Below are positions 1-42,025 of a stretch of 42,025 bases of DNA, piece after piece. How positions within the stretch are numbered: position 1 is the first letter of the stretch; each line of letters starts with the position of its first letter. The DNA is from Planctomycetes bacterium GWF2_41_51 (lineage in GTDB: Bacteria; Planctomycetota; Phycisphaerae; Sedimentisphaerales; UBA12454). Where the stretch lies: contig MHXZ01000013.1 of assembly GCA_001825665.1 (NCBI GenBank), forward strand, positions 1 to 42,025. Direction: 5' to 3'. The position numbers and the translations under genes were made by a program. The notes under the pieces are model-generated. The model saw nothing but the letters and a program-made list of their open reading frames with translations, was not told the DNA's origin and made no database searches.

Positions 1-1
1 A

Positions 2-1093
2 ACACTTAATCAACCTGGTGACTATGTCCAATTAGCTGTGTATGCCAGTAGTGAAACCATAGACAGCACTAGTCCAAGCGGGACTCTTGCCGTTAAGTTG
101 CGTGATGCATCTGGGAATAACATTGCCTATTTTGGAATTGGCTGGCGATATTGGTACTATTATGATGGAACATCACATACGATTACAACTCCGACTGAAG
201 CTCGGCCATCATATAACACATGGTATATTATTCGAGCAACGTTGCGAGATGGTAATTCAGATGGTGTCGTAGATTCCTATGATTTTGAGACTTTCAATGC
301 GGACATGACACCTAAATGGTCTCAAATTGGCATAACAACAAATGGGCACACAAACGGCATTGAGTTGGTGATTTCTATGGCTGGTACAAGTAGCAAAGCG
401 ATTGCCCTAGTTGATGAAATCGTAGTACGCCACATTTATGTGGTTGATAATTTTGAATCCTATGCTTTGAATACTGTGATGGATAATGGGGTAGCCGGTT
501 GGAATATTGTGGACAGCTTAAATGCCAATCTTAGCTCACCAATTGTCAAAGATGGAAATAGTTATGCAGAAATAAACGGCCAGTTCTGGAAAATTCTTGA
601 TGATAACTCTCGTGCGTCCCAACCAGAATCCCTTGCTAAAAGCACGCCAATTACTTTGAATAAATCTGGTGACTATGTCCAATTAGCCGTGTATGCTAGC
701 AGCGAAACAGTAGGCGGCACTAGTCCGAGCGGTACCCTTACTGTTAAACTACGTGATGCATCACAGAACAACATAGCTTTTTTTGGAATAGGCTGGCGAT
801 ATTGGTATTATTATGATGGAACATCACATACGATTACAACGCCGACGGAAGCTCGCCCATCATACGATACATGGTATATCATTCGGGCAACACTGCGAGA
901 TGATAATTCAGATGGTGTCGTAGATTCCTATGATTTTGAGACTTTCAATACAGATATGACACCAAAATGGTCTCAAACCGGCATAACAACAAATGATTAT
1001 ACAAACGGTGTTGAAATTGTAATAACATGCGCTGGAACCTCCAGTAAGGCAGTCGGATTGGTGGATGAAATTAAAATTTGCCGTTTGCCTTAG
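2..1093 (+). CDS. Secreted-type protein with two tandem jelly-roll-like modules (5' end outside window)
   Basis: The reading frame is open from the left edge and the residues before the first ATG match the repeat, so the true start lies upstream. The visible part holds one and a half to two copies of a module of about 217 residues. The copies recur with an exact 651-nt offset: GDYVQLAVYAS occurs near the left edge and again 217 codons later, as does GIGWRYWYYYDGTSHTITTP. Between copies comes a linker with VDNFESYALNT, a pattern common in carbohydrate-binding jelly-roll modules of planctomycete secreted proteins. No catalytic motif is visible. It ends with VDEIKICRLP and a TAG stop. Role is inferred only: a surface or secreted glycan-binding protein. 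Confidence 0.75.
   Translation, partial: TLNQPGDYVQLAVYASSETIDSTSPSGTLAVKLRDASGNNIAYFGIGWRYWYYYDGTSHTITTPTEARPSYNTWYIIRATLRDGNSDGVVDSYDFETFNADMTPKWSQIGITTNGHTNGIELVISMAGTSSKAIALVDEIVVRHIYVVDNFESYALNTVMDNGVAGWNIVDSLNANLSSPIVKDGNSYAEINGQFWKILDDNSRASQPESLAKSTPITLNKSGDYVQLAVYASSETVGGTSPSGTLTVKLRDASQNNIAFFGIGWRYWYYYDGTSHTITTPTEARPSYDTWYIIRATLRDDNSDGVVDSYDFETFNTDMTPKWSQTGITTNDYTNGVEIVITCAGTSSKAVGLVDEIKICRLP
20..1080 (+). repeat. Tandem 651-bp coding repeat
   Basis: The DNA from about 20 onward reappears from about 671 with an exact 651-bp offset (for example GACTATGTCC at 20 and 671, GCTGGCGATA at 141 and 792). Most differences are third-position changes. This points to a fairly recent in-frame module duplication kept under protein-level selection. 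The first copy is cut by the window edge. Confidence 0.8.
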
Positions 1094-1472
1094 TAATATG
1101 CTTTGATAATCAGCTGCACAGATAAAAATCGGCTAAAACCAATGCATCGTTGCTTTAGATATTATATTTAATGGTGAAGTTTAATATGGGATTCAAGCGT
1201 GTTATGGGTGTTAAGGTGTGGCGTCTTGAAAAACCTTAGGGATATTCAACGATTGATAGGGCTTCGATACATGAAAGTTGTAAACGACCCTGATGAATAT
1301 CAGGGTTCAGAGTTAGACACCGTGCTGAAAGTTTAAATTGAAGGTATCGGCAAATCAACAGCTAATATGATAGTTAATGTAAGAAATAAAAAAATGAAGA
1401 AAGCAAAATCTTGGTAAAAGTTTTGATAAAGTGACTAACAATTAAACATATTAAAATAAGAAAGAATAGGCT
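1094..1472. other. Gene-free stretch with a possible ORF remnant
   Basis: There is no intact gene in these 379 bases. One frame from 1271 to 1417 reads as two coding-like pieces, MKVVNDPDEYQGSELDTVLK and IEGIGKSTANMIV, separated by a TAA at 1334-1336. It may be a decayed short gene, but I recognise no family. The stretch before 1473 is AT-rich and presumably holds the promoter of the downstream oxidoreductase gene. No strong -35/-10 pair or terminator stands out. Confidence 0.35.
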
Positions 1473-2519
1473 ATGAGCAATAAAGTCAAATGGGCTGTTT
1501 TAGGTTCAGGCGGAATTGCACAAAGACGAACAATACCTGAAGGAATTATACCGGCAGCTAATGCAAAATTAATATCAGTATATGATGTAAATGCAAAAGT
1601 TAACGCCGAAGTTGCGTCTGCTTTTGGTGTAAAAGCTGCAGGCAGTATTGATGAATTGCTTATGTCGGATATTGATGCTGTTTATATTGCGACACCAGCG
1701 AATTTGCATTGCGAGCAGGTTATTAAATGCGCAAAAGCTAAAAAGTACATTCTTTGCGAAAAGCCGCTTGGCATGACAATAAAAGAAACACAGAAAATGA
1801 TCACAGCCTGCAAGAAAGCAAAGGTTCAACTTGGAACAGCTTTTATGATGCGTTTTCATTCACAGCATCAGGCGGCATTGCAAATGATAGAAGCTGGCAA
1901 AATCGGCAAACCTGTTTATGCACGTGCCCAGCTTTCGTGCTGGTATCCGCTGATTAAAGGAGCATGGCGTCAAAATCCCAAACAGGGCGGTGGCGGTTCA
2001 TTAATGGATATGGGCGGCCATTGCATTGACTTGCTTGAAATGTTTTTCGGGCTGGTTAAAGCAGTTTCGTGTTTCATACGAAGCGGCGTGCATAGATATA
2101 AATCAGAAGACAGCGCAGTCGCAATGCTTCAATTTAAAAATGGTGCCTTGGCAACAGTAGATACATTCTTTTGTATTCCTGATAATAGCAGTAAAAACGT
2201 CCTTGAACTTTATGGTTCTAAAGGAAGTATTGTAGCGAAAGGTACAATCGGCCAAGGGCAAGCCGGCGAAATGGCAGCTTTTCTCGATGGTGATACTAAA
2301 GGATATGAAGCCCAGCAGGCAAGGCAGCAAACCGATGGTATACAGATAATTCCCCCACCTGTTAATATGTATAAAGCTGAAATTGAAGAGTTTAGTCAGG
2401 CGATAATTGATAAGCGTTTGGCTGCGAACAATGCCCAAATAGGCATTCAGAGTCAAAAAGTTTTAGCAGCCTGTTATGAATCTGCCAAAAAAGGCAAACG
2501 AATAAAAATAATAGCGTAA
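1473..2519 (+). CDS. Gfo/Idh/MocA-family oxidoreductase
   Basis: This is predicted to be an NAD(P)-dependent sugar or sugar-derivative oxidoreductase of 348 residues, the usual family length. The N-terminus carries the Rossmann dinucleotide motif AVLGSGGIAQRR. The family hallmark CEKPLGMT sits near residue 96, and GGGGSLMDMGGHCIDLLEM near residue 170 is the typical C-terminal-domain helix with the HxxD-type catalytic region. The ATG follows a purine-rich AAGAATAGG. The next gene starts one base after the stop, so the two are almost certainly cotranscribed. The neighbouring deacetylase and glucosamine-6-phosphate-deaminase-like genes suggest an amino-sugar substrate, but substrate cannot be read from the sequence. 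Confidence 0.9.
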   Translation: MSNKVKWAVLGSGGIAQRRTIPEGIIPAANAKLISVYDVNAKVNAEVASAFGVKAAGSIDELLMSDIDAVYIATPANLHCEQVIKCAKAKKYILCEKPLGMTIKETQKMITACKKAKVQLGTAFMMRFHSQHQAALQMIEAGKIGKPVYARAQLSCWYPLIKGAWRQNPKQGGGGSLMDMGGHCIDLLEMFFGLVKAVSCFIRSGVHRYKSEDSAVAMLQFKNGALATVDTFFCIPDNSSKNVLELYGSKGSIVAKGTIGQGQAGEMAAFLDGDTKGYEAQQARQQTDGIQIIPPPVNMYKAEIEEFSQAIIDKRLAANNAQIGIQSQKVLAACYESAKKGKRIKIIA

Positions 2520-2520
2520 A

Positions 2521-3243
2521 ATGAATAACAAAACTGTATTAGCATTTTTATGTCACCCTGATGATTGTGAGTTTGGATGTGCAGAGACGCTTGCATTGCT
2601 CAAACAAAAAGGCTGGCAGATACACATCGCAACAACGACGCCCGGTGATTGTGGCTCTGCAACCCACAGCAGAGAAGAAATCAGCAAAATTCGCCGAAAA
2701 GAAGCTACCGATGCAGCAGCAATTCTTGATGGTCAATATCATTGCAACGAACTGGAAGATGTTTTTGTAATGTACGACAAGCCATCTCTTTTGAAAACTA
2801 TTGCCATTATTTGCAAGGTAAGGGCAACAATTGTTTTCACAGCCAGTCCGCAATGTTATTTTATCGACCACGAAAACACATCACACCTTGTTCACACGGC
2901 TTGTTTTGGCTGCGGCATACCAAATGTCGAAACACCCGGCGTAAAGCCTTATGACTTTGTTCCATACCTTTATTATGCAGATGCGATGGAAGGCAAAGAC
3001 ATTTTCGGCAACGCAATCAAACCGTCAATATATGTAGATATAACAACAGTTATTGAAACAAAAGAAAAAATGCTTTGCAGTCATAAAAGTCAAAGAGACT
3101 GGTTGCTTTCCCATCACGGCATGGATGAATACATAGAATCTATGAAGAGGCATGCGTGCCAGAGAGGTTCTGAGATAAGCTGCAAATATGCTGAGGCTTT
3201 CAGTCAGCACCTGGGTCACGGTTACCGCAAGATAATATTTTGA
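2521..3243 (+). CDS. PIG-L family deacetylase (LmbE-like)
   Basis: The 240-residue protein starts with [12 protein letters not shown], the zinc-binding H-P-D-D signature of the PIG-L/LmbE N-acetyl-sugar deacetylases. A second histidine-rich segment ([12 protein letters not shown]) lies near residue 115, as in the family. Known members remove acetyl groups from N-acetylglucosamine-containing substrates. Placement between an oxidoreductase and a GlcN6P-deaminase-like gene fits a deacetylation-then-deamination route for an amino sugar. The start codon lies one base past the previous stop. The sugar substrate is not known. Confidence 0.88.
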
Positions 3244-3280
3244 AAACAGAATTACAATCTTTAGTAATGGAGAAATAACA

Positions 3281-4210
3281 ATGTCACGCAAGATTAGCAT
3301 GTTAGCACCGGATTGGTGGGATTATACAACATTAGATGATGATATTTTGAATGATGCCGCGAAATTGACAGCCGAAGATATGCTGCAAATCAGCAGAAAA
3401 GGTTTTACTGTAAAGTTTTATGACACTCTTGAAGATTTTTATCTTGCCGAAGCACTTGAATATATCAATGCATGGAAACAATCCACCGCAGATAATCCTG
3501 TTGGCATCTGCGGCCCAATAGGCCCAACAGAACAACTGCCTCTTGTCGCCAGATTAGTAAATGAGCTTGAATTGAATCTTAAAAATTGTCATTTCTGGGG
3601 AATGGATGAATAGTTTATAAATGGCAAAGAGGCACCCGCAACGCATCCATTGTCATTTGAAAAAGCCGACAGGGAGATGTGCTTTAACAAAATAAATCCA
3701 AAATTAAGAATGTTGGATAAGAATCTTCATTTTCCCAAAGCAGATTTGAATAAATATATTAAAAGCTGGGAAGGCGTAAGATGTGCGGTAATGCAGGGCG
3801 GCCAAGGCGATATAAAACATTGGGCATTTAATGATCCTGTTAAACGTGAAGGCAAATATAAAGATAATCCTCCAACACCAAAAGAGTACCGAGAACTTTC
3901 AATGCGAGTTGTTAATCTTCATCCTGTAACAATAATGCAAAACGCTCGAACCAGCGGCGGTGGGGTCGTAACAGGTGTTCCGACGCAGGCTCTTACAGTT
4001 GGCCCTGTCCAGACCTGGAAATCAGAAAAGGTTTCAATCTGGCATGCAGGCACACACGATAACCCGTTCGGAATGAGACTTACTACGCTGATGATAAGTA
4101 AAAAGATAGCCGATTCAGCAGTTCCGATGTCACTGTTGGCAGGTCATCCGAATGTTCAATTTAATTTTTACAGACCTGCGATAGGGGCATGCAGCGTTGA
4201 AATGCATTAG
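3281..4210 (+). pseudogene. Glucosamine-6-phosphate deaminase-like gene interrupted by an in-frame TAG
   Basis: Two open stretches, 3281-3613 and 3614-4210, lie in the same frame and together make a protein of about 309 residues resembling NagB-like deaminases/isomerases. The first part contains [15 protein letters not shown] (sugar-phosphate loop) and ends at FWGMDE. The family has a tryptophan next (WGMDEW), and here that codon is TAG, one G-to-A change from TGG. The frame then resumes at once with [19 protein letters not shown] and runs to [15 protein letters not shown] and GHPNVQFNF. No other defect is seen, so the mutation is recent, the base is a sequencing error, or there is readthrough. 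TAG is used as an ordinary stop elsewhere in the window, which argues against reassignment. The start has GGAG nine bases upstream. Confidence 0.85.
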
Positions 4211-4558
4211 ACTTTGAAATAAAACTACAACCTGACTACAACCAAAAGCCTTAATAACTGCTGATTTTATAAAATTGTCATTTTATAAGTTCTTCTAAAA
4301 TAAGAGGTTATAAAAATTTTAAAAATGTATATACTCTTATATATCTGCAAGCATATTTCCTTTGACCATTCAGTGACGTCTGGTTCCTGCATGATTAAGA
4401 TAATCAATCGCTTTATAAAGTTTTTATCAATGCAATTATGATGAGTAAATTCCATTACTCCTTTTTCAAAAGTGATGTAAATTGGGTTGATTTTTGCGGC
4501 AATGAATCTATGTCAATTATCTTTTGATTCCAAAAGTTAAGATTTGGAGTCAGGCATA
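4211..4558. other. AT-rich gene-free stretch containing repeat copy 1
   Basis: No coding signal is convincing here. The main content is the first copy of the 123-bp direct repeat (4225-4347), matched near 27.6 kb. The remainder is AT-rich and leads into the esterase pseudogene. I see no hairpin with a T-run. Confidence 0.6.
4225..4347. repeat. Imperfect direct repeat, copy 1
   Basis: This stretch aligns over its whole length with 27550-27673. It starts with the internal doublet CTACAACC-N3-CTACAACC, followed by the shared block CTACAACCAAAAGCCTTAAT and the shared downstream blocks GGTTATAAAA and TTAAAAATGT. It lies 14 bases after the stop of the deaminase-like gene. The two copies bracket the whole LacI/glycan locus. 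Confidence 0.75.
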
Positions 4559-5279
4559 ATGCCTGATATTTCAATTGCAAAAAAATTGGTTCCTTATTTA
4601 TTAAAAACAAATAATCCCGCAGGTTGTGTGATAATTTGTCCTGGTGGTAGCTACGCGGGTCATGCTGAACACGAGGCCGGTGTCATCGCAGAAAGCTTTA
4701 ACAAAGCAGGCGTAAATGCCTTTGTATTGTATTACACAACTGGTAATAAATGTTACCCTAAGCCGTTATTAGAAATTGCTGAAACCGTTAGGTATGTAAG
4801 ATCTCAATCTGAGAAATGGCATATAAAACCTGATAAAATAGCTGTATGTGGTTTTTCAGCAGGAGGACATTTTTCTATGACGATGAATTATTAAGTCGCA
4901 ATAATTTACATAGTTGTCGTCATGATGCATTGATACTTTGCTATCCAGTAAATTAGTTCAGGTTTGTTTGGTCATAAAGATTCATTTGAAAATTTATTAG
5001 GTTCTGATGATCTGAATAATTTAAAAGAAAAAATGTCACTTGAAAATCAAGTTCATAAAGAATTTCCTCCTGTTTTTATCTGGCATACAATGGAGGGTAA
5101 CACTGTACCTGTTGAAAATAGCCTTTTTTTTTGCGTTAGCTCTAAAAAAATACAAAATACCTTTTGAGTTGCTGGTTTTTCCATTTGAACCACATGGCAT
5201 AGGATTAGCAAAGGAAAATGAACTTGTGAGTCAATGGTTTGAATTATGCCTGCATTGGCTTAATATAAACAATTTGTAA
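4559..5279 (+). pseudogene. Alpha/beta-hydrolase esterase pseudogene (acetyl-xylan-esterase-like)
   Basis: The conceptual protein, about 240 residues, has the order of a BD-FAE/Est-type esterase: VIICPGGSYAGHA (oxyanion HGG-like loop), the nucleophile elbow VCGFSAGGH, then ALILCYPV, SGLFGHKDSF, PPVFIWHTMEGNTVPVENS and FPFEPHGIGLAKE (Asp/His region). It is broken by at least three frameshifts. The frame changes just before 4891, again near 4951 (an extra A), and a third time in the T-run near 5126-5134. It cannot yield an intact enzyme without correction. The damaged neighbour upstream suggests this end of the locus is decaying. Sequencing error in homopolymers is the alternative, but it would have to occur three times. 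Confidence 0.82.
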
Positions 5280-5366
5280 AAATAATTTTTACAGATAACT
5301 TCTTTGTATGTAATATTTTAAGGTGAAAACATTATTTTAACTATAGCAATTTTTAGGATTATAGTG

Positions 5367-5372
5367 TATAAT
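5367..5372 (+). promoter_or_regulatory. Candidate -10 box of the lacI-type gene
   Basis: A perfect TATAAT lies 25 bases before the start codon and directly abuts the operator-like palindrome. The corresponding -35 position (TAGCAA, 17-base spacer) is poor, so the promoter is plausible but weakly supported. Confidence 0.4.
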
Positions 5373-5386
5373 TAAAACGGTTTAAG
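5372..5386. promoter_or_regulatory. Candidate LacI-type operator, autoregulatory
   Basis: TTAAAACGGTTTAAG is a near-palindrome centred on CG, the architecture bound by LacI-family dimers. It sits between the TATAAT box and the regulator's start codon, which would give autorepression. CGGTTTAAGTCA from this site recurs exactly at 6626-6637, in front of the first structural gene. Confidence 0.6.
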
Positions 5387-5396
5387 TCAGGATGTT

Positions 5397-6479
5397 GTGA
5401 GCAATATTCAAAAAAAAACTGTTATTACGATGGCTGATTTGGCAAATCGTTTAAACATGTCCAAATCAACAGTCTCTTTTGTTTTGAGCGGAAATGCAAA
5501 AAAAATGCAAGTAGCAGATGATACCGCCAAAAAAGTCAACGATATGGCCGCACGGCTTGGATATATACCGAACTACTGGGCCAGAAGCCTACGCAAAAAA
5601 CGCACCAAGGTAATCACAAGCCTTTTCGATACACTTTTAATGAACTGGGCTGCCGGCGTTAATCAGGCGCTTTCGAGGGTTTTACGCGATAAAGGTTACG
5701 CCTCATTTATAGCGGTAGACTGGTGCGATATTGAAGTTTTGAAACATGAAGTTAACAGTATTTATGAACGCCAGGATGAGGCAGTAATTTGTACGCCCTG
5801 GCCTCACAAAGAATCTGAAGAGATTTATCTTAATATGATGGAAAAGCTGCCGCTTGTTTTTATGGGCAATATTCTTGAATCTTTTAGAGATAACAAACGA
5901 TTGAATTATGTGGTTTGGAATAGCAAGCCTGCTGTTAAAATGGCTATAAACTATCTCATCAAGACCGGACGAAAACGAATTGCATTTTTGGGTTCTCATC
6001 ACGGTGTGTTAAGCGATATGGAAAGATATGAAGGTTATCGCGAGGCAATGACTGAGGCGGGCTTAACGATCAAAGATGAGTGGGTTGTTTGGATAAAGCG
6101 CGGCACTCCGGAGTTTCTTTCGGCACCATCACATTACTGGAAATCACAAACAGCTTACTGGGATCAGTATTTTAAACCGTTATTCTGGGAAAGTACTGAA
6201 AAACCAGAAGCTATATTTGTTATAAATGATGATATAGCAATGCGTGCCTGGGAATATATGGTAAATAGGGGCATAAAGGTTCCGGATGACGTAGCTTTTA
6301 TAGGGGTTGGTGATTTGTTACCTTATGAGCAGATAGGGCTTACAACGATTGTTGAACCATTAAATGCGATAGGCACAGAGGCGGCCAATATCGCAATCGA
6401 ATTGATTGAAAATCCAAAATCTGCTCCGATTCAAAGATCTATTGAATGGATGGAGCTTAAAGTCCGGAAAACAACCTGA
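5397..6479 (+). CDS. LacI-family transcriptional regulator
   Basis: This is a sugar-responsive DNA-binding regulator of 360 residues. The N-terminal helix-turn-helix is clear (MADLANRLNMSKSTVSFVLSG, followed by ARLGYIPNYWARSLR), then a periplasmic-binding-protein-like effector domain ending in VPDDVAFIGVGDLLPYEQIGLTTI, the conserved segment of LacI/PurR proteins. The start is taken as GTG with an AGGAT nearby; the ATG at residue 12 is an alternative that still keeps the HTH. Convergence of operator copies on its own promoter and on the next gene makes it the likely regulator of the downstream glycan locus. The effector is presumably a breakdown sugar, which is inference. Confidence 0.92.
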   Translation: MSNIQKKTVITMADLANRLNMSKSTVSFVLSGNAKKMQVADDTAKKVNDMAARLGYIPNYWARSLRKKRTKVITSLFDTLLMNWAAGVNQALSRVLRDKGYASFIAVDWCDIEVLKHEVNSIYERQDEAVICTPWPHKESEEIYLNMMEKLPLVFMGNILESFRDNKRLNYVVWNSKPAVKMAINYLIKTGRKRIAFLGSHHGVLSDMERYEGYREAMTEAGLTIKDEWVVWIKRGTPEFLSAPSHYWKSQTAYWDQYFKPLFWESTEKPEAIFVINDDIAMRAWEYMVNRGIKVPDDVAFIGVGDLLPYEQIGLTTIVEPLNAIGTEAANIAIELIENPKSAPIQRSIEWMELKVRKTT

Positions 6480-6550
6480 TAAAAGGTTTAAACTGGATTT
6501 ATGGGGTATTGTTTGTTCTTGCAGGATGTAATAGTTTGCAAAAATTTTAG

Positions 6551-6579
6551 TTGTATTTTTGATGTTTTATTGTTATACT
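6551..6579 (+). promoter_or_regulatory. Candidate sigma-70-type promoter of the glycan operon
   Basis: TTGTAT (6551-6556) and TATACT (6574-6579) are separated by 17 bases, a good fit to the sigma-70 consensus. The first operator begins on the last bases of the -10 box, so bound repressor would block initiation. The first gene starts about 85 bases downstream. Confidence 0.5.
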
Positions 6580-6592
6580 AAATCGATATAAG
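6578..6592. promoter_or_regulatory. Candidate LacI-type operator O1 (degenerate)
   Basis: CTAAATCGATATAAG resembles the other two sites with a central CG and A/T-rich arms. Its centre is exactly 42 bases from the centre of the next site, four helical turns, so both would lie on the same face of the DNA. It overlaps the -10 box and probable transcription start. Confidence 0.45.
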
Positions 6593-6618
6593 TGGCATAA
6601 GGTAATTATGAGTATCTT

Positions 6619-6634
6619 CTTAAATCGGTTTAAG
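6619..6634. promoter_or_regulatory. Candidate LacI-type operator O2
   Basis: CTTAAATCGGTTTAAG has perfect six-base arms (CTTAAA and TTTAAG) around TCGG. It is the best of the three sites and shares CGGTTTAAGTCA with the site in front of the regulator gene. It lies between the promoter and the first structural gene. Confidence 0.6.
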
Positions 6635-6665
6635 TCATTTATAAAAGGAAGGAAGACGGTGTTTT

Positions 6666-8465
6666 ATGAAAAAAATAATGGTTTTTTGGTCAGTTCTTTT
6701 AACTTTTGTATTTTCAATTCTAATTTCGGGTGGGGCATCAGGGGATGTGGCATTGACTGGGCATATCGCCAATCCGAGTTTTGAGCAACCACCTCTTTTT
6801 CCGGATGATCAGGTCTGCAATGCACAGGGGTGGGTTAATACTTATGGATACAGCGGAACTCAGTGTCCAAGAGTTACTTTTCCAGTTAGTTATTTTATGG
6901 CAAGCGCAGGTAGTCAATGTTTAAAGCAAACCGGCACAATAATCATCCAGGAACTGAAATCCCTGACAATTCAGGCTAACACTGTTTATACTCTCAATGC
7001 CGATGTTCTGGTTTCTTCTCAGGAAACAGATCCCGGAATGGCATGGGGTTTATTTTCTCTTATCGCAACTCAAAGCAACACAACATTGGCGAGTTGGGGC
7101 GGCCTTTATCCTCAAGTGCTGTCGAATTTTTTGGGAACTGTAACCGTAAATACATGGTATCCTATTTTCTGTCAGTTTGACAGTGCGGCGTTCCCGGAAC
7201 TTGTCGGACAAACCTTGACAATACTGGCACGAGGCGACAGGCATTATGTAGATAACATCACTTTAACATCTTCAGGTACTCCTGTAACTCTCACGGTTAA
7301 TGCTACATCAGGGGCAACCGGTGCAGTAAAGATACCGGGCATCGGCAGCTTTACAGTGGGTAACGGCTGGACATTGCCATTAGTTTCAGGAAGAAAATTA
7401 GTGAACTGTCCGGATCTGTATAGTTTTACTAATTGGTCAGGTTCTATAAACAGCAATGAAGCTTCTTCAGCTATAGTAATCAATGGCAATATGACAGTGA
7501 ATGCAAACTTTACGAAAACTTCTCCCGGCTGCTCGCCTGTCTGGGACGGCAAGGCAATGACAGTATATAATGGCAACTTCGAAGATCCATCAACAGGAAG
7601 TATTGTTAATAATTGGCCCAGAGGGTTAAACGCTACTACAATATTCGTACGGGTTCCTCCGGCTGCGAATGAAAGTCTCAATCACGCTGCAAGCGGGAAT
7701 CAGTTCGTATATCTAATCGGTACAGGAGTCGGCGGAGACGCACAATTGTTCCAGGCACCAGGTTCCACCGTTGAAGCCGACACCATTTATACTATCGAAG
7801 TTGATGTGGCAATTCGTTCCGATTTAAATCCGGAAATGGCTAAACTTGAAATTCAACTTCGTGCAAAAGATGCGCTCGGGGCAAATCTGGACGGCTATAT
7901 GCTTGCATCATCAGTATTAGGCGCACCCAATGGTTTGATCAATCCGACAAATGATAAATGGTATAGAAAAACATTAAGCTGGAACAGCACAGGAAGTCCT
8001 TACGTTGGCAAATATTTGCAAATATATTTTGGCGGCAATAGAGTTGCGATTGACAATGTCGTATTTAAAAAGAGCATACAAGGTATTCCTGCGACCATAA
8101 CAATGGCAACATCTCCTGCAACGATTGAAGGTCCGGGAGCAAGGCCGGCAGTATTTCCATCAATTGGCGATCATCAGGTCTCAATCGGAGCAACAATTGC
8201 AGCTAATACAGGAGCCGCTTTTACGGCCTGCCCGAACAGTTATCTCGTTGGCGGATGGCAAACCTCTTATGGAAACTATGCAACTTCGACGGCAAATCTC
8301 AGCATTGACGGGAACGGCACAGCTACTGCCAATTATATATTAAATAATCAATGCGGCGATAAATGCTATCCATACCCGATGTATGACATCAATCACGATT
8401 GTGTTATTGATTTTGTAGATTTTGCGGAATTTGCTTCAAATTGGCTGCTCGATGCAAGGCCGTAA
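6666..8465 (+). CDS. Secreted carbohydrate-binding protein with dockerin
   Basis: The 599-residue protein starts with a signal peptide (MKKIMVFWSVLLTFVFSILI, cleavage near SGGASG). Two jelly-roll binding modules follow, each beginning with a NPSFE/NGNFEDPS motif (about residues 37-198 and 305-470) and ending in YVDNITL or AIDNVVF. Between them is an InlB-type divergent repeat (residues 202-285) ending NMTVNANF; a second such segment lies before the C-terminus. The end is a dockerin-like repeat, DINHDCVIDFVDFAEFASNW. There is no catalytic motif. It is probably exported and binds substrate glycan near the cell. As the first gene after the operators, it should be strongly regulated. Confidence 0.82.
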   Translation: MKKIMVFWSVLLTFVFSILISGGASGDVALTGHIANPSFEQPPLFPDDQVCNAQGWVNTYGYSGTQCPRVTFPVSYFMASAGSQCLKQTGTIIIQELKSLTIQANTVYTLNADVLVSSQETDPGMAWGLFSLIATQSNTTLASWGGLYPQVLSNFLGTVTVNTWYPIFCQFDSAAFPELVGQTLTILARGDRHYVDNITLTSSGTPVTLTVNATSGATGAVKIPGIGSFTVGNGWTLPLVSGRKLVNCPDLYSFTNWSGSINSNEASSAIVINGNMTVNANFTKTSPGCSPVWDGKAMTVYNGNFEDPSTGSIVNNWPRGLNATTIFVRVPPAANESLNHAASGNQFVYLIGTGVGGDAQLFQAPGSTVEADTIYTIEVDVAIRSDLNPEMAKLEIQLRAKDALGANLDGYMLASSVLGAPNGLINPTNDKWYRKTLSWNSTGSPYVGKYLQIYFGGNRVAIDNVVFKKSIQGIPATITMATSPATIEGPGARPAVFPSIGDHQVSIGATIAANTGAAFTACPNSYLVGGWQTSYGNYATSTANLSIDGNGTATANYILNNQCGDKCYPYPMYDINHDCVIDFVDFAEFASNWLLDARP

Positions 8466-8540
8466 CCGCAATTATTGTAATGTTCTCTGAAAAATTCAGA
8501 GTTGAAATTAATTATTAACCATAATTTGGAGGAAGGAAAA

Positions 8541-9215
8541 ATGAACAGAAAGTTATTGTTAAGTTTGAGTGTTTTAATGTTGGTTTGCGGGACAAGTTTT
8601 GGTGCTTTATTGAATGTCAATAATCCGAGTTTCGAAGGCCAGGTGCAAGCGGACGGCACAACCACAAAATTTGTAAATGCCTTATCATGGACAAAGACTG
8701 CAACGGAAACACGAGTTTGGATGCGGAATCCGCTGAGCAGTGATGTTTTACAGCCTACGAATGGTGCCAATATGGCTTATGTTACTTTCAATGGTTCGTT
8801 GTATCAAACTATTCTGCCAATCGCGGAAAATACGCGGTATACCCTCACAATAGATTTGGCAGCAGCAACAAACAATCCTGATACAGGAGCGGCGCTCACA
8901 ACCAGTATCGCTTTTGGTGAAATAGGTTTATATGCTAACGGCTTCAATCCGACATCGTTGCTGACAAACCAGAGATTTGGAAAAACCAATCCTGACGATA
9001 CAAACACAGAGATATTTACAGACCACTTTGAAACTTTCAGTATCTCGTGGGACAGCACAGCAAGCAGTAAGATAGGTCAAACATTATGGATTACCATTAC
9101 AACTGGGCAGGTATGGGTAGATAATGTTCGTCTTGATGCGACTGTTATACCTGAGCCTGCATCGATGATGCTGCTGACTTTTGGCGGATTGATGATATTG
9201 AAAAAGAAACGCTAA
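8541..9215 (+). CDS. PEP-CTERM sorting-domain protein with jelly-roll module
   Basis: The protein has 224 residues. The ATG follows a strong GGAGGAAGG. The N-terminal signal peptide ends near GTSFGA, a single binding module starts at NVNNPSFEGQ, and the C-terminus VIPEPASMMLLTFGGLMILK plus KKR is a textbook PEP-CTERM tail: PEP motif, hydrophobic helix, basic end. Such proteins are processed by an exosortase, which is not in this window, and are placed in or on the envelope. It shares the binding-module pattern with the preceding gene, from which it is separated by a 75-base gap holding a small hairpin (CTCTGA/TCAGAG), and is probably cotranscribed. Confidence 0.88.
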   Translation: MNRKLLLSLSVLMLVCGTSFGALLNVNNPSFEGQVQADGTTTKFVNALSWTKTATETRVWMRNPLSSDVLQPTNGANMAYVTFNGSLYQTILPIAENTRYTLTIDLAAATNNPDTGAALTTSIAFGEIGLYANGFNPTSLLTNQRFGKTNPDDTNTEIFTDHFETFSISWDSTASSKIGQTLWITITTGQVWVDNVRLDATVIPEPASMMLLTFGGLMILKKKR

Positions 9216-9233
9216 ACGGAAATGTAAGTTGAA

Positions 9234-9265
9234 GTGAGCCGGTCATTGCGGCCGGCTTACTTTTT
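9234..9265 (+). terminator. Intrinsic terminator after the PEP-CTERM gene
   Basis: A nine-base stem (GTGAGCCGG with CCGGCTTAC, one G-T pair) with a nine-base loop is followed directly by TTTTT. It should stop most transcripts from the LacI-controlled promoter, so the next genes depend on readthrough or on a promoter in 9266-9298. Confidence 0.75.
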
Positions 9266-9298
9266 GCGGATAATTATCTAATCCGTAAGGGAGTAATT

Positions 9299-10108
9299 AT
9301 GAGATCTTACCGTGTTGACAAAGCATTCACATTAGTTGAGTTATTGGTGGTTATTTCAATAATAGCGTTGCTTTTGGCTGTTCTGATGCCTGCTTTGAGC
9401 AAGGCAAGAGAGCAGGCCAGAAAAGTGGTTTGTTCATCCAATCTCAAACAGCAGGGAATTGCATTGGGTTCTTATGCCGCCGCAACTAAAGCATATCCAC
9501 ATAAACTGAATACGGCTCTCTGGCCAATGGGCGGAATGTATTGGACAGCAACTGATACTAATACGCCGCCTTATTATCCGGCAGGTCAAGGCGCTTTAAT
9601 AGCTAGTAATTACATTAAAGACCCAAAATTTTTCTACTGTCCTTCTGTTAAAAACACAGATAATTTAAGTTATGATCAAATGTTTAAAAAATATCAGCGG
9701 GTTTATCTTTCAACACAAAATCCGGCAGATATAGATTATGCACACTTATTTATAAGTTACGGTTATTGGGTAGGCTATAAAACTAATTCAGTTCTTGAGA
9801 ACAATGTAATATCAAGGACAACCGCTCGAGATCTTATGTCCAGAAGCGACACCGTAACTGTTACAGACATCATGTGTATCGATAAGAACAAGGTTACTTT
9901 TGGCAAGTTCGATCAAGCGCATAAATATCCGCATACGTTTTCAAATCACAGGAATGGAAATGTTTTGCAGGGCGGTTCCAATCTTTATAACGACGCCAGT
10001 GTTCGATGGGATAATTTCCAGAAAATTCAAAGTGAATGGGGCACAATTTCGCCTTTAAAATATAATCGTCTTAAATGTACGATAAAAGATACGATTTGGT
10101 TTTTCTAA
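9299..10108 (+). CDS. Type II secretion pseudopilin-like protein (planctomycete prepilin family)
   Basis: The 269-residue protein carries a type IV prepilin N-terminus: a short basic leader, then KAFTLVELLVVISIIALLL and MPALSKAREQARKVVCSSNL. Prepilin peptidase would cleave between A and F, with E at mature position 5. The middle is a long low-complexity region. The C-terminus has FSNHRNGNVLQGG and LYNDASVRWDNF, matching the H-x-G...DGSVRW ending of the abundant planctomycete proteins of this kind. Many paralogues occur per genome, often beside carbohydrate-degradation genes. The exact role is unknown; possibly a surface fibre or secretion component. GGGAG lies just before the start. Confidence 0.88.
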   Translation: MRSYRVDKAFTLVELLVVISIIALLLAVLMPALSKAREQARKVVCSSNLKQQGIALGSYAAATKAYPHKLNTALWPMGGMYWTATDTNTPPYYPAGQGALIASNYIKDPKFFYCPSVKNTDNLSYDQMFKKYQRVYLSTQNPADIDYAHLFISYGYWVGYKTNSVLENNVISRTTARDLMSRSDTVTVTDIMCIDKNKVTFGKFDQAHKYPHTFSNHRNGNVLQGGSNLYNDASVRWDNFQKIQSEWGTISPLKYNRLKCTIKDTIWFF

Positions 10109-10118
10109 CAGGCCAAAA

Positions 10119-12203
10119 GTGAAAGTCACTGCAATTTTAATTTGTTTTTTATTTTCAGTCAGCTTGTGCTGTGCTGCGGTTACTTATCTTGATAACGGTA
10201 CAATCAAGATCGGTGTAGATTTGGCACGAGGCGGCACAATCACCTATCTTGCCAATATTGCTGATGGAAGAGATATTGTTAATAATTATGACCTCGGCCG
10301 TGAAATACAGCAATCATATTATTCAGGGCCAATTCCATTCGAGGGCGCTAACTGGAGCGGAAGCGACTGGTCGTGGAATCCTGTTGCGGCAGGGGATAAA
10401 TGCGGCTCGATTTCTGAAGTTCTCGAATGGTCGAATGACGGAGGCAGTATTTATGTAAAAAGAATTCCCAAGCAGTGGGGACTGTGCAATGTAGCTTCCG
10501 AATGTATTATGGAAGAATGGATTCGGCTCGAAGGAAATGTGGCGATTGTCAGATGTAAACTGACCAACAACCGCAGCGATACGACTTTTTACCCTGCATA
10601 TAATCAGGAATTGCCGGCAGTTTATACAAATTATCCATTCAGATTTCTATACAGTTACACCGGAGATACACCATTTACAAATGCGCCTCTGACATTAATA
10701 GCTAATCCTTCCGGCAATGCACCGCCCTGGGCATATTATAACCCGACAGAGTATTTCAGCGCACTTGTGGATGATACCAACTGGGGATTGGGATTATATA
10801 ATCCTATAGTTCAATTACATGCCGGCGGATATCACAGTAATGCCAATATGCCTGCAAGTACCGGGTACATAGCGCCAATACGTAAAGAACATCTCGATCA
10901 TAATATCGTTTACGAATATGAATATTACCTGATACTTGACAGCCTGGAAAATATCAGGAATTTTGTTTATGCCCATCGTCCTGATAAATTGCCGAATTAT
11001 AATTTCGCTAAAGACCGTCAGGGCTGGTCTTTTGTAAATACCCGCGATGGAGGCTTTCCATTCGATGGATATATGCGGGTATCACTTAATTCGCCAGACC
11101 CCATAATGAACGGCCCCATCGATTTTTGGAACGCTGAAGATGTTCCTATGATTTATATTTGTGCCAGATACAATGCAGCGGCAGGACAAACAGCTTATTT
11201 ATTCTGGAATGAATTTAACGGTTCAGGTTTCAACTCAACCAAATCCATAATTTTCAATCCGATTTGTGATGGCCAATGGCATATCTATGAAATCGCATTG
11301 CATACAAAATCAAGTTATACAGGCAAAATAAGTCAGATTCGTTTTGACCCTATACCCTCGGGCAGCACCGGTCAATATGTCGATATAAAATATATTTCAG
11401 CTTATCAAATTCCCGGAGATTTCGACAGGAACTGGACGATTGATCTCTATGATTTCGCTCAAATTGGGAATAATTGGGGCAAATATCTTGGGCCGAATTC
11501 TACTGGCGACTTGAACGATGACAGACATGTCGGATTTGAAGATTTAAAAATATTTGTAGAAAACTGGCTTGCTTCGCCGCTTGTGGCGCATTGGAAACTG
11601 AACGAAACAACAGGAAACATAGTCAATGACAGTGTATCGACTAATGACGGCACGGCATTTGGAACTGTTTGGCAGCCGCAGGAGAATATCAATGGTGCGA
11701 TATCCTTTGACGGTTCAAGTTATATCCTTGTGCCTGACAGCGACAGCATTAGTGTCGGAGCGGGCAGCTTTACTATATCTTTCTGGATAAATCCTGTGAG
11801 CGTTTCCGGTTTGTATGGTATTTTGACAAAATTCAAAGATGGCGCGGACAAGGAATTTGGAATCAGCACAAGCGGTTCATCAATTATTCTTGATATAGAA
11901 AAAGACGACAACAACGGCAGAGCGCAAAGTGTTTCAGGTGTGCTTTCGGCCGGTACGTGGCAGCATATTGCTGTTACATTTAATATGGCAACCAAAGAAG
12001 TTGGTTTTTATCATCAGGGTACAAAAGCAGCAACTGCTTCCAATACAATTACAAGTCTGCCTGACGAACTTTCGAATGATCTTTATATCGGCAGATGGGG
12101 TGGGATATATAACGCGGTTTATTTCAGGGGAATGTTAGACGATCTGCGGATTTATAACAGGGTGCTTTCAAGTTCTCAGATTGAAAGCCTTTCACAAAAT
12201 TGA
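10119..12203 (+). CDS. Large secreted protein with dockerin and LamG-type lectin domain
   Basis: The protein has 694 residues, starting at GTG 10 bases after the previous stop. A signal peptide (MKVTAILICFLFSVSLCCAA) is followed by a domain of about 270 residues I cannot assign (DLARGGTITYLANI, YDLGREIQQSYYSG, ICARYNAAAGQTAYLFWNEF further on in a beta-rich segment). Two dockerin-like repeats come next (GDFDRNWTIDLYDFAQIGNN and GDLNDDRHVGFEDLKIFVEN, about 434-490). The C-terminal 200 residues are a concanavalin-like LamG domain (VAHWKLNETTGN through FRGMLDDLRIYNRVLS). It is likely an exported glycan-binding or glycan-cleaving protein. The next gene's start overlaps or abuts its stop. Confidence 0.82.
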   Translation: MKVTAILICFLFSVSLCCAAVTYLDNGTIKIGVDLARGGTITYLANIADGRDIVNNYDLGREIQQSYYSGPIPFEGANWSGSDWSWNPVAAGDKCGSISEVLEWSNDGGSIYVKRIPKQWGLCNVASECIMEEWIRLEGNVAIVRCKLTNNRSDTTFYPAYNQELPAVYTNYPFRFLYSYTGDTPFTNAPLTLIANPSGNAPPWAYYNPTEYFSALVDDTNWGLGLYNPIVQLHAGGYHSNANMPASTGYIAPIRKEHLDHNIVYEYEYYLILDSLENIRNFVYAHRPDKLPNYNFAKDRQGWSFVNTRDGGFPFDGYMRVSLNSPDPIMNGPIDFWNAEDVPMIYICARYNAAAGQTAYLFWNEFNGSGFNSTKSIIFNPICDGQWHIYEIALHTKSSYTGKISQIRFDPIPSGSTGQYVDIKYISAYQIPGDFDRNWTIDLYDFAQIGNNWGKYLGPNSTGDLNDDRHVGFEDLKIFVENWLASPLVAHWKLNETTGNIVNDSVSTNDGTAFGTVWQPQENINGAISFDGSSYILVPDSDSISVGAGSFTISFWINPVSVSGLYGILTKFKDGADKEFGISTSGSSIILDIEKDDNNGRAQSVSGVLSAGTWQHIAVTFNMATKEVGFYHQGTKAATASNTITSLPDELSNDLYIGRWGGIYNAVYFRGMLDDLRIYNRVLSSSQIESLSQN

Positions 12204-12205
12204 AA

Positions 12206-15200
12206 ATGAAAAACAAATCGTTTTTTATTCTTGTTTTTATGTCTTTGGTTGCGGTGTCAGCAGTTTTTGCTGAGATAGGCACAGTCAGTGTTCATTTATC
12301 AAACGCCGGTTTTGAAATACCGGCTTTAGGCGAAGGACAATGGTTTAAACACGTTTACGGCTGGGAATCTGCTTTCAGTGATTATTTGAATGACAGATGT
12401 CCTGAAGTACGAAACCCCGCGACATCGGCGGTTCCGCAGTCCGCTGAAGGGAAAAATTACGGCTGGCTGAACGGCATACAGCTTTTTCAAATTCCTGATG
12501 TGATTAAGGCAGGCAGAGTTTATAAATTGTCCGCAGATATTGCTAAATACGGCAGCCTTTCAGGAGTATACAGAATTTTAATTGGCATTTATGATCCAAA
12601 TAGAAAATACGAAACAAGCCCGATTGCAATATCAGAAGCAACACACTTGACAAATCCTTTAACAAGTTCATGGCAGCGAGTAACACTCGAATTCGACAGT
12701 TCGCAATACCCGCAATGGGTTGGCTATCAGCTTTTGGTGTACATCTGGGCGAATCAGTGCGCTGTGGATAATTTATGCCTGACAAAAACTGTCGAAATAC
12801 AGGATGTGGTTTACCTTACGATAGAAGGCCCCCAGGGTAGTGAGGGAAATTTGGACCCCGCTCCGGGAGTCTATGCTTTTGAGAGAGGCGATGAAATCAA
12901 ACTAACTGCACGGCGAATAGAAAACAGCGGCAGTGTAACTGTATTTGACAGTTGGCAGGGAGAGTTGGAATTCCCTTATCAGCCTGAAACAACAGTTGTA
13001 ATGGATGAAAATAAAACTATAACCGCAATGTATGCACCCGCCGATTCGCAGCCCTGGGATGTCAAAGCTGATACCTGGGTTGGCAGAGATGCTTTAGGCA
13101 GAGAATTGCCCGGTTACGCCGAATGCGGCCCAATACGACCAGACCGAAAATTCATATCGGCGTACGCTTTTTGGCTTGGCACAAGTCCGGGAATGTTTCA
13201 TGAGCCTTATGATGTCACAAAAATTCTTGCCAACCCGTCCAAACCGTGGGGGCCTCAATATACTTTTCATTTTTGGGGAGAGCCTGAATTAGGTTATTAT
13301 AAATCTGTTGATGATTATGTTATGCGCAAAAATATCCTGATGCTCGATGCGGCCGGAGTGGATGCGATGGCTTTCGAATGCACCAATGCGAAAACTTATC
13401 CACAGTCGAATATGATAATGTGTGAGGTAATGGAGGAACTTCAAAACAGCGGCAGTAGAGTGCCGAAGATGTGTTTCTGGTCAAATCCGTCTTATCAGGT
13501 TGAACAGGCAGTGTATTTGTATTTTTATAGTAGAGGGCTTTATTCCGATTTATGGTTTTATCTCGATGGCAAGCCTTTAATTCTGCCGGTTGGTGATTGG
13601 TCAGGATTAAATGCAACATTAAAAAATTACTTTACGTTCAGGCAATGCTGGAGTCAATACGATGGTCAGGATAGATGGCAGTCGAACGATTATTCGCCGC
13701 AGGATTATGCATGGCATCTGAATCAATTTAAACCCGAAGAAACCAGCGTCGGAGCGGGACGGCACGCTACAACCAATATCGGAAGAAGTTACCATAATGG
13801 CAGTCAGCCGCCTATAAATGAATATCATCTGACTGGTACGGAGCATTTGGGTCTTTTTTTTGAGGAACAATGGAATAGGGCCCTTAACATCGATGCTAAT
13901 TTTATTTTTTTGAGCACCTGGAATGAATGGGGATCATTCAGGTATATTTGGCCCGAACCTGTCTGGCCGGGATTGGATTATTTTCTTGGTAAGCACATGG
14001 TCGAAGGGCAAACGTTCTTCGGGGATGATTACAATCAGGAATACAGCCGGGACATAGAGCCGATGAAAGGCGGGCATACAGATAATTATTATTATCAGAT
14101 GGTTGCTAATATTCGAAGATATAAAGGTGTCAGACCGCCCGAAACCCCAGGTGTACCGATGAATATTTTAATAGATGGTGATTTTGAACAGTGGAAAAAT
14201 GTGAAACCTGAATATCGTGATTATAAACGCGATAACTTACATAGAAATGAATTTGGCTGGGGTGATTTTACAAGGTATATCAATACCACAGGACGAAATG
14301 ATTTTGTCTTATCGAAAGTTAGTTTCGATGCCGAGAATATTTATTTTTATGTACAAACACTGCATCCGATTTCAAATTACAGCGATCCTAACTGGATGCT
14401 GCTGTTCATCGACAGCGATCAAAATAGTCAAACCGGCTGGGAAGGTTTTGATTATTTAATAAATGCCGAGGTAATTGATAATTCGAGAACTACCATCAAG
14501 ACTTTTGCGGATGGACAGGTTTGGCAGGATATAGACGCGGAGATTGCTTACGCTTTAACCGGCAATGAAATGGAAATCAAAATTCCTCGACAGATTTTCG
14601 GCCAAAATAACGAAATAGTAGCCTTTGATTTTCATTGGGCTGATAATATTCAAAAACATTTCGATATAATTGAATTTTCCATCAACGGTGACAGCGCACC
14701 TGACAGGAGATTGAATTATCGTTTCGACAGTTCACTTAGAGATTTGGCTTGTCAAATGCTGGTACAATCAGATAATAACATCCGAATGGATATCGATGGA
14801 AATTGCCTGATAGATATTTTCGATATGGAATTATTTGGCGAGCAGTGGCTTGAAAATTATTCTTTTTATGATTTTGCAGAATTTGCAAGGGATTGGAATA
14901 AAGATTTAACTCCCGACCGGATTACAAGTATTATATATGCACAGGATGATTTTGAGACAGGTCAGTTGAATCCCGCAGTGTGGACTTCGAGCGGCAACGC
15001 TGTGTGGTCAATTACAACCGATGAAAGTCAGTCAGGACAATATAGTTGCAAATCCGGAGTTATAGAAAATAATCAAATAAGCATATTAGACCTTTCTGTT
15101 ATAGTCGAAAAAGAATCTGTTCTGAATTTTAATTACAGGATATCAAGCGAATTAAACAAGGACTGGCTGCGATTCTATATCAATAGTTCTGAAAAAGGGG

Positions 15201-15352
15201 CATGGTCGGGACAAAATCCATGGATGCGGAAAAAATATTATCTTGCTCCGGGACAATACACTTTGAGATGGACATATATAAAAAGCAGCACAGGCAAGGC
15301 GAATTCGGACTGTGCGTGGATTGACAATATTTCAGTTTCAGCTTTTAAGTAA
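12206..15352 (+). CDS. Secreted multidomain glycoside hydrolase (GH99/GH71-like) with CBM9-like and dockerin modules
   Basis: The protein has 1048 residues. After a signal peptide (ending VSAVFA) come a jelly-roll module (about 24-195), an InlB-like repeat (198-275), and a TIM-barrel-like region (about 280-640) with AYAFWLGTSPGMFHEPYD, LMLDAAGVDAMAFECTNA, NPSYQVEQAVYLYFYS and FLSTWNEWGSF. The STWNEW block and overall order resemble the GH71/GH99-type barrels found in planctomycetes. Then follow a CBM9/DOMON-like sandwich (ILIDGDFEQWKN to FDFHWADN), a dockerin pair (MDIDGNCLIDIFDMELFGEQ) and a C-terminal binding module. I chose ATG 12206, three bases after the previous stop; a TTG at 12200 would overlap it. 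Family assignment is tentative. Confidence 0.78.
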   Translation: MKNKSFFILVFMSLVAVSAVFAEIGTVSVHLSNAGFEIPALGEGQWFKHVYGWESAFSDYLNDRCPEVRNPATSAVPQSAEGKNYGWLNGIQLFQIPDVIKAGRVYKLSADIAKYGSLSGVYRILIGIYDPNRKYETSPIAISEATHLTNPLTSSWQRVTLEFDSSQYPQWVGYQLLVYIWANQCAVDNLCLTKTVEIQDVVYLTIEGPQGSEGNLDPAPGVYAFERGDEIKLTARRIENSGSVTVFDSWQGELEFPYQPETTVVMDENKTITAMYAPADSQPWDVKADTWVGRDALGRELPGYAECGPIRPDRKFISAYAFWLGTSPGMFHEPYDVTKILANPSKPWGPQYTFHFWGEPELGYYKSVDDYVMRKNILMLDAAGVDAMAFECTNAKTYPQSNMIMCEVMEELQNSGSRVPKMCFWSNPSYQVEQAVYLYFYSRGLYSDLWFYLDGKPLILPVGDWSGLNATLKNYFTFRQCWSQYDGQDRWQSNDYSPQDYAWHLNQFKPEETSVGAGRHATTNIGRSYHNGSQPPINEYHLTGTEHLGLFFEEQWNRALNIDANFIFLSTWNEWGSFRYIWPEPVWPGLDYFLGKHMVEGQTFFGDDYNQEYSRDIEPMKGGHTDNYYYQMVANIRRYKGVRPPETPGVPMNILIDGDFEQWKNVKPEYRDYKRDNLHRNEFGWGDFTRYINTTGRNDFVLSKVSFDAENIYFYVQTLHPISNYSDPNWMLLFIDSDQNSQTGWEGFDYLINAEVIDNSRTTIKTFADGQVWQDIDAEIAYALTGNEMEIKIPRQIFGQNNEIVAFDFHWADNIQKHFDIIEFSINGDSAPDRRLNYRFDSSLRDLACQMLVQSDNNIRMDIDGNCLIDIFDMELFGEQWLENYSFYDFAEFARDWNKDLTPDRITSIIYAQDDFETGQLNPAVWTSSGNAVWSITTDESQSGQYSCKSGVIENNQISILDLSVIVEKESVLNFNYRISSELNKDWLRFYINSSEKGAWSGQNPWMRKKYYLAPGQYTLRWTYIKSSTGKANSDCAWIDNISVSAFK

Positions 15353-15356
15353 AGGA

Positions 15357-16832
15357 ATGAAAATGAATCGAAGAGAATTTGTTTACAAAAGTTTTTTATC
15401 GGCTGTTTGCGCGGCAGGTTTGCAAAATTTGAGTTCCTGCAAAGCTGCGGTAAAGGATTCTTCAAAATCAAAAAAAACGAATTTTTTAGTTATTCTGACC
15501 GATGATCTTGGCTGGTCGGACGTCAGCTATAACGGCAGCAAGTTTTATGAAACGCCGAATCTTGATAAGTTCGCGGCTGAAAATCTTACCTTTACCAACG
15601 CATACTCTCCTGCGCCATTGTGCACAGCATCACGAGCAAGTATTCTTACGGGTAAAAATCCTGCCAGGACGCGAATTACTGCCGCTTCTTTAAAACCATA
15701 TCCCAAGCCTGACGGGCGTTTCCCTCCTAAAACAAAAACATCGGCACCATGGCAGAAAATGGTTGAACCCACGCCTTACTGGTATATGCTCTCAGAGGAA
15801 TTAACAATAGCCGAAGTCCTTCGATCACAGGGTTATAAAACTGCCTGCATTGGCAAATGGCACGTCGGGGATGAAGAATACGGGCCGGAAAATCAGGGTT
15901 TTGAACATAATTTTGGCGCCAACTGGCAGCCGGGACCGCCTTCATATTTTTATCCGTATCATATCGGAACAATTACGAGCGGTGTACCCGGCGAATATCT
16001 GACAGACAGATTGTCTGATGAAGCAAAGAAATTTATGGAAGCAAACAAAAATGAACCATTCTTTCTTTTGCTCAGTCATTATGCAGTTCATACTCCAATA
16101 CAAGCCAAGGCAGAGGATGTTGAATATTATAAAAAGAAAATCGATCCCAATGACTGCCATAATAATCCAACTTACGCGGGTATGATAAAGAGCATGGATG
16201 AAAATGTCGGAGAAGTTCTGGAATATCTCAAGCAAAGCGGCCTTGACGAAAATACCGTTGTGATTTTTATTTCCGACAATGGCGGAGCGACGTATAAGGA
16301 CAATAATCAGGTTATAACGTGCAATAAACCTTTACGCGGCGGTAAGGCGACTTTATACGAAGGCGGAATAAGAACCCCGATGATTGTAAGATGTCCGGGC
16401 AAAACCAAAGCGGAAAAATGCCAAACGCCTGTTACGGGGACAGATATGTTCTCTACGATTTGCGAACTTGCAGGAACGGAAACGCCCAAAGAAGCGGCTG
16501 ACAGCGTAAGTATTGTTCCTCTTTTAAAGGGCAAAAACATTGCTGATAGACCTTTGTATTTTCATTTCCCGCACTATATTCCGGTATGCGATACTACTCC
16601 GTGTTCATCGATACGCCAGGGCGATTACAAACTGATTAAATTTTACGAAGGACATTCGGAACTTTACAATTTGTCTGACGATATCGGAGAAACCAAAAAT
16701 CTTGCAGAAAAAATGCCGGAAAAGGCATCTCAAATGCAGAAGCAATTGGAAGAATGGATTGAAAGTGTCGAGGCGCAATTACCAATAGCTAATTCGGCTT
16801 ACGACCCGAAAGCGGAGGCGCCAAAGCAGTGA
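15357..16832 (+). CDS. Sulfatase (formylglycine-dependent, arylsulfatase family)
   Basis: The protein has 491 residues. The active-site motif is C89-T-A-S-R93 within LCTASRASILTGKNP; the cysteine would be converted to formylglycine. Other family features are LTDDLGWSDVSYNGSKFYET (metal-binding aspartates), IGKWHVGDEEYGPENQGF and ISDNGGATYKDNN. The N-terminus NRREFVYKSFLSA has a twin-arginine look and LSSC at 25-28 could be a lipobox, so export is likely. It should strip sulfate esters from the polysaccharide before or during hydrolysis. The gene starts a few bases after its upstream neighbour and overlaps the next by four bases (GTGA), so it belongs to one operon. Confidence 0.93.
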   Translation: MKMNRREFVYKSFLSAVCAAGLQNLSSCKAAVKDSSKSKKTNFLVILTDDLGWSDVSYNGSKFYETPNLDKFAAENLTFTNAYSPAPLCTASRASILTGKNPARTRITAASLKPYPKPDGRFPPKTKTSAPWQKMVEPTPYWYMLSEELTIAEVLRSQGYKTACIGKWHVGDEEYGPENQGFEHNFGANWQPGPPSYFYPYHIGTITSGVPGEYLTDRLSDEAKKFMEANKNEPFFLLLSHYAVHTPIQAKAEDVEYYKKKIDPNDCHNNPTYAGMIKSMDENVGEVLEYLKQSGLDENTVVIFISDNGGATYKDNNQVITCNKPLRGGKATLYEGGIRTPMIVRCPGKTKAEKCQTPVTGTDMFSTICELAGTETPKEAADSVSIVPLLKGKNIADRPLYFHFPHYIPVCDTTPCSSIRQGDYKLIKFYEGHSELYNLSDDIGETKNLAEKMPEKASQMQKQLEEWIESVEAQLPIANSAYDPKAEAPKQ

Positions 16833-19519
16833 TAAATATAGTAAGATTCATTTTAATATTGTTATTCGCCGGTTTTGCCGGTGCTGCTGAGAATCACAAT
16901 AGCATTCAACCAGTGCTTGACTACAATGATATGTTCTGGATGTGGTATCCTGAAAACAGTGCGCCGGCAGTAGGAACTTCTCCGGGTACTATTTATATGC
17001 GCAGGACGTTTGAAATTAACCGCATATCCGAAATCAGCAGGGCATGGGCGGACATAGCGGTTGATAACAAATGTACTCTATATGTAAATGCAGGCAAATG
17101 TGGCTCTGCGAATCAGTGGCAGAAATCGTCTGAGATTTCGATTGCCTCGATGTTGAAGAATGGAAAAAACCAGTTTGCTCTGGAAGTAATCAATACCGGC
17201 CCGGGCAAATCGGCAGCGGGTATTATCGGCGGGATAGTTGTCGAGTATAATGACGGTTCGCGGGAAGTATTTAAAATCGATGAAAGCTGGAAATGCCATA
17301 ATAAAACTGCCGCGGGATGGGAAAAAGAAGATTTTGATGACGGCAATTGGGCTAACGCGATCGCAGTGGCTCAATTCGGATGTGCCAGCAGATGGAGTAT
17401 CGATTCAATTACAACGCCGATACCTGCCGATTTCCCTGAGTTTATTATTAAGGATAACCAAAAATATAGTGAGCTGCTTCGGAGGCTGTATTACTTCTTT
17501 TATGGAAGGAACACCGGCGGCACGCTTTGGGATGGATGGGTAGCCAAATCAAATCTGTGGGCGGGCGGTCCTTCGACACAGCTTGTCAAGAGAAATTGGA
17601 ACAAGATGCTTTCGAACAGAAAGATTGATGACGAAGGATACATTTCCTGTCATCAGCATGAAGGTCTGGCGCATGTGGATGGATGGCCTTTTCCGCTTTG
17701 GACACAGGCACACGGAATCGGATGGCAATTTTCATTTGGAGCACTTCCTTATCGTTCCGAGTTTAATGTTTTTCTTACAACAGATGCAAATGGTTTTATC
17801 TGCAAAGGCGCGGATTCAATAAATCTCAATGAATCCGACGGCTGGCAAATCAAATTGCTTGAATCCGCAGCTTCGATAGCAACTCCAAAGTTCGAAGTTG
17901 ATAGTTTTGTTGCGCCTTTTATATGCCTGGAAGCGGATTTTAGTAAATCAAAAATCAGCAGGGCTTCAATGGAATGGACAACAGATGAAAGTTCTGACTC
18001 CTCAGAGGAAAAAATAATTGAATTTGAAATCCCCCCAGCCGCCAAATCAATTATGATTCCCGCATACAAAAATTCGAATTGGAAAGGTAAAATAACAGGC
18101 CTGAAATTCAATTTGAAAGGCAGCAGCGAAGATACCATCAAAATAAGAAAGCTCTTCACCGCAGTTGACAGCCGGCACAACATAAATAATGCCAGTTATA
18201 TTCAGGGCTGCCTCGATTATCTCAACTGGACGGGCGATCAGGTCTTTGCTAAAGAAAACATCACAAAAATGCGAAAGGCTCTTCGATATGCCATCGAGGA
18301 ATTTGAAGTAAAAAAATATAAATGCGTCAATACTCCATGGCAGGGACACGACGGCAGAAGCGGGATAGCTGTTGCACCGGACGGTTCAGTTAAAACTTTT
18401 CCCGGAAGAGGTATTGGAAATAATTACTGGGATTTGCTGCCGTTTGGCGGAAAAGATACAATGGCAACCATTTATTTGTATGATGCTATCAGACGTTTTG
18501 CAATTCTAGAAGATTATATCGGCAGAAATCCGCAATTAGACCTTGGTGCGGCCGACAAGGGTTTTGAAGCTGATAAACTTAAAAACCTTGCCGAGGAAAT
18601 AAAAGAAAACGCGGGAAAATTATTCTGGAATGAAAAAACCGGGCGATTTGTATCTGCGGTTGATATAGATGGAAAGTCTTATGATTATGGCTTTACATTT
18701 TTAAATACTGAAGCGGTATATTATGGTTTTGCGTCCAAGCTGCAGGCAGAGCAAATAATCGCCTGGCTTAATGGAAACAGATCGATAGAAGATGATACAA
18801 GCACCGGTGAAGATATTTATCATTGGCGATTTGCGCCGAGAGCTACTACAAAAAGAAATCTTGAGTATTATACGTTTGTCTGGCCAGAGCCTCACAAAAT
18901 TGCCTGGGGCGAGCAAGTGCAGGACGGCGGAGCAGTTCTTGGGTTTTCGTATTTCGATATAATGTCCCGTCTTAAATATCTCGGCCCGGACAATGCTGCG
19001 CAAAGACTTGAATCTATTCTCAACTGGTTTGAAGATGTATCATCAGAAGGCGGTTTCCGCGCATACTATTCAAAACCGGGCAGAGGCTCATTGCAGGGAG
19101 GCGGAACTGCGGGCGGAATTGGAATAGACCAGGAGTTTGTAGAAAGCGTTCTTTTGACGCAGGCAGTTATCGAAGGGTTTATGGGCTTTTCACCCAAGCT
19201 GGATGGTTTTGTCATTAAGCCAGAATTGCCCTCACATTGGCAAGGCTTAAAAGTATCGCAAATAAATTGGCATAATTTAGTTTTCGATTTAACAGCCGAT
19301 AGTAACACAATTATGATAGATGTGAAACAAGGTGATGCTAAAGAAGTGCAAATCGAACTACAGACAGGCGCTTATAATATAGTCTGCCAATCTGAGAAAG
19401 GAATAAACAGCGAAAAGGCCGATGTTAACGAATCGAATTTACTGAAAGTTTCCCTTACAAAAAATACAAAGGTAACAATTAAAAGGATTTCTGCCGATGC
19501 AGGAAACAATAATGGATAA
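16829..19519 (+). CDS. Exported six-hairpin glycosidase with N-terminal galactose-binding-like domain
   Basis: The protein has 896 residues. GTG overlaps the sulfatase stop. A signal peptide (LILLFAGFAGAAE) precedes a beta-sandwich like those of alpha-L-rhamnosidases (TIYMRRTFEI, ADIAVDNKCTLYVNAGKCG, NQFALEVINTGPGKSAAGI, DDGNWANAIAV; about 40-190). The remaining 600 residues look like an (alpha/alpha)6 barrel, with QHEGLAHVDGWPFPLW, NNYWDLLPFGGKDTMATIYL and FVWPEPHKIAWGEQVQDGGA, then a beta-sandwich tail. Acidic residues in WDLLPFGGKD and GEQVQDGG are candidates for catalysis. I cannot place it in a numbered GH family. The next gene starts inside its last codons. Confidence 0.75.
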   Translation: MINIVRFILILLFAGFAGAAENHNSIQPVLDYNDMFWMWYPENSAPAVGTSPGTIYMRRTFEINRISEISRAWADIAVDNKCTLYVNAGKCGSANQWQKSSEISIASMLKNGKNQFALEVINTGPGKSAAGIIGGIVVEYNDGSREVFKIDESWKCHNKTAAGWEKEDFDDGNWANAIAVAQFGCASRWSIDSITTPIPADFPEFIIKDNQKYSELLRRLYYFFYGRNTGGTLWDGWVAKSNLWAGGPSTQLVKRNWNKMLSNRKIDDEGYISCHQHEGLAHVDGWPFPLWTQAHGIGWQFSFGALPYRSEFNVFLTTDANGFICKGADSINLNESDGWQIKLLESAASIATPKFEVDSFVAPFICLEADFSKSKISRASMEWTTDESSDSSEEKIIEFEIPPAAKSIMIPAYKNSNWKGKITGLKFNLKGSSEDTIKIRKLFTAVDSRHNINNASYIQGCLDYLNWTGDQVFAKENITKMRKALRYAIEEFEVKKYKCVNTPWQGHDGRSGIAVAPDGSVKTFPGRGIGNNYWDLLPFGGKDTMATIYLYDAIRRFAILEDYIGRNPQLDLGAADKGFEADKLKNLAEEIKENAGKLFWNEKTGRFVSAVDIDGKSYDYGFTFLNTEAVYYGFASKLQAEQIIAWLNGNRSIEDDTSTGEDIYHWRFAPRATTKRNLEYYTFVWPEPHKIAWGEQVQDGGAVLGFSYFDIMSRLKYLGPDNAAQRLESILNWFEDVSSEGGFRAYYSKPGRGSLQGGGTAGGIGIDQEFVESVLLTQAVIEGFMGFSPKLDGFVIKPELPSHWQGLKVSQINWHNLVFDLTADSNTIMIDVKQGDAKEVQIELQTGAYNIVCQSEKGINSEKADVNESNLLKVSLTKNTKVTIKRISADAGNNNG

Positions 19520-20960
19520 TGAAATAAAAAATGCTCTTGACGGAGTTATAAATCAGCCATTATCTCCGGCGCAGAAAGTCCCTTTATCTAAAAAAGTAGC
19601 TTGGGGATTTGGCGGGCTTGCGGATAACTATATTATGAATTCGCTTCTGATGCTCGCATTGCCTATTTACAACATTGCTCTTGGAATGGACCCGATTAAA
19701 CTTGGAATTGCGTTATTTATACCTCGTTTGCTCGATGCATTGACAGACCCATTGATGGGCCATATTTCGGATAACACTGTCAGTCGTTGGGGCAGAAGAA
19801 AACCATATATAATAATCGGCATAACACTCTGTGCGTTGATATTGCCTTTATTATGGACGTCGCCTTTTAAGAGCCAGTCAGGAATGTTCTGGTATTTTAT
19901 GTTTATGGCAATCGTGTATTTGAGCGTTTATACCGTTTTCGTAGTGCCATATACAGCACTTGGTTATGAACTTACTTCTGACTACGATGAGAAGACGCGT
20001 ACTCTTGCCTGGCGAATGTATATTGGGTTAGCAGGTTCGTTATCTGTTCCATGGCTGTATAAACTTTGCCTGCTGCCTATTTTCGGCGGGGATGCTGTGA
20101 AAGGAGCGTTCTGGGTAAGTGTCGGGACAGCATTTATTATTTTAGGTTCAGGTCTTGCTCCGGCTTTTTTCTGCAAAGAACAATATTATGAACGAACTCA
20201 GAAGATTGGCATTTTAAAATCAATTTTCTGGACGCTGCATAATAAACCTTTCGCGATATTAATAATCACATACATAATTATTATCGGGGGCCTGTTTTCA
20301 AGCGGCGTTCTCGGATTGTATATCAATATTTATCACGTATGCGGAGGCGATAAAAGTTTTGCTGCGACTCTTTCAGGTTTAACGGGTTCAATAATGGGAA
20401 TCACTTCCTATGCAAGTTTGCCATTGATTACTTATATATCCGTCCGTACCGGAAAACGTGAGGCAATGATAATGGGACTTATCCTTGCGATAATCGGTTA
20501 CGGCAGTTTATGGTTTACTCTTACGCCAAAATTCCCGTATCTTCAGCTTGTTTCAGCATTCGTTATAGGGTTAGGCTTACAGGGCTGCTGGCTTATGATT
20601 AGCTCGATGGTCGGGGACATCTGCGACGAAGATGAGCTTAAAACAGGCATGAGACGCGAAGGGGTTTATAGTGCCGTTACAGGTTTTGCAATGAAAATTG
20701 CTCTTTCGTTAACGTCTCTGCTGGGCGGAATTCTTTTGAAAATATCAGGATATGAATCCAAAATTGCTGAAGCTACGGGAACTGTCGAACCAAATGTAAT
20801 GCTGATGCTTAGAGTACTCTTTATCGCGGTTCAATGCCTTGCACTTGCAATAGCTATTGTGATGTTTCTTTTTTATCCGATTTCAAGGGCTCGCGCGCAT
20901 CAGACTCGAATGCTTCTCGAAAACAGAAAAAATAATTTTAATATTAACATAGATAATTGA
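19497..20960 (+). CDS. GPH-family sugar:cation symporter
   Basis: This is an inner-membrane transporter of 487 residues with about 12 predicted hydrophobic segments. LSKKVAWGFGGLADNYIMNS at the start, PRLLDALTDPLMGHISDNT and SRWGRRKPYI (the loop 2-3 motif of MFS/GPH carriers) identify the glycoside-pentoside-hexuronide:cation symporter family. ICDEDELKTGMRREGVYSA in the second half is the matching GPH motif. It overlaps the previous gene by 23 bases and the next gene starts close behind it. It probably imports the mono- or oligosaccharides released by the enzymes of this operon; the sugar is unknown. Confidence 0.93.
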   Translation: MQETIMDNEIKNALDGVINQPLSPAQKVPLSKKVAWGFGGLADNYIMNSLLMLALPIYNIALGMDPIKLGIALFIPRLLDALTDPLMGHISDNTVSRWGRRKPYIIIGITLCALILPLLWTSPFKSQSGMFWYFMFMAIVYLSVYTVFVVPYTALGYELTSDYDEKTRTLAWRMYIGLAGSLSVPWLYKLCLLPIFGGDAVKGAFWVSVGTAFIILGSGLAPAFFCKEQYYERTQKIGILKSIFWTLHNKPFAILIITYIIIIGGLFSSGVLGLYINIYHVCGGDKSFAATLSGLTGSIMGITSYASLPLITYISVRTGKREAMIMGLILAIIGYGSLWFTLTPKFPYLQLVSAFVIGLGLQGCWLMISSMVGDICDEDELKTGMRREGVYSAVTGFAMKIALSLTSLLGGILLKISGYESKIAEATGTVEPNVMLMLRVLFIAVQCLALAIAIVMFLFYPISRARAHQTRMLLENRKNNFNINIDN

Positions 20961-20973
20961 GGTTTTGCTTCTT

Positions 20974-22686
20974 ATGAATCAACAGATGAATATAGATCCA
21001 AGAATACGCCGCTTTTTAATGCCTTCAAGAATTGTTTGGCAATCGGGTGTGGAACAAAGTGAAAACTTGCTGAAGGATGGAAAAGAATTCTGTGTTTTCA
21101 GGAAAAAAGTTTCTTCAGGAACTTGTCCGGCGGTTTTGCTTGATTTCGGATTTGAACTAAACGGAGGGATAAGCATTGAAACCGGCATTGATGCCCGGGA
21201 TTGGTTTCATAAAATCAGGATAAGATTCGGAGAATCAGTCAGCGAAGCAATGGGTCAGCCGAATAATGACCATTCGATTCACGATACAGAGCTTACGATT
21301 TCTGCGCTCGGAAAGCATGAATTCGGCTGCACCGGGTTCCGTTTTGTCAGAATTGATCTTTTGAGTGAAACAAAACTTCATGTACATAATATAAAGGCTG
21401 TCGCACTTGAACGGCCGCTTGAGTACAAGGGGCGTTTTGAATGTTCAGATGATATGCTAAATCGAATTTGGAAGACCGGAGCACGAACTGTTCATCTTTG
21501 CTGCCAGGATTATCTTCTGGATGGAATCAAGCGTGACAGGCTTGTCTGGGTTGGTGATATTCATCCCCAATTAGCTGTGATTGCATTTGTATTTGGTCGC
21601 CAGGACATTGTAACTGAAAGTCTCGATTATATTTACAACAGGACAGTGCCTGATATATGGATGAACGGAATCGGCAGTTACAATCTCTGGTGGCTGATAT
21701 CTTTGTATAACTGGTACTGGCTTATCGGTGATTTAAAAATCCTTACAAACAGAGTTTCTTCAGTTAAAATTGTTTTTGATGGTATCTCGAATTTTATAGA
21801 TAAAAACGGAAAAGAAAATACCGGGGGAATGAGATTTATTGATTGGGCTCTTGGTATTAAAAATGAACATGAACTGGGTTGCGGACTGCAAAGTCTGACA
21901 GTTTGGGCAGTGAGATGCTCGAAGCAGATATTTGAAGCAGCAGGAGAATATGAGTACGCAAAAAAAGCTGACAACCTTCTAAAACTTACTTCACAGGCAG
22001 AATGTAATCCGAAAAGCAAACAAGCGGCAGCGCTAAAGGTTCTGGCAGGCACAGCGGATAGTATTTCAATAAATAATGAAATACTTTCGGCAGAACCGGC
22101 GAAAGGCTTATCTACATGGTTCGGATATTATGTTTTGCAGGCACGGGCACAAGCGGATGATTTCGCGGGGTGTATTGATTTGATTCGAAATTATTGGGGC
22201 GGAATGCTTAAACTTGGCGCTACAACTTTTTGGGAGCATTTCGATTTGGATTGGCTTAAAAATGGCGGCCGAATAGATGAGGCCGTGCAAGCAGATAAAA
22301 TCGATGTCCATTTGAATTATGGCGATCATTGTTATAAAGGTTTAAGGCATAGTCTCTGCCACGGATGGGCGGCAGGACCTACAGCATGGCTCCCCAGACA
22401 TGTTCTCGGTATAGAACCTTTAAAGCCGGGATATGCGGAAATTCAAATTAAGCCCTGGCTCGGCGGTTTAGAGTGGGCAAAGGGAAATATCCCCACAGAA
22501 TTTGGAAATATAGAAGTAGAACACTTCAAAAATGAAAAAGGTCATATTGTAACTAATGTGAAAACTCCTGATGAAATAAAGGTAATAGAAAATGGAAAAA
22601 GAAAAAATGAATTCAAAAGCAAGATTCCTTACAGCACTATCACACCAAAAGCCAGACAGAGCACCCTTCAATTTCTGGATGGATAG
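20974..22686 (+). CDS. GH78-like alpha-L-rhamnosidase
   Basis: The protein has 570 residues and is shorter than many GH78 enzymes. It has an N-terminal sandwich (VLLDFGFELNGGISIET, GFRFVRIDL) and an (alpha/alpha)6 barrel starting at FECSDDMLNRIWKTGARTVH. The family core CQDYLLDGIKRDRLVWVGD lies near residue 178, and GATTFWEHFDLDWL matches the segment with the catalytic glutamate. The C-terminal sandwich begins at LGIEPLKPGYAEIQIKPWLG. No signal peptide is seen, so it probably acts in the cytoplasm on imported oligosaccharides. ATG 20974 is preferred; a TTG nine bases upstream is in frame. Its end overlaps the next gene by about 95 bases, which is unusually long. Confidence 0.88.
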   Translation: MNQQMNIDPRIRRFLMPSRIVWQSGVEQSENLLKDGKEFCVFRKKVSSGTCPAVLLDFGFELNGGISIETGIDARDWFHKIRIRFGESVSEAMGQPNNDHSIHDTELTISALGKHEFGCTGFRFVRIDLLSETKLHVHNIKAVALERPLEYKGRFECSDDMLNRIWKTGARTVHLCCQDYLLDGIKRDRLVWVGDIHPQLAVIAFVFGRQDIVTESLDYIYNRTVPDIWMNGIGSYNLWWLISLYNWYWLIGDLKILTNRVSSVKIVFDGISNFIDKNGKENTGGMRFIDWALGIKNEHELGCGLQSLTVWAVRCSKQIFEAAGEYEYAKKADNLLKLTSQAECNPKSKQAAALKVLAGTADSISINNEILSAEPAKGLSTWFGYYVLQARAQADDFAGCIDLIRNYWGGMLKLGATTFWEHFDLDWLKNGGRIDEAVQADKIDVHLNYGDHCYKGLRHSLCHGWAAGPTAWLPRHVLGIEPLKPGYAEIQIKPWLGGLEWAKGNIPTEFGNIEVEHFKNEKGHIVTNVKTPDEIKVIENGKRKNEFKSKIPYSTITPKARQSTLQFLDG

Positions 22687-23578
22687 AAGAATGATGTCCG
22701 ATTATGAAAATAAAATCGGACACAGGCATTGGCGCGTGACGGGATTTGGAGCGGATGTGATTGAAACCTTCGCGATACTCGAATTTCCTCATGGAAAGAT
22801 GGTCGATAAGGACGGCACTCAATGGCTGGAAGAAATATACTTGAAGGATTGGAATGATGTTCAATATATTCCGCTGCCCGATGCTTCTGACGAAAAGGTT
22901 TATGAACTGATTCGACAGGATATAAAAGAATTTCCTGACACGGCAGTGATATTGGATATGCCGACAGCCTGGGGCTACATTGCGAATATGCGGTCGTATG
23001 AACATATCTATATGGATATGCTTGACCACCGTGATGAGTTTAAAATTCTCTGCCGCAGAATCAGTGATGTACTTAATAAAACTGTTGAAATCGCATGTAA
23101 AAGCGGCATAACAGCGTTATATCTTATGGAAGATTTGGCCACTACTAAGGGGCTATCGATGTCGCCTGCTATGATAAAGGAATTCTGTCTTGATTTCGCC
23201 AAGGAACAGGCTGATATAGCTAAATCTTTCGGCAAGCCCGTACTGTTCCATTGTTGCGGAAAAGCAATTGATTTGATACCACATCTTGAGTATGTTGGAG
23301 TCGATGCGATAAATCCGCTTCAGCCTCATTTGAACGATCTTGCGGAATTTAAAAGTAAATTTGGAAAAAGATTTGCGCTTTACGGTGGTCTTGATAACAG
23401 TTTTACTATCGCCAAAGGAACGCCTCAGAAGGTACGCGAACATGTGCTGGATGTATTTGAAAAAGTCGGCGATTGTGATGGCGCTTTGGTTTTTTCAAGT
23501 CACGATATAAGCGTTGATACGCCTGCGGAAAATATAGATATGATGATAAAAACAATGCAGCAGGAATGCTTTTATTGA
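22592..23578 (+). CDS. URO-D/MtaA-superfamily protein 1
   Basis: The protein has 328 residues (ATG at 22607 is an equally good start). The N-terminus MNSKARFLTALSHQKPDRAP is typical of uroporphyrinogen-decarboxylase-like methyltransferases. The first zinc-type motif is present as PVLFHCCGKAIDLIPHL (H220, C222). The third ligand position near the C-terminus, usually cysteine, reads FSSHDISVDTPAEN. True UroD in haem synthesis is unlikely, because the gene lies inside a glycan operon and a second copy follows. Corrinoid-linked methyl transfer is the best-known role of the MtaA/CmuA branch, but the substrate here is unknown. Its stop overlaps the next start (TGATG). Confidence 0.8.
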   Translation: MEKEKMNSKARFLTALSHQKPDRAPFNFWMDRRMMSDYENKIGHRHWRVTGFGADVIETFAILEFPHGKMVDKDGTQWLEEIYLKDWNDVQYIPLPDASDEKVYELIRQDIKEFPDTAVILDMPTAWGYIANMRSYEHIYMDMLDHRDEFKILCRRISDVLNKTVEIACKSGITALYLMEDLATTKGLSMSPAMIKEFCLDFAKEQADIAKSFGKPVLFHCCGKAIDLIPHLEYVGVDAINPLQPHLNDLAEFKSKFGKRFALYGGLDNSFTIAKGTPQKVREHVLDVFEKVGDCDGALVFSSHDISVDTPAENIDMMIKTMQQECFY

Positions 23579-26517
23579 TGGAACCCAGTGAACTGATTAA
23601 AAAATGGCAAGACCCCGATCCGATATATCGGCCTGCACCATTCTGGTCATGGAACGGTCAACTCGAACCGGATCGCCTCATCAGGCAAATAGATAAAATG
23701 CACAAGGCTGGTTTTGGCGGTTTCTTTATGCACAGCAGATACGGGCTTAAAACCGAATACCTCAGCCCCGAATGGTTTGAATGTATTAGTGCCTGTATTG
23801 AAAAAGCCCGTTCCCTTGGAATGAAAGCTTATTTGTATGATGAGGATCGATGGCCTTCAGGAGGCGCCGGCGGAAACATTACCAGAGATAATCCTAAATT
23901 AAGGCTTAATTATTTAACTGCTGTAAAAAAAGATTCCGGTGAGTATGATTTTGTAATTAAACAGGTTAAGCCCAGTCCTTGGGAAAATGACGGTACATAT
24001 ATTGATACGATGAACAAGGCCGCTGTCGCTGAATTTATTAAATCAACTTATGATGAATATCACAAAAGATATTCAGCGTTTTTCGGGAATGTTACTCCTG
24101 CAATATTCACTGACGAACCTCATTATGGTTTTGTTTGGCATAAATGCGATGAGGCTGGTCATTACGTACCATGGACACCTGCATTGCCAAAGGAATTCCG
24201 ACGCAGATGCGGATATGATTTTTTACCGCATCTTAAAGAAATTGTTTTGCCCGCTGATAATTTTTGCAAAGCCAAATACGATTATTTTAAAACCATTACA
24301 GAGTTGTTTGCCGAAAATTTCAGTAAGCAAATAGGTGATTGGTGCTTGCAGCATAACATCAATTTGACCGGTCATTATTTATATGAGCAATCACTTTGGT
24401 CTCAAACAAAAGCTGTCGGAGCTTGTATGCCGCACTACCAATATATGCAGTGGCCCGGCGTCGATATTCTTACAGACCAAAATAATGAACTTGCAACGGT
24501 AAAGCAGTGCAGTTCTGTTGCGGCCCAATTTGGAAAAGAACGTGTTCTTAGTGAACTTTACGGCTGCACAGGCTGGGACTGGCCGCTTGAAGGCCACAAG
24601 TATATGGCCGATTGGCAAATAGCGGCAGGTGTGAATTTCCTTTGCCCGCATTTGACTCATTATAGTCTCGCAGGAGGGGCAAAACGCGATTATCCAGCAA
24701 GCATAATTGACCACAGCCCTTGGTGGAAATATTATAAAACGGTTACGGATTACCAGAGCCGGCTTTGTTTTATTCTTTCGCAGGGTAAAGCCTTACGCGA
24801 TGTGTTGGTGATACACCCGATTGAAAGTGCGTGGGGAGTATTTTCACAGGAAGAAAAAAACATTTCGATAAAACAGCTTCAAGACGAACTTGATTCTGCA
24901 ATATTTGCTTTATCTGAAAACCATTATGATTGGGATTTTGGAGATGAGTTATTGATCGCAAAATATAGCCGGATTGACGGGGATAAGTTTATTGTCGGCC
25001 AAATGAATTATAAACTTGTCATTTTGCCGGATATGCTGACGATCAGAGCTGGTACATTGAAAATGCTGATGGAATTTGCAGCAAATGGTGGGAAAATTAT
25101 TTTTACCGGCAGAATACCCAAATTCGTCGATGGAAACACTTCGAATCAAATTGATGAATTGAAAAACATTGCTTTAATCTGTGAAAGTATAAATCTAATC
25201 TCTACGCTGGAATCCTGTCTTGATCGCATTGTGAGTATAACAGAAGACAGAAAGGAACTCGACTGTATCTGGTACAATTTAAGACGATGTGATAATTACA
25301 ATATTTTATTCATACAGTCGCACGACAGGAAAAAATCTCACCGGGTGAATATCACAGTTAAAAATTGTAAAAAGCCGGTTGTTCTTTGGGATTCTTTAAG
25401 CGGAAAACATTTCCAAATTGAAACTGATTCTGCAGAGAATAATGTTTGCTGTTTTGAATTACAGATCAAACCAAGCGGTTCTGCTTTATTTACGTTCGGA
25501 ATGGAAGTTGAAAGCGAAAAATATAATTGCGATAATTATATACTGCGCGATAGCTATGAAATTGCGGGTCCATTTGAGTTTAGACTTACAGAATTGAATT
25601 CTATACCTTTGGACTATTGCAGGTATAAATTTGCAGACCAGCAATGGTCTGAACTGATGCCGACTTTGATGGCTGATAAACAAGTACGTGGGAAATTTAA
25701 TCTTAAACCGAGAATTGGATTTGATCAGCAGCCGTGGTATTTAGCCAAAAGCGGTGTATTGGATAAACAAAGCAGAGGCAGAATGATAATCAAGTACGAG
25801 TTTGAAGCAGCGAAAAAGCCTACCCAATGTAAACTTGTTATTGAAAACCCCGGGGATTTCGAAATTAATGTTAATGGCAGCAAAGTTAATGAAGTATGCG
25901 GATGGTGGATTGATGAAGATTTTAAAACCTTGAATATAAAAGATGTTCTTGTCCAGGGTAGAAATGAAGTTATGCTGGAGTTTGATTATCTCGCAGATAT
26001 CGATTTGGAAGATTTGTATATTGTTGGTGATTTTGGAACTGATCGCATTGACTCGCAAAAACCTTATGCACCAGGAAATATCCAAATAACCAAAATTCCT
26101 GAACAGCTAACAGAAGGAAATTGGGTTGGACAGGGGCTTGATTTTTATTCAGGGAGTATTTGCTATAAATTACAGGTTGCAAAACCGTTACAGAACCAAA
26201 GACTGAAATTAAAGTTAGGAAAAATTGAGTGTACTACATGTGCGATATTAGTTAATGGACAAACATTTATTTTGCCGTGGGCTCCATTTGAGGCTGACAT
26301 CACAGATGCACTTAAAACTGGTATAAACAATGTTGAAATAGATTTAATTGGTGACCGCAAGAATATATTAGGGCCGCTGCATGTGCCAAGAGAGAAATGG
26401 GTCGGTCCTGACCAGTTCAGTCCTGATAATCCTAACTGGCAGCATGACTATATTTTAAATCAAAATGGTTTGCTGGAACCAGTGATAATAGAGATATTTG
26501 AAAATAAAAGGCAATGA
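23578..26517 (+). CDS. Large glycoside hydrolase, GH106-like
   Basis: The protein has 979 residues; the start is chosen at the ATG overlapping the previous stop by one base. The N-terminal half is a barrel of the type annotated near alpha-L-rhamnosidase family GH106: PAPFWSWNGQLEPDRLIRQI, AGFGGFFMHSRYGLKTEYLS, LGMKAYLYDEDRWPSGGAGG, then AIFTDEPHYGF and GKERVLSELYGCTGWDW, where the acidic residues may be catalytic. A class-I-glutamine-amidotransferase-like segment follows (YKLVILPDMLTIRAGTLKML, GGKIIFTGR). The C-terminal part contains beta-sandwich domains (ENPGDFEINVNG, RNEVMLEFDY). No signal peptide is visible. The substrate is probably a rhamnose-like sugar in the imported oligosaccharide; the family call is tentative. 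Confidence 0.75.
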   Translation: MEPSELIKKWQDPDPIYRPAPFWSWNGQLEPDRLIRQIDKMHKAGFGGFFMHSRYGLKTEYLSPEWFECISACIEKARSLGMKAYLYDEDRWPSGGAGGNITRDNPKLRLNYLTAVKKDSGEYDFVIKQVKPSPWENDGTYIDTMNKAAVAEFIKSTYDEYHKRYSAFFGNVTPAIFTDEPHYGFVWHKCDEAGHYVPWTPALPKEFRRRCGYDFLPHLKEIVLPADNFCKAKYDYFKTITELFAENFSKQIGDWCLQHNINLTGHYLYEQSLWSQTKAVGACMPHYQYMQWPGVDILTDQNNELATVKQCSSVAAQFGKERVLSELYGCTGWDWPLEGHKYMADWQIAAGVNFLCPHLTHYSLAGGAKRDYPASIIDHSPWWKYYKTVTDYQSRLCFILSQGKALRDVLVIHPIESAWGVFSQEEKNISIKQLQDELDSAIFALSENHYDWDFGDELLIAKYSRIDGDKFIVGQMNYKLVILPDMLTIRAGTLKMLMEFAANGGKIIFTGRIPKFVDGNTSNQIDELKNIALICESINLISTLESCLDRIVSITEDRKELDCIWYNLRRCDNYNILFIQSHDRKKSHRVNITVKNCKKPVVLWDSLSGKHFQIETDSAENNVCCFELQIKPSGSALFTFGMEVESEKYNCDNYILRDSYEIAGPFEFRLTELNSIPLDYCRYKFADQQWSELMPTLMADKQVRGKFNLKPRIGFDQQPWYLAKSGVLDKQSRGRMIIKYEFEAAKKPTQCKLVIENPGDFEINVNGSKVNEVCGWWIDEDFKTLNIKDVLVQGRNEVMLEFDYLADIDLEDLYIVGDFGTDRIDSQKPYAPGNIQITKIPEQLTEGNWVGQGLDFYSGSICYKLQVAKPLQNQRLKLKLGKIECTTCAILVNGQTFILPWAPFEADITDALKTGINNVEIDLIGDRKNILGPLHVPREKWVGPDQFSPDNPNWQHDYILNQNGLLEPVIIEIFENKRQ

Positions 26518-26518
26518 T

Positions 26519-27589
26519 ATGAATCCACGTGAAAGAGTTCTTGCAATTTTGAATGGTGAAAAACCTGACCGTATTCCAGTTGACCTTTGGTACACTGGTG
26601 AAATCGCAGACGACTTGAAAAAGCATTTTCATGTCAACAGTGATCTTGAACTATATAAGTCGATGCAGCTTGATAAGATAGTATGGGTTATGGCAGGCTA
26701 TGATTTTAAATCAACAGATACGAACAGAACGGTTTGGGGGGTCCCGCTCAAACGAATTACTTCGGGCAAGGCTGTATACGATGAATTCGGGGAACCTCCT
26801 TTGAAGAATTATAATATTGATTCTTTGGATGAATATCCTTTTTGGCCAAAAGCTGAAAATTACGATTATGATAAAGCTCGGCAGTGGGCACAACAGGCAT
26901 ATCCAAATTATGTAACTATTGGTCCTTGGATTTCGTTTTTTGAAGTATATTGCCAGATGCGCGGTTTGCAGCAGGGGCTTATGGATTTAGTTCTTGAGCC
27001 TGATTTGGCGAATTCAATACTCGACAGAATCGAAGAGTGTCAAACGAGGATGCTCGAAACATTTCTGAAAGCTCTCGGCGATTCGATAGATATTGTTTTT
27101 GTTAGTGACGATATGGGAACGCAGGAAAATCTGCTGATTTCGCCAGATATATGGGAGAAGTTTTTTAAAGCTCGGCTGGCAAGATGGTGCGATCTGATTC
27201 ACAGTTACGGCAAAAAAGTTTTTTATCATTCTGATGGCGCTGTTGAACCTCTTATTTCAGGTTTGATTGATTGCGGGATAGATATTTTAAATCCCATACA
27301 GCGTATTTGCAAAGGAATGGACACAAAACTGCTTAAGTCCAAATACGGTGACAAAATAGTTTTTCACGGCGCGGTCGAAAATCAATCAATTTTACCTTTC
27401 GGCAGTCCTGAAGACGTTGCAAAAGAAACTAAATATTGTCTGGACACACTCGCCAGTGACGGCAGAGGTTATATTGCATGCAGTTGCCACAATATCCAGG
27501 CAGGTACACCGGTGGAAAATATTATAGCTTTAGCAAAGGCTGTGTGTTACTACAACCGTTCTACAACCAAAAGCCTTAATAGCTGCTAA
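26519..27589 (+). CDS. URO-D/MtaA-superfamily protein 2
   Basis: The protein has 356 residues. ATG 26519 is preceded by AAAAGG; a TTG upstream would give a longer form. MNPRERVLAILNGEKPDRIP is the family's N-terminal signature. The usual zinc motif region reads KVFYHSDGAVEPLI (H237, D239 where MtaA has Cys), and the C-terminal ligand region is YIACSCHNIQAGTPVENI (C321, C323), so the metal-site pattern is the converse of that in paralogue 1. The last residues, STTKSLNSC, are encoded by the beginning of repeat copy 2 and look like an appended tail. It is the last gene of the plus-strand operon. Confidence 0.8.
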   Translation: MNPRERVLAILNGEKPDRIPVDLWYTGEIADDLKKHFHVNSDLELYKSMQLDKIVWVMAGYDFKSTDTNRTVWGVPLKRITSGKAVYDEFGEPPLKNYNIDSLDEYPFWPKAENYDYDKARQWAQQAYPNYVTIGPWISFFEVYCQMRGLQQGLMDLVLEPDLANSILDRIEECQTRMLETFLKALGDSIDIVFVSDDMGTQENLLISPDIWEKFFKARLARWCDLIHSYGKKVFYHSDGAVEPLISGLIDCGIDILNPIQRICKGMDTKLLKSKYGDKIVFHGAVENQSILPFGSPEDVAKETKYCLDTLASDGRGYIACSCHNIQAGTPVENIIALAKAVCYYNRSTTKSLNSC

Positions 27590-27673
27590 ATTTACAAAAT
27601 TGCTGTTTCATTAAGTCATTATAAATGAATGGGTTATAAAATTCTTAAAAATGTCTAACATTTTATATAGCTG
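27550..27673. repeat. Imperfect direct repeat, copy 2
   Basis: This is the partner of 4225-4347, with the same CTACAACC doublet and downstream blocks. Its first 40 bases code for the C-terminal tail of the second URO-D protein; the rest is non-coding. The copies are about 23.3 kb apart in the same orientation. Confidence 0.75.
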
Positions 27674-27708
27674 TTGTACTTTGCCAGAGCTATCGCTAAA
27701 AGGTGAGG

Positions 27709-27734
27709 AAAAAAGCGGCCGATTAATCGGCCGC
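27709..27734 (-). terminator. Intrinsic terminator of the Ubl operon
   Basis: GCGGCCGATTAATCGGCCGC is a perfect 20-base palindrome. Read on the minus strand it is followed at once by TTTTTT, so it ends the minus-strand operon about 65 bases past its last gene. On the plus strand there is no T-run after it. Confidence 0.8.
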
Positions 27735-27798
27735 GTAAGAAGAACCAGCCGGTAACTGGATGGCTGACTTAATCAGGTGATTATTAAAAAACCGAAGT

Positions 27799-28008
27799 TT
27801 ATTGTGATGGGAACAGGAATGTTTTCTTTTCTTTTTTATCGACCCCAAAGCTTAATTCCGTCTTTTTGAGCATTGGACTGAAATTGTTGCCTTCTTCATC
27901 ACTTGAAAGCCAGATTTGAAAATCGCCTTGATTCAGGTTTTCTACTTCAGACAGGATTTTCCTGAATTGTGAAACCGTCATTATATCTTCATTTTTAATT
28001 TTAAACAT
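27799..28008 (-). CDS. Small protein of unknown function, last gene of the Ubl operon
   Basis: The protein has 69 residues (MFKIKNEDIMTVSQFRKILS...). I chose the ATG one base after the E1-like gene's stop because GGAGG sits eight bases before it; a longer form starting inside the upstream gene is possible but lacks such a site. Segments DFQIWLSSDEEGNNFSPM and KKTELSFGV suggest a compact alpha/beta protein. The tight linkage to the E1 gene suggests a function within the conjugation module. I recognise no family. Confidence 0.7.
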   Translation of the reverse strand: MFKIKNEDIMTVSQFRKILSEVENLNQGDFQIWLSSDEEGNNFSPMLKKTELSFGVDKKEKKTFLFPSQ

Positions 28009-28009
28009 T

Positions 28010-28669
28010 TTAGTTGCCTCCATTTGGGACATTCATTTCCATAGCCAGTAAATTAACCTGAACATCTGGTTCAACAGGCAGCAACCGCAGATATTTAGTG
28101 AATTGTGCAAGCATAAAACCTGCTGCGATATTTGCACAGTAAATTGTTGTTTTCGCTGTACAAGGGCCGGCATAAGCCTGCTCTGCTGCAAAAAGAGTCT
28201 GAGGGTAATATTTCCGGCTTTTCTCATCATAGGCGGTTATTACACGCAATACTTCAGCGCTCATTCGCCCGTCACAAAGAAACGATACTTTATCCTTCAA
28301 TGCATCCCAGATAATTTTTCTTGTCTCTATTGAATCGACACAGACAAAAACGTAATTGCCGACAGTAGTTGACCTTTTGAATCGATCCAATACAACTTCA
28401 ATAACTAATTCAGGATTCATCTGCCTGCAGAATTCCGCTGTTGCATCTACTTTTGGTTTATGCAAATCTTTTGCCAGATACCCTTGACTTGCCAGATTGC
28501 TGATCTCAACATAATCAAAATCTATAATCTGAAGATGCGGCACTCCTATAGCAGTCAGCTGTAATGAAACTTGTCTTCCAATAGCGCCAACTCCTATTAC
28601 AGTTGCCTTACAATCAAGAATTCTTTGGCGAGGCACAATATCAGCTTGTCTTGAAAATCTATCATCCAT
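28010..28669 (-). CDS. ThiF/MoeB/E1-like ubiquitin-like-protein activating enzyme
   Basis: The protein has 219 residues, a single adenylation domain without the extra domains of eukaryotic E1. FSRQADIV at the N-terminus, the nucleotide loop G26-V-G-A-I-G31, and IIDFDYVEISNLASQGYLAK match the ThiF/MoeB fold; the usual Arg of the NxxR motif is Gln here. AYAGPCTAKTTIYC places Cys170 in a P-C-T context like the thioester cysteine of E1 enzymes, the best candidate for catalysis. It should adenylate the C-terminus of the small Ubl and pass it to the E2-like protein. The start overlaps the JAMM gene by eight bases, with GAGG upstream. Confidence 0.88.
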   Translation of the reverse strand: MDDRFSRQADIVPRQRILDCKATVIGVGAIGRQVSLQLTAIGVPHLQIIDFDYVEISNLASQGYLAKDLHKPKVDATAEFCRQMNPELVIEVVLDRFKRSTTVGNYVFVCVDSIETRKIIWDALKDKVSFLCDGRMSAEVLRVITAYDEKSRKYYPQTLFAAEQAYAGPCTAKTTIYCANIAAGFMLAQFTKYLRLLPVEPDVQVNLLAMEMNVPNGGN

Positions 28670-29402
28670 AAAGCACCTCATCCTCCTGCTCCCAGAAATC
28701 GCTTCTGACAGCAAGTTCATCAATAAATAATTGGCGTTCCACCGGATCCATCTTATCTACCTCAGCGATTAAATCATCGCTTGTAAGCAATGAAAAACTG
28801 CCAGAACTTTTCAATGGTGGTAAATCAGCAAGTGGTTTGTCGTTCAGGATAAGTTTTTCTGATTTATCTTTTAAAATCTCGTCAACGAAGACATTTGCTT
28901 TATACTGCTGTATCCATAAATCTGTATCACTGCCGGCAAATTCACAGTCGTAATCAACATAGACAGGAATCTTCACTTCACCACCGGGGCCGGTATTAAA
29001 TCTTAATCTTGCATAGATGTTTCCATCTTGGGCAATTATTGCCATCACTGCCCAATCGCTGGATCCGAATACTCTCTCAAAAGTCCGTTCGTCCGTAAGA
29101 CTTGGTTCCGGAGATGCGCCGGGATGCGTATGTATCCAATGGCGTGCAAATTCATGTGGTTTTCGTCCTGCTGCAACCTGGTCTTCAAAAAATCCTGATA
29201 TAGCTTCATCATCAAATGAAACTGAAATCGAAGTTACCTTCTGTTTAACTAAAGCAAAATCTGTAACAAACAATAAATCATCAGGTTTTGTTATTCCAAA
29301 GCCGCCGACTTCATTATGTGTCATATCACGCATAAATAATAGTTTTGCCCATGCTGTAGGACTAAACCTCAGCATCGGCTTTTTCTGAATGCAGTTCTTC
29401 AT
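28662..29402 (-). CDS. JAMM/JAB-domain metalloprotease (deubiquitinase-like)
   Basis: The protein has 246 residues. The zinc-protease signature is complete: Glu31 in HNEVGGFGI, then H91-T-H93-PGASPEP-S101-LT-D104, exactly HxHx7SxxD. In bacterial Ubl operons this enzyme trims the Ubl precursor and/or removes Ubl from targets. A C-terminal extension (about 150-246) rich in acidic residues is not part of the JAB fold and may bind partners. AAGGA eight bases before the ATG at 29402 supports this start, giving a 41-base overlap with the E2-like gene; an internal ATG at residue 10 is the alternative. Confidence 0.9.
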   Translation of the reverse strand: MKNCIQKKPMLRFSPTAWAKLLFMRDMTHNEVGGFGITKPDDLLFVTDFALVKQKVTSISVSFDDEAISGFFEDQVAAGRKPHEFARHWIHTHPGASPEPSLTDERTFERVFGSSDWAVMAIIAQDGNIYARLRFNTGPGGEVKIPVYVDYDCEFAGSDTDLWIQQYKANVFVDEILKDKSEKLILNDKPLADLPPLKSSGSFSLLTSDDLIAEVDKMDPVERQLFIDELAVRSDFWEQEDEVLYG

Positions 29403-30378
29403 TTTCGTTTTCCTTTCGTTCTAATTCACAATTTTTGCATAAGCCTTCTTCGTTTAAACAATTCTTACAATACTTTTCTTCACAATCAACACAGGTATTC
29501 ATACAATCTACGCATACAGGTTCGTGGCATTCCTGACATTCAGAAGAGCAGCCGAGGCAGACTGTTGTTTCGCATACTCTGCAATAGGTGCTGCATTGTG
29601 GACAAAATTCGCGATCGCATTTTTCGCAGTAATAGCATTCATCCTGTGATATTGTATCGCCGCAGTCATAACATCCTCTGCCCTCCCAGTCCTCCAGCGA
29701 AATATAAGCGCTATCAGGGTTGTAAGTTCGCAGGATGCTTATAATTAACATGAAGAAATCATTGAATCTTCCCTGTTCTAATGCAGCTCTAATTGCGACA
29801 TGACCGTCACCTTCGCAGAGTCTTTCTCCGCTTACATGGGGATGAGTAACTTCGCTGTTATTGCCGGCAGGGTTTGATTCAATTGCTATTACTCTATAAG
29901 GAGAATCTTCATAGAGCTTTGCTAATTGATTAATGAAAAGCCTTATTTCAAATGGCCCAAGTGAAGTATCATCAAGTACGATATCTTCTGTCATTACAGA
30001 AATTGTTTTTTCCTTGAAGTTGATATTGAGTTTTCCGAATTCCTGCTCTATTTGTAAAAGTTCCTTGAAGATATCGATCAAATTAGGCGTCACTGCTTCA
30101 TCTGAATTAATCAATTCTTTGAATCTCTGCAAGTGTTGTGAAAAATCATTGAGATTTCGTTCTATCCTTGATCTGATGGATTCAGCGCCAATCAGCCAGT
30201 TCTTTTCAACTGCAGTGTCAAAAAGATGTTTATCCTTTATTGTTTCAAGGCATTTTTCATTGAACTCATCCATCACAGTTTGAATCTGCTTTAACCTTGA
30301 GCCGTTAAGCTTTTTTAAGCTATCTAAAAGCAGATTTGACAGCCTTATAAGTTTTCTTTGTTTTTTTCGTTTTTTCAT
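29362..30378 (-). CDS. E2-like conjugating protein fused to a Cys-rich periodic zinc array
   Basis: The protein has 338 residues. Residues 1-110 are helical and charged, probably a coiled coil. Residues about 115-232 read like a UBC fold: LGPFEIRLFINQL, then H179-P-H-V-SGERL-C188-EGDG, which mirrors the HPN...C pattern of E2 enzymes, with C188 as candidate thioester cysteine, then helix FNDFFMLIISILRT. Residues 236-317 hold 21 cysteines, mostly in ten CxxC pairs; from 251 to 307 they follow C-x2-C-x4-C-x2-C-x3 repeated with a strict 15-residue period, consistent with a row of zinc knuckles. This may act like an E3/RING part. ATG 30378 is favoured over ATG 30384 by AAAGGA spacing. Confidence 0.78.
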   Translation of the reverse strand: MKKRKKQRKLIRLSNLLLDSLKKLNGSRLKQIQTVMDEFNEKCLETIKDKHLFDTAVEKNWLIGAESIRSRIERNLNDFSQHLQRFKELINSDEAVTPNLIDIFKELLQIEQEFGKLNINFKEKTISVMTEDIVLDDTSLGPFEIRLFINQLAKLYEDSPYRVIAIESNPAGNNSEVTHPHVSGERLCEGDGHVAIRAALEQGRFNDFFMLIISILRTYNPDSAYISLEDWEGRGCYDCGDTISQDECYYCEKCDREFCPQCSTYCRVCETTVCLGCSSECQECHEPVCVDCMNTCVDCEEKYCKNCLNEEGLCKNCELERKENENEELHSEKADAEV

Positions 30379-30393
30379 AAACATTTCCTTTGC

Positions 30394-30434
30394 AAAAAAG
30401 ACCTCTGCCTAAAATTAAAAATAAGCAGAGGTCT
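30394..30434 (-). terminator. Intrinsic terminator/attenuator between Ubl and E2 genes
   Basis: Perfect ten-base arms (AGACCTCTGC and GCAGAGGTCT) with a 16-base loop are followed on the minus strand by TTTTTT. It lies after the Ubl stop and only about 15 bases before the E2 start. Partial termination here would give more Ubl message than enzyme message. Confidence 0.8.
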
Positions 30435-30451
30435 GATTGATTATTTTGCAG

Positions 30452-30697
30452 TTATGCAATCTGTTCTAACACCGCAGATCGCGCGCCGTCGATTTTTGTG
30501 GGCGTTATCGTAACTCGGTCGCCGTCTTGAAGCACATAATCTTTTGAAACAGGCATGCGGTTTACACGGATAAGATTGTCTTCTTCATTTTGCCCTGACA
30601 TCTTTATCTTGAAGAACTGCTCGATAGTTGTGCCCTCAGCAATGTCCAGATGATTGGCGAACCCGCCGCCGCTGTTATTAATAAAAAGTATTTGCAT
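30452..30697 (-). CDS. Ubiquitin-like beta-grasp protein (ThiS/MoaD-like Ubl)
   Basis: The protein has 81 residues. MQILFINNSGGG is a first beta strand and turn, TIEQFFKIKM the helix, and VNRMPVSKDYVLQDGDRVTI the beta-grasp ending seen in ThiS, MoaD and prokaryotic ubiquitin-like proteins. The C-terminus is ITPTKIDGARSAVLEQIA: the only glycine near the end is Gly71, followed by ten residues. The E1 reaction needs a free C-terminal Gly or equivalent, so maturation by the JAMM protease is likely. It is the first gene of the conjugation set, with GAAGGGA before the ATG and a long leader. Confidence 0.85.
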   Translation of the reverse strand: MQILFINNSGGGFANHLDIAEGTTIEQFFKIKMSGQNEEDNLIRVNRMPVSKDYVLQDGDRVTITPTKIDGARSAVLEQIA

Positions 30698-30851
30698 TTT
30701 AATTTTCCCTTCAAAAATGTTTTATAATTCTTTTCAGTTAAACTCAACACTAAAAACTCATAACTCAAAACTATTTTTGGGTGGACTGCGTGCGCAGTAT
30801 TTTCCATTTATCATAAGAAATTCCTTTGTGTTTGATTAAAAAGATTTGTAT
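30698..30851 (-). promoter_or_regulatory. Leader of the Ubl gene with GAGTT repeats and a hairpin
   Basis: This 154-base gap is the longest inside the operon. On the minus strand it contains a hairpin (ACTGCG-CA-CGCAGT) and then a run of loosely repeated GAGTT units (TTTTGAGTTATGAGTTTTTA, then GTGTTGAGTTT). The position suggests an extra promoter or regulatory leader for the Ubl, but no clear -35/-10 pair is visible. Confidence 0.4.
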
Positions 30852-31166
30852 TTACGATTTGCTTGTTATCACTTCATAGCTTTTTTGATTAATGCTTCCT
30901 TCAAGAGCAAGCAAGACAGATTCAATGTCTTTTCTTGCCTGTTCCATTACGAGGATTGCTCCTGTTATCTTACCATCACCGCCTTCAACGATTTCAGTTA
31001 CGATAAATTTAAACAGGCCATCTCCGAAATTTTCATTGGTTACCTTTGCAAGTAAAACCTGAAGATTACAGCAATCTTTATCAGGTTCGATAGGCAGCAA
31101 GTCTGAGTGTGGATAAGCATTATATATCACGCGAGCGATATTTAACTTCTCTTTTGTTTTAGGCAT
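30852..31166 (-). CDS. Small protein of unknown function (104 residues)
   Basis: The sequence begins MPKTKEKLNIARVIYNAYPH and has LPIEPDKDCCNLQVLLAKVT and IVTEIVEGGDGKITGAILVM. It is probably a soluble alpha/beta protein with a C-terminal helix (EQARKDIESVLLALEG). AAAGGA precedes the ATG. It lies directly upstream of the Ubl gene. I recognise no family, and nothing in it shows a catalytic motif. Confidence 0.7.
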   Translation of the reverse strand: MPKTKEKLNIARVIYNAYPHSDLLPIEPDKDCCNLQVLLAKVTNENFGDGLFKFIVTEIVEGGDGKITGAILVMEQARKDIESVLLALEGSINQKSYEVITSKS

Positions 31167-31193
31167 AACTTTCCTTTCACTTTTTAAAAAACG

Positions 31194-31484
31194 CTAATCA
31201 TTATTTAACCGGCCGGTTTCTTTGGCGTTTTCCAGATTGATTATCTGCGGGTCTTCACTGTTAATGTCATCAAATACTATGAGCCGAAGTCTGCCTTGCC
31301 AGATTTCAATGCCGATAGACCAACCTTCTCCATCAGCAGCACATTTCTCACCGAAACCATCCGGCTGTATCCAAATCTGACCGCCTTCTGACAAGATTTT
31401 AACTTTTATCTGAGCAGATGGCAGAGAATCGGCACATTGTTCTTTCAGCGTATATTCAGTTATTCTTTTTTCAGTTTGTTTCAT
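31194..31484 (-). CDS. Small protein of unknown function (96 residues)
   Basis: A beta-rich acidic protein with QIKVKILSEGGQIWIQPDGF and GWSIGIEIWQGRLRLIVFDD. A good AAGGA site precedes the ATG. It belongs to the run of short, evenly spaced minus-strand genes that look like accessory genes of a plasmid or integrated element. Function is not recognised. Confidence 0.7.
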   Translation of the reverse strand: MKQTEKRITEYTLKEQCADSLPSAQIKVKILSEGGQIWIQPDGFGEKCAADGEGWSIGIEIWQGRLRLIVFDDINSEDPQIINLENAKETGRLNND

Positions 31485-31496
31485 AACATCCTTTCT

Positions 31497-31718
31497 TTAA
31501 TCCAAACCAATATCCACAATATATTGAAGGAGTTTTGATAAATCATATTCTTCAAAAAATACTTCAGCATCCGGATTTTGAATCGTGCCATCAAACCAGT
31601 TTTTTACGGGCAATGTCGGCAAAGAAACTTTCAGGTCATTGGCTTCAATAACCATCCTTCGCATTTTTTTGCAGATTGAACTTTGACGTTTTACTTTCTC
31701 AAATATTTCATCACACAT
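31497..31718 (-). CDS. Small protein of unknown function (73 residues)
   Basis: The start is fixed by GGAGG five bases before the ATG (MCDEIFEKVKRQ); a TTG twelve bases upstream would be in frame but falls on the ribosome site itself. The N-terminal half is helical and basic, the C-terminal half acidic (FFEEYDLSKLLQYIVD). It sits just after its upstream neighbour's stop. No family is recognised. Confidence 0.65.
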   Translation of the reverse strand: MCDEIFEKVKRQSSICKKMRRMVIEANDLKVSLPTLPVKNWFDGTIQNPDAEVFFEEYDLSKLLQYIVDIGLD

Positions 31719-31730
31719 ATTTGCCTCCAA

Positions 31731-31919
31731 TCATAGAATCATCTTGAATTGTTGATACTGATGTTCAGGAGGGGGGCTTATTAAATTCCCGTTTTCATCT
31801 TCATAATCAACCTGACTGCCGGCGATAAATGCTTGCCCTGTACATACAAACTTGCCGGCAGGATTCTTTTTGAACTCCTGACAAACGAACCCTGTGGTAA
31901 TCTTGATAAACTTATTCAT
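31731..31919 (-). CDS. Small mobile-element-type protein (62 residues)
   Basis: The pattern KFIKITTGFVCQEFKKN, then GKFVCTGQAFIAG and VDYEDENGN recalls short conserved proteins found on plasmids and integrated elements beside DUF2958 genes. It is probably a single small beta-rich domain. Function is unknown; the resemblance is from memory of the pattern rather than from a search. Confidence 0.65.
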   Translation of the reverse strand: MNKFIKITTGFVCQEFKKNPAGKFVCTGQAFIAGSQVDYEDENGNLISPPPEHQYQQFKMIL

Positions 31920-31931
31920 AATATTTTTCCT

Positions 31932-32153
31932 TCATTTTCTTTTTGCTAAATCAATTGTTACAATCCTTCCTTTACAATCCATCACCTGCAAAACAGGCGG
32001 CATTGAATCGAGGTCTGTCATTATCTGATGTGTAAGCTTTGCGGCATTTTTCGCATTTGAGGCATTGACATCAATAACATAAATAACTCTAAAATTCGGC
32101 TTATTGCCTTTTTCTTTTGGTGGTGGCTGTATCCGTAAATATTTTCTGCTCAT
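31932..32153 (-). CDS. Small mobile-element-type protein (73 residues)
   Basis: The sequence FRVIYVIDVNASNAKNAAKL and MPPVLQVMDCKGRIVTIDL gives a beta-alpha-beta pattern that I associate with short element-borne proteins next to DUF2958 genes. Its ATG overlaps the stop of the DUF2958 gene by four bases (ATGA), so the two are translationally coupled. Function is unknown. Confidence 0.7.
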   Translation of the reverse strand: MSRKYLRIQPPPKEKGNKPNFRVIYVIDVNASNAKNAAKLTHQIMTDLDSMPPVLQVMDCKGRIVTIDLAKRK

Positions 32154-32467
32154 TTCTTCACCTCATTGAATAATTCAGGTGCGATTTCTTCGAGAGTTTT
32201 TGGCTTAAAGTACAAATCACGTTCTATTGGCAAGCCGAGAGAGCCTCTGACGGATTCCAGTTCCTTCAGACTGAAATAGCCAAGTTCTTTCTCGAAGCCC
32301 TCAACAAGACCGAAGAAAGTATCTTCACCATCAAACTCAGTTGCGTACCATGTCCAATTTGAATCTGGTGTGAAGAATTTGGCATGCACAACTGTTTTGC
32401 CGCCTTTATCTTCCTGGGCATAAAGCGGAGGCAGTTTTTTTCTGATTTCTTTTGTTAATAGTTTCAT
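32150..32467 (-). CDS. DUF2958-family protein
   Basis: The protein has 105 residues. KLLTKEIRKKLPPLYAQEDK, then FFTPDSNWTWYATEFDGED and GYFSLKELESVRGSLGLPIE are the hallmarks of DUF2958, a family common on conjugative plasmids and integrative elements, often near antirestriction or DNA-handling genes. The start at ATG 32467 is decided by the terminator just upstream and by GAAAGG before it; a longer reading frame would run into the hairpin. Its biochemical role is unknown. Confidence 0.85.
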   Translation of the reverse strand: MKLLTKEIRKKLPPLYAQEDKGGKTVVHAKFFTPDSNWTWYATEFDGEDTFFGLVEGFEKELGYFSLKELESVRGSLGLPIERDLYFKPKTLEEIAPELFNEVKK

Positions 32468-32499
32468 TTTTTGCCTTTCTTTGAAAAGATTTGTTGAAC

Positions 32500-32524
32500 A
32501 AAAAAGCATCCGATGGATGCTTTT
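32500..32524 (-). terminator. Intrinsic terminator after the GHKL ATPase gene
   Basis: AAAAGCATCC and GGATGCTTTT are perfect ten-base arms with a three-base loop. On the minus strand the hairpin ends in TTTTTT. It separates the upstream ATPase part of the operon from the DUF2958-to-E1 part. Confidence 0.8.
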
Positions 32525-32546
32525 GACAATTGATACCGAATTTATT

Positions 32547-34172
32547 CTAATCAGAATCAGCAGGGCGATTTACTCTCTGCCTTCGGCCATCCTTGAAAAC
32601 AATCTCAAGACTCTCATCTGAAAATATGGTTATCTTCTGCCATTTTTCATAAAGCGGGGAAAGCTTGCGTATAAGTTGTTGCCTGACAGTTTCATAAGGG
32701 CCAATAAGCTCATTCCAGAATTCATCCAGCTCTTTTTCAAAGTCGTAAAGCTGTGTATCGTAGCTGTCGCCTTCATCGCTGTAACCGCCAAAATGAAACC
32801 ATATACTTTCAGATGAGATATGTTTTCTTGCATCTTTTGTTACACATATAGTATGTTCATACCACTTGCTTTTGTCTTGTGATTCATCGAAAACTGCCAT
32901 ATCGACATTTGAGCTGAATGTTTGTCCATTGGATGCCTGAACCGTTATTGTCAGTTTATCAAAACAGACAATTTCGCCGCAGTACATTGAATGCCGGAGC
33001 TTTTCATTTTCCTTTATAACTTCAACTTTTGTTACCTTTGGCAGTTTTGTCCAGCTATAACCCATATAACCATCATCGATAGTCACAGGTATAAAGGATT
33101 TATCTTTAAATTCTCCAAGTGCTGCCAACAGATGCGCATTTGTTTCCGCTGTATCATCGTTACAATCTGCATTGCAGCATAAATAACCATTTGTAACTTT
33201 AAAATTCTTCGGGATAGCTATCTCTACAGGTTCGGTCGAATCGCCGCTTAGAAGGCCGACTCTAAACTGAGGCTGGGCTTCCTGTAATTCAATACCGAGT
33301 TTTTTGGCGCGAAGGTAGTCTTCATAGTAGAGGGTATGACTTTTCTGACGCTGAAAATATCTATAATATTCAACCTCAATGGCAGCCATTAATTGTTTAT
33401 AAGCTTGATTTTCTACCAGCCTTGTTCTTGCAGGAAGCATAAGTCTGATATCCGTCTGGTCTGTAATATCCACCAGTATTGACAAACTTTGCCTGCTTTT
33501 ATTCGGAAAATCATCTATCTGTATAACCTGCCCATGAAAATTCACAAGCACTCTGTCGTAATACACTGGTGATGTCCATAGACTGTGATATTTGGATATA
33601 TCCTTCGTCACCTCAATCCTGCAGCCGGGTTTATCATAATATACGGCACTATTGCTGCAAAATGGCATTGAATGGCAGTATTTACCATCAACAATTACCC
33701 TGATTCCCGCAAATATGGCGTGCTTTTCAACAATGTCCATATCCCATGGCTTTTCATCATTAAATTCAAGTATCGTTCCTTTGATATAATTTTCAGATTT
33801 TGTGACAGTAACGGGTGTGCCGGTCCAGCTGTGCTTGCTAATGATAAGTTTTGAGTTTTCCGAGATAATAGTTACCTGTCTTGGCGCAAGACAGAATAAT
33901 CCTACACCGGCAGGATCCTCACCAGCTTCTAATTTTTCATCCCAGCCGCTGCCACCTAAATCCAGCAGTTTATGAAAATCCTGAATACCAGAGCCATTAT
34001 CTTTGACCTTTACAAGATTATTTTTGTTTGTGATTCTGACTTCCGTCGCTCCGGCCCTTCGGGCATTTTGCAGAATTTCTATTACTCTGCCATCAATACT
34101 GCCCGTGAAAAGGCGAGAGGCTTTTGTCAACAGCCTTGGATTAACTTTAGCAGATATAATTTGTTCATTCAT
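32547..34172 (-). CDS. GHKL-superfamily ATPase (HSP90/MutL/MORC-like)
   Basis: The protein has 541 residues. The N-terminal GHKL ATP-binding domain is complete: N-box E32-ILQ-N36-ARRAGA, G1 box VKDNGSGI (D58), G2 region EDPAGVGLFCLAPRQV. The part that follows, DITDQTDIRLMLPARTRLVE, resembles the second domain of gyrase/HSP90-like proteins, and the C-terminal 250 residues are unassigned. No histidine-kinase phosphoacceptor or membrane segment is seen. Such ATPases act as ATP-gated clamps or chaperones; the partner here could be DNA or a Ubl-modified protein, which is inference. AAAGG precedes the ATG. Confidence 0.82.
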   Translation of the reverse strand: MNEQIISAKVNPRLLTKASRLFTGSIDGRVIEILQNARRAGATEVRITNKNNLVKVKDNGSGIQDFHKLLDLGGSGWDEKLEAGEDPAGVGLFCLAPRQVTIISENSKLIISKHSWTGTPVTVTKSENYIKGTILEFNDEKPWDMDIVEKHAIFAGIRVIVDGKYCHSMPFCSNSAVYYDKPGCRIEVTKDISKYHSLWTSPVYYDRVLVNFHGQVIQIDDFPNKSRQSLSILVDITDQTDIRLMLPARTRLVENQAYKQLMAAIEVEYYRYFQRQKSHTLYYEDYLRAKKLGIELQEAQPQFRVGLLSGDSTEPVEIAIPKNFKVTNGYLCCNADCNDDTAETNAHLLAALGEFKDKSFIPVTIDDGYMGYSWTKLPKVTKVEVIKENEKLRHSMYCGEIVCFDKLTITVQASNGQTFSSNVDMAVFDESQDKSKWYEHTICVTKDARKHISSESIWFHFGGYSDEGDSYDTQLYDFEKELDEFWNELIGPYETVRQQLIRKLSPLYEKWQKITIFSDESLEIVFKDGRRQRVNRPADSD

Positions 34173-34225
34173 AATAACCTTTCTTTTTAAAATAATATTT
34201 GATTAAGAATTGAATTTTCCAATGT

Positions 34226-34642
34226 TCAATGATTGTCAATTTTAACAATGCGTATTCGCTCGTAATCTTTTGATAATCCGGCGACACCTTCGAGTGCCTT
34301 ATCAACATTTTCGTGTTCAAGTAATTTAAAGAGGATCCGCAGCTTGCTTTCTATTGCCCTGGAAAGCTTTTTGAGGAAATAATCAAAGTCTGTAAGGTTT
34401 CCATCGAATCGCAATGGTGTTTCATCCCTGTCAATAGTTGCTATTTCAAGAAGCAGATTGCCAATGTAAAAGTTCATCTCCTTATTGTGGATTTTTAAGC
34501 AGAATATAGTGTCAAGCCCTTTCCCTTTTTGCTCGGCAGCAATATCAACGATGGCAAATGTTCCTTCCAGTATTTTGCATACAAGGGGTGTAACGAAGAT
34601 AAGAAATTGAGATATTTGGATACTGTCAGTTCGTTCGTGCAT
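34226..34642 (-). CDS. Protein of unknown function (138 residues)
   Basis: The start is ATG 34642 with AAAGGA seven bases upstream; a TTG five codons earlier would lie on that site. Text such as SQFLIFVTPLVCKILEGTFA and FYIGNLLLEIATIDRDE suggests a mixed alpha/beta fold, with a helical C-terminus (LSRAIESKLRILFKLLE). It is not obviously a membrane protein. It lies between the first small gene and the GHKL ATPase and is presumably cotranscribed. No family is recognised. Confidence 0.65.
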   Translation of the reverse strand: MHERTDSIQISQFLIFVTPLVCKILEGTFAIVDIAAEQKGKGLDTIFCLKIHNKEMNFYIGNLLLEIATIDRDETPLRFDGNLTDFDYFLKKLSRAIESKLRILFKLLEHENVDKALEGVAGLSKDYERIRIVKIDNH

Positions 34643-34704
34643 AAAATGTCCTTTCAAAAATAAATAATTATTAAATTGGTCTATTAAAGATTTTTGGATA
34701 GTGT

Positions 34705-34977
34705 TTATTGTGAGGTGTAGTTATTGCCAGTATTGTCAGATGAGTCTTTTTTGGTAGTGAGGTATTCGTATGCCTGTTGCAGGGCGAGAATTGCCTTTGG
34801 AATGTCATTAATAGATAAGCTGTTGGTGCCTTTCCACTGGCCGGTTTTGTTGTCTTTGTACCTTACTTCTAACGCGACTTTTGGCAATGTGAGAGATTTA
34901 CCATTACTGATTATGATGTTTTTAAAAACAGAGGCTCTTACCGCTCCTGCCTTGAAGGTGATTTCTGGTTTTGACAT
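34705..34977 (-). CDS. Small mobile-element-type protein, first gene of the operon
   Basis: The protein has 90 residues. KPEITFKAGAVRASVFKN, then LEVRYKDNKTGQWKGTNSLS and INDIPKAILALQQAYEYL match the pattern of a short conserved protein seen on many plasmids and integrated elements (beta strands, then a helix). The ATG is preceded by TTGCGGAA, a weak ribosome site. Just upstream lies an inverted repeat that may be an operator. Function is unknown. Confidence 0.7.
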   Translation of the reverse strand: MSKPEITFKAGAVRASVFKNIIISNGKSLTLPKVALEVRYKDNKTGQWKGTNSLSINDIPKAILALQQAYEYLTTKKDSSDNTGNNYTSQ

Positions 34978-35014
34978 TTTCCGCAAATTCCATATCGATT
35001 GGAATTAACCAATC

Positions 35015-35028
35015 AGTACGATTGTACT
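35015..35028. promoter_or_regulatory. Inverted repeat, candidate operator of the Ubl operon
   Basis: AGTACGATTGTACT has perfect five-base arms around GATT and lies about 40 bases before the first start codon, where a promoter is expected. It could bind a dimeric repressor; no regulator gene is adjacent. Confidence 0.4.
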
Positions 35029-35086
35029 AATAGATAGTAGTTTAAAATCTTTTCTGTGATGCAGGATATATTAAGGCCGAATGAAG

Positions 35087-35131
35087 GCGTTTATAAAACG
35101 CGATTGAGAAGCGTTTTTACAAACAACGCTT
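35087..35131. repeat. Paired GCGTT/AACGC inverted repeats
   Basis: Two hairpins lie next to each other: GCGTTT-ATA-AAACGC, then AAGCGTT with AACGCTT around a nine-base loop. The shared GCGTT core suggests a cluster of binding sites rather than a terminator. It could serve as a control or recognition region for the mobile-type operon. Confidence 0.4.
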
Positions 35132-35257
35132 GATATGAGGCCGAGATATTTTAGCTGCATCAAAGAGAAAATGCCGCCAATGCAGAAGCATTGTGAGCAA
35201 GAGATGAAAACAGATATGATGAAAAGGATGCATAGAAATTTTTATCGGTGGCTATTG

Positions 35258-35278
35258 AAAAAAAAGCTGGCAACAGCT
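35258..35278 (-). terminator. Weak candidate terminator, minus strand
   Basis: AGCTG-TTGC-CAGCT followed on the minus strand by eight T residues. The stem is only five pairs, but the T-run is long. It would end transcription coming from the large dockerin gene and remnant before the Ubl operon. Confidence 0.4.
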
Positions 35279-35559
35279 AAGAAAATATTTTGCTTTTTTT
35301 AGCCTTTTAAGGTATTTCGCCTTGTTACGCCCGGTAAAGGCCAAATTTAAAGACTTGTAGATTTTTGAATTTCAAAGCAGTATGGTTTTCCGGAAAAGCC
35401 TATTTTAAAGTTAGAGCTTATGGAATTCGATTTCTTTGAATTTCTAAATCAGTTTGTCTTATGCCTATATAATACTTTGAAGTTTATAAATTTTTGCATT
35501 ATAAAATTTTATTATCATCGGTTGTTATAATGGCGATTCCAATCACAATCATCACAAAC

Positions 35560-35960
35560 TTGTCATCATGTAGATAAAAATCGCTCTATCGCCGACATCG
35601 CCAATATCTCCAGCATCGTAAATAAAGATCTCTGCAATACATGGTTTCCTCAAGAGAATATTTAACTCCTTCAATGGCTTGTTGGCAGAGCTTTTAATGC
35701 AATTTGTTTTTCGATAAATGATTTGGAAATTGTATTTACTTTTTCGTTTATGACATTGTGAGTTTCACTTAAGACAGTTGAATTTCCGAAATGATTCTGT
35801 CCTCACCAAACAATTCAAGGATGGCTGGTTGTAAATTAGAACCAGCAGCAAAAACTCTTCTGAAAATAAGATGTAGGACAAAATGGCGAGAATGATAAGT
35901 TTCCCTTCTGACATAATTATCTCTTTTTTCTTCATTGAAACAGCAAAATATAGGATTATG
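35560..35960 (-). pseudogene. Degraded gene remnant, unidentified
   Basis: Coding-like text is visible in shifting frames: FNEEKRDNYVRRETYHSRHF and LQPAILELFGEDRIISEIQL end at a stop at 35769. Then SETHNVINEKVNTISKSFIE and KQIALKAL continue from a shifted frame, followed further on by GDIGDVGDRAIFIYMM. The composition looks like protein-coding sequence but no start or intact frame exists. I do not recognise the family. It lies directly behind the large secreted protein. Confidence 0.35.
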
Positions 35961-35976
35961 GAAATTCAAAAAAACT

Positions 35977-38900
35977 TCAATGACATGCGCGAAACCCCTC
36001 GCTATAGCCCATATAGCTTTCGCTACCCGTACTCGTGCTTGAGATTTTACAGTTGCCAACACTTCCGCTCCATAGGCCACCATGAATTATACGAACATTA
36101 TCACTGTATATTGACGATGTCCACTCTTCGACATTACCTGCCATGTCGCATATTCCGTAGCCGTAAGTTCCAAATTCACCAATAATAGTTGTACCATCAG
36201 GATGGCTTGAATCCCGATAATTAGCCATACTGTTATTTATCGCAGCACCGCAACCATAGATGAAACTGCCATCATAGTCCGCCACTGCTTTCCACTCTTC
36301 ATGCGTAGGCAGTCGCCAACCATAATAATTGCAGAACGCCGTTGCACCATACCAACTAACGTATGTTACCGGATGATTACCAAAGCCGTTATCAACAGTA
36401 AATGATTCATCAATAAAATGAATTCTTGCAGCTCCACCATTAATCGCTCCATTCCAATGTATGCCTGTACCTGCGAGATCATAATATGGTTCAGAATAAC
36501 TGATATCATCAATTGCATAAACCAAATTATTGTAAACTGTTATCTGATTAGCACCTTTGGCATCGTTAAGAAATTGACAATATTGAGCATTAGTCGTTTC
36601 ATATTTACTCATATAACCGGTAAATCCTTCTTGACCTGAAACACCGGGATCGTCTATATAAATCCACACTATATCATTTTCGTCATTGTCGGCAATGCCC
36701 CAAAGTTCAACATCATCAATATTCCAACCCGAATATGCATAAGCTCCGAGGATTCCAACTTCATAACTCCACCGTATATAAACTGTTGGTTGATTATCTG
36801 CTACTGCACTAATATCATATTCCTTCTTGTGCCAAACATTTTCAATAATTTCTCCTGTAATTTCCCATACGGTCTGCCAGGTTGTTCCATTATTTGAAAC
36901 TTCAATCGCACCTCTAACATAAGGTGGATAATCCGTATTTAGCCATCTTGCAAATTTGAGATGAACATTGCTGTATCCTGTACAATTAATAGCACTGGTC
37001 GTTAAGAAGAATGGCCCATCAACGTCTATGCTATAATCTCCAGTCAAATTCACACCATAAACATTATTGCCGGTATACCCACTGCTTGGATCTGAATAAC
37101 CATACGATTCTCCGCCTTGGCTTAATGGCAGACCATATTGCCACTGTCCTTCCGTCGTCCAACTTGGATTTGAATCAAGTAGCTGGCTATAAAACATCTC
37201 CAGTTCAGGCAGAGCCGGTACATAACCTACTAACCAATTCTCAGCAAAAATTACAAAGTCAAGGAAATTGACATTCAAATCTCCATTTAAATCTGCTTCT
37301 AACATGAGTTCAGGGTCTGACATAGGATATCCAGGGTCGTTACTTAATAACCATTCATTTGCCAGAATTCCAAAGTCAATCATATCTACATCGCAATCGT
37401 TATCGAAGTCTCCCTCCGTATCATAACATTCATTGCCCTCGAAGATACGGATGTAACCACCAGAAGATACAATGATTTCATTTTTGCCATTTTGATCAAG
37501 ATCAGAAACAATTGCTTGGCCAAAACCTTCTGAAATATTCATTGACCATAGAAGATTAAGTTCATTATCAAGCACATACAAAGCATTATCTGTTCCTTCT
37601 GTAGGTGTCCCTTTAATTGCAACTTCAAGCTTACCATCGCCATTTAAGTCATTTATGAATAAAACATCCAGACCGCTATCCGCAACGGAGAATTCATATT
37701 TAACTGGTAATCCTGATATCGGATTTAATGCAATAATTGAACCAGTCTGAGTTGTTCCATCTTTTTTATTTACGAGGATTTCAGGAATGCCATCTTCATC
37801 AAGATCTGCAAATCCGCCAAGTGTTACCGGCATCACAAAATTATGTTCAAGTCCTGAAATTGGCTCTCCAGATACCGGGTCAAGTACATAGACTCTGCCG
37901 AGAGAGCCACCCCATAAATCCCAGCCATGACTAAAAGATGTTGCGATAATATCCAATCTGCCATTGTTATCAATATCACATAAACCAATACTTGAATCTA
38001 CGAAACCAGAACCTTCAAATTGTTTTCGCCATAAACTGTTTCCGTTTGCGCCTAATAGAAAAGCATAACATTCGCCATCTGTACTTCCATCAGCACCGGT
38101 AACACCATTTGCAACACCGTACCCGCCGTGAAGAACTTCTTTGTCTGTAAATAATCCAGCAACATCTCCTATCGCAGGAGTATATACAGCGGGTCCAATA
38201 TCATAATACCATAACTCATTCATTGTATCGCAGCTGAAAGCTATTGTTCCACGGCACTGCACCCATGGAGCCGCTTTGTATCCTACTAACTCCATTGATC
38301 CGTTTTGATCCAGATCTGTCGCACATCTTGCTATTACAATGCCATAATCTGGATCGACCGAAGTTATAAATGTTTTAACTAAGAAATTAGGTTCGGAAAT
38401 ATCATATGCATTAATTCTCGCAGTTGCTCCATTTTTAATATTCGTAAGAATTTCAGGTTTTCCATCGCTAGTTACATCTGCCAAGGCATTCAAAGATGCG
38501 GTTGTTATAATTTGCCATTTAACCTGTCCAACACTGTCATATACATACAGATTACTGGCATCAGAAACCACAAGCTCTAATACACCATCTCCATCTACAT
38601 CACCGGTCTTCATGTTATTTCCTGGTACATTCCATTTTTCAATAAAAGGTGTGTTACTGGTTCTTGTTCCGGAAGGATATGGATAAAGATTCGAATTGTG
38701 CAGATCATATAAATCAATATTCCAGCCCGAAGGAGTTTGTTGACCGATTTCGAATTTAACAGTTACTGATTTATTGCTGTTCATTGTAACTGTATTTGTA
38801 TTTGCTTTAGACAAGTCGTTATCTGTCCCGCTCCAGGCTTTAACTATGTACCCATCATCGGGTACAGCAGTTAAAATTACAACGGTTTCCTCTCCGTAAG

Positions 38901-40761
38901 TTCCACTCGAAGGAGTTAAAGTTCCATGCCCACCGATAACACTGGTTGAAAGATTATAGCTGATAGATGAATAATTCGCTGTAACTGTCATAGCTCCATT
39001 CATTGAAAATGAAATCATCTGATTGCTGCTTGATATATCTCCTGTCCATCCGCCAAAACTTTTGCCGCTTGCTGTTGAAGGCGCAGTTAATGTTACATTT
39101 GTTCCACAATTTGCAATTTTGGTATAATTGGTAGTTCCCTGGTGTCCTGTAGAACTGCCAATGTTTACATTTGAAGCTCCGGAGGAATTTACAGTTAGTG
39201 TGTATGTTTCAGGTTCAAATATGTAATTTGCTACAACAGTTTTATTGCCATCCATGGTAAATGAGATGGATTGATTGCTATTAGTGACTGAACCAGTCCA
39301 GCCATTAAATCGGCTGCGCGATGCACATGAACCGACATACATTGGTGCCTGTAAATTTACAGTGGTTCCATTTGTTACAGTTTTAGTATAATTGGTCGTC
39401 CCCTGATGTCCTGTATTGCTGTTGATAATTACGTTCGAAGTTCCGGATGAATTGACAGATAATGTGTAATCTGTTGATGTATAGTTTGCGGTAACTGTTT
39501 TTGTACCATTCATAGTAAATGATATTGTTTGATTGCTGCTCGAAACATCTCCTGTCCATCCAGTAAAGCTTTTACCGCCAGATGAAGATGGCGCAGTTAA
39601 AGTAACATTTGTCCCACAGGTTATAGTTTTGGTATAATTCGTAGTTCCGCCATTTCCAGTGCTGCTACTGATACTTACATTTGAAACGCCTGATGAATTT
39701 ACCGATAAAGTATAAGTTTCAGGATCAGATACATAATTGGCTGTAACGGTCTTGTTTCCATCCATTGTAAACGTGATACACAAGTTGCTGCTATTTACAG
39801 AACCTGCCCAGCCATTAAAGCGCAGTCGCAATGAGCAAGAGCCGCTATACTGAGGAGCACAAAGATTAACGCTTGTTCCGCCATTAACGGTTTTCATATA
39901 GGTTGTAGTTCCGGAATGGCCGGTGCTGCTACTGATGCTTACGTTCGAAGCAACTGAACTTTGAACTGTAAGAGCGTATTGTATTGATTTCCAACCTTCA
40001 GCAGAACTGCTGAATGAACTAACGCCGCTTGCAGAATTCCACTGAATACGGATTTTGTCTGGATAAGTACCCGGGCTTGCAGAAACTCCGGAAGGAGGAG
40101 AACTATATGAACTTACAACGGCACAATTAATTACAGGAGTCTGTGGTGTAACATGGTAAGTGTATGGTGGCTGATTACCGTGCAAAAAATCAAAGGTTCC
40201 ATAGACCTCTGCTGTGGAATTCAACGGTTCGTAATTCGATATTATAATATCTTTTGTCCACTCATATTCCCACGCTGTTGTTCCCCAAAGAGATATCCCA
40301 GAATACGACCATTGGCTCATCGTATCATCGCTGAATGAATCATCTTCTTTCAGATAATTTGTGAGATTTCCTTCCATGTGAGAGCCAAATGGTTCGAGTC
40401 TGGCTTTATACAGTATTCTGCTGGATTGTCCTTGTACAGCTAATGTCGGACATATTACCCACAATTTACCAGTTACTTCAGTAATCATATTTGGGTGGTA
40501 GCCGTATGCGGTATTGGCTGTTATAACCTTTACCCAATAATAGTAATGCTGACCTTGTGACACATCTGAATCATCATAGTTTGTGCTGGTATACCATTCT
40601 TTGATGCGGGTTGCAGTAGATGAATTATTCGTTGTATTTCGCCAGATTTCATAGTACGTAGTACCGAAAACGTCAGCAGCGCTGAAGAAACAAAATGAAA
40701 TGATAAAAATAAAACGAATCAAACTTTGGTTACGATATAATACGCTAAAATGCGAACACAT
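35977..40761 (-). CDS. Giant secreted modular protein: InlB-type repeats, FG-GAP propeller, dockerin, FGE-sulfatase-fold domain
   Basis: The protein has 1594 residues. AAGGAGAG precedes the ATG and a signal peptide ends near DVFG. Modules in order: an FN3-like piece (YEIWRNTTNNSS, HYYYWVKV), five InlB-type repeats (about 255-670) whose first four alternate between two subtypes, an FG-GAP/VCBS propeller (GDVDGDGVLELVVSD and similar), two dockerin repeats (GDFDNDCDVDMIDFGILANE), a MAM-like sandwich, and a C-terminal FGE-sulfatase/C-type-lectin-like domain (WRLPTHEEWKAVADYDG, DMAGNVEEWTSS, GFRACH). In GGLWSGSVGNC only the second of the two catalytic FGE cysteines is kept, so formylglycine-generating activity is unlikely. 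Probably a cell-surface adhesin or glycan-binding protein. Confidence 0.85.
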   Translation of the reverse strand: MCSHFSVLYRNQSLIRFIFIISFCFFSAADVFGTTYYEIWRNTTNNSSTATRIKEWYTSTNYDDSDVSQGQHYYYWVKVITANTAYGYHPNMITEVTGKLWVICPTLAVQGQSSRILYKARLEPFGSHMEGNLTNYLKEDDSFSDDTMSQWSYSGISLWGTTAWEYEWTKDIIISNYEPLNSTAEVYGTFDFLHGNQPPYTYHVTPQTPVINCAVVSSYSSPPSGVSASPGTYPDKIRIQWNSASGVSSFSSSAEGWKSIQYALTVQSSVASNVSISSSTGHSGTTTYMKTVNGGTSVNLCAPQYSGSCSLRLRFNGWAGSVNSSNLCITFTMDGNKTVTANYVSDPETYTLSVNSSGVSNVSISSSTGNGGTTNYTKTITCGTNVTLTAPSSSGGKSFTGWTGDVSSSNQTISFTMNGTKTVTANYTSTDYTLSVNSSGTSNVIINSNTGHQGTTNYTKTVTNGTTVNLQAPMYVGSCASRSRFNGWTGSVTNSNQSISFTMDGNKTVVANYIFEPETYTLTVNSSGASNVNIGSSTGHQGTTNYTKIANCGTNVTLTAPSTASGKSFGGWTGDISSSNQMISFSMNGAMTVTANYSSISYNLSTSVIGGHGTLTPSSGTYGEETVVILTAVPDDGYIVKAWSGTDNDLSKANTNTVTMNSNKSVTVKFEIGQQTPSGWNIDLYDLHNSNLYPYPSGTRTSNTPFIEKWNVPGNNMKTGDVDGDGVLELVVSDASNLYVYDSVGQVKWQIITTASLNALADVTSDGKPEILTNIKNGATARINAYDISEPNFLVKTFITSVDPDYGIVIARCATDLDQNGSMELVGYKAAPWVQCRGTIAFSCDTMNELWYYDIGPAVYTPAIGDVAGLFTDKEVLHGGYGVANGVTGADGSTDGECYAFLLGANGNSLWRKQFEGSGFVDSSIGLCDIDNNGRLDIIATSFSHGWDLWGGSLGRVYVLDPVSGEPISGLEHNFVMPVTLGGFADLDEDGIPEILVNKKDGTTQTGSIIALNPISGLPVKYEFSVADSGLDVLFINDLNGDGKLEVAIKGTPTEGTDNALYVLDNELNLLWSMNISEGFGQAIVSDLDQNGKNEIIVSSGGYIRIFEGNECYDTEGDFDNDCDVDMIDFGILANEWLLSNDPGYPMSDPELMLEADLNGDLNVNFLDFVIFAENWLVGYVPALPELEMFYSQLLDSNPSWTTEGQWQYGLPLSQGGESYGYSDPSSGYTGNNVYGVNLTGDYSIDVDGPFFLTTSAINCTGYSNVHLKFARWLNTDYPPYVRGAIEVSNNGTTWQTVWEITGEIIENVWHKKEYDISAVADNQPTVYIRWSYEVGILGAYAYSGWNIDDVELWGIADNDENDIVWIYIDDPGVSGQEGFTGYMSKYETTNAQYCQFLNDAKGANQITVYNNLVYAIDDISYSEPYYDLAGTGIHWNGAINGGAARIHFIDESFTVDNGFGNHPVTYVSWYGATAFCNYYGWRLPTHEEWKAVADYDGSFIYGCGAAINNSMANYRDSSHPDGTTIIGEFGTYGYGICDMAGNVEEWTSSIYSDNVRIIHGGLWSGSVGNCKISSTSTGSESYMGYSEGFRACH

Positions 40762-40839
40762 AATCCGCTCTCCTTAAAAAATAGTCAAATGTAAAAATAC
40801 TTAATTTTGTATTTACTCTCATAAAATCGATAACAATCT

Positions 40840-41469
40840 TTAGAAACATAATTTTTCCAAGGCATTTTTGACATCGGGCATCATCACATCGGCATAGACC
40901 TGGGTCGTTGTCAGCCGGCTATGACCCAATTGCCTCTGTACAAGACGAAGATTCCAGTTGCTGGCTTTCAAGAGTACACAAGCATAAAAATGACGAGCTG
41001 CATGAATGGAGTATCTTTCTGGCAGTCCTGCGTCACTTGCACATCGCTTGAAAGCTTTTTGAATTGATCTTCTTGCCATATGTTTTCCAGAATGGCTGGA
41101 CATAAATAACGGCTGATCTGGTTCTATGGATTGACCTACAGATTGTTTCCATTTAAAGTAATCTTTAAAATGTTCTCTTAATGTTTCATTAAAAAACACG
41201 ATTCTTCGTTTGCCTCCTTTGCCTTTCCTGACGATTAAATATGAAGTCTGCTGATCTAAAAAAATATCGCCGCAATTCAACGCTGCAATCTCCATCACTC
41301 GCAGCCCTGTGGCTAGTACAAGATGAATCAGGAAATAATCGCGAATAGCGATTTTACCATTTTTGGCTTCTGCGAGTTTCGCTCTGGTTTTGGCTATATC
41401 TAAAAGTTTCTCTGCTTCTTCTTTGTTGAGGTACTTTCCCGGCTCCAAAATCCAATTGTCTTGTTTCAT
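40840..41469 (-). CDS. Tyrosine recombinase, catalytic domain only
   Basis: The protein has 209 residues, about two thirds of the usual length. All catalytic residues are visible: Arg57 in ATGLRVMEI, the Lys hairpin RKGKGGKRR, H156-AAR159, His183 in LGHSRLTTTQ and Tyr192 in VYADV. The N-terminal core-binding (SAM-like) domain of phage integrases and Xer proteins is missing, since the protein begins right at the catalytic domain (YLNKEEAEKLLDIAKTR). It may be a small integrase of the mobile element or a remnant still able to fold. AAGGA lies upstream but rather far from the ATG. Confidence 0.88.
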   Translation of the reverse strand: MKQDNWILEPGKYLNKEEAEKLLDIAKTRAKLAEAKNGKIAIRDYFLIHLVLATGLRVMEIAALNCGDIFLDQQTSYLIVRKGKGGKRRIVFFNETLREHFKDYFKWKQSVGQSIEPDQPLFMSSHSGKHMARRSIQKAFKRCASDAGLPERYSIHAARHFYACVLLKASNWNLRLVQRQLGHSRLTTTQVYADVMMPDVKNALEKLCF

Positions 41470-41902
41470 ACTTTTTTAGTCATTTATCGTCTTCCTTTCA
41501 AATTTTGATACATTTCGTATGAAAAGTGTAATAATTTAGGATAAGAAACGATACTTTAAATACTTTTTGGTAAATGAGTTACGACGGTATTATTGACCTG
41601 CTTTGAGGCGAGTTAACAGATTTGAAGATAGAAGCAATTAATTATGATTAAAAACAGGAAATGTTGAAAAATAAAAAGATATCGACGAAGTTTTTGAAAA
41701 AAAATTGAAGTGACGGAAGAAAAATCTTACACAGATCATACGATATGTGTCATTTTTTTAAATTATACTACTTTTGGCGTAAAATTCAAGTTTTTTGTTT
41801 ATTTGTTGGAAAATGGAATGGGAAAGGAATTTAAACATCAGTTGACGCAAGGTTGATGCGAGAATGTGTCATGATACAAGAATGATTTTATGGAATGGAT
41901 AA
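41470..41902. other. AT-rich gene-free stretch
   Basis: No gene is supported. It presumably contains the promoter of the recombinase on the minus strand. An imperfect hairpin (ACACAGAT/ATATGTGT) followed by T7 lies around 41733-41760 and could be a weak plus-strand terminator. Nothing else stands out. Confidence 0.5.
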
Positions 41903-42025
41903 CGCTGGCAATTATCCCCAGCTGAAAGACATATTCTTGATGCACATACGTACCACACTTTTCATATTCTCAATACCATAGGTGGCATACCCCAGATTAG
42001 TGAATGGGCCGCATTTCATCACGAA
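41903..42025 (+). pseudogene. HD-GYP-domain fragment running off the right edge
   Basis: One frame reads LSPAERHILDAHTYHTFHIL and NTIGGIPQISEWAAFHHE, the C-terminal half of an HD-GYP cyclic-di-GMP phosphodiesterase domain (normally continuing RLDGxGYP). The frame is closed by a TAA at 41900-41902, immediately upstream, and no start codon leads into it, so the N-terminal part is missing or frameshifted. The gene may continue beyond the window. Confidence 0.6.

Follow-up and report, generated by a model that had tools for sequence, protein, structure and literature searches.

Several described systems resemble the operon reported here. BilABCD, an ISG15-like antiphage operon of bacteria, combines four components in the gene order Ubl-E2-JAB-E1: BilA is a tandem ubiquitin-like protein (Ubl) with two beta-grasp domains, the BilD E1 has an inactive and an active adenylation domain plus a Cys domain, and BilB carries a CEHH motif, with E at C+6 and H at C+8 and C+13 (PMC11354881). 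Type II CBASS uses E1, E2 and JAB chemistry (Cap2/Cap3) on a conjugated protein that ends in Gly or Ala, and a C-terminal Ala is accepted as the end in Cap2-type conjugation (PMC10097602). The Ub-E1-E2-RING-Rpn11 system of Caldiarchaeum subterraneum starts from a pro-ubiquitin with a 9-aa tail, which Rpn11 has to remove before E1 activation (PMC5654768). Finally, the PRTRC cassette, which we equate with the type 6d operon described by Iyer et al. 2006, has the order Ubl-(F)-E2-JAB-E1 and is found on mobile replicons.

We analysed a stretch of 42,025 nt from Planctomycetes bacterium GWF2_41_51 (hereafter, the window). Its minus strand carries an operon (27799-34986) encoding a Ubl, an E2-like protein, a JAMM metalloprotease and a ThiF-type E1, with five small genes, a DUF2958 gene and a GHKL ATPase gene upstream of this core (Table 1). 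A first-pass annotation, made from the sequence alone, had proposed a complete conjugation set, and all the genes it named are present at that place. The cluster lies where it had been drawn (27799-34977) but extends to about 34986, and it includes 93-aa and 143-aa genes that have homologues in other copies; the two small upstream proteins then listed are actually five (73, 62, 77, 96 and 104 aa), encoded between the DUF2958 and Ubl genes. A promoter scan gave signals no higher than shuffled sequence.

Table 1. Operon genes and associated features in the window
Feature	Position	Strand	Remarks
Terminator-like hairpin	27715..27734	-	8 pairs, 7 GC, then T6; operon end; from a consensus scan only
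77-aa protein downstream of E1	27799..28032	-	Homologues in copies L011, L012 and L022; in only part of the copies
E1-like adenylyltransferase, ThiF type, 237 aa	28010..28723	-	ThiF match
JAMM metalloprotease, 246 aa	28662..29402	-	Prok-JAB, full zinc motif
E2-like protein, 340 aa	29362..30384	-	HPHV motif, C190, Cys-rich domain
Ubl, 81 aa	30452..30697	-	Single beta-grasp domain
Small accessory gene, 104 aa	30852..31166	-	Homologues upstream of Ubl in several copies
Small accessory gene, 96 aa	31194..31484	-	Between DUF2958 and the Ubl
Small accessory gene, 77 aa, start uncertain	31497..31730	-	Between DUF2958 and the Ubl
Small accessory gene, 62 aa	31731..31919	-	Between DUF2958 and the Ubl
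Small accessory gene, 73 aa	31932..32153	-	Between DUF2958 and the Ubl
DUF2958 protein, 119 aa	32150..32509	-	Pfam 6.4e-17
GHKL (Bergerat) ATPase, 541 aa	32547..34172	-	HATPase_c_3 1.2e-4 (below cut-off)
143-aa gene	34226..34657	-	Also in own-genome copies L013 and L014
93-aa gene	34705..34986	-	Also upstream in copies L016, L024 and L025
Tyrosine recombinase, 209 aa	40840..41469	-	PF00589 1.5e-30

The core has the components and gene order of BilABCD, as the first-pass annotation noted. Membership in Bil is rejected, however: the window Ubl has one domain where BilA is tandem, the short E1 has one adenylation domain where BilD has two, and the CEHH positions of BilB are V196, I198 and E203 in the window E2, which instead has HPH before its Cys and bears an extra Cys-rich domain. 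In contrast to type II CBASS, E1 and E2 are separate and the Ubl is dedicated; no CD-NTase, effector or fused E1-E2 Cap2 was found in the operon. The Caldiarchaeum system supplies the closest solved structures for the Ubl fold and the JAMM sequence and also has a tail-bearing Ubl precursor, but the window cassette has no separate RING gene, ends its Ubl in GA rather than GG, has a short E1 and belongs to bacterial mobile elements.

The core proteins and their conserved residues

The AlphaFold2 model of the Ubl (pLDDT 85) shows one beta-grasp domain with the order b-b-a-b-b, bearing out the fold proposed at first reading, and its best Foldseek matches are Caldiarchaeum ubiquitin, SUMO and ThiS. 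Its C-terminus has a conserved TP-x-K-I-x-G-A, beyond which a short, variable tail extends. Of 104 homologues, 101 have a TPxK[IVL]xGx end and 97 have GA there, with a tail of 0-77 aa. This GA end is compatible with conjugation, given the Ala end accepted in Cap2-type conjugation.

The JAMM protein matches the Pfam family Prok-JAB at 5.9e-5, just under the cut-off. It has the complete zinc motif of JAMM/MPN+ proteases (E31...H91-x-H93...S101-x2-D104), kept at 95% or more among homologues; the nearest solved sequence is Caldiarchaeum Rpn11 (1.6e-4). The E1 (219 aa if Met19 is the start) has one ThiF match (2.3e-23) over residues 32-208 of 237 and is a single-domain protein, with C188 and other residues conserved in 79 homologues. 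The full JAMM motif noted in the first-pass annotation is thus present and conserved, as are the two cysteines it singled out, C188 and C170, which correspond to C190 of the 340-aa E2 and C188 of the 237-aa E1, respectively.

Since the best library scores of the E1 and the Ubl are ThiF and ThiS (the latter at 0.002 in Pfam, below cut-off), the Ubl might be a sulfur carrier of the ThiS/MoaD kind, thiocarboxylated for a biosynthetic pathway without conjugation. This is very improbable, and we reject it for want of a conserved metabolic partner gene; the loci moreover include an E2-like protein and a JAMM, the Ubl ends in GA, not GG, and, in the argument of Iyer et al., systems linked to a JAB are not of the ThiF type (PMC1779556).

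The E2-like protein (338 aa if it starts at the third codon) consists of an N-terminal helical hairpin (residues 1-93), a predicted UBC-like core (102-219) with HPHV at 181-184 and then C190, and a Cys-rich domain (238-319) that holds ten CxxC pairs. The predicted topology of the core is alpha, beta-strands, alpha-alpha; H, P, H and C are invariant in 84 aligned cores, which places the putative catalytic Cys after HP[NH]. No Pfam, NCBIfam, PHROGs or PADLOC model matches the window protein, and none of the 84 relatives has a relevant Pfam match. With the whole model, Foldseek matched E2 structures at E 0.3-1.4 and otherwise mostly coiled coils, through the hairpin; VIA-align, also dominated by coiled-coil matches to the hairpin, listed no E2 and is uninformative on the core. 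Comparison with eukaryotic E2s by hhalign gave the correct register at P 0.05, with 6 of 150 permutations scoring as high. Scans with Prok-E2_B and PRTRC_B returned no match anywhere, controls included, and are hence uninformative. A single-protein E2 query against genome contigs found no match, whereas the Ubl profile did find loci. Assignment as an E2 is based on the HPHV-x6-[LV]C motif, the predicted topology, the eukaryotic-E2 register and the context, with a score that is not significant. The E2 assignment made at first reading is supported by predicted topology and motif but not by a significant fold or profile match, and this counts against conjugation.

PRTRC cassettes and the upstream genes

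The window cassette might belong with the PRTRC plasmid cassettes as a distant branch, serving replicon maintenance with ParB-like functions. Both have the core order Ubl-E2-JAB-E1, and in profile comparisons the GHKL ATPase (5.8e-53, against a set of four plasmid ATPases of which two lie near PRTRC) and the E1 (4e-14) are homologous and the JAMM weakly similar (0.013). On two sphingomonad plasmids (L161 and L171), the homologous GHKL ATPase lies 0.7-2.5 kb downstream of PRTRC ThiF, so that the pairing of such an ATPase with a Ubl cassette, new to the first-pass annotation, is not unique; these are two of the eight PRTRC loci read, and no GHKL ATPase is annotated near PRTRC in the others (L165-L170).

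Against this origin, which we consider distinctly unlikely, the profiles of the Ubl and the E2 do not significantly resemble those of PRTRC C and B (0.48 and 0.24). Among the NCBIfam models (PRTRC A-F, ThiF and ParB), PRTRC_ThiF gives the window E1 23.4 bits against a cut-off of 144.75, protein B does not match the window E2, and no ParB, E or F partner was seen among the ten operon proteins scanned (the 143-aa, 93-aa, 62-aa and, at 31497, 77-aa genes had a Pfam scan only). None of 199 genomes of the phylum scored above the curated PRTRC_ThiF cut-off. The Ubl ends in GA in the window and in TKG in PRTRC, the PRTRC B examined has no HPH ahead of its Cys, and the present cassette occurs on chromosomes and in phages, mainly of Planctomycetota, whereas PRTRC occurs on plasmids. 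We thus reject PRTRC membership on the curated cut-offs and keep PRTRC as the closest organisational parallel.

The nucleotide-binding motifs of the GHKL ATPase are conserved, and DUF2958 has plasmid homologues up to 65% identical. A GHKL ATPase accompanies only part of the Ubl-E2-JAMM-E1 loci; the upstream module is GHKL plus DUF2958 in the window type and AAA plus DUF1257 in Planctomycetia. Such variable ATPase modules may provide regulation or target choice.

Distribution, mobility and proposed role

The order Ubl-E2-JAMM-E1, with conserved catalytic residues, is repeated in about 100 loci, nearly all in Planctomycetota; the four genes are constantly together, and the set is far beyond chance. 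Among the papers searched we found no description of this family, although an earlier in silico mention may exist. Occurrence is patchy, with matches in 9 of 59 relatives and in 17 of 392 genomes (weak in three of the 17), and a genome has up to five copies. The genome of the window has five, and the four E1s placed in the E1 tree do not cluster together. One chromosome contains repeated blocks of ~9 kb with 82-92% identity, and some cassette copies are mosaic, with diverging E2/JAMM halves.

Of 12 cassette copies in genomes that are finished or nearly so, 8 have an integrase within 10 kb, where about 0.4 would be expected; copies in finished genomes are chromosomal. In the window the tyrosine recombinase, 5.9 kb upstream of the operon, is the sole gene of mobile-element type that was found, and it presumably belongs to the same element; copy L013 of the same genome also has a relative of it upstream. 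The window yielded neither an attachment site nor a target duplication, and flanking repeats around the operon are chance-length matches only. Cassettes also occur in several uncultured phage contigs with terminase, DNA polymerase, DnaB, SbcC and Sak4 genes, and several of these copies are divergent, with long branches in the E1 tree. Contigs from MAGs are open to misbinning. Neither the JAMM nor a Ubl from a phage contig matched any isolate phage, and the JAMM matched no plasmid. Linkage to integrases, the multiple copies and the phage contigs argue for a mobile cassette. The first-pass annotation gave the upstream genes plasmid or ICE character; no relaxase or plasmid gene was seen adjoining the operon.

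Constant synteny, conserved catalytic residues and the Ubl fold suggest that the four core genes probably form a stand-alone, reversible Ubl-conjugation system carried by mobile DNA and phages; the PRTRC parallel, with the same order on plasmids and a homologous GHKL ATPase in two loci, also speaks for this reading. The JAMM would trim the Ubl tail to a mature ...G-A end, predicted as ...KIDGA in the window, as is supported by its similarity to Rpn11, a processor of tailed pro-ubiquitin. Judging from its family and conservation, the E1 would adenylate the Ubl and hold it as a thioester on C188. C190 of the E2 would accept the Ubl and pass it onto target proteins, with the fused Cys-rich domain, of zinc type, helping and standing in for a separate E3, and the JAMM would also take the Ubl off its targets. 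Prokaryotic RING/treble-clef partners are reportedly covered by Burroughs et al. 2011.

Antiphage defence resembling Bil or CBASS is a rather doubtful alternative, in which the Ubl would tag phage or effector proteins on infection, leading to a virion block or a response, and the operon would be carried by mobile elements and phages against competing phages. It agrees with the component set and order of BilABCD (PMC11354881), the patchy, mobile and multi-copy distribution, the Ala end shared with CBASS cGAS and the mosaic copies. As a general role, it is made less likely by phage contigs that bear the cassette beside their own replication genes. Defence-system models match the E1 and JAMM only, and distantly, and the surroundings are no clear defence island: among 80 sampled neighbours the commonest Pfam family is phage integrase (7), and the listed PADLOC families, mostly methyltransferases, match a single neighbour each. 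Most likely, conjugation benefits the carrying element or phage, perhaps through modification of replication, partition or host proteins. More tentatively, related mobile elements and tailed phages, whose hosts are probably Planctomycetota, may encode a full private Ubl system that modifies their own replication machinery or host proteins, with the Cys-rich domain of the E2 as a built-in zinc E3-like domain.

If correct, these readings would mean that a large, unannotated family of Ubl-conjugation systems extends across a bacterial phylum and several phages. The cassette links two separate lines, the defence Ubl operons and the plasmid PRTRC cassettes. As complete planctomycete chromosomes hold several copies, defence and service to a mobile element can be directly distinguished by experiment. 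A private system encoded by phages would amount to viral ubiquitin-like signalling in bacteria.

Gene content of the operon

The minus-strand operon comprises 14 genes, many of which overlap or touch. In transcription order they encode proteins of 93, 143, 541 (GHKL ATPase), 119 (DUF2958), 73, 62, 77, 96, 104, 81 (Ubl), 340 (E2-like), 246 (JAMM), 237 (E1) and 77 aa, and a GC-rich hairpin and a T run lie 3' of the last gene. Library scans identified the E1 as ThiF (2.3e-23) and matched DUF2958 (6.4e-17), Prok-JAB in the JAMM protein (5.9e-5, slightly under cut-off), HATPase_c_3 in the GHKL ATPase (1.2e-4, under cut-off) and, weakly, ThiS in the Ubl (0.002). The E2-like protein had no match in these scans.

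Features of the window and of compared loci
Feature	Location	Observation
14-gene operon	window 34986 to 27799, minus	
Uroporphyrinogen-decarboxylase-like gene	window 26498-27589	family much expanded, 64 matches in own genome
1594-aa secreted-type protein	window 35977-40761	between recombinase and operon; InlB-like repeats, FG-GAP, dockerin, sulfatase-modifying-factor domains
209-aa tyrosine recombinase	window 40840-41469	limited to the catalytic domain; own-genome copy L013 has a related recombinase upstream
GHKL ATPase remnant	own-genome copy L011:6870-7112	just the last ~50 aa retained
DUF1257 and AAA ATPase genes	Planctomycetia L115:4426-7227; also L172	upstream, alternative to GHKL and DUF2958
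Divergent second E1-like gene, SbcC-like gene	phage-like L130:6441-10429, L131:6517-10438	
458-aa ThiF protein	planctomycete plasmid pPla86_1, L144:36312-37688	DUF2958-like gene at another site on plasmid

Predicted folds and conserved residues

The first-pass annotation had proposed a beta-grasp fold for the 81-aa protein, and the Ubl model bears this out (mean pLDDT 85; best PDB match Caldiarchaeum ubiquitin, E 4.4e-4). The conserved end of the Ubl is TP-x-K-[IVL]-x-G-x in 101 of 104 cases, with GA in 97, and a tail of 0-77 residues comes after this motif. Because the tail varies while the GA stays fixed, the sequences suggest that it undergoes processing. There is precedent for both features: Caldiarchaeum Rpn11, the protein nearest to our JAMM profile, cuts off a nine-residue tail prior to E1 activation (PMC5654768), and the C-terminal residue of CBASS cGAS is Gly or Ala (PMC10097602). 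Conserved residues comprise E31, H91, H93, S101 and D104 in JAMM, and C188 and the CVD motif in E1.

The E2-like protein carries the motif T-HPHV-x6-[LV]C-x-G, in which H, P, H and C are invariant (84 cores). Its ten CxxC pairs (20 Cys) are all invariant in a 17-sequence alignment; across 98 sequences they are retained in about 80-97%. The model (mean pLDDT 81, with low confidence in the active-site loop and in the linker that follows the core) has a helical hairpin, a helix, beta-strands, the active-site loop, two helices and a Cys-rich part; the succession from helix to the two helices is as in UBC. Alignment of the profile to eukaryotic E2s places HPN/HPH and the catalytic Cys in register. 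However, the Foldseek matches, among them UFC1, UBE2K, UbcA1 and UBE2H, reach E values of only 0.3-1.4, and comparison with five eukaryotic E2s gave P 0.05 over 106 columns, a score equalled in 6 of 150 column permutations. The protein is thus likely an E2, short of proof.

Recurrence, mobility and relatives

As the first-pass annotation anticipated, homologues co-occur: Ubl, E2 and JAMM keep a constant order in 16/16 further loci, and E1 is next in 15, the sole exception ending at a contig end. The E2 has five copies in its own genome and at least one in 9 of 59 genomes searched (own genome counted); a phylum scan was positive in 17/392 genomes, three of them weakly. Searching species genomes with the Ubl profile gave 120 loci. 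Of the 80 matches listed, nearly all are from Planctomycetota, and the few assigned to SAR324, Hydrogenedentota, an alphaproteobacterium and Actinomycetes may reflect transfer or binning error. The four genes stay together over all loci, exceptions being mostly contig ends, genes missed by ORF labelling and three loci (L092, L120, L122) in which an E2 call precedes Ubl.

Of 12 cassette copies in eight genomes (seven single-contig), 8 have a PF00589 integrase no more than 10 kb away, where a background of 99 integrases in about 60 Mb predicts 0.035 per copy; P is about 8e-10 if integrases are taken to be evenly spaced, though they need not be, and copies sharing one chromosome are not independent. 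In the own genome this holds for three of five copies, and in the C70 copy the integrase is directly upstream of GHKL. The E1 tree scatters the own-genome copies: the window copy branches with L011, L012 groups with a copy from another genus, and L013 falls at a further position. Copies are also mosaic, L011 and L013 being 82% identical from Ubl upstream and about 65-73% in E2-E1. Given the remnant in L011 and no detectable GHKL gene in L013 and L014, either the ATPase is not required or the three copies are degenerating. Planctomycetia chromosomes have another upstream set (c19, DUF1257, c12, AAA ATPase, c7, c18, c9), and the cassette there sits in blocks of roughly 9 kb. Of the five copies on one such chromosome, three share 82-92% identity over 7-9 kb.

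Viral scans gave matches on 13 distinct contigs. PHROGs confirmed the following genes, each about 10 kb or less from the cassette: terminase, SbcC and DnaB (L130), DNA polymerase and Sak4 (L128), DNA polymerase and terminase (L156) and DnaB (L155). L159 resembles an integrative element rather than a phage, and L157 and L158 are of ambiguous type. Isolate phages gave no match to the JAMM or to a phage-contig Ubl. L130 and L131 encode a longer Ubl (221 aa), multi-domain in appearance, beside the second E1-like gene. From E1 relatives, we infer that the hosts are Planctomycetota.

GHKL homologues occur in 101 plasmid records, and lie 0.7-2.5 kb after the ThiF of PRTRC, a plasmid cassette, on Novosphingobium pLA4 and Sphingobium p3; six other PRTRC loci had no GHKL gene annotated nearby. 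Profile comparison gave 5.8e-53 for GHKL against four plasmid ATPases, two of them near PRTRC, and, against the PRTRC proteins, 4e-14 for E1, 0.013 for JAMM, 0.24 for E2 and 0.48 for Ubl. The two thus have their organisation in common, but these scores do not establish homology for the system-specific parts. Iyer et al. 2006 (PMC1779556) classed a matching organisation as type 6d, presumably PRTRC itself.

Possible function

Gene content, conservation and linkage to integrases and phages are directly supported. The cassette would conjugate and deconjugate Ubl, with the Cys-rich zinc domain of E2 perhaps acting as a built-in E3. Defence is possible, as defence genes, too, travel on phages and elements, and in some cases the sampled cassette neighbours were methyltransferase or CARF genes. 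For type 6d, addiction or protection roles were already speculated by Iyer et al. 2006 (PMC1779556). We prefer, above defence, a module serving its carrier, in which the cassette would work for the element that carries it.

What the first reader, a model, noticed from the sequence alone, without database searches (positions are those of the whole stretch)
29362..30378. E2-like domain fused to a 15-residue-periodic CxxC array
Residues 251-307 follow C-x2-C-x4-C-x2-C-x3 four times with exact 15-residue spacing (Cys 251, 266, 281, 296), with additional CxxC pairs before and after. It is attached to a UBC-like segment with HPHV and a following Cys. An E2 carrying its own zinc-knuckle chain could combine conjugating and E3-like or target-binding functions in one chain. 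The regularity suggests repeat expansion.
Basis: partly seen in the sequence, partly recalled or inferred. Interest (0 to 1): 0.85.

Follow-up and report, generated by a model that had tools for sequence, protein, structure and literature searches.

The report
Bacterial E2 with built-in zinc array
A bacterial cousin of the enzymes that attach ubiquitin carries a long chain of cysteine pairs, probably metal-binding, on its own tail, and it travels with a modifier protein, an activating enzyme and a removing enzyme in many Planctomycetota and even in some phages.

Summary
The gene is on the minus strand (29362-30384, 340 aa) and encodes ten in-register CxxC pairs, eight of them at an exact 15-residue period. 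Residues 97-236 are a real UBC/E2 domain: an AlphaFold model of it (pLDDT 91, pTM 0.86) has only E2-fold enzymes in its top 50 Foldseek rows, and profile comparison aligns H181-P-H...C190 with the HPN...C of canonical E2s (86-91% probability; six scrambled controls at most 4%).

The protein belongs to a strict four-gene operon, Ubl - E2/zinc array - JAB - E1, with five copies in this genome, matches in 33 of 397 genomes of its class, and copies on IMG/VR phage contigs, at least three with a terminase gene. The E1 cysteine, JAB ligands and E2 HPx...C are conserved.

Best reading: a reversible, mobile Ubl-conjugation cascade whose E2 carries its E3-like or target-docking module in cis. Catalysis is strongly implied; the role of the array is inference. 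Ubiquitin-type operons in Planctomycetes were reported in 2011 (paper not readable here), so I file it as a new variant of a known kind. A second Planctomycetota E2 clade has the same fusion.

The parts
30452..30697 (-). Ubl, 81 aa, beta-grasp ThiS/MoaD/ubiquitin-like modifier; conserved end ...TPTKI(D/E)GA followed by a variable tail
   Evidence: weak Pfam ThiS E=0.002; MoaD-type PDB hit E=0.18; 27-member alignment with invariant G71-A72
29362..30384 (-).
30106..30381 (-). N-terminal helical hairpin of the E2 protein (residues 2-93)
   Evidence: AlphaFold model, two long helices 2-60 and 64-93
29677..30096 (-). UBC/E2 domain (residues 97-236)
   Evidence: AlphaFold model pLDDT 91.1 pTM 0.86; top 50 Foldseek rows all E2-fold enzymes, best 6.0e-3; VIA Z up to 7.8 over 122 residues
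29836..29844 (-). H181-P182-H183, the HPN-equivalent motif
   Evidence: H181 and P182 in 70 of 70; aligned to HPN
29815..29817 (-). C190, predicted catalytic thioester cysteine
   Evidence: invariant in 70 of 70; aligned to the HPN...C cysteine of canonical E2s
29428..29673 (-). CxxC array (residues 238-319), 10 in-register CxxC pairs, alternating spacing 7/8 (period 15) from residue 253 to 306
28662..29402 (-). JAB/JAMM metalloprotease, 246 aa; E31, H91, H93, S101, D104; overlaps the E2 gene by 41 nt
   Evidence: Pfam Prok-JAB 5.9e-5, just below its cut-off; E31, H91, H93, S101, D104 each 81 of 81
28010..28723 (-). E1, ThiF family, single adenylation domain, 237 aa from TTG (likely true start ATG 28669, just overlapping the JAB gene); Cys188 at 28160-28162
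   Evidence: Pfam ThiF 2.3e-23; GxGxxG glycines and C188 in 86 of 86
30852..31919 (-). small uncharacterised genes (104, 96, 77, 62 aa) upstream, kept near the cassette in related loci
   Evidence: 7-14 of 114 loci each
32150..32509 (-). DUF2958 protein
   Evidence: Pfam 6.4e-17; near the cassette in 25 of 114 loci
32547..34172 (-). GHKL-type ATPase, 541 aa
   Evidence: Pfam HATPase_c_3 1.2e-4, below its cut-off; near the cassette in 15 of 114 loci
40840..41469 (-). tyrosine recombinase (catalytic domain)
   Evidence: Pfam Phage_integrase 6.8e-31; XerA/XerC-type NCBIfam matches below cut-off

Best explanation
It is the conjugating enzyme of a self-contained, reversible ubiquitin-like modification operon (Ubl - E2/zinc array - JAB - E1) carried as an accessory, probably mobile, cassette. 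Likely cycle: (1) the JAB protease trims the variable tail of the Ubl to expose ...(D/E)G-A or ...(D/E)G [inferred]; (2) the ThiF-type E1 adenylates the exposed C-terminus and takes it onto its invariant Cys188 [inferred from conservation]; (3) the Ubl passes to Cys190 of the E2 domain next to the HPH motif [E2 fold and residue conservation shown; chemistry inferred]; (4) no separate E3 gene is kept in the four-gene core, so the probably metal-binding CxxC array on the C-terminus of the E2 acts in cis as the E3-like or target-docking module, with the N-terminal helical hairpin as an oligomerisation or partner-binding part [inference]; (5) the same JAB protease removes the Ubl from targets [inferred]. 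The targets are unknown. Sporadic, multi-copy, sometimes recombinase-adjacent and phage-borne occurrence points to conflict between hosts and mobile elements or phages rather than housekeeping [inference]. My estimate is 0.9 for a working Ubl-conjugation cascade, 0.55 for the array as an in-cis E3/target module, and 0.5 for a role in conflict.
For: E2 fold: (top 50 Foldseek rows all E2-fold enzymes, two of them UFC1; VIA Z up to 7.8, rmsd 3.7, 122 aligned, 17% identity, UBE2S). Homology and motif register: hhalign against UQ_con E2s of the same phylum 86% and 91%, with 6 scrambled or reversed controls at 0.07-4.0%; that UQ_con profile hits solved E2s at 2.9e-17. Catalytic residues: E2 H181, P182, C190 70 of 70; E1 C188 86 of 86; JAB E31/H91/H93/S101/D104 81 of 81. 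Operon: 91 of 114 loci examined hold all four genes and all 91 have the same order and strand (89 directly; in 2 the mechanical E2 ORF runs back over the Ubl); 86 of the 91 are distinct; the 23 others are mostly cut by contig ends. The four proteins co-diverge over 63 distinct loci: Mantel r 0.55-0.73, 0 of 999 permutations reach it for any of the six pairs. Ubl tail: of 101 Ubl with the P-x-K-[IVL]-x-G-A motif, 7 end exactly at A and 94 run 1-48 residues further. Array as metal site: C279 is His in 6 of 70; model pLDDT 90-98 over the array in blocks of ten residues. Accessory/mobile: 5 copies in own genome; 33 of 397 class genomes, with all 5 listed congeners negative; 20 of 392 phylum genomes at E<=0.01, of which 14 (own genome included) are at 1e-40 or better; serine or tyrosine recombinases near some loci; of six IMG/VR contigs with the cassette 2 carry Terminase_6N and a third a terminase large subunit by PHROGs.
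Against: No Pfam or NCBIfam E2 model recognises the domain: 0 of 26 members match an E2 family in Pfam at E<=1, and NCBIfam gave 0 families for this protein. A profile of 68 E2 domains finds no E2 in PDB sequences at E<=10. The Foldseek E-values of the E2 domain are moderate (best 6.0e-3, none <= 1e-3) and VIA Z stays under 8, which the tool's own note calls common. The Ubl is recognised only weakly. No metal, thioester or conjugate is shown. Nothing shows that the array touches the E2 domain or a target. The conflict role rests on distribution only; PADLOC gives generic JAB and E1-E2 matches to the JAB and E1 proteins and none for the E2 or Ubl. Co-divergence may reflect species phylogeny as well as linkage.
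Confidence: 0.7

Rival explanations
1. The cascade conjugates the Ubl, but the CxxC array is not E3-like: it is a structural, dimerisation or nucleic-acid/partner-binding appendage that places the E2 somewhere in the cell.
For: Weak sequence matches of the array are to several functionally unrelated zinc domains (B-box, FYVE, RING and others). Small stand-alone proteins with the same CxxC pattern and no E2 exist (L058, L059). In the UQ_con E2 clade the same kind of array co-exists with separate proteins bearing a RING/PHD-like Cys-His pattern (L153, L164, my reading), so the array need not be the E3 there.
Against: In the window type no other Cys-rich gene is part of the conserved four-gene core, and the array is nearly universal and constant.
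Confidence: 0.3
2. The CxxC array is a redox or metal sensor that switches the ligase on or off.
For: Twenty paired cysteines per chain; no direct evidence.
Against: Cys-to-His substitution at one position (6 of 70) and the model's regular hairpins fit a permanent metal structure better than a disulfide switch.
Confidence: 0.08
3. A ThiS/MoaD-like sulfur-carrier pathway (cofactor synthesis or tRNA thiolation) rather than protein conjugation.
For: The Ubl and E1 best match ThiS/MoaD and ThiF/MoeB families.
Against: A UBC domain with a conserved Cys lies between them; no rhodanese, cysteine desulfurase or cofactor-pathway match among the neighbours scanned; the Ubl end is GA with a tail in most members.
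Confidence: 0.05
4. The E2 domain is an inactive scaffold (UEV-like) and the E1 transfers the Ubl directly.
For: The Asn of HPN is His here, and the domain is far diverged from canonical E2s.
Against: C190 and H181-P182 are invariant in 70 of 70 including phage members; a phage member has HPNVSDHVIC.
Confidence: 0.04

Closest known systems
UQ_con-type E2 operons of Planctomycetota and Caldiarchaeum-type ubiquitin operons (E1, E2, RING, JAB/Rpn11)
   Same: E1 + E2 with HPx...C + JAB + Ubl logic; a UQ_con E2 clade of the same phylum (L153, L164, L165, L166) is fused to a CxxC array with the same 7/8 spacing. A 2014 review says related operons occur in Actinobacteria, Planctomycetes and Acidobacteria (PMC4197634, passages, citing Burroughs 2011).
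   Different: The window's E2 is not matched by UQ_con or any Pfam E2; it has an extra helical hairpin; its core has no separate RING gene; HPH instead of HPN.
Iyer et al. 2006 operon types 6a-6e (PMC1779556; section 14 and part 2 of section 25 read)
   Same: Type 6d: separate Ubl, JAB, E1 and E2; the types are sporadic and partly on mobile elements.
   Different: 6d E2s lack the classical His and have one further downstream; 6d has an alpha-helical fifth protein. 6a-6c are E2-E1(-JAB) fusions; 6e E2/RWD-like domains are inactive. None is described in what I read with a CxxC array on the E2; 'Planctomyc' does not occur in the text.
Bil (BilABCD) antiphage system
   Same: Ubl, E2, JAB and E1 conjugating a Ubl to proteins.
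   Different: Bil E1 has an inactive plus an active adenylation domain and a Cys domain (PMC11354881 passage); the window E1 is a single ThiF domain of 237 aa. No zinc array on the Bil E2 is known to me (recall).
Bub (bacterial ubiquitination-like) operons
   Same: Dedicated bacterial Ubl-conjugation operons, hundreds known (PMC13373217 passages).
   Different: As I recall, Bub works through serine oxyesters; here E1 and E2 keep invariant cysteines. The Bub papers were not readable here.
Type II CBASS Cap2/Cap3
   Same: E1, E2 and JAB chemistry.
   Different: Cap2 is one E2-E1 protein and the target is a CD-NTase (recall); here E1 and E2 are separate, a Ubl is encoded, and no CD-NTase matched in the proteins scanned.

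Membership tests
E2 / UBC superfamily | UBC fold | tested here: met
   model pLDDT 91.1, pTM 0.86; top 50 Foldseek and top 50 VIA rows all E2-fold enzymes
E2 / UBC superfamily | catalytic Cys after an HPx motif, in register with canonical E2s | tested here: met
   70 of 70; hhalign register
E2 / UBC superfamily | match over cut-off to a curated E2 sequence model (Pfam, NCBIfam) | tested here: not met
   Pfam: no E2 family at E<=1 for any of 26 members; NCBIfam: 0 families for this protein. The claim is therefore a divergent homologue, not a member of a named E2 family
E2 / UBC superfamily | thioester with a Ubl | not testable with these tools
   needs biochemistry
RING or other treble-clef E3 | recognised RING/U-box/treble-clef domain | tested here: inconclusive
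   Pfam none for the window protein; PDB sequence matches weak and mixed (B-box 0.0018, FYVE 0.0081); Rim2 zinc finger in Foldseek at E 1.4; the array was not fold-searched alone
Canonical ubiquitin operon with separate RING E3 | UQ_con E2 plus separate RING gene | tested here: not met
   UQ_con matches 34 of 392 phylum genomes but not this genome; no Cys-rich neighbour in the conserved four-gene core
PRTRC cassette | NCBIfam PRTRC models over cut-off | tested here: not met
   E1 vs PRTRC_ThiF 23.4 bits against a cut-off of 144.75; no PRTRC match for Ubl, E2 or JAB
Bil | E1 with inactive plus active adenylation domains and a Cys domain | tested here: not met
   E1 is a single ThiF domain; feature from PMC11354881 passage
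Bub | serine in place of the E1/E2 catalytic cysteine (recalled) | tested here: not met
   invariant C190 and C188
Type II CBASS | E2-E1 fusion (Cap2) with CD-NTase and Cap3 | tested here: not met
   separate E1 and E2 genes; JAB vs Cap3 model 16.6 bits against cut-off 200
Iyer type 6d | E2 lacking the classical His, alpha-helical fifth protein | tested here: not met
   H181 invariant; core is four genes; features from PMC1779556

The most novel reading that the evidence does not exclude
An autonomous E1-E2-JAB-Ubl cascade, spread through Planctomycetota on mobile elements and carried by phages, in which the E2 carries its own multi-zinc E3 in one chain, as a weapon in phage-phage or phage-host conflict. 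Because two E2 clades of the phylum share the fusion, E2-zinc-array proteins would be a bacterial solution to ligase specificity that precedes or parallels separate E3s.
Probability: 0.3. Interest if true: 0.85.

Novelty: new variant of a known kind. Interest (0 to 1): 0.62.

Why it matters
If the array works as an in-cis E3, this is a minimal ubiquitin-like system in which conjugation and targeting sit on one enzyme, which would make the question of how E3s arose directly testable with four small proteins. The cassette is widespread (126 confirmed Ubl relatives in one scan of species genomes) yet its E2 matches no Pfam E2 family. The phage-borne copies suggest that some phages bring their own protein-modification cascade.

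Tried and rejected
Rejected or led nowhere. (1) search for related loci with the single E2 protein found no relatives in genome contigs or viral contigs, and with the E2 alignment it could not run; the Ubl alignment worked. (2) tblastn of the E2 and JAB proteins against INPHARED phages and PLSDB plasmids: no match, so the phage copies come from IMG/VR only. (3) Searching PF14461 in this genome was empty, but the control genomes were empty too, so it says nothing. (4) The fold search of the whole protein was swamped by the helical hairpin; hence the E2-only model. BFVD gave 5 matches at E<=0.001, with low TM-scores. No fold search of the zinc array alone was made. (5) Weak Pfam and PDB matches such as ParcG or a steroid receptor are taken as chance. 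(6) My estimate of the E2-JAB junction over all loci is unreliable, because the JAB model was built from ORFs that run upstream; only the window's own 41-nt overlap is used. (7) 5 of the 91 complete loci are duplicates between or within collections. Rows dropped: L045 and L089 (one contig; in-frame TGA in the array) are in no E2 alignment; of the search for related loci members with an E2 hit, A3 also leaves out contig-cut ones (L066, L076, L077, L093, L115, L124) and L102, L114 and L130 (close or identical copies); L109 is in A3 but not A4; L142-L146 are not in A4; L087 and L109 are not in A5. (8) In one search a simple motif count gave 95 of 100; of the 5 misses, 4 are an artefact of the 250-residue cut (motif present) and L077 is a fragment. 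(9) Five contigs with room downstream lack part of the set (L065, L068, L097: Ubl only; L101: no E1 hit; L118: no JAB or E1); not followed up. (10) Literature: all 10 searches used (one search was useless because it matched on 'ubiquitin' alone). Burroughs 2011, 2009 and 2008, Chambers 2024, Gong 2025 and Ye 2026 are not held, so whether Burroughs 2011 already shows this very cassette could not be checked.

Full report
What was checked. The 15-residue register is not chance: 15 Cys-Cys pairs at spacing 15 against at most 10 in 20,000 permutations.

Relatives. Searches with the protein itself in the two contig collections found nothing. In this genome there are five copies, the window's included: two others at 75-78% identity and two at 44-46%. 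In the phylum, 20 of 392 genomes have a match at E<=0.01; 14 of these (own genome included) are at 1e-40 or better and 6 are weak Cys-rich or partial matches. In the class, 33 of 397 genomes match at E<=1e-10, while the five listed genomes of the same genus have none. A scan of species genomes with the Ubl alignment confirmed 126 relatives and kept the best 80. By their titles, 75 of those 80 are Planctomycetota as I know these names, 3 are labelled otherwise (L070, L076, L095; possibly mis-binned) and 2 are unnamed bacteria. Seven IMG/VR contigs also matched.

The operon. Over 114 loci (the window, 26 from the genome search/get_from_genomes and 87 from the search for related loci) 91 hold Ubl, E2, JAB and E1, always in that order on one strand. 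The two exceptions in the table come from mechanical ORF ends. The other 23 are mostly cut by contig ends, but L065, L068, L097, L101 and L118 are not and lack part of the set, and in L146 the E2 was not detected by the model (see below). Of the 91, 86 are distinct. Over 63 distinct loci the four proteins' distances correlate (Mantel r 0.55-0.73; 0 of 999 permutations reach it in any of six comparisons); this shows shared descent but does not by itself separate linkage from species phylogeny. In the window the E2 and JAB genes overlap by 41 nt.

The enzymes. E1: ThiF fold (2.3e-23) with the GxGxxG glycines and Cys188 in 86 of 86 members. JAB: E31, H91, H93, S101, D104 in 81 of 81. That these are the catalytic residues of such enzymes is established knowledge, recalled. 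Ubl: the end of the conserved part, G71-A72, is invariant in the 27-member alignment. Among the wider set, six members lacked the simple motif: three end in EGG plus further residues, one has DGS, one is cut and one gave no match in the stretch printed. Of 101 with the motif, 7 stop exactly at A and 94 have 1-48 further residues, which suggests processing by the JAB protease; the mature end is not known.

The E2 domain. Pfam sees no E2 in any of 26 members and a profile of 68 domains finds no E2 among solved structures by sequence. The evidence is structural and by profile comparison. The full-length model has mean pLDDT 94.7 and pTM 0.79. The E2-only model (residues 97-236; pLDDT 91.1, pTM 0.86) has only E2-fold enzymes in the top 50 Foldseek rows, best E 6.0e-3 and none below 1e-3, and in the top 50 VIA rows, Z up to 7.8 with rmsd 3.7 over 122 residues. 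UQ_con E2s of the same phylum (alignment A6), which match solved E2s at 2.9e-17, align with the window family at 86% or 91% hhalign probability, HPH...C on HPN...C. Six scrambled or reversed controls gave 0.07-4.0%. A phage member carries HPNVSDHVIC.

The array. In 70 aligned members the paired Cys columns are Cys in 61-70; column 279 is His in 6. The array's weak sequence relatives are B-box, FYVE and RING domains. A finding that puts the fusion in context: the UQ_con E2s L153, L164, L165 and L166 of Planctomycetota carry, after their own E2 domain, CxxC pairs with alternating 7/8 spacing. The window family's model matches these arrays at up to 2.2e-7 per domain, while its E2 part scores nothing significant there. 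L153 and L164 also have neighbouring proteins with a RING/PHD-like Cys-His pattern (my reading of the sequence). Thus E2-array fusion occurs in two E2 clades of one phylum, by common origin or by repeated fusion; I did not test which.

Surroundings. In the window type a GHKL ATPase (15 of 114 loci) and DUF2958 (25 of 114) lie upstream. In another type an AAA+ ATPase (35 of 114) and a helical protein (39 of 114) lie upstream. A tyrosine recombinase lies at 40840-41469; serine or tyrosine recombinases occur near other loci. Of the seven IMG/VR loci, L140 is cut after the Ubl; the other six (L141-L146) hold Ubl, JAB and E1; five have a detected E2, and L146 has an undetected but similarly placed 424-aa protein with HPYLSAGMAGYWRRIC. 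Two of these six contigs carry Terminase_6N, a third a terminase large subunit near the cassette, and L141 a DNA polymerase.

What it most likely does. The conserved residues and fixed gene order make a reversible Ubl-conjugation cascade the best reading (0.9). With no separate E3 in the four-gene core, the array is the natural candidate for E3-like activation or target docking in cis (0.55), but this is inference. Sporadic, multi-copy, sometimes recombinase-adjacent and phage-borne occurrence fits a role in conflict (0.5).

Known or new. Iyer 2006 (section 14 and part 2 of section 25 read) describes five operon types of this general kind, none with a CxxC array on an active E2 in what I read. 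A 2014 review (passages) says that operons related to Caldiarchaeum's ubiquitin operon occur in Planctomycetes, citing Burroughs 2011; that paper was not held, so prior description of this cassette cannot be excluded. The archaeal E1-E2-RING cascade has been reconstituted and its pro-ubiquitin has a nine-residue tail (PMC5654768, passages), a close parallel for the Ubl tail and the JAB. I found no paper on an E2-CxxC array or on a phage-borne E1-E2-JAB-Ubl cassette in the listings; most subscription papers are not in that library.

Noticed in passing
L153 (6528-7733 +), L164 (5178-6089 -), L165 (5215-6180 +), L166 (2611-5709 +): A second Planctomycetota E2 clade, recognised by Pfam UQ_con, is also fused to a CxxC array with 7/8 spacing and sits near JAB and other Cys-rich genes.
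   Followed up: partly
L141-L146 (IMG/VR contigs): Phage contigs carry the whole Ubl-E2-JAB-E1 cassette, some with terminase or DNA polymerase; L144 and L145 have a weak AAA match plus a VWA-like DUF2201 protein just upstream.
   Followed up: partly
L048, L050, L053, L054, L055 Ubl tails: Several Ubl genes share a long tail with a WEPDN stretch after the conserved GA; its meaning is unknown.
   Followed up: no
L045 8057-8857 + (same contig as L089): The E2 gene has an in-frame TGA within the Cys array; pseudogene, recoding or sequencing error.
   Followed up: no
L058 6382-6912 +, L059 9410-9814 -: Small stand-alone proteins with the same CxxC pattern and no E2 domain or cassette found in the stretch held.
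   Followed up: no
L065, L068, L097: Ubl genes without the other three genes although over 6 kb of downstream sequence is held.
   Followed up: no
window 35977-40761 (-): A 1594-aa protein with InlB-like B repeats, FG-GAP, dockerin and FGE-sulfatase domains lies between the recombinase and the ATPase.
   Followed up: no
upstream of the cassette in 35 of 114 loci, e.g. L095 3734-5230: An AAA+ ATPase resembling CDC48 and proteasome-activating nucleotidases, all below NCBIfam cut-offs, often with a helical 320-aa protein; a possible unfolding partner.
   Followed up: partly
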